This document shows, piece by piece, positions 1 through 22,601 of a stretch of 22,601 nucleotides of DNA. The stretch comes from a virus. Positions within the stretch are counted from its first letter, which is position 1. Each line of letters begins with the position of its first letter. The stretch spans positions 1 through 22,601 of the IMG/VR virus record IMGVR_UViG_3300042291_001110; one strand, given 5' to 3'. Under the pieces are notes generated by a model that was not told the DNA's origin, searched no databases, and saw only the letters and a list, made by a program, of their open reading frames with translations. Both the position numbers and the translations under genes were made by a program.

Positions 1-143
1 GATGGTCCAATACTATATGTTGTGAACGGACTATATTTATTATATATAGAATTAGAGTTGGCTTGAAATGTAGCCACTCTTTGATCAGCCGTTGTTCTTT
101 GTATTGGGCTAAATCCGTTTGGTATTGGTAATTCTTCTAACAT
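1..143 (-). CDS. 5' part of an unknown late gene downstream of the tape measure (partial)
   Basis: An ATG at 143 opens a frame that stays open for 47 codons to the window edge, so only the N-terminus is visible. The product begins MLEELPIPNGFSPI and continues through a polar stretch containing QRTTADQRVATFQ. I do not recognise the family. The start is 17 bases after the tape-measure stop codon, on the same strand, so it probably belongs to the same late unit. Its position suggests a tail or baseplate component, but that is inference from context. There is no Shine-Dalgarno sequence. Instead the AT-rich element TGATATTTATA (minus-strand reading) lies 6 bases before the ATG, the same element found before three other minus-strand starts. 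Confidence 0.6.
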   Translation of the reverse strand, partial: MLEELPIPNGFSPIQRTTADQRVATFQANSNSIYNKYSPFTTYSIGP

Positions 144-160
144 ATTCTATATAAATATCA

Positions 161-3100
161 TTATCTTCCAGTTGCTGACATGGCTGCACTCACATCACTT
201 CCATCCAAATATACTCTTACAGCTCCACCGACCAATAAATCAGTTAGTTTATCAAGTTTATCTTCTAATGCAGATGTGTCAATTTTTGTTCCGGCTGTTA
301 GTGTTTCTGTTTTATCAGATTTGCCAAGATTTGCTACAGCATCTGTTAATTGTTGCACAACTTCTCTCAATGCATCTAGATTCTTTACTTCTATGACACC
401 AGCCGTTTCCATCGTGGTGCTGTCTATTTGAGGCTTGGATTCGGCAGCGATATCATTTCCACCAAACAATTTTCCAATAAATGGAATGTTTTTAACAAAA
501 TCAAGTGCTTTTTTGAATGGAGATGTAATGAAACCAAATATTTCGGACGCTGCATTTTTAATGCTATCTACAACAAGTGAGAATGCGGATGTGATAAAAT
601 CAAAAGCAGCACCAAACGAGGATTTGATACCATCTACAATAGAAGTTCCAAGGTTTCCGTCTCCACCAAATATACCAGAGATAAAATTAACAATTGATCT
701 GAATGGAAGAGTTAAAACGTCAAAAATAAAACCTGCTGCGGTTTTAATTCCATCTATCATAGTTCCAACAATATCACCATCGCCACCAAACAAATCGGAT
801 ACAAAATCCAATAGTTTTCTGTGTGGCCATGTCAACACATCGAACACAAATCCTGCTATCGACTTCACACCATCAATTATAGTGTCTCCAAGATCACCGT
901 CTCCACCGAATATACCAGATATAAAATTAAACGCGGTTCTGAATGGGAATGTTATTACATCGAGTAACATTCCGCCGATTGCTTTTATACCATCCACTAT
1001 CATCAAACCAATTTCAGAAGGAGAGTTGCCAAGGAATGTTTTCTTTAACCATTCATATGCTTTCACAAATGGCATCAATAACCATTGTGTAATTTCTCTT
1101 CCGACAGATTTTATACCTTCGACCATATCATCTGGTATGTCGGCTCCAAATTTTCTTGCTATCCATACTCCCAAATCTATAAATGGCGATATTAATACAT
1201 TGAATAATGCACTCGGAATTGCGAGAAATGACTGTAATAATTTATCACCAAGATCCATATCCTCACTTGACCATATGTCCATCCATTGACCTACAAGATC
1301 AACTACAACTTGTACCGCATTTATTATTAACCCAATTGGTCCCGCAAACTTTGCAATCATACCAAAAACTTTAACAAAAGGACCAACAAATGATGCTCCT
1401 TTAGAAGCAATTCCAAAAAAGTTGCTTGCCATAGAAATTAATGGCTTAAATAAATTATAAACTCTGGAGAATCCGGATGCAATAAATTCCACAATCGGTA
1501 CCACCGATTGAAATATTGTTTTTAAAAATCCAAAATTAGTTCCTATTTTTCCAGCAAGTGATGAAATAAGTTTTGCGGTTGATGCAACTGCGTCAAAGTT
1601 GCTTCCAAATAATCTAGCAATACCAGTAACTCTGTTTAGTGCCAAGAAAATTTCCCCAATCACCTCTCCAATTTTTTCAGACCAATCATATACAGTCACC
1701 ATAACAGCCGATACTTTTTCTGCAAAAGCTGCAAATTTCTTTGTATTTTCTGCATTTCCCATCAAAGCCTGTCCAATGTTTAGTATTGGTTTCAACATTC
1801 CGCGTATCAAAGCTGACACTATTTTAAATGCCGGTAAAAGTATCATTGCAACCACTCGAACGACCGGTTCAAGAATGTCTGCCAATGAAACCAAAAGTGA
1901 TTGGAACGTGTTTGCAAAGTTACTCATCATTCCTTGCATTTTTTGTTGCATCAGTACTTTTTCATTTTGTTTTACCAAGTTGGCATCATCAAGAGATGTC
2001 ATATTTTTTAAGTTTTCCAACTCGGCTTCTTGTGCTAATAGTTTATCTTTTGCCGCTTGATCCCCGCCTAGTAATATAGCATCTCTTTGCTTTTCAACGG
2101 CAATCATCTTGGTGAGGTCTTTGAGTTCCATGCCTGCCGCCTTGGCGAGTGCCTCGCGTTGATACACACTCATCTTCTCAAAATCACCGGCACGCTTTAC
2201 AGTTTCAAGTGTTGCCCTGGCAGCACCAACTATGTCTCCATCATATGCAAGTTGTCTAGACTTTTGGAAAGATATGCTTCTGCCTAACAATGCACTGGTT
2301 TCCAATTCATCATTGATACTGCTGCTATAATCCAGTAATTTGCGCTGAGAAGATACAATCTTGTTCATGTCTGTTCCCAGTGCTCTTGCAGCAATTGCAG
2401 ACTTCATGAGCTTGCTTGGATTTGCACCCAACATCGCTGTGGTTTGTTCAGATGCATTGGCAATATCATTCATCACCAACTTAAACGGTATGCCCGCCTT
2501 CTCGGATATACCAGCACCAACCTTGATTACATTCATCGCGGCTTCTTGCGTGGCTCCACCAAGTCCTTGGAAATTAGCCAATACATTTGCAGAATCTGCT
2601 TCTGCCACGCCAAGGTTTGCTGACAACAACGCTACATTCCCAAGAGTTTCTTTTGTTACAAGGGAAGTTCTACCAAATACATCAGTCAATGCTTTTGCCG
2701 AGGCGTATGCTTTTTCTATACTAACGCCCATATCTTGGAATTGTCTATTAACAGATTCTGCATTTGATCGCAATTCTACCATTTGAGTATTGCTAAATCC
2801 CGTTTCTTTTCTGAATGATTCGGCTGCTCTATCTAATTCAACAAATCTTTCATACGCAAGTTGTATCCATTTTACCAAAAATACTTGTTGCTCCAATGCA
2901 TCAATTGCCGATTCCAATCCTTTGTTGTTATCCTCTAATTTATTTTTTCGCTCTACTAATTTATTATACTGTTCTCCCAGTTTGTTCCTCTTGCCAATAT
3001 CTTCGGTTAGTTGCCGTTCATTGACTTGCAATTTTCTAGATAACGATGCTCCTTCGATGGAGTTTTTTTTCTGGTCGGACATGATTTTTTCTCTTACTTG

Positions 3101-3541
3101 CATCATTTTACTATATTCTTCTGACAAGTCTTCTTCGTTGTGTATTGCCCGCATTTGAGCGTCATCCATTTCAGATTCAATCGCCAATAATTGTTTGGAC
3201 AAATCCAACTTTTTTTCTTCATTCAACCACAAATCACCGGAAAGTTTGTTTCTCTCTTGTTGATGTGAAGTAATGCTTGCTTCTATTGCTGCCTGTTTTG
3301 CCAAGTTTGATTGTATCGCACCATTAACTTTTTTTAAAATTTCATTATTTTTGTTTAGTTTTAGTTGGTTTTTTTCTATCTCATTAAATAAATTTTCTAC
3401 CGTTTTCGTCAGCAATTTAGCAACATCCAAACTATCTTTAAAATTTTCAACAAAATCTTTAGACGATTTTTCTGCGTCTAATATATGTCTTGCCAATTTC
3501 TTGGTAGAATCTGATGCGTCTGTGATTGGGTCGTCGGCCAT
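161..3541 (-). CDS. Tail tape measure protein
   Basis: This 1126-residue protein is most likely the tape measure, which sets tail length and fills the tube lumen before ejection. The N-terminal ~230 residues are a long, charged coiled coil. A middle region (about 240-540) is Ala-rich and helical. From about 545 onward there are many hydrophobic segments, including AMILLPAFKIV-type helices, as in tape measures of other phages. Residues ~838-961 hold three tandem copies of a ~40-residue unit with a GIFGGDG-type turn. The start is the first ATG, 45 bases after the upstream baseplate gene, with no Shine-Dalgarno sequence. At 0.15 nm per helical residue the predicted tail is roughly 170 nm. Position after gp26-type baseplate genes supports the call. 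Large size and composition make other roles unlikely. Confidence 0.9.
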   Translation of the reverse strand: MADDPITDASDSTKKLARHILDAEKSSKDFVENFKDSLDVAKLLTKTVENLFNEIEKNQLKLNKNNEILKKVNGAIQSNLAKQAAIEASITSHQQERNKLSGDLWLNEEKKLDLSKQLLAIESEMDDAQMRAIHNEEDLSEEYSKMMQVREKIMSDQKKNSIEGASLSRKLQVNERQLTEDIGKRNKLGEQYNKLVERKNKLEDNNKGLESAIDALEQQVFLVKWIQLAYERFVELDRAAESFRKETGFSNTQMVELRSNAESVNRQFQDMGVSIEKAYASAKALTDVFGRTSLVTKETLGNVALLSANLGVAEADSANVLANFQGLGGATQEAAMNVIKVGAGISEKAGIPFKLVMNDIANASEQTTAMLGANPSKLMKSAIAARALGTDMNKIVSSQRKLLDYSSSINDELETSALLGRSISFQKSRQLAYDGDIVGAARATLETVKRAGDFEKMSVYQREALAKAAGMELKDLTKMIAVEKQRDAILLGGDQAAKDKLLAQEAELENLKNMTSLDDANLVKQNEKVLMQQKMQGMMSNFANTFQSLLVSLADILEPVVRVVAMILLPAFKIVSALIRGMLKPILNIGQALMGNAENTKKFAAFAEKVSAVMVTVYDWSEKIGEVIGEIFLALNRVTGIARLFGSNFDAVASTAKLISSLAGKIGTNFGFLKTIFQSVVPIVEFIASGFSRVYNLFKPLISMASNFFGIASKGASFVGPFVKVFGMIAKFAGPIGLIINAVQVVVDLVGQWMDIWSSEDMDLGDKLLQSFLAIPSALFNVLISPFIDLGVWIARKFGADIPDDMVEGIKSVGREITQWLLMPFVKAYEWLKKTFLGNSPSEIGLMIVDGIKAIGGMLLDVITFPFRTAFNFISGIFGGDGDLGDTIIDGVKSIAGFVFDVLTWPHRKLLDFVSDLFGGDGDIVGTMIDGIKTAAGFIFDVLTLPFRSIVNFISGIFGGDGNLGTSIVDGIKSSFGAAFDFITSAFSLVVDSIKNAASEIFGFITSPFKKALDFVKNIPFIGKLFGGNDIAAESKPQIDSTTMETAGVIEVKNLDALREVVQQLTDAVANLGKSDKTETLTAGTKIDTSALEDKLDKLTDLLVGGAVRVYLDGSDVSAAMSATGR
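658..1030 (-). repeat. Tandem ~40-residue repeats in the tape measure
   Basis: Three consecutive units of about 120 bases (roughly 658-780, 781-900 and 901-1023) encode a repeated pattern. The pattern is GGDGxxG, then I(I/V)DGIK, a small hydrophobic helix, FDVxTxPFR, and a Phe-rich helix ending SGIFGGDG. A degenerate partial copy with FDFITSAF continues toward 540. The units are diverged at DNA level, so this is an old in-frame duplication. Each unit would add about 6 nm to a helical tape measure. Confidence 0.75.
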
Positions 3542-3585
3542 TTATTATAAATTCGTTAGTGTTATATTATAAATATCACTTTTGG

Positions 3586-4503
3586 TTACTTTTTTGCCGT
3601 TGGAGGACGTGCTATCTTGCTGGGTTGTTTGCTTCCTTCACTGGCTGATTTGTTGGCGTCTGCTTCTGCTTTCTTGGCATCCACCAACTTTTTGATATAA
3701 AACGCACGCAGCATTGTGGGCATTTTATATACACCTTCTTGAGTAAATGCTCCATTACTATAATAACAAAGATCAAATATCTCACTGTGTATGTTCATTT
3801 TACTTTCTGGTCTTATGGCAAATATATCTGTATTTATGTCCATTTTACTCTTTCTTACCGCGTTGCATGTTGGACAACTTACTGCTATTTCATTTATATA
3901 ACCTGGTGTATGTTCTTCATAAAACTTTCTAAACAATTTGCTATCTGTTGCACTCAGTTCATATTCATAAAAATTATTTATATCTTCTACATCATCTATT
4001 CTCAAAGTTATGGCTTTGGCAAAAGCCAACCAACCATGTTTTATATATATATCATGTTCATTGCAGGTTGGTAATTTGAAATATACATTCTTTTTGCATT
4101 TTTGAAAAGTGTAACTCAAACAATTATTTCCGCGTTCATATATTGAAAAATCAAACATTTTGCCGCGAAATGCAAATGATATATCATGTTCATATTCAGA
4201 ATCACATTCTGAACATTGTGCTTTCATTTTTGTATAAGCACCATAATTGGCAATACGCAGATTCAATAATATTGCTTGCTTATCACAATACAACAATTCA
4301 CTGGTGTCTATACCACCTTCTACAACAGCATCAAGAAATGATGTTTCCAATAGGCCGCGTTTGGCCAAATTATTATTACACAACAGTTCTTCGTGTTGTC
4401 CCGTTATAGGAAATATATTTAATTTACCGGAAGCATATCGCGAACCGCTTGGATAGAAATATCCTTCTGATGCCAGATCAATGATTTCGGCGTGCAGATT
4501 CAC
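3586..4503 (-). CDS. T4 gp26-like baseplate protein with fused C-terminal extension
   Basis: This 305-residue protein matches the pattern of the T4 gp26-type baseplate family. It has GYFYP near residue 14, SGKLNIFPIT at 25-34 (a variant of the family's positive-strand core), HEELLxxNLxKRG at 37-50, then LLYCDKQAILLNLRIANYG. Two CxxC pairs (C97/C100 and C210/C213) would form a zinc ribbon. Residues ~236-305 are an extra module with EIFDLCYYSNGAFT and VYKMPTMLRAFYIKKL, followed by a Lys/Ala-rich tail. Similar short modules occur as separate small genes in other phages, from memory. The start must be GTG at 4503, because an in-frame TGA lies two codons upstream. It lies 8 bases after the upstream paralogue's stop, implying cotranscription. 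It is a likely baseplate-hub component. Confidence 0.82.
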   Translation of the reverse strand: MNLHAEIIDLASEGYFYPSGSRYASGKLNIFPITGQHEELLCNNNLAKRGLLETSFLDAVVEGGIDTSELLYCDKQAILLNLRIANYGAYTKMKAQCSECDSEYEHDISFAFRGKMFDFSIYERGNNCLSYTFQKCKKNVYFKLPTCNEHDIYIKHGWLAFAKAITLRIDDVEDINNFYEYELSATDSKLFRKFYEEHTPGYINEIAVSCPTCNAVRKSKMDINTDIFAIRPESKMNIHSEIFDLCYYSNGAFTQEGVYKMPTMLRAFYIKKLVDAKKAEADANKSASEGSKQPSKIARPPTAKK

Positions 4504-4511
4504 GCTTCATT

Positions 4512-5375
4512 TTAGTTCTCGGTCAAGTTTGGCCAGAAGAAATTTGCTCCCAATGGAACAGTCATCTTGACTTGATGCCCACATGCTGGACAAGTAAAGT
4601 CAAAATTCATATTCATGTCTGGTGTGTTTTCGCGCACAAACTTGCGTAGAGCCAAACTATCTTTGGCTGTTAGTTGAGTATCAACAAAATTCTTAATTTT
4701 ACCACGATCAGATTCACCATCAATCGACTTTATAGTATATTTCAAACGAGTGGTGATTTCCGGAGCATTTGTATTGTTGGCTCCGCTAAATTTAGCCAAT
4801 GCTTTTAGTTCAGCGTCAATATCAGTTTCATCTTTATGGGTCAGCAAACTGACTGTAACAACTTTACCAGAATTTGGCAATTTGAACGACAATCTGTTTT
4901 CACCTTTTGTCAGCATATCTGTGTTCAGTGGTTTGGCTTTTAATACACCCAAATCAATTTCCACATTTGATTCAACGCCGCATTCTGGGCACTTGATTTT
5001 TGTGGTATAATTTTCACCATATGCACTTTTGCGAGCAGCAATAAACAATGCATTTTTGTCACCAATAAGCAGATCTTCTATACCAACATTTGGTGTAGCA
5101 ATAAGTGCTTTTAGAAACTCATCCAACACTGTGCCTTTCTTGAGTAAATTGGTGTTGCTCAGAATGTCTTCATGGCGAGCTGTGACTTGGTATATTTCAA
5201 TCTTGCCATTGCTCAATGGATGATTGGCTGGATAAAAATAACCTTGAGATGGCAAATCTACATTTTCAGTTGGTATATTTTGCTTTGGTGCTTCTGCTTG
5301 ATTTTGAATCAATGCAGTTTTGACCGCGTTATTGAACGGTGCTGACTTTGATACAGGAATGGTTGTGTCTGACAT
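4512..5375 (-). CDS. T4 gp26-like baseplate protein
   Basis: This 287-residue protein is a paralogue of the next gene downstream. After a ~35-residue polar N-terminal arm it shows VDLPSQGYFYP (39-49), SNGKIEIYQVTARHEDIL (55-72), NLLKKGTVLDEFLKALI (76-92) and GIEDLLIGDKNALFIAARKS (98-117). These are the hallmarks of gp26-type baseplate proteins. Cysteines C129/C132 and C262/C265 in CPECG and CPACG contexts make a split zinc ribbon. In T4 the homologue is a baseplate hub or assembly component. It has an ATG start without a Shine-Dalgarno sequence and is preceded by a T4-type TATAAATA late element about 77 bases upstream. This gene, its paralogue and the tape measure run in the same direction and probably form one late unit. 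Confidence 0.85.
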   Translation of the reverse strand: MSDTTIPVSKSAPFNNAVKTALIQNQAEAPKQNIPTENVDLPSQGYFYPANHPLSNGKIEIYQVTARHEDILSNTNLLKKGTVLDEFLKALIATPNVGIEDLLIGDKNALFIAARKSAYGENYTTKIKCPECGVESNVEIDLGVLKAKPLNTDMLTKGENRLSFKLPNSGKVVTVSLLTHKDETDIDAELKALAKFSGANNTNAPEITTRLKYTIKSIDGESDRGKIKNFVDTQLTAKDSLALRKFVRENTPDMNMNFDFTCPACGHQVKMTVPLGANFFWPNLTEN

Positions 5376-5451
5376 AATATTTGTAACGATTGATTGTTAC
5401 TCATATATATGAACTACAAAAAGTTTTGTGTATATATAAAAACTAAGATAT

Positions 5452-5459
5452 TATTTATA
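5452..5459 (-). promoter_or_regulatory. Candidate T4-type late promoter (TATAAATA)
   Basis: The minus strand reads TATAAATA here, an exact match to the T4 late promoter -10 element. It overlaps the stop codon of the upstream lipoprotein gene and lies about 77 bases before the ATG of the first baseplate gene at 5375. A second AT-rich element, TTATATATA, sits between the two at 5431-5439. No -35 element would be expected for a T4 late promoter. The match is short in AT-rich DNA, so confidence is moderate. Confidence 0.45.
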
Positions 5460-6438
5460 TCTTTTTCTTATCTTCATCCGCTGCTTTCTTTTTATTTGCA
5501 GCAATCAATTGAACAACACCCATCAATAATATAGAACCAGCCGCTATTGCTCCAACGATCCACATAGGAATTGTTGTTGCCATATATGCAAGACCCAGAA
5601 ATGTGATGCCAGAAAAAATCATATTGAAGCTCTTGAATAACACGCCGAGAATCACAAACAATATTCCAATACCACCCAACAATCTAACCAACCATACCAT
5701 AAGTTCTTGTTGTTGTGCTTCTTTTAATAAACGAACTTGATCTACTGCATCAGCACGAATGCGATCAACTTCTATTTTCTTTTCAGCTTCTATCTTTTCA
5801 ATTGCAATACGATTGGATTCTTTTAGTTGCGACTTTTCTTTTTCTTTTTGAACAATTATTGCTTCAGCATCATCCAATTGAGCTTTTTGATTCACAGCCA
5901 ATTCAATTGTTGCTTTGTATTTTATATACAATCCATCTATACTTTTTTGAAGAGATTCTTTAATGATTTTTTCTTCAGCAACTTCTTTTTGAATTTCTGC
6001 TTTTTTAGCGTCAGTTAGAATATCCGTGCGCATCATTATTTCTTTTGAACGTAAATGTGCAATGGTGGTATTAATGTCTACTTTTTTCTTTTCTTGAGTT
6101 ACATGATATACACCATAGTTTATTTCTGATATCTTAGCGAAATTCTCAAGGTCTTTTTCGCGAAGATCATTATATGCCTTTTGTGTTTCTGCCTTTAACT
6201 TGGCATATTCAGCCTCCATATTTTTTTTGTCATCTGCTGCTTTTTTTTCCGCTATTTCTGCCCTTTCCATTGCTTCTTTTGCTGACTGCGCTGCAACAAC
6301 TGCCGCCACATTCACTTCTGGTTCTTTTACTATTTGTTCGGATTTTTCTAGTTTCTTTCCAAAACTGGGCATTTTTGGTATACTTGGACATCCTGTCAAC
6401 AGCAACAGAGCCAGAAATGATATGACTAGTTTTTTCAT
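5455..6438 (-). CDS. Coiled-coil lipoprotein with C-terminal membrane helices; candidate unimolecular spanin
   Basis: This 327-residue protein starts with a classic lipoprotein signal: MKK, a hydrophobic stretch, and lipobox LTGC with C17 as the expected lipidated residue. Residues ~45-245 are almost uninterrupted charged heptad-like helix rich in Ala, Glu and Lys. The C-terminus has three hydrophobic segments (about 248-268, 270-290 and 292-313) and a Lys-rich tail. Outer-membrane anchor, periplasmic coiled coil and inner-membrane helix in one chain is the layout of u-spanins such as T1 gp11, which fuse outer and inner membranes at lysis. About 200 helical residues span ~30 nm, comparable to a periplasm. 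It is far longer than T1 gp11, has three membrane segments rather than one, and lies in a tail cluster. A virion- or membrane-associated protein remains possible. Confidence 0.5.
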   Translation of the reverse strand: MKKLVISFLALLLLTGCPSIPKMPSFGKKLEKSEQIVKEPEVNVAAVVAAQSAKEAMERAEIAEKKAADDKKNMEAEYAKLKAETQKAYNDLREKDLENFAKISEINYGVYHVTQEKKKVDINTTIAHLRSKEIMMRTDILTDAKKAEIQKEVAEEKIIKESLQKSIDGLYIKYKATIELAVNQKAQLDDAEAIIVQKEKEKSQLKESNRIAIEKIEAEKKIEVDRIRADAVDQVRLLKEAQQQELMVWLVRLLGGIGILFVILGVLFKSFNMIFSGITFLGLAYMATTIPMWIVGAIAAGSILLMGVVQLIAANKKKAADEDKKKI

Positions 6439-6442
6439 GATG

Positions 6443-7831
6443 TTATTTGATTGCTCGTCTTGCTTGTAGTTTCTTGATCATAAATGCGCGCTGTGCAGCT
6501 TTTCTTTTTTCTTCCGATGATGCCATTGCAGCAAGATCGCTTTCTGGAGCGTCGTCTAGTTGATTGTCTGTGTCAGCAGAAAGTTCTTTTCTCAATGCAT
6601 CTGCTGTTTTCTTGACAAACGCTGGATCTAGATTTAGAGATACTTCTTCTTCGCTTGCACTTGAAGACAATTGTTGCATGATATCGTTGTCTGTTGTGTT
6701 TGGAGCGGCGGTCAAAATATTTTCGATTGCGCCACGAGTTGCTGTATCAAAATCAGTTCCACCGGTACTTGAAACTGGTGCAACTTTCTTTGGACGACCC
6801 ATACCAGCAATTCCTTTTGGAATATATGGTCCTTTTGGAGCTTCGGTTGGTGTGCCATCTGGAATGGTCTTGTGTCCCTTGACTACCCAACCAGTTGGAG
6901 AACTTGCGTCTTGAGCCTTGAACTTGCTGCCCACAGCACCTTTAACACGAATTTCTTCAATATCCGATTCATCAATAGCTTCGCGGATCATTTCTAAAAT
7001 TTCTTCTTTTATGCTGCCGACTTTTTGTGGAGTTGCTGGCTTCTTGACAACAGGAAGCTTCTTACCTTCTTGTTTTTCTACTGGTCCCTTGCCCGTAAGA
7101 TCTTTTGATGAAGCAACATTTTCTGTGTGATCATTTGAATCTTTGGATTTTTTGAATCCAGACAATCCTTTGGTTTCGTCAATACGTTTTTGCTTTACAG
7201 CAACAACTTCTTGAATAATAACTTTTAACAGTGCTTTTAGTTCAGACTTTTTCATGGTAGTTTTGTTTTCTTGTAAATTATTTTCGCTGATTTTTGTATT
7301 TGGCATATCAGATTCAATCCACTTCTTTACTTTTTCAATCATAGCTGGGGATTTCCAGTTAATTTCATATGGACTGATGTTCACGTCATGTTCTTTTCCA
7401 TCCGGTCCTTTGACATAATGAAACAACTTGATATTATCTTCTTCACGATCTTCATCTGCCCAAAATTTATATGGTCCTTTGATAGTCTGTATCATAACAG
7501 AATTGTCAACCAACTCATTCAAATCAGTGGCATGTGTGTCTTGTGGCAATGGATGTTCACCTTCATTCATAACAACTTCCAGATGCTTGGTTTCCATCGG
7601 AGTTGTACATGGATGATGTGGCATATCCCATTTTATGTCAGCCCAAGGACCAGAATTTCCATGCATCTGAATTTTTGTTACAGTTCCTTGATAGTTGTTG
7701 TATCCACCTTTGTTTATCAAACGAACTCTGTCTCCGGATTTTACTTTATGAGTTGATTCTTCACCCAAATACAGATCATGACTTTCAGTGACTATCAGTT
7801 TTATCAAACTCTTTAGTTCAGACTTTTTCAT
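6443..7831 (-). CDS. Unknown late protein with two MKKSEL-type leader helices (probable fusion)
   Basis: The 462-residue product begins MKKSELKSLIKLIVTE, and a near copy, MKKSELKALLKVIIQE, recurs internally at residue 193 (ATG at 7255). The two halves therefore look like formerly separate genes joined in frame. The first half holds an SH3- or KOW-like segment (~28-88) with SGDRVRLINKG and GTVTKIQ, and conserved aromatics to ~165. The second half is Pro/Lys-rich linker, an acidic segment with EIRVKGAVGSKFK (~293-305), and an Ala-rich C-terminus ending in a basic helix. It follows the 106-residue gene by three bases and precedes the lipoprotein gene by four, so translation is probably coupled. 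The function is unknown. The shared leader suggests that several proteins of this cluster go to the same place, perhaps the virion. Confidence 0.7.
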   Translation of the reverse strand: MKKSELKSLIKLIVTESHDLYLGEESTHKVKSGDRVRLINKGGYNNYQGTVTKIQMHGNSGPWADIKWDMPHHPCTTPMETKHLEVVMNEGEHPLPQDTHATDLNELVDNSVMIQTIKGPYKFWADEDREEDNIKLFHYVKGPDGKEHDVNISPYEINWKSPAMIEKVKKWIESDMPNTKISENNLQENKTTMKKSELKALLKVIIQEVVAVKQKRIDETKGLSGFKKSKDSNDHTENVASSKDLTGKGPVEKQEGKKLPVVKKPATPQKVGSIKEEILEMIREAIDESDIEEIRVKGAVGSKFKAQDASSPTGWVVKGHKTIPDGTPTEAPKGPYIPKGIAGMGRPKKVAPVSSTGGTDFDTATRGAIENILTAAPNTTDNDIMQQLSSSASEEEVSLNLDPAFVKKTADALRKELSADTDNQLDDAPESDLAAMASSEEKRKAAQRAFMIKKLQARRAIK

Positions 7832-7834
7832 ACA

Positions 7835-8155
7835 TTATTGTTTGTCTTTGATGGAATTTATTCTGTCAATGACTTGACCTTGCTTCTTTGACAAACTTGC
7901 CTTTTTACGTTCAAGTCCTTCTATTTTTCTTTGAACCGGTGCATGCAGTTTGACTATATCAGCGTCAATTTTGCGAATATCATTTGTGATTTTATCCAAA
8001 GCGGCTTGATATGTTGCCAATGATTTTTTGTCTGAATCAGTCATACCAGATTCCGGAGCAGATACTCCAAATTGAGATGCACCAACTTCACCGATTTCTT
8101 TCAGCTTACGCTGAACAATTTCGTTGATGATAATTCTTAGTTCAGATTTTTTCAT
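7835..8155 (-). CDS. Small coiled-coil protein with MKKSEL leader
   Basis: This 106-residue protein begins MKKSELRIIINEIVQRKL, the same N-terminal amphipathic helix seen in its neighbours. A short Gly/Ser linker follows, and then a strongly charged coiled coil from about residue 40 to the end, with KITNDIRKIDADIVKLH and a basic C-terminal helix. It has no cysteines, signal peptide or membrane segment. Its ATG overlaps the upstream stop as ATGA, and its own stop is three bases before the next start, so it sits within a coupled three-gene set. I do not recognise the family. A structural or scaffolding role is a guess from context. Confidence 0.75.
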   Translation of the reverse strand: MKKSELRIIINEIVQRKLKEIGEVGASQFGVSAPESGMTDSDKKSLATYQAALDKITNDIRKIDADIVKLHAPVQRKIEGLERKKASLSKKQGQVIDRINSIKDKQ

Positions 8156-8517
8156 TTGCCGTGCATTTTTAATATTTCTTCAGCAGCAGCTTTTGCTTTT
8201 TTGGCCAATTCAACTTCACGCTTTTCTTCCGGATTATTCATGTCTGTTTCATCATGTTCTTCATTCATTCCCTTATTTTCCCAAGCAGCCCACATTTCAC
8301 AAACACGCTGATTACCTTCGTTTTTAGCATTGTGCATCTTCCACATTGTAGCATAAGCTTTTTGTGGAACATCTTTATACTGTGCCAATAGTTTCTTTTC
8401 AAGAGCAGCTGGAAAATTTGGTGGAGCAGATTCCTGTATATTAGTTTCGGCAACTCCCAATCCAATTGCTTCTTTTACTATTTGTCTTACTAATTGTTTC
8501 AATTGAGCTTTATTCAT
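8152..8517 (-). CDS. Small helical protein with MNKAQLKQL leader, first gene of cluster
   Basis: This 121-residue protein opens MNKAQLKQLVRQIVKEA, a variant of the MKKSEL leader. It continues with a helical domain containing LEKKLLAQYKDVPQKAYATMW and then CEMWAAWENK, and ends in an acidic then Lys/Ala-rich helix. It is the first gene of the tightly packed set running to 5455 and overlaps the next gene by four bases (ATGA). The start at 8517 is an ATG about 110 bases downstream of the probable start site of a sigma70-like promoter. Two AT-rich elements sit at 8542-8556, just upstream. The function is unknown. Confidence 0.75.
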   Translation of the reverse strand: MNKAQLKQLVRQIVKEAIGLGVAETNIQESAPPNFPAALEKKLLAQYKDVPQKAYATMWKMHNAKNEGNQRVCEMWAAWENKGMNEEHDETDMNNPEEKREVELAKKAKAAAEEILKMHGK

Positions 8518-8541
8518 AGATTTTCTATTCTTATTATTAAG

Positions 8542-8556
8542 TATATATAAATATCA
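8542..8556 (-). promoter_or_regulatory. AT-rich late-promoter-like element
   Basis: The minus strand reads TGATATTTATATATA here, combining two recurring motifs of this window: TGATATTTATA (also at 150-160, 3568-3578 and 14707-14717) and TTATATATA (also at 5431, 18663, 19074 and 21039). It lies 25 bases upstream of the ATG at 8517, a suitable distance for a late promoter resembling T4 TATAAATA. This is a pattern-based suggestion only. Confidence 0.35.
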
Positions 8557-8633
8557 ATAAGTTTATAAAAAAAGTGTAACTAAGTTATACAGTGTTTGCA
8601 TCTACTGTGTGATTTGTGATGCTTATAAGCAAG

Positions 8634-8663
8634 ATTGTATAGTCGGATATATACAGATGTCAA
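8634..8663 (-). promoter_or_regulatory. Sigma70-like promoter for the 8517-5455 cluster
   Basis: On the minus strand a perfect -35 box TTGACA (8663-8658) is followed after 18 bases by a -10 box TACAAT (8639-8634). Transcription would start near 8627 and enter the gene at 8517. It lies just past the stop codon of the large endonuclease, so it restarts transcription of the cluster independently of that insertion. Confidence 0.55.
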
Positions 8664-8688
8664 GAACAAAATGCTCAATGACATGTTC

Positions 8689-10395
8689 TTATAACAGATT
8701 CATCTCGTATTTGAGATTACCACAGTCCCAAATACGATTATATCCATTATTTTGCATATTCTGCCATTCTGTTAAAATAGCATCAAATTTAGGTAATTTT
8801 GATTTTAGTACCTGTTTTCTGAACCCAAATCTATGATATTTATTATAATAACCATTTTTAAAATACCAATAATTTGGAGGAGATATATGCGCCAATTTCA
8901 TTCCTATTGAACTGTATATATTTTTTTGTATATATGTGAACCTACGATCTGCATAACTTATTATTTTTTTAGGGTTATGTTCGGATATAAACACTTTTAA
9001 AAACTTTGAAACAATTCCAACTATAGAAACAGAGGTTGCAAATCTAACCAATTCGTATGTATCCTTGTTGGGGTTTTTGATTCCAAGTGCAGCTCGCTCT
9101 TTTCCAAATGTAATAACTGCCACCAATTCTTTATTATAAAAAGCACCATATCTCACAGATGATATATCTTTTCCTTGTATATGATGTACATCAAGAAATT
9201 TATCTTTTTCAACATTTGATATTTCTGATATTATCAATTCTCGCGCACCTATTCTTTTTTCATATATAAAATGAGAACGCAATTTTTGTTTTACTATTTC
9301 TTTTTTGTTCTTCCACTCGTCCTCAAATATATGAATTAGATGTATATCATTATACTCACACTCTTCAGTTTTGAGCAAATGATATTTTTTTGATTTTCCA
9401 GCCATCTCTGAATGCCAATATAATCCGTTAAATTCAATAGCGATTTTCTTTGATGGAATGTATATATCAAGCTCCAACCCAGATGGTAAAATATCTTTAC
9501 TATTTTCAACTATAGATTCGTTGGTGATAGATTTTATATACTCTACTATTTCTTTTTCTGCAATAGATGTTTTTTCATATTCTATCGGATTGCACTTTAA
9601 GCAGCGAGGAAGATGCCCACCGTCTATATGGTCTGAAAATATATCATTGCATGACTTGCATTGAAATTTATACAAATTTATTCTATCTGTGTTGATATAT
9701 TCTTCCTTTGTAAATAACGGAATATACCCAACATTTAATTTGTGTTCATTCAGCAATATATCGTAAAAAGCGTCAATAAATTTTTTACGTTTTGCTTCTT
9801 TGACGTGCAACATTTTACTTGGATGCTCCGCACCATATTTATCAAGATTTGTTTGCTTTATCTTTTTCCTGATATCAGACGATTGAAATGGATTTTCTAC
9901 ACCATTATTAATCAAGCAAGTTTTTTTCTTTTTATCTTTTACATCACTTCGTTGAGATACATGTTCCACTCCATACAATTTAATATTGTGCGATTTTGTT
10001 TTTTCTATCACCTCATTTGACTGAAATGCCCAGTCTACGCCAAACTTTTCTTGATTTGTTTGTTGTATCTTTTTTAATACTTGTTCACTTTTTGATGCAT
10101 TATCTACTCCATATCTACTTAAACAAGTAACTTTGGCTTTTTCCGAATTTACATATGTTTCGTTACCATACTTTTCCAACTTTGTCTTTTTAATCTTGGC
10201 AATTCTCGTTGGATTTCTTGCCACATATATGCCACTGCATTTAGCAGAACAAGTTTTTTGATCACGCTTTATCAGCGACCAGAACGACGTGTTGCAAATT
10301 TTGCAATTTGTTTCTTGCCAAAATTTTAAATTTTTTTGCACACATATAGTATGGTCATTTTTGCTATCATTGTCAATTTCTATATTTTTGTTCAT
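8689..10395 (-). CDS. Free-standing homing endonuclease, Vsr/PD-(D/E)XK-like, with KYG repeats
   Basis: The 568-residue protein has an N-terminal zinc finger (C31, C34, C49, C53). Five or six repeats of the K-YGVEN-xx-QS type follow (~70-200), and then a second cysteine cluster (C246, C249, C265, C268). A nuclease core carries D310 (ELDIYIP), E321 (AIEFNG) and H328 (LYWH), continuing to IHLIHIFEDEW. This resembles the Vsr/EDxHD group of phage homing endonucleases. The C-terminal ~190 residues (VRYGAFYNKELVAVITFG, SYADRRF, RIWDCG) form a separate domain, possibly GNAT-like by pattern. The repeats are probably DNA-binding. It is a paralogue of the plus-strand gene at 11084. It starts one base beyond the tail-tube terminator hairpin, whose stem holds the only RBS-like sequence (AGAG). 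It probably cuts phage DNA to spread itself. Confidence 0.82.
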   Translation of the reverse strand: MNKNIEIDNDSKNDHTICVQKNLKFWQETNCKICNTSFWSLIKRDQKTCSAKCSGIYVARNPTRIAKIKKTKLEKYGNETYVNSEKAKVTCLSRYGVDNASKSEQVLKKIQQTNQEKFGVDWAFQSNEVIEKTKSHNIKLYGVEHVSQRSDVKDKKKKTCLINNGVENPFQSSDIRKKIKQTNLDKYGAEHPSKMLHVKEAKRKKFIDAFYDILLNEHKLNVGYIPLFTKEEYINTDRINLYKFQCKSCNDIFSDHIDGGHLPRCLKCNPIEYEKTSIAEKEIVEYIKSITNESIVENSKDILPSGLELDIYIPSKKIAIEFNGLYWHSEMAGKSKKYHLLKTEECEYNDIHLIHIFEDEWKNKKEIVKQKLRSHFIYEKRIGARELIISEISNVEKDKFLDVHHIQGKDISSVRYGAFYNKELVAVITFGKERAALGIKNPNKDTYELVRFATSVSIVGIVSKFLKVFISEHNPKKIISYADRRFTYIQKNIYSSIGMKLAHISPPNYWYFKNGYYNKYHRFGFRKQVLKSKLPKFDAILTEWQNMQNNGYNRIWDCGNLKYEMNLL

Positions 10396-10398
10396 AAA

Positions 10399-10431
10399 AA
10401 ATCTCTGTGCGTATAAATAGCACAGAGATTT
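10399..10431 (-). terminator. Tail-tube terminator overlapping the endonuclease translation start
   Basis: A perfect 12-bp stem (10399-10410 with 10420-10431; minus-strand AAATCTCTGTGC pairing with GCACAGAGATTT) encloses a 9-base loop and runs into a short T tract on the minus strand. It lies 29 bases after the tail-tube stop. The T tract ends at the ATG of the next gene (10395), and the AGAG that could serve as its RBS is inside the stem. It can therefore terminate tube transcripts and also block endonuclease translation from read-through RNA. Confidence 0.75.
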
Positions 10432-10460
10432 GCGAAAGCGTGACCGCTTGAGATGTTATA

Positions 10461-10955
10461 TCAATATTGTAAAATCGCGTAGTCGTAGGTCAGCGTCATG
10501 CTAATGGTCAATGCTTCGTTTGCACTCCAATCCAAACCAGCACCATTGAAATCAACGGTGGATGGAAAGCACCCTTTCAGTTGCCATTGTTCAACTTTGT
10601 CACCTACTGGTCCAAGAACGTCGATGCTAACATCTTTTTTGTAAAAATCAGCATATCCGTTACGACCTGTGACAGATTCATGAGCCAAACGAACCCACTC
10701 CATACATGCTTGAGCAGCGGATGGAACGATTGGGTCATATAAAGAAATTTGAATGTCTTGCCATTCGCTCTTGCCCTTCAGTTTGCGATATGTGTTGATG
10801 TGGTCAAGTTTGATTGTTCCATTTGTGATGCTTGGACGAGCAGCAGCTTTGATAAGATATGCTGGAATGCCGTCGATGTTCATGATAAAACGGTTCTGAA
10901 CTTTAGGTTCAAAACTCGTAAAGAATATTTCATTTGCGCTTAATAGTTCTGCCAT
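10461..10955 (-). CDS. Tail tube protein (T4 gp19-like)
   Basis: This 164-residue protein has the size and pattern of the T4 gp19 tail tube family, which stacks as hexamers to form the inner tube under the sheath. Recognisable segments are NRFIMNIDGIPAYLIKAAARP near the N-terminus (the common F-V-x-I-x-G start of the tube fold), INTYRKLKGKSEWQDIQISLYDP in the middle, and a C-terminal set of beta strands with SANEALTISMTLTYDYA. The ATG is preceded by CGGAG with a 10-base gap, one of only two strong Shine-Dalgarno sequences in the window, fitting very high expression. A terminator follows. In T4 this gene adjoins the sheath gene. Here about 4.7 kb of other genes separates them, and endonuclease genes flank it on both sides. 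Confidence 0.93.
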   Translation of the reverse strand: MAELLSANEIFFTSFEPKVQNRFIMNIDGIPAYLIKAAARPSITNGTIKLDHINTYRKLKGKSEWQDIQISLYDPIVPSAAQACMEWVRLAHESVTGRNGYADFYKKDVSIDVLGPVGDKVEQWQLKGCFPSTVDFNGAGLDWSANEALTISMTLTYDYAILQY

Positions 10956-10965
10956 AATTATGTTT

Positions 10966-10970
10966 CTCCG
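10966..10970 (-). promoter_or_regulatory. Strong Shine-Dalgarno of the tail tube gene
   Basis: The minus strand reads CGGAG, 10 bases before the ATG at 10955. The arrangement GGAGAAA then ATG at the same spacing is repeated at the sheath gene and is absent from nearly all other genes here. Confidence 0.75.
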
Positions 10971-11032
10971 ATTGATTGTTTGCTGTGAGTTTTCACTAAT
11001 AATAAATAAACAACTGTCAATGAAATATTTTC

Positions 11033-11061
11033 TTTACATATAAGATATATAATACTATACT
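11033..11061 (+). promoter_or_regulatory. Sigma70-like promoter of the plus-strand arm
   Basis: A -35 box TTTACA (11033-11038) and -10 box TATACT (11056-11061) are separated by exactly 17 bases. The start would fall near 11068, giving a short leader before the ATG at 11084. The promoter points away from the tail tube gene, so the plus-strand arm can be transcribed by host polymerase independently of late transcription. Confidence 0.6.
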
Positions 11062-11083
11062 GCATACGAACTCAAATACACTT

Positions 11084-12607
11084 ATGGCAAGACCCAAGAA
11101 AAATCCAATACACACAAACATGCTTTGCAAGACATGCCAAATGGATTTTCAAGTGAAATGGGTCAAACGAAATATACAAAAATATTGCTGTAAGTCATGT
11201 GCCAACAAAGACCCAGAGGTTTTATCAAAAATGAGGCAATCTCAAAAGCAAACTTCGTTGCTAAAATATGGTGTGGAACATCCTATGCAGACAGCAAGTG
11301 TTGTAGAAAACCTCAAGATTAGTATGAAAGCAAAGTATGGCAAAGAGTTTGCTCAACAAGTAAAATCTATCAACGACAAGTCCAAGCGAACCAACATGAT
11401 AAACTATGGAGTTGAAAATATTTTACAGAAAAACAGTCCATTACGAGAAAAGATAATAGATGGTTGGATGAAAAAATATGGAGTGGATAATCCTGGTAAA
11501 TCTCGTGAAGTTATAGATCGCAGAAGTAAAGTAAAACAAGAAAATCATTATGAAAAACTTTGTGTATATTTTAATGATCAAAAAATAGAATGGTTGATAC
11601 AACCAGAAGAATATGATGGTTATCATTTTTCCAAGAAATATAACTTTAAGTGCAAGAAATGCAATGGCGGATTTGATTCTACTGTATATGTTCCAACAGA
11701 CGTATTTTGTGAATTGTGTCATCCTGAAAAGAAAATCACTGCCGAAACATCATTGCACGAGTTTTTGGTGTCTGAACTAAATGGAAAAACTGTGTCAAGA
11801 CATAACCGAACTATATTAGAAGGCAAAGAACTTGATTTTTATATACCAGAATTAAACTTTGCTATTGAATATAATGGTTTATATTGGCACAGAGAAGGTC
11901 AAACAAGAATGAGTAAAAACTATCATTTGGATAAAACAACAAAATGTGCAGAGAAAAATATACGATTGATTCATATATTTGAGAATGAATGGAAGCATAA
12001 AACAAATATTGTTAAATCTATTATTCGCCAAAGTTTGGGCGGTTCAATGGCTAAAATATATGGCAGAGACTGTGAAATCAAAAAAGTTGATAAAAACAGC
12101 AAGCGAGATTTCTTGAATAATTGTCATATACAAGGTGATGATCGTTGCAGTGTTGCTTATGGATTATACTATAAAGATTCTCTTGTGAGTATTATGACAT
12201 TTTGTAAGAGTAGATTTGATAAGAAAATAGAATGGGAAATATCAAGATTTTGCAATTCACTCAATACACGAATACTTGGCGGTGCTAGTAAATTATTCAG
12301 TGTATTTTTAGAAGATTATAAACCAAATAGCGTGGTAAGTTATTCTGATAGACGATTTTTTACAGGAGATATATATAATAGACTTGGCATGGAGTTTGCT
12401 GGAAATACTGCACAAGGATATCATTATGTATCGCCGGATTTTAGCACATTATTCAATCGCCAGATGTTTCAAAAATCCAAACTAAAGAAAAAATTACAAA
12501 AATTTGATGAGTCATTGTCTGAATGGGAAAATATGAAAGTTAATGGATTTGATAGAATATGGGACTGCGGTCATACCAAATGGATTTACAAACCCAAAAC
12601 AGTTTGA
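11084..12607 (+). CDS. Free-standing homing endonuclease, Vsr/PD-(D/E)XK-like
   Basis: The 507-residue protein parallels the 568-residue endonuclease on the other side of the tail tube. It begins with an AT-hook-like RPKK. A zinc finger (C15, C18, C35/C36, C39) and KYGVEHP/NYGVEN/KYGVDNP repeats (~60-140) follow. A second cysteine set is at C190, C193, C209 and C212. The nuclease core shows D251 (ELDFYIP), E262 (AIEYNG) and H269 (LYWH), then IRLIHIFENEW. The shared C-terminal domain carries VAYGLYYKDSLVSIMTF, SYSDRRF and GFDRIWDCG. It is the first gene of a plus-strand arm with its own sigma70-like promoter, opposite to surrounding virion genes. No Shine-Dalgarno sequence precedes the ATG. 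A role in spreading itself by cutting phage genomes that lack it is expected from the family, not shown. Confidence 0.82.
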   Translation: MARPKKNPIHTNMLCKTCQMDFQVKWVKRNIQKYCCKSCANKDPEVLSKMRQSQKQTSLLKYGVEHPMQTASVVENLKISMKAKYGKEFAQQVKSINDKSKRTNMINYGVENILQKNSPLREKIIDGWMKKYGVDNPGKSREVIDRRSKVKQENHYEKLCVYFNDQKIEWLIQPEEYDGYHFSKKYNFKCKKCNGGFDSTVYVPTDVFCELCHPEKKITAETSLHEFLVSELNGKTVSRHNRTILEGKELDFYIPELNFAIEYNGLYWHREGQTRMSKNYHLDKTTKCAEKNIRLIHIFENEWKHKTNIVKSIIRQSLGGSMAKIYGRDCEIKKVDKNSKRDFLNNCHIQGDDRCSVAYGLYYKDSLVSIMTFCKSRFDKKIEWEISRFCNSLNTRILGGASKLFSVFLEDYKPNSVVSYSDRRFFTGDIYNRLGMEFAGNTAQGYHYVSPDFSTLFNRQMFQKSKLKKKLQKFDESLSEWENMKVNGFDRIWDCGHTKWIYKPKTV

Positions 12608-12637
12608 CATTTCATGATTTATGAATAGCGTGCATAT

Positions 12638-13069
12638 ATGACTATATTCAATATAGAAAAATCTTTCACAGAAAAAGCCAAGCGTCGTTGGAATAAAATC
12701 TTTATTGCTGTAGATGTGCATGATGTTATATTAGAAGCTAAATATAATCTAAATAATGCTGGTGCGGGTTATATGCCAAATGCAATCAAAGTATTGCAGC
12801 AATGGAGCAAGCGTGAAGATATATCTCTGATATTATGGACAAGTAGTCATGTCTTACCTGCCAGTAAAGTGTTGGATAATCTTGAAAAACATAATGTATA
12901 TTTCAAGCATGTAAATTGCAATCCAGAATGTCCAAACGACGCATTGTGCGACTTTAGCAAAAAGTTTTATACCAATGTGATTTTAGATGATAAAGCCGGA
13001 TTTGAAGGCGATAAAGATTGGTTCCTTATTGAAAAAGAATTGAAGCGAATTGGAGAATGGAAAGAATAA
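12638..13069 (+). CDS. HAD-like phosphatase family protein with altered motif I
   Basis: The 143-residue product has the order of motifs of a small HAD hydrolase. Strand 1 is IFIAVDVHDVI (D26), motif II is LILWTSS (T68/S69), and motif IV is NVILDDKAGF (D117, D118). There is no large cap domain. In motif I the usual D-x-D is D26-V-H28-D29, so the second, acid-base aspartate is replaced by His unless D29 substitutes. Catalysis may be altered or lost. A short cysteine-containing segment (C94, C98, C104) precedes motif IV. It follows the endonuclease by 30 bases on the same strand and may share its promoter. The substrate is unknown. It is only distantly like the other HAD protein at 14142. Confidence 0.65.
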   Translation: MTIFNIEKSFTEKAKRRWNKIFIAVDVHDVILEAKYNLNNAGAGYMPNAIKVLQQWSKREDISLILWTSSHVLPASKVLDNLEKHNVYFKHVNCNPECPNDALCDFSKKFYTNVILDDKAGFEGDKDWFLIEKELKRIGEWKE

Positions 13070-13085
13070 TTTAATATAGTACAAA

Positions 13086-13120
13086 TAGTGTTGACTATAT
13101 CATCCAATACGATAACACTA
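13086..13120. promoter_or_regulatory. Inverted repeat upstream of the EF-hand gene
   Basis: TAGTGTT (13086-13092) and AACACTA (13114-13120) form a 7-bp inverted repeat with a 21-base gap in the 75-base intergenic region before the EF-hand gene. The left arm overlaps a -35-like TTGACT. The -10 candidates 16-17 bases away are poor, so an operator or promoter role is only possible. Confidence 0.25.
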
Positions 13121-13144
13121 CTTATTGTCAACTAATAACGGTTG

Positions 13145-13378
13145 ATGCAACAAAAGAAAAATATGAAAAAGTATATCCTATTAGCACTAGTATCAGTATT
13201 GTCAGTTGTAGCCGCAGAACAGAAAGAACGCCCGCCACTGACCGATGCGCAAAAAGCAATCGTTGCCAAGTATGATACCAACAAGGATGGTAAGTTGGAC
13301 AAAGAAGAACGAGCAAAGATTACCCCAGAAGATGCAGCAAAGTTGCCGCCTCCTCCCGCTGGTAAAAAGAAGCAATAA
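13145..13378 (+). CDS. Small secreted single EF-hand protein
   Basis: This 77-residue protein has a Sec-type signal peptide: MKKYILLALVSVLSVVAA, with likely cleavage near A24. The mature part carries one canonical calcium-binding EF-hand loop, DTNKDGKLDKEE (residues 44-55), with ligands D44, N46, D48, K50 (backbone), D52 and E55. A Pro-rich KLPPPPAGKKK tail follows. ATG 13145 is used here; ATG 13163 gives the same signal peptide with a shorter n-region and is equally plausible. The composition resembles small secreted EF-hand proteins of bacteria rather than phage virion proteins, so it may be host-derived. It has a strong terminator right after it and could be a moron-type gene acting in the periplasm or outside the cell. 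No function can be assigned. Confidence 0.7.
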   Translation: MQQKKNMKKYILLALVSVLSVVAAEQKERPPLTDAQKAIVAKYDTNKDGKLDKEERAKITPEDAAKLPPPPAGKKKQ

Positions 13379-13408
13379 GTTCGTGAAGAAATAATTCACT
13401 TAAAAAAG

Positions 13409-13430
13409 AAGCCCCGAGAAATCGGGGCTT
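13409..13430. terminator. Bidirectional terminator between convergent arms
   Basis: AAGCCCCGA (13409-13417) and TCGGGGCTT (13422-13430) form a perfect 9-bp GC-rich stem closed by a GAAA tetraloop. On the plus strand TTTG follows and the stem can extend by A-T pairs. On the minus strand a TTCTTTTTTA tract follows. It lies between the convergent EF-hand gene (+) and nucleotidyltransferase gene (-), so it can stop transcription from both sides. Confidence 0.85.
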
Positions 13431-13434
13431 TTTG

Positions 13435-14145
13435 TTATGAAATTTCTTTGACGCTCATTTTTTTATCATAGTTCTTGGCTATATTATCTTTGATTTTATC
13501 CAAATATCCATATGCACGAATAATCTTGAATACTATATTTTCTTCACTCAACTCGCCACCTTTGTCCAACCCAGATTGACGATACTTATAAAGCTTGTCC
13601 AACAGACTCTTTAGAGCAGTTTCATCATGTTTTGACAATAGTGTTGTTATTTTCTTCTTGTATTCTTTATACTTCTTTTTTATAAGTTCTTTGTTGAAAG
13701 TTGGACTTTCTTTAACAGGTTCTTGAATCCAATCATTTTTCAACACACTATATGAACTGGCTGAAGTAGGTACATGCGCTGTGTCTTGAACATATATTTC
13801 AACATCATGACCTTTCATGGTTATGTTGTGCTTGTTGTTCCAACCCACTTTTATAGCATCAAATAATGTTTGAGCATCATCTGCTGTCATATCTAAATCT
13901 TTAAAATCTGTGACAACATGCAAGTCAATATCACTATAATCTGTCCAATTATAATTGGTGATGCTGCCAATGATAACAATATCATGTATCTTTATATCTA
14001 TATTATTTTCTGTCTTGAGATTGTTTACAAAATCTTTTGCAATCTGATATAATCCTTTGCGCACTATATTATCAAGTTTGGCACCATCTTCATTGATGTT
14101 CCAAAGTTTTGGACAAAGAGTATCTCTGTATAAAGGATATTTCAT
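13435..14145 (-). CDS. Nucleotidyltransferase (MNT-like, pol-beta fold)
   Basis: The 236-residue protein has the signature of small nucleotidyltransferases: IIGSITNYNWTDYSDIDLHVV, giving G60-S61 followed by D72-x-D74. A third acidic candidate is E116 in HDVEIYVQD. These residues would bind two metals and transfer a nucleotide from an NTP to an unknown target. The C-terminal ~90 residues are Lys-rich and helical, perhaps for nucleic-acid or protein binding. Its ATG overlaps the stop of the upstream HAD gene by four bases (ATGA), so the two enzymes are translationally coupled and probably act together. Its stop is next to the bidirectional terminator, so it ends the minus arm of the island. Possible roles include RNA end modification or antitoxin-like AMPylation. 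Neither is shown by the sequence. Confidence 0.75.
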   Translation of the reverse strand: MKYPLYRDTLCPKLWNINEDGAKLDNIVRKGLYQIAKDFVNNLKTENNIDIKIHDIVIIGSITNYNWTDYSDIDLHVVTDFKDLDMTADDAQTLFDAIKVGWNNKHNITMKGHDVEIYVQDTAHVPTSASSYSVLKNDWIQEPVKESPTFNKELIKKKYKEYKKKITTLLSKHDETALKSLLDKLYKYRQSGLDKGGELSEENIVFKIIRAYGYLDKIKDNIAKNYDKKMSVKEIS

Positions 14146-14702
14146 TCGATCACAAATGGTTGTAATTTTTTGATACTACTTGAAGCGTCGGTGTGATGAA
14201 TAGCAATACGATGCAATGCAACATTGTCCCAAACATTTATGTTCTTTTGAGTATCATCTAGCAACACGTGAGTAACACGACCGGTCGTTTTTAGAATATA
14301 TTCCGGTTTCTTTGAACCAGCAGACGCAATAATAACTTTCACAGTTGGATCAATATGCTTGCGAATCCATGCAGTTTTTTGTTGAACAATGCTGCTGCCT
14401 TGACCTGCACTCAAAATAACCGGCAGTGGGTTCTTGAAGTTCTCTTTGATAAAATCCCAAAGAATTTTAGCATCTGGAGTCGGTTTCAAATCAATCCAAA
14501 AATTTGGCTTGCTTGCAATTAATTTCCAAAATGAACTCTTTCCGTTCTTTTCTTCATATTCTTTTGGAGCCAATCCATCTGAAAGTTCCTTAAATCCAGC
14601 GTCCATATCAACCAAAACTCCATCCATGTCGCAGTATAATTGAACTTGCAGAGCACTTTTTTCTTCTTCTTCCTTCAATAGATCTTTTAACAATATATGC
14701 AT
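14142..14702 (-). CDS. HAD-family 5'-nucleotidase-like phosphatase
   Basis: The 186-residue protein carries intact HAD motifs. Motif I is YCDMDGVLVDMD with nucleophile D25 and acid-base D27. Motif II is PVILSAGQG with S98. A motif III lysine lies in SKKPEYIL (K131/K132). Motif IV is THVLLDDTQKN with D149/D150. Size and pattern fit the 5'(3')-deoxyribonucleotidase-like HAD group found in many phages, but a polynucleotide 3'-phosphatase role cannot be excluded. A charged N-terminal segment (LLKDLLKEEEEK) precedes the fold and weakly recalls the leaders of the 6443-8517 genes. The gene starts 12 bases after the Vsr-like endonuclease and overlaps the nucleotidyltransferase. The element TGATATTTATA lies only 4 bases before its ATG, and there is no Shine-Dalgarno sequence. 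Confidence 0.75.
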   Translation of the reverse strand: MHILLKDLLKEEEEKSALQVQLYCDMDGVLVDMDAGFKELSDGLAPKEYEEKNGKSSFWKLIASKPNFWIDLKPTPDAKILWDFIKENFKNPLPVILSAGQGSSIVQQKTAWIRKHIDPTVKVIIASAGSKKPEYILKTTGRVTHVLLDDTQKNINVWDNVALHRIAIHHTDASSSIKKLQPFVIE

Positions 14703-14714
14703 ATACTATAAATA

Positions 14715-15512
14715 TCATGATTTTGTTGAATGAGCGAGTTTTTTCTTTGAGTTTTCCCAAACTATTTCAACACCATAACCGGCCAACATCAACTTATTTG
14801 TTTTAATGGCATCTTTGTCCCATTTTTCTTTTGCTGTCATACGCAACGACTTATTATAATAATTCGGCTGACATTTTGATGGATTGCAATGCCAATAATC
14901 ACCGTAGCATTCTATTGCTTTTTTTAACGATGGTATATAAATATCCACCGAACATCTTGCATCTTTTAGATATTCTTCCAACAGTGCGTCTGGATATTCT
15001 AATAAAACAAGATCATAAGTTTGTTTTTGAAACTTTGATATGCGTTTTCCGTTTGATAATATAGCAGAAGGGCTATCAAAATAGCACGCGGTTCCGTATT
15101 TTTTCATACAAGTATTTGCAGCTTTTTCTGAGTTGTTGTATTTATAATTTCCGTATTTTGTCAGTTTGGTTTTTGATATCTTTTCAACCGAAATTGGATC
15201 GTTCATAGGATTATTATCATTTATCCAAACTTTAAGTTTTTCTTTCTTTTCTTTTGAACTTCTGTTACATTCATTTGAACAATATTGCTGCAATTTTCCA
15301 GACCTTGGATGTAGTATTCTTTTATATCTATCAAACGGTTTATTGCAATTTAGGCAATTTACAATTTCGTGATTTTGCGATTTTCTCCAAGCATACATGG
15401 CTTTTGTGTCTATGAATCTTTTATTTCTGTGCTTCCAATCAACCGTGAAAGATTTACCAGTCCATTCGCAAATTTTATTTATTGACTCTGGGTTTCCATA
15501 ATTTGTTTTCAT
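14715..15512 (-). CDS. Vsr-like homing endonuclease, short form
   Basis: Using the ATG at 15512 the product is 265 residues. A zinc finger is formed by C53, C56, C78 and C82. Two KYG repeats follow (LTKYGNYKY, MKKYGTACY). The C-terminal nuclease domain reads VDIYIPSLKKAIECYGDYWHC, then W-KD-K and AGYGVEIVWE. This closely follows the layout of the very-short-patch-repair endonuclease Vsr, with D190 and H208 as the likely catalytic pair. It lacks the extra C-terminal domain of the two larger endonucleases. It lies directly behind the sheath terminator, on the same strand. A longer reading from TTG 15542 has no support. It is probably a free-standing homing endonuclease that inserted next to the sheath gene. 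Confidence 0.8.
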   Translation of the reverse strand: MKTNYGNPESINKICEWTGKSFTVDWKHRNKRFIDTKAMYAWRKSQNHEIVNCLNCNKPFDRYKRILHPRSGKLQQYCSNECNRSSKEKKEKLKVWINDNNPMNDPISVEKISKTKLTKYGNYKYNNSEKAANTCMKKYGTACYFDSPSAILSNGKRISKFQKQTYDLVLLEYPDALLEEYLKDARCSVDIYIPSLKKAIECYGDYWHCNPSKCQPNYYNKSLRMTAKEKWDKDAIKTNKLMLAGYGVEIVWENSKKKLAHSTKS

Positions 15513-15567
15513 ATAAACATAAATATACGACCCTGTAGGCAAAATGATGAAATCCTGCTATATAAAA

Positions 15568-15595
15568 AAGAAACCCACCAAAAAGTGGGTTTCTT
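15568..15595 (-). terminator. Tail sheath terminator
   Basis: A perfect 11-bp stem (15568-15578 with 15585-15595, AAGAAACCCAC and its complement) encloses a 6-base loop and is followed on the minus strand by TTTTTATA. It lies 19 bases after the sheath stop codon and before the endonuclease start at 15512, so it is a typical intrinsic terminator for the sheath message. Confidence 0.85.
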
Positions 15596-15614
15596 GTAAT
15601 CAGTTTTTTACGAT

Positions 15615-18600
15615 TTATGCGCCCGGAAAAACGGCACCCGAAGGGAGTACATTGAAATCGAGCACAATGAATTCTGCGGTCTTTGTTGGTTGAATATAGA
15701 TTTGTCCATAAAGGATGTTTCTATCAACCAAATCAGCAGTGTTGTTGCTGTCATCCATGATTACCTTGAAGGAATAGATACCAGAACGTTGTTGTACGCT
15801 TTCTAGATATGGATTAACGATGTTCAAGAAACGCTGACGAGTTGTTGATACGTTTTGTTCAAACACTAGATAGCGAGAAGAAGATGCGATGAACTTCTTC
15901 AGTGCAATCAATAGACGACGTACATTAACTCGGTCCAGAGCGGAAGCCTGACGTTGTAGTGTCTTTTGACCCCACGCTACCACACCTTGACCCGGAAATG
16001 CAGCGATTGGGTTAACGTGACCCTCGTATAGAGTATCGCGTTCAGTGTGTGTCAAACGGTCAGCAACTTGAACTGCTTGTGGAATGCCACCACGGTTCAG
16101 ACCTGCTGGGGCAAACCATTCAGCTGCCACATTGTCGTTGGCGGCATATACGCTCATCATAACGACAGATGGTGGAACTGGTATGATCTTATTGCTGTTG
16201 GTGTCTTGAATCTTGATCCAAGGATAATAGGTGGCAGCATAGTTTGTGTCAAACTGTGCAGCCAGGTCTACCACATTTTGGATAGAAGTATCGCCAGCCA
16301 TTTGGTTTGGTGCAATGTCCATGATATAGAATGCATCACCGCGACGTTCACAAGTATCAATAACCAGTGAAGCAACATATGGGTGATCTTGATATTCAAT
16401 ACCAGGAACCGTGATAAGATTAAAGTCAAACTCATCAGCATTGCTCAACGCAGTCAAACATTGTTTGTATGCGTAAGAACCATAACTTTTGTTGGTAGAA
16501 CAATCCAATCCTTGTTGATTGGTTGGCAAAATGTCATTACCAACCAGCAATGGAACTGAAGGAGATTGACCATCAAACCCACCTTGGAATCCAAGAATGA
16601 AACGACGTTTTTTGATGTTTAAGTTTTCTTCGCTAGCGACATACAATGGAGTAATACCACATTTTGTTTCTAAATCGAAGGCAACGTTTGCACCAGTTTC
16701 ATTGATGGATTCAGCGCCCAGTGGAATTGGAGAAAAATATTGCTTGTTGTCAAGTTCTGGACCAACCGAACTTCCGTTTGGATACAGAGCCAGCAGATCT
16801 TCATCGGATTGGGCTGGGGCTGGTTGGAATACGATACCAGATGCATAACGACCCGGTTGCAATGGGTAAGCAGACGCACTGCAATATTGCATTGCTGGTA
16901 ACTTACCTAGACGTGCATAATCTCCACTTATTGGTGCGGAATATGGACCAAATCCAAATGGAATTGAGCCAACTGGCCACGGAGATGTTGCCATCTCAAC
17001 GCGGATCAACTTGCTTTTGTTGACATAATCACCAAATTGAACAATCTTGCCGTTGAAGTCGATGTAGTTATAAATATCACCGATACGACGAGCAACATAG
17101 TTGCTGCTGTTGACATCCAAGTTTAGATTGTCGTATCGTTCTATTATTTGTGTCCTTGCATCTGTGTCGGAGAAGTCGCGTAGAATTAGCGAGAATGAAC
17201 CATATTTTGTACCGGGAATCGAACCAGCCGAACGAACATTGCTGATTTCAATTTTGTATGAAGTATTGGCCGAAGTACCGTCGCTCAAAGTATGAACCTT
17301 GAACAAATCATAAGCCAGTGAAGATGTGGTATTAAAACCAGCAACCAATTGCGAGCGAATATATGGAGTATATGCATTTGTTAGATCAAAGTCCGACGTG
17401 CTTGTATCAGGAGTTCTATCATCGGCGAACTTCATGTTATCACGAGAAGAAATCTGAATCTTCCAGCTACCGGAATCCAACATTTCATTGATAATTTCTT
17501 TGGTTCTGTTCTTGAAGTTTTTGTATGTATAAGCAGCTTCGATCTTTTGACCAGCGGAAACTGGATAATAACCAGCCATTGGATCGGTACCAAACACATT
17601 GGTTAGATAAGCAGATGATTCTGTATCTAACGAGAAGGTGTATGTTCCATAAGAACTGCTGACATATTGATTTGTGTCAGTATCGAAATGAACATCGTTT
17701 AGTGCTAGACTATAATCCGCACCGACAACTGTTGCATTACTTGGCGTTAAAACAGAGCCACTGAAACCAAATAGGTTTTGACCGCGATCATATGCAGTAT
17801 TGGCCAGAACAGCCAAAACAACTTCGTCACGCACCGGTACAGCCGACGCACTTCCACAATCGTCTTCACTGGAAACTCCACTTGGGGTCCAGCTGTTAGT
17901 ATTAATAGAACCATAAGAACCGGACAAAACACCCGATATATCCAAAGTGTAATTACACGCATTAGTTGGATTGGAAACAATAGATGCGACTGGAATGGTT
18001 GCTGTAGTAGGAATGTTCCACGAAACTAGAGGTAAGTTGAGTTTTGTTGTAGATACAAACTGGTCAAACACGCCTGGAGTGGAGCCTGACAATGCAACGG
18101 TGCTGCTAGATACTGTAGTAAAAGCAACATCTCCAACAACCACTGTAGAACCGGAATAGATACCAGAGGAAAATTCCAGACTCAAAGAACCTGAAATTAC
18201 GAATTGTCCAGCTACTCCGGAGTATACCCACGAACCATCAAGCAAATACCCACTGAACGAACCGCTCTCAACAAAGCGTGCGTATTGACCCGGAATTGCA
18301 CTGATGACCAGAGCATCTTTTTGTTCATAGCCACCCAATCCACCGACGCGGCAGACTGTGACTTGACCTTGCTGACGCAAGTATTGTTGTGCGGTAATTG
18401 GACCATATAGTGTACCATCAGGATCACCGAAGATGCTTGTTAAGTCACCCTCACTGGTTATTACCGTTGGCGAAAATCCTGGTCCCTTTTTAAAGGGAGC
18501 AACGACTACTCCTCCGATTGCTGCTACACCCTGTGCCAGAAACGATTGGTCAATTTCACGAGTGAATACACCTGGTGAAACGATACGTTCTGAAGGGCTA

Positions 18601-18626
18601 TACTTTGCATTTTGTTCTATTGCCAT
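15615..18626 (-). CDS. Contractile tail sheath protein (T4 gp18-like)
   Basis: The 1003-residue protein is the contractile sheath subunit. The N-terminus has SPGVFTREIDQSFL, then PFKKGPG and ITSEGDLTSIFGDPDG and QQYLRQQGQVTVCRVGG, all typical of sheath proteins. The conserved C-terminal domain includes RVNVRRLLIALKKFI, VFEQN, TRQRFLNIVNPYLESV, FKVIMDDSNNTADLVDRN and a final strand set. T4 gp18 has 659 residues. The extra ~340 here lie mainly in a Ser/Gly/Thr-rich, beta-like region (~115-500), which should form surface domains on the tail. The ATG follows AGGAG with a 10-base gap, the best RBS in the window, and a terminator follows, fitting a strongly expressed single-gene message. The TTATATATA element at 18663-18671 may be its late promoter. 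Confidence 0.96.
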   Translation of the reverse strand: MAIEQNAKYSPSERIVSPGVFTREIDQSFLAQGVAAIGGVVVAPFKKGPGFSPTVITSEGDLTSIFGDPDGTLYGPITAQQYLRQQGQVTVCRVGGLGGYEQKDALVISAIPGQYARFVESGSFSGYLLDGSWVYSGVAGQFVISGSLSLEFSSGIYSGSTVVVGDVAFTTVSSSTVALSGSTPGVFDQFVSTTKLNLPLVSWNIPTTATIPVASIVSNPTNACNYTLDISGVLSGSYGSINTNSWTPSGVSSEDDCGSASAVPVRDEVVLAVLANTAYDRGQNLFGFSGSVLTPSNATVVGADYSLALNDVHFDTDTNQYVSSSYGTYTFSLDTESSAYLTNVFGTDPMAGYYPVSAGQKIEAAYTYKNFKNRTKEIINEMLDSGSWKIQISSRDNMKFADDRTPDTSTSDFDLTNAYTPYIRSQLVAGFNTTSSLAYDLFKVHTLSDGTSANTSYKIEISNVRSAGSIPGTKYGSFSLILRDFSDTDARTQIIERYDNLNLDVNSSNYVARRIGDIYNYIDFNGKIVQFGDYVNKSKLIRVEMATSPWPVGSIPFGFGPYSAPISGDYARLGKLPAMQYCSASAYPLQPGRYASGIVFQPAPAQSDEDLLALYPNGSSVGPELDNKQYFSPIPLGAESINETGANVAFDLETKCGITPLYVASEENLNIKKRRFILGFQGGFDGQSPSVPLLVGNDILPTNQQGLDCSTNKSYGSYAYKQCLTALSNADEFDFNLITVPGIEYQDHPYVASLVIDTCERRGDAFYIMDIAPNQMAGDTSIQNVVDLAAQFDTNYAATYYPWIKIQDTNSNKIIPVPPSVVMMSVYAANDNVAAEWFAPAGLNRGGIPQAVQVADRLTHTERDTLYEGHVNPIAAFPGQGVVAWGQKTLQRQASALDRVNVRRLLIALKKFIASSSRYLVFEQNVSTTRQRFLNIVNPYLESVQQRSGIYSFKVIMDDSNNTADLVDRNILYGQIYIQPTKTAEFIVLDFNVLPSGAVFPGA

Positions 18627-18636
18627 ATGTTATTTT

Positions 18637-18641
18637 CTCCT
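18637..18641 (-). promoter_or_regulatory. Strong Shine-Dalgarno of the sheath gene
   Basis: The minus strand reads AGGAG, 10 bases before the ATG at 18626. The same GGAGAAA arrangement and spacing occur before the tail tube gene. Confidence 0.8.
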
Positions 18642-18662
18642 GTTAAATGTGGATAAAAAGTC

Positions 18663-18671
18663 TATATATAA
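18663..18671 (-). promoter_or_regulatory. Late-promoter-like TTATATATA upstream of the sheath gene
   Basis: The minus strand reads TTATATATA, 36 bases upstream of the sheath ATG. The same 9-mer lies upstream of minus-strand genes at 5431-5439, 8542-8550, 19074-19082 and 21039-21047. It resembles the T4 late element TATAAATA. Low complexity limits confidence. Confidence 0.4.
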
Positions 18672-18728
18672 GTATGTTAGAAAAACTCAAAACATAAAAA
18701 ATATCTACTTCTATAATCAAATAATTAA

Positions 18729-19016
18729 TTAACTTACTTTAGGAGAGAAAATACCGGTGTTTATATCAAATGTTCCTTCACCATATTTGGCAACAATTTT
18801 GTCTAGAAATACTTTTTCTTGATTTTCAATAGCAGTGATTTTTTGTTCAATTCTACCTTCATTCTTTTTGACTTCACGCTTTTGAAGTTCCAATTGACCA
18901 AGAGCCAATGTGGTTTCTTCATAACCTTGACGAATAGCAGAAAGTTCTGTTATTTCAGCTTCGTTGAATTTAGTTGGGCTATTGGCCGTATTTTGAGCAG
19001 GTTGATTTAGTTCCAT
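18729..19016 (-). CDS. Small coiled-coil protein upstream of the sheath gene
   Basis: This 95-residue protein is nearly all helix. A short Asn/Pro-rich N-terminus is followed by a charged coiled coil (residues ~18-75) with AEITELSAIRQGYEETTLAL and then KNEGRIEQKITAIENQEK. It ends in FLDKIVAKYGEGTFDINTG, a short sequence that looks like a small beta-hairpin cap. There is no signal or membrane segment. It has its own ATG, no Shine-Dalgarno sequence, and a TTATATATA element 58 bases upstream. I recall similar short coiled-coil proteins near tail genes of other myoviruses but cannot name a family. A role in tail assembly is only inferred. Confidence 0.7.
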   Translation of the reverse strand: MELNQPAQNTANSPTKFNEAEITELSAIRQGYEETTLALGQLELQKREVKKNEGRIEQKITAIENQEKVFLDKIVAKYGEGTFDINTGIFSPKVS

Positions 19017-19093
19017 ATAGTTTTATAACGTTTAATGATTCATTCATATATATGGATATATATACTCAAACAATATATATAATAACTAAAAAT

Positions 19094-19333
19094 TTACCAT
19101 TTATTGGCTGGACACTTGCTGGCATCCAATCTTACTTTGGTGGTCATAAAGCAGCCACAAAGTTTGCAGCGTGCTGATGCTACTTCAAAACAAGTGCAAG
19201 TTGAACATATCTGCATACGAGATTGTGCTTTTTCTTCTGTTGCCATAAGCACGCCATTTTTTGCCATACCTTCTAAAGATTTCAATACAGACTCACTCAA
19301 ATTGAACATGAGGCTGATTGGATTGTTGTTCAT
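19094..19333 (-). CDS. Small cysteine-rich (zinc-binding) protein
   Basis: This 79-residue protein (ATG at 19333; an upstream TTG at 19369 is unlikely) has a short helical N-terminus. Its cysteine-rich C-terminus has C43-x2-C46-x-C48, C56-x2-C59-x-C61 and C74, in the contexts ICSTCTCF, CKLCGCFM and KCPANKW. The spacing suggests one or two structural zinc sites. Similar compact CxxC...CKxCGCxxxxK...CPxxKW proteins occur in many phages, from general recollection. It follows the glycine-rich gene by 32 bases on the same strand. The function is unknown. Confidence 0.75.
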   Translation of the reverse strand: MNNNPISLMFNLSESVLKSLEGMAKNGVLMATEEKAQSRMQICSTCTCFEVASARCKLCGCFMTTKVRLDASKCPANKW

Positions 19334-19365
19334 TTTTATTTGAATCTGTGTTAACGAAATATTGT

Positions 19366-20307
19366 TCAATATATAATGACTACCTTACCAAGTTCACCCG
19401 GATTTCCGGCAGTCCCTCGATAGCCATCAGAGTACCCGTCGCAGTAGCCCGAGCTTGCACCAGTCATGTTGCTTTGGAAGGAACTGCCGCCACCACCACC
19501 GCCACCTCCATCTCCACTGTCAGGATAGTCGTCGCGCCCTCGCCCACCACCACCACCACCACCACCGTAGTAGCCCCCGCCACCAGGACCACCGCTGCCG
19601 CCGTTCGCATTTGTGCCACTTGATTCGGAACCACCGTTACCACCGGCACCAGCACCCCCAGAACCACCAGCAGTTCCAGGACTACCATTTTGGTTCGCCC
19701 CACTTCCACCAGCGCCAACAGCGGATTGTGATCCGCCGTAACCGAACTCGGAATAATTCGCGGTGGCGCTGCTGCCGTTGGCAGCGGTGCCACCAAGGAG
19801 ACCAGCCGCGCCACCAGTGCCACCATATCGGTCTACCCAGTTATCTCCGCCATCATCGCCGTCCCCACCACCACCGCCACCAGCTCCAGCAATAGCATAA
19901 CCCTGTACGACCCCCGCCCGCTTCCATGTTACGCTTGAAGCAACTGACGTGTTGTCTCCTGTATTATAGAAGTGCAGCACATCATTGGAGGATACCGCAA
20001 AACTTCCTGAAATATAAGCCCCCGACCCGCCACCAGGACCGAAATTACGCCCACCCGCTCCATAAAGCTTAACATTGACGACAGAAACGCCGGAAGGAAT
20101 TGTAAACGTCGAACCTGCAGTTGTGAAAGTGACCACGGTTGGTCCTGCACTTTTTCCATATCCATCACTCAAAGATATTGCACCACTTGATTTATTAAAT
20201 AAAGTTCTTACTGCTGCATCATTTAATGAGATTGATGCAGTTGCTAAATACCCCAATTCGGTATTTACCATACTCATTGAAATTGGACCTGATGCTGGTA
20301 GTGCCAT
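19366..20307 (-). CDS. Glycine-rich tail tip / adhesin-like protein
   Basis: The 313-residue product begins MALPASGPISMSMVNTELG, an N-terminal tag that recurs on phage tail-fibre-type proteins. SLSDGYGK and a beta-rich entry follow: VTFTTAGSTFTIPSGVSVVNV (~57-80). Residues ~83-305 are dominated by glycine runs separated by short aromatic or acidic turns, as in gp38-type and other Gly-rich adhesins that pack polyglycine-II sheets. It ends with the closing strand GELGKVVIIY. The region is visibly more GC-rich than its neighbours because of GGN codons. Lying with the collagen-like fibre and two small genes, it probably decides receptor contact. It has an ATG start without a Shine-Dalgarno sequence. 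Exact receptor and fold are not determinable. Confidence 0.75.
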   Translation of the reverse strand: MALPASGPISMSMVNTELGYLATASISLNDAAVRTLFNKSSGAISLSDGYGKSAGPTVVTFTTAGSTFTIPSGVSVVNVKLYGAGGRNFGPGGGSGAYISGSFAVSSNDVLHFYNTGDNTSVASSVTWKRAGVVQGYAIAGAGGGGGGDGDDGGDNWVDRYGGTGGAAGLLGGTAANGSSATANYSEFGYGGSQSAVGAGGSGANQNGSPGTAGGSGGAGAGGNGGSESSGTNANGGSGGPGGGGYYGGGGGGGGRGRDDYPDSGDGGGGGGGGSSFQSNMTGASSGYCDGYSDGYRGTAGNPGELGKVVIIY

Positions 20308-20359
20308 ATAATTATATTGTGGTAGTTATTAATAACGAGTCCCGAATTTATCACTTAAA

Positions 20360-20713
20360 CTACAGGTATACCCCGTGCTTATTTAAACTGCTGGTGTACA
20401 CCAATACTATCGGAGTCGCTGATACTGGCGTCACCGTTATTGGTGTAAAACCGGCATTAATTGCCAATACAGCCAAGGATTCTGCGTCGGTTGTCCAGAG
20501 GGCAGCTTGTTGAGTAGTGATATGTATGACGGTATATCTAAACTCAATACCGAGTGATGTTCCACGATCTACCCAAAGACTGAAAGCCAAAATCCGATAG
20601 CCAGTTAGTTGATGATAGTTGATATAGCGAACTTCAAATTTATTTGCTAAAAATTCCCCAATTCTGGTCTGGATTTTGACCGGAACAATTTCAATTGTTG
20701 TTTCTGGGTTCAT
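20360..20713 (-). CDS. Unknown small protein in the tail-fibre block
   Basis: Using ATG 20713 the product has 117 residues and begins MNPETTIEIVPVKIQTRIGE. It is beta-rich, with FEVRYINYHQLTGYRILAFSLW, IEFRYTVIHITTQQAALW and an Ala/Val-rich C-terminal part containing AGFTPITVTPVSATPIVLV. A longer reading from 20875 would overlap the neighbouring gene by 101 bases in another frame and adds a poor-quality N-terminus, so it is not used. I do not recognise the family. Its position between the Gly-rich adhesin and the WDE-repeat protein suggests a fibre-associated or chaperone role, but nothing in the sequence proves this. Confidence 0.65.
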   Translation of the reverse strand: MNPETTIEIVPVKIQTRIGEFLANKFEVRYINYHQLTGYRILAFSLWVDRGTSLGIEFRYTVIHITTQQAALWTTDAESLAVLAINAGFTPITVTPVSATPIVLVYTSSLNKHGVYL

Positions 20714-20746
20714 AAATTTACTTATTATTAATAGTATCAGTAAGTT

Positions 20747-20758
20747 GGTTATATAACC
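20747..20758. repeat. 12-bp perfect palindrome
   Basis: GGTTATATAACC is perfectly self-complementary. It lies between the stop of the 74-residue gene and the start of the 117-residue gene. It could be a protein-binding site or chance in AT-rich DNA. Confidence 0.25.
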
Positions 20759-20774
20759 GCTGTTGTATATATTT

Positions 20775-20999
20775 TTAGCTGGTTGTTGGAAATCCCGGAA
20801 ATGGTATAAAGGATTGTGAAGCTTCGTCCCATAACTTAGGCAGTCCATCAGTTGGCCATGCCACAGGTGGCACAAAGCTGACGGCAGTTTCGTCCCATAC
20901 CCATGATGCTGGATGACTGGCAGCTAATGCATTGGCACGAGCTTCTGCAATTTGTTCTGGTGTTGGTGGATTGTCTGAAATTGTTGGTATGCTTGGCAT
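20775..20999 (-). CDS. Small WDE-repeat protein of the tail-fibre block
   Basis: This 74-residue protein has a short helix (TPEQIAEARANALAA) followed by two similar segments: WVWDETAVSFVPPVAWPTDG and KLWDEASQSFIPFPGFP. Each has a W-D-E-x-x-x-S-F-x-P pattern. Similar WDE repeats occur in small proteins next to tail-fibre genes of T4-like phages of aquatic bacteria, as I recall, where they may bind fibres or be minor virion parts. The ATG at 20999 is preceded by an A-rich tract rather than a Shine-Dalgarno sequence, and by TTATATATA 40 bases upstream. No membrane segment, cysteine or signal is present. Confidence 0.75.
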   Translation of the reverse strand: MPSIPTISDNPPTPEQIAEARANALAASHPASWVWDETAVSFVPPVAWPTDGLPKLWDEASQSFIPFPGFPTTS

Positions 21000-21059
21000 G
21001 ATTTTTTTGTTTTTTTAACGCCGCTAATATTTGCTGCTTATATATAACTATATTTGTAT

Positions 21060-21073
21060 TTGTAAATTTACAA
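21060..21073. repeat. 14-bp perfect palindrome upstream of the 20999 gene
   Basis: TTGTAAATTTACAA is perfectly self-complementary and lies in the 106-base gap between the tail-fibre stop (21106) and the 74-residue gene start (20999). A dimeric regulator site is possible. It is too AT-rich to be a terminator. Confidence 0.3.
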
Positions 21074-21105
21074 TATATACGATAGATTTATTTTTTCTAT
21101 TATTT

Positions 21106-22599
21106 TTATAATCTATTTATTTTTTTCTGCAAATCTACTATCATAGAATTTTGTTCTTTGATAGCTTCAATAAGTAGTGGAATAAGTTTTTCATATCTTA
21201 CTGTCATATATATTGGATCAATTGGAGCAGCTGCAATAATTTCTGGTAATATTGCTTGTACTTGTTGAGCAGATACACCCACTTCTTTTTGTTTTATATA
21301 ACCAAAATCTATTGCAGTTTGATTAGGTTCAAAATAAAATCCATTAAGAGACAATACTTTATTTAGTGAATCTGGAATATTACCAAGATTATTTTTAAGA
21401 CGATCATCAGAAAAATATGCAGTAATATTACCTACAGCAGTAATGTCACCAGACACAGCCAATGAACCTGTTATTTTGGTGTTTCCATTCACATCCAACT
21501 TGGCATTGATTGGTGTACTTTTTCCAATTGCCACATTAGTATTATCATCATATATTACACCAGTTGATAGTGTTGATGTTCCAGTAAATCTTGCAACATA
21601 ATTTGCTGTGCCGCCGGATATGGTGCCAGCTCCGCTTGTGCCAGCACTACCAGATGTACCATTTCCACCCGGACTGCCCGCTGCGCCACTTGTACCACTG
21701 CTACCTGATGTGCCACTTGTACCAGCTGCGCCTGCGGCACCGCTTGTTCCACTTGAACCTCTGCTTCCGCTGCTGCCGCTTGTTCCGCTTGAACCGGTTG
21801 CACCCGCAGCACCGCTTGTGCCACTGCTACCGCTTGTTCCGCTTGAACCGGTTCCACCCGCAGCACCGCTGGTTCCACTTGAACCGTTGGCTCCGTTGGC
21901 ACCGCTTGTTCCACTTGAACCTCTGCTTCCGCTGCTGCCGCTTGTTCCGCTTGAACCGGTTGCACCCGCAGCACCGCTTGTGCCACTGCTACCGCTTGTT
22001 CCGCTTGAACCGTTTGCGCCAGTAGCACCGCTTGTTCCACTTGAACCGTTGGCTCCGTTGGCACCGCTTGTTCCACTTGAACCTCTGCTTCCGCTGCTGC
22101 CGCTTGTTCCGCTTGAACCGTTTGCGCCAGTAGCACCGCTGGTTCCACTTGAACCGTTGGCTCCGTTGGCACCATTGGCACCGCTGGTTCCGCTGCTGCC
22201 GTTTGCACCGTTGGCACCGTTGGCACCGTTGGCACCGCTTGTTCCGCTTGAACCGTTGGCTCCGTTGGCACCGCTTGTTCCACTTGAACCTCTGCTTCCG
22301 CTGCTGCCGCTTGTTCCGCTTGAACCGGTTGCACCCGCAGCACCGCTTGTGCCACTGCTACCGCTTGTTCCGCTTGAACCAGTTCCACCCGCAGCACCGC
22401 TGGTTCCACTTGAACCGTTGGCTCCGTTGGCACCGTTTGCACCGCTTGTTCCGCTTGAACCGTTTGCGCCAGTAGCACCGCTGGTTCCACTTGAACCGTT
22501 GGCTCCGTTGGCTCCGTTGGCACCGCTTGTTCCGCTTGAGCCCCTGCTTCCGCTGCTGCCACTGGTTCCACTTGAACCGTTTGCACCCGCAGCACCGCT
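21106..22599 (-). CDS. Collagen-like tail fibre with C-terminal S74 chaperone domain (5' end missing)
   Basis: The frame is open from the window edge to the TAA at 21106: 497 visible residues, with the start beyond the window. Residues encoded by ~22596-21627 are an unbroken Gly-X-Y run of over 100 triplets (GSSGTSGANG, GATGSSG and variants), with X/Y almost only Ser, Thr, Ala and Asn. A linker (ISGGTANYVARFTGTSTL) and short beta repeats (LDVNGNTKITGSLAVSGDI) lead to an intramolecular chaperone domain: FSDDRLKNN at ~21414-21391, GFYFEP, GVSAQQVQAILPEII, VRYEKLIPLLIEAIKEQ. This is the S74/endosialidase-type trimerisation domain, which normally cleaves itself before the Ser of SDDR. The protein should be a trimeric host-binding fibre. 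A GTG inside the frame (21534) is not a real start. Confidence 0.88.
   Translation of the reverse strand, partial: SGAAGANGSSGTSGSSGSRGSSGTSGANGANGANGSSGTSGATGANGSSGTSGANGANGANGSSGTSGAAGGTGSSGTSGSSGTSGAAGATGSSGTSGSSGSRGSSGTSGANGANGSSGTSGANGANGANGANGSSGTSGANGANGANGSSGTSGATGANGSSGTSGSSGSRGSSGTSGANGANGSSGTSGATGANGSSGTSGSSGTSGAAGATGSSGTSGSSGSRGSSGTSGANGANGSSGTSGAAGGTGSSGTSGSSGTSGAAGATGSSGTSGSSGSRGSSGTSGAAGAAGTSGTSGSSGTSGAAGSPGGNGTSGSAGTSGAGTISGGTANYVARFTGTSTLSTGVIYDDNTNVAIGKSTPINAKLDVNGNTKITGSLAVSGDITAVGNITAYFSDDRLKNNLGNIPDSLNKVLSLNGFYFEPNQTAIDFGYIKQKEVGVSAQQVQAILPEIIAAAPIDPIYMTVRYEKLIPLLIEAIKEQNSMIVDLQKKINRL
21627..22599 (-). repeat. Gly-X-Y (collagen-like) coding repeat
   Basis: Nine-base units in tandem encode Gly-X-Y without interruption, arranged in longer near-identical blocks of about 100-250 bases, such as those at ~21730-21860, 21900-22020 and 22270-22380. 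The blocks share almost the same DNA sequence, showing recent internal duplication or recombination. Proline is nearly absent (one seen, near 21672). Confidence 0.85.
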
Positions 22600-22601
22600 G
22601 G

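Follow-up and report, generated by a model that had tools for sequence, protein, structure and literature searches.

The window, by which we mean the whole stretch of 22,601 nucleotides analysed here, derives from a T4-like phage with a probably large genome; the contig of a close relative is 297 kb long. In the window, the tail sheath and tail tube genes are separated by 4.66 kb containing six genes in two convergent arms. The original prediction had put this gap at about 4.6 kb, and it is unlike the sheath-to-tube gap of 49-81 bp measured in 58/59 contigs without the genes designated HAD and NT. The features are as follows.

8152-8517, minus strand: d8152, the gene downstream of slot 1, used as the outer flank in comparisons
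8689-10395, minus strand: HE1, a 568-aa paralogue of HE2 in slot 1, after the tube gene (PHROG 3339, E 2.2e-123)
10461-10955, minus strand: tail tube gene (Phage_T4_gp19, E 1.2e-8)
11084-12607, plus strand: HE2, a 507-aa endonuclease in slot 2, adjoining the tube start (PHROG 3339, E 8.2e-120)
12638-13069, plus strand: HAD-like protein (PHROG 1238, E 9.9e-12; Pfam match below the cut-off)
13142-13378, plus strand: short EF-hand-like protein with an N-terminus that is signal-like by eye (Pfam match below the cut-off)
13409-13430, both strands: G+C hairpin at the meeting point of the arms, terminator-like
13435-14145, minus strand: NT, putative Pol-beta-type nucleotidyltransferase with a C-terminal helical part (PHROG 36119, E 2e-39)
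14142-14702, minus strand: HAD, NT5C-like 5'-3' deoxyribonucleotidase (PHROG 5'-3' deoxyribonucleotidase, E 2.1e-19)
14715-15542, minus strand: HE3, a 275-aa free-standing endonuclease in slot 3, between sheath and HAD (PHROG 3339, E 2e-10)
15568-15595, minus strand: terminator-like hairpin 3' of the sheath gene, found by a scan
15615-18626, minus strand: tail sheath gene (Phage_sheath_1, E 1.4e-15)

These coordinates agree with the predicted division into a minus arm (HE3, HAD, and NT) and a plus arm (HE2, the HAD-like gene, and the EF-hand gene), as well as with an endonuclease at each boundary of the block and a third beyond the tube gene. The endonuclease labels were borne out by the matches of all three proteins to PHROG 3339, which is annotated as 'homing endonuclease'. 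The proposed bidirectional terminator between the arms was judged reasonable; the scan gave only the minus-strand form of the hairpin at 13409-13430, and the plus-strand form, ending in a five-T run, was recognised by inspection. Hairpins resembling that at 15568-15595 were also observed 3' of the sheath gene in the HE3-free relatives L100 and L092. The EF-hand label stood insofar as a match was present, but this match remained under the Pfam cut-off.

HAD and NT, whose reading frames overlap by 4 bases, form the core cargo of the block. The expected HAD phosphatase was confirmed by its deoxyribonucleotidase match. For the nucleotidyltransferase label, Pfam gave a match below the cut-off, whereas NT matched PHROG 36119, a family annotated as of function not known, and its structural model resembled nucleotidyltransferases. 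Pol-beta-type nucleotidyltransferases carry the motif GS...DxD...E; in agreement with this motif, G60, S61, D72, D74, and E116 of NT were invariant in 30/30 sequences. By VIA, the NT model matched 2rff, a putative nucleotidyltransferase, with a Z of 6.9; MNT antitoxin, CD-NTases, and RbfA stood side by side in the same list. Foldseek gave no match at E <= 0.001 (best E, 2.3e-3). These results suggest that NT is a Pol-beta-type nucleotidyltransferase, with modest support from the fold. We tentatively raise the possibility that the cargo does nucleotide-level work early in infection; the anti-host or RNA-repair function originally suggested for it is a candidate only.

HAD also carries a conserved N-terminal tag, M.ILLK.LLKE, which was present in 22/28 non-redundant HAD N-termini; four of the six misses were frames cut at or near the end of a contig or locus. 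The strict tag was found in 11/370 ORFs of the 297-kb relative (G001) and in 7/433 ORFs of G006, against 0.3 and 0.4, respectively, in shuffles. A prohead protease was encoded in 6/10 records, including these two, and the other four records were fragments. PMC9026906 describes the targeting peptides of T4 as short propeptides at the N-terminus and places cleavage by T4-type proteases after Glu. Tagged cargo proteins might accordingly be loaded into the capsid and injected like T4 internal proteins, an idea that concerns the cargo only and is compatible with the homing explanation developed below. We consider it doubtful, because the strict tag in Mel-JY01 (2/232 ORFs) did not exceed the shuffle maximum of 2, the HAD partner NT mostly lacks the tag (present in 2/23), and tagged ORFs were weakly clustered near the protease. 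Fisher P values for G001, G006, and Mel-JY01 were 0.0032, 0.21, and 0.4 with the broad pattern, and 0.11, 0.25, and 1 with the strict pattern.

Subsequently, the architecture of the endonucleases was considered. HE2 comprises DUF7487 repeats, an EDxHD nuclease domain, and a C-terminal Mom-like GNAT-fold domain. Searched singly against PDB sequences, neither HE3 nor HE2 gave a relevant match, and the HE1/HE2 profile alone reached I-Bth0305I (EDxHD, PDB 3r3p; E 3.3e-5). The same structure was matched by fold (Foldseek TMt 0.75, rmsd 2.6 over 99 columns), and D251, E262, and H269 were kept in 32/32 sequences. Unlike I-Bth0305I, whose chain in 3r3p is named a mobile intron protein in the PDB, HE2 is free-standing and has extra N- and C-terminal domains. 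Among the 20 listed of 406 records, HE2 relatives from named phages matched over 90-98% of the HE2 length, and some were annotated as Hef-like or hef; the best listed identity was 38.2%, and all 406 records were below 60%. HE2 is likened to Hef through these annotated relatives; U5 Hef cuts nrdB according to PMC2988022. Taken together, HE1 and HE2 are predicted to be Hef/EDxHD-type enzymes. HE3 is linked to the endonuclease family by its PHROG 3339 match alone.

The best Foldseek match of the Mom-like domain was 8bv8 (E 9.7e-6), and VIA gave a Z of 12.1 over 165 residues, with other GNATs reaching up to 13.3. The sequence link to Mom was weak (hhalign E 0.024, probability 2%), with a score of 20.8 vs a maximum of 17.0 for 30 shuffled sequences. 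The residue aligned to Mom S124 was Ser in 26/32 family members, and that aligned to D149, a functional residue of Mom, was Asp in 32/32.

To follow the locus among relatives, we used metagenomic contigs (L-numbers; W denotes the window) from locus sets consisting of the best 80 of at least 595, the best 80 of 406, and the best 80 of 305. Since contigs found via NT carry it by construction and the sets are best-80 lists, the proportions given below are not population frequencies. Nine tube-centred duplicates of contigs and L081-L084 were left out, as was RM378, a third named relative, whose sheath gene lies on the strand opposite the tube gene across a 98-bp gap.

All three endonuclease slots were empty in some relatives. 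The HE1 slot measures 1757 bp in W vs 63 bp in L003, the HE2 slot 1644 bp in L015 vs 145 bp in L014, and the HE3 slot 890 bp in L015 vs 62 bp in L014. Slot 3 was empty in L100 as well, and slot 2 in L088, L092, L126, and others; HE2 was even present in one and absent in another of contigs that are otherwise ~100% identical. Slot 1 was filled in 10/51 scored contigs, slot 2 in 40/65, and slot 3 in 35/53, the last two counts resting on a 1300-bp rule with coverage cut-offs, and 'empty' meaning no match to four endonuclease queries, by which other endonuclease classes may be missed. In L139, L140, L152, and L155, an HE2-like gene lies ~420-440 bp from the tube gene. Depending on the contig, slot 3 is occupied by HE3, by an HE1-like gene, or by one recognised by eye as GIY-YIG-like. 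The occupancy of slot 2 changed at least 13 times on the tube tree and at least 15 times on the NT tree, two trees that these counts separate weakly, and that of slot 3 at least 6 to 8 times. HE1, HE2, and HE3 are thus mobile genes at fixed intergenic slots, as had been predicted.

We then set the identity of the tube gene, HAD, and the sheath 3' end against that of NT in pairs of contigs whose NT is at least 90% identical. When slot 2 was filled in one member only (n = 98), the median of tube minus NT was -19.7, vs 0.0 in 35 pairs with both empty and -0.4 in 110 pairs with both filled. In a thinned set (42/65 contigs), the values were -17.6 (38 discordant pairs), -1.9 (15 both empty), and -1.6 (24 both filled). 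The sheath 3' end likewise varies with the occupancy of slot 3: in discordant pairs (n = 91), the medians for NT, HAD, and sheath 3' end were 93.9, 65.5, and 79.7, vs 100, 100, and 100 in pairs with both empty (n = 24) and 96.6, 93.2, and 95.5 in pairs with both filled (n = 110). NT therefore stays at ~94% when either slot differs, while its outer neighbours diverge. The tube allele follows HE2 occupancy in two groups, those of the window and of L007, and in the pair L125/L126; independent contrasts are few, the group of the window amounting to one split with five HE2-free contigs, four of them near-identical.

A putative exchanged tract is delimited in L126 (HE2-free) and L125 (HE2-containing). 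Their left flanks are 99.86% identical over 6375 bp, and identity is 100% from ~160 bp past the tube gene onward; divergence is limited to ~0.8 kb that includes all of the tube gene as well as the HE2 slot, with 68-92% identity per 100-bp step. As the tube side of L126 is 99.8% identical to HE2-free L117, the pattern is explained equally by gain of HE2, by its loss through recombination, or by uncuttable tube alleles alone surviving. In L013 and L015, HE3 is 91% identical, HAD 62%, and the sheath gene 72%. For HE1 no such effect was seen, the tube genes being 94% identical between L003 and W and 93% between L103 and L009. Judging from these comparisons, the adjacent tail genes, rather than the enzyme genes between the endonucleases, appear to be exchanged.

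We consider it likely that free-standing homing endonucleases at fixed slots around the tube gene swap the adjoining tail alleles and that HAD-NT is an older resident. Three such enzymes would have invaded the intergenic slots after the sheath gene, before the tube gene, and after the tube gene. In a mixed infection, a relative lacking the endonuclease would presumably be cut by it near the slot and repaired with the carrier as template, and the endonuclease would be copied together with adjoining sequence. Exchange would thereby affect the tube allele at slot 2, and HAD together with the sheath 3' end at slot 3, and NT in the middle would be spared. The cutting site, the direction of copying, and the activity of these copies are inferred.

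Alternatively, this may be a mosaic hotspot of ordinary recombination, where endonucleases accompany tube and sheath alleles as mere neighbours and cutting is irrelevant. Some tubes do differ at equal HE2 state: L125 and L129 have identical HE2 and tubes 81% alike, and in the L125 group occupancy did not separate the tubes (both filled, -14.2; discordant, -17.9; both empty, -18.6). L128 is recombinant, matching L125 from sheath to NT and L120/L122 on its FARF-HE2-tube side, and three contrasts (L143/L144, L149, and L146/L147) lacked the occupancy effect, with the tube within ~5 points of NT. However, this explanation is unlikely given the recurrent gain or loss at the same slots, the refilling of slot 3 by other endonuclease types, the short L126/L125 tract with the slot at its centre, and the occupancy dependence in the groups of the window and L007.

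The homing explanation resembles the localized marker exclusion described in PMC2988022 for the free-standing T4-like homing endonucleases SegF, SegG, and MobE. The present genes are likewise intergenic, beside conserved genes, and polymorphic among relatives, with neighbouring alleles that appear to be swapped in a tract. They differ in that the present variation is natural, occurring among uncultivated phages at the sheath and tube genes, and that the class is EDxHD with a Mom-like domain, not GIY-YIG or HNH. The locus would offer a natural-population view of a behaviour known from laboratory crosses of T4, the shuffling of essential tail genes from phage to phage by selfish endonucleases.

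The locus raises the question of why a widespread homing endonuclease family has a DNA-modification-like domain. One speculative answer, to which we give a low probability, is that the homing enzymes HE1 and HE2 bring their own antidote, the Mom-like domain marking adenines at or near the target in the tube region of the carrier. If so, a free-standing endonuclease, which leaves its target intact on insertion, would spare the carrier genome and cut unmarked relatives alone; Hef-type homing and the jumbo-phage Mom-nuclease 'restriction' fusions would be one family spreading itself and the adjacent tail-tube allele. Such fusions, in which a restriction-fold nuclease is joined to a Mom-family GNAT domain, are already published, and Iyer et al. 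2021 (PMC7824862) propose restriction-modification for them; the fusion here differs in behaving as a homing gene. In a limited literature search, we found none described as homing and no Mom paired with a homing endonuclease, 'momylation' with 'endonuclease' leading only to PMC7824862. This proposal and the C-terminal Mom-like fold would also suit HE1 and HE2 being mainly weapons, self-contained restriction-modification enzymes that protect their own DNA and cut competitors or host, with mobility secondary. We regard this as quite improbable, since polymorphic empty slots beside a core gene are the mark of homing and the annotation of some relatives reads Hef-type homing endonuclease.

Finally, the history of the cargo was traced. 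On the tube tree (126 rows, 8 of them unscored), the sheath-tube insertion changes state twice, in one clade and in L242; the island has a single main origin. A clean sheath-tube junction, expected in close relatives by the original prediction, was found in 0/45 scored rows of the island clade, eight more clade rows being unscorable, and no sheath gene was recognised beside HAD-NT-tube in L143, L145, and L148. HAD-NT occurred in 10 contigs with no match to the four endonuclease queries. Setting aside L106, scored empty although a gene resembling endonuclease VII lies between its NT and tube genes, and L110, with a 547-aa gene of no assigned function after the tube gene, eight contigs carried HAD-NT with no endonuclease found (L092, L095, L096, and L097 are near-identical, and L095-L097 were not scanned apart). 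By these counts, the cargo was not confined to endonuclease carriers, nor was the island missing from their scored close relatives. The HAD-NT pair has probably resided in this phage lineage for longer and been passed on both with endonucleases and without them.

The predicted composite element, in which endonucleases carried the cargo in and mobilise the whole bracketed block, HAD, NT, and the other genes being passengers, is highly improbable. An endonuclease is indeed present at either boundary, and Barth, Dunham and Seed 2023 (PMC10448857) describe HEG-islands whose cargo is essential, but the single main origin, the lack of a clean junction among the scorable clade rows, the eight contigs in which no endonuclease was found, and the constancy of NT oppose it. 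The middle of the block follows occupancy least, which corrects the reading of endonucleases as cargo carriers. As in those HEG-islands, several endonucleases surround essential tail genes and different classes share slots; unlike there, the genes adjoining each endonuclease appear to be swapped and not the block as a whole, which was not seen to move as a unit at high identity between divergent phages. Between L007 and the window, HE2-tube-HE1 was 84.6% identical vs 78-80% in HAD and NT, a small rise. The island of relatives also holds NAMPT, NMNAT-Nudix, and RNA-ligase genes.

Judged by its size, the 22,601-base virus record is a fragment. Two tail genes in it were recognised by Pfam:

10461-10955, minus strand: tail tube
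15615-18626, minus strand: tail sheath

Six genes separate the sheath and the tube, the endonuclease gene HE1 lies beyond the tube, and a hairpin is present where the two convergent arms meet, all as placed in the original prediction. HE1 and HE2 are paralogues (PHROG 3339, E-values 2.2e-123 and 8.2e-120), and the third endonuclease gene, HE3, is a shorter relative (PHROG 3339, E-value 2e-10). At the end of the window, a long low-complexity open frame rich in V, E, A and Q was found in a stretch with a G+C content of 0.58 (21555-22595, minus strand).

Three slots were compared among related metagenomic contigs (L-numbers): slot 1 after the tube, slot 2 beside the tube start, and slot 3 from the sheath to the phosphatase gene (HAD). 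Slot 1 measured 1757 bp with HE1 in the window and 63 bp in L003; slots 2 (HE2) and 3 (HE3) measured 1644 bp and 890 bp in L015, and 145 bp and 62 bp in L014. When "empty" was defined as no match to HE1, HE2, HE3 or one GIY-YIG-like query, slots 1, 2 and 3 were occupied in 10 of 51, 40 of 65 and 35 of 53 scored contigs, respectively, which are not population frequencies. The occupant of slot 3 was HE3, an HE1-like gene, or a gene resembling GIY-YIG, as read by eye from the sequence. Furthermore, HE3 of L013 and L015 was 91% identical to that of the window with an adjoining HAD of 62% and a sheath of 72% identity, so HE3 moved independently of HAD and sheath. The expected mobility of the endonucleases was thus borne out, each slot being filled in some relatives and empty in others. 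In L018 and L135, the reading frames of the sheath and HE2 appear disrupted, through either decay or poor assembly.

From the linkage seen in these sequences, the mobile endonucleases probably exchange the adjoining tail genes and do not carry the cargo. The closest frame for them is the marker exclusion of T4; HEG-islands, as described in the available portion of PMC10448857, are a looser likeness. L126, which lacks HE2, and L125, which has it, were 99.86% identical across 6375 bp on the left and 100% identical starting some 160 bp beyond the tube, and the divergent 0.8 kb comprised the HE2 slot and the tube (68-92% in 100-bp steps). The same identities to L126 in the tube and the nucleotidyltransferase gene (NT) were repeated by L127, L131 and L015 from other samples, and the L126 tube was also found in the contig of L117; these recurrences argue against a chimeric assembly of the tract. 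In the window's group, the median of tube identity minus NT identity was 0.0 for 10 pairs without HE2 and -0.1 for 36 pairs with HE2, as against -22.4 (range -25.2 to -17.6) for 45 pairs differing in HE2, the pairs not being independent and the group representing one split. In the same group, the gene after the tube was 88.4-97.5% identical in the listed pairs with a value. In the L007 group, the tubes sorted by HE2 and not by HE1. At slot 3, discordant pairs (n = 91) had medians of 93.9 for NT, 65.5 for HAD and 79.7 for the sheath 3' end, and concordant pairs had medians of at least 93. The slot 2 result still held in a reduced set of 42 of the 65 contigs (discordant median -17.6, 38 pairs, versus -1.9, 15 pairs, and -1.6, 24 pairs), with distributions overlapping at both ends. 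L128 is a recombinant contig, in which the left side is like L125 and the right side, containing the FARF gene, HE2 and tube, is like L120 and L122.

Recombination alone, without any cutting, would also explain the allele patterns, and several results run against the linkage. Occupancy was without effect on the tube in L143/L144, L149 and L146/L147; tubes in the L125 group differed regardless of HE2 state, those of L125 and L129 being only 81% alike with the same HE2; and no such effect of HE1 occupancy on neighbouring alleles was observed. The numbers of occupancy changes on the trees were nearly equal (13 for tube, 15 for NT). Nevertheless, we consider recombination alone improbable. L126 matched the HE2-free L117 at 99.8% identity along a 2252-bp stretch that extends to the right from a point shortly before the FARF gene. 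Given this identity, three histories would fit the data equally well: L125 gained HE2 together with its tube, L126 lost HE2 by recombination, or the only HE2-free phages to survive are those whose tubes resist cutting by HE2.

The original prediction also regarded the endonucleases as carriers of the cargo, and this part was not supported. After duplicates were dropped, 142 contigs were compared, of which 2 were unplaceable. HAD or NT was present in 81, partly because contigs found with NT carry it by construction. The remaining 59 had sheath and tube without either gene, separated by 49-81 bp in all except L017 (8380 bp); it was likewise short in two named relatives, 94 bp in Microcystis phage Mel-JY01 and 45 bp in Flavobacterium phage immuto. 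Of the 126 rows in a tube-protein tree, 72 were clean, 44 had the island, 2 had other inserts and 8 were unscored. The island state changed twice on this tree (one clade and L242), compared with about 34 times in shuffles, indicating that the block was mainly gained once and since retained in the sampled contigs. Furthermore, 10 contigs with HAD and NT and three empty slots had no match to the four endonuclease queries anywhere in the locus. Two were set aside. L106 carries a further nuclease class inside the island, between NT and tube (PHROG 1035, E-value 2.6e-18 for the endonuclease):

4724-5314, minus strand: DprA-like gene
5395-6126, plus strand: endonuclease VII-like gene

In L110, the position that HE1 takes in other contigs, immediately following the tube, is occupied by a gene for a 547-aa protein (PHROG 727, function unknown; 13788-15431, plus strand). 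Hence, HAD-NT stood without a detected endonuclease in eight contigs (L012, L088, L092, L095, L096, L097, L117 and L123), four of them near-identical. SegB was reported to drive amplification of anti-defence genes, so such enzymes can affect accessory genes (PMC13096335, in the portion available); nothing in the present sequences shows such an effect. In L143, L145 and L148, HAD, NT and tube occurred without a recognisable adjoining sheath gene, and in L148 the gene usually preceding the sheath stands directly before HAD.

The predicted structure of HE2 had a mean pLDDT of 89.1. Its N-terminal part is a DUF7487-type sequence, and the nuclease domain matched I-Bth0305I by profile and by predicted fold. 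For the C-terminal domain (about 328-507), the model shows a GNAT fold, and its top Foldseek match was phage Mu Mom. The VIA-align Z was 12.1 for Mom and reached 13.3 for other GNATs, and the connection to Mom at the sequence level is weak. The residue aligned to Mom S124, which is mutated in the inactive structure 8bv8, was Ser in 26 of 32 sequences, and the equivalent of Mom D149 was Asp in all 32. Fusions of Mom domains with nucleases in jumbo phages were proposed to act in restriction with self-protection (Iyer et al. 2021, PMC7824862, accessible part). Among the matches listed, some HE2 relatives in named phages are annotated as Hef-like homing endonucleases, and Hef of phage U5 was reported to cut nrdB (PMC2988022, in the section available). 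A literature search for Mom and homing endonuclease found no paper uniting the homing and restriction views.

The cargo varies inside the island clade, p82, the FARF-type protein and an FMN-reductase-like protein being among the variable genes. A phosphoribosyltransferase domain is joined to NT in L005 and, by inspection, in L016, and a Nudix domain is fused to HAD in L040. In L020 and L021, the island encodes an RNA ligase, which also occurs in L111-L116 and L136, a Nudix protein, and a pair shared with L142, namely NAMPT and an NMNAT-Nudix protein whose NMNAT part was identified by eye. Because these genes are present in sister islands, our tentative best guess is that the cargo counters host defence by chemistry on nucleotides, NAD or RNA ends. 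The L020/L021 set, at about 1425-8842 in the same place as the window island, is a possible NAD-restoring and RNA-repair set. NT had the invariant Pol-beta-type nucleotidyltransferase residues in 30 of 30 sequences, and its model matched that fold moderately.

The phosphatase HAD is NT5C-like, and 22 of its 28 non-redundant N-termini bear a conserved tag, which recalls the capsid-targeting propeptides of T4 (PMC9026906, in the part accessible). Among the 370 ORFs of the 297-kb relative G001, which encodes a prohead protease, 11 carry the strict tag, compared with 0.3 in shuffles; the counts were 7 of 433 for G006 (shuffles 0.4) and 2 of 232 for Mel-JY01 (shuffles 0.2, maximum 2). Clustering of tagged ORFs near head genes was weak. 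In the window, four minus-strand frames (6443-7831, 7835-8155, 8152-8517 and 14142-14702) share an N-terminal tag (MKKSELK.LIKE or ILLK.LLKE type), which is enriched genome-wide in the 297-kb relative. The 462-aa protein of 6443-7831 contains a second MKKSELK-type start inside, as if two genes were fused. In L151 and L155, the tag is absent from HAD and carried by the NT open frame instead, and in G006, a 369-kb contig, a frame with this type of tagged NT start is 1133 aa long.
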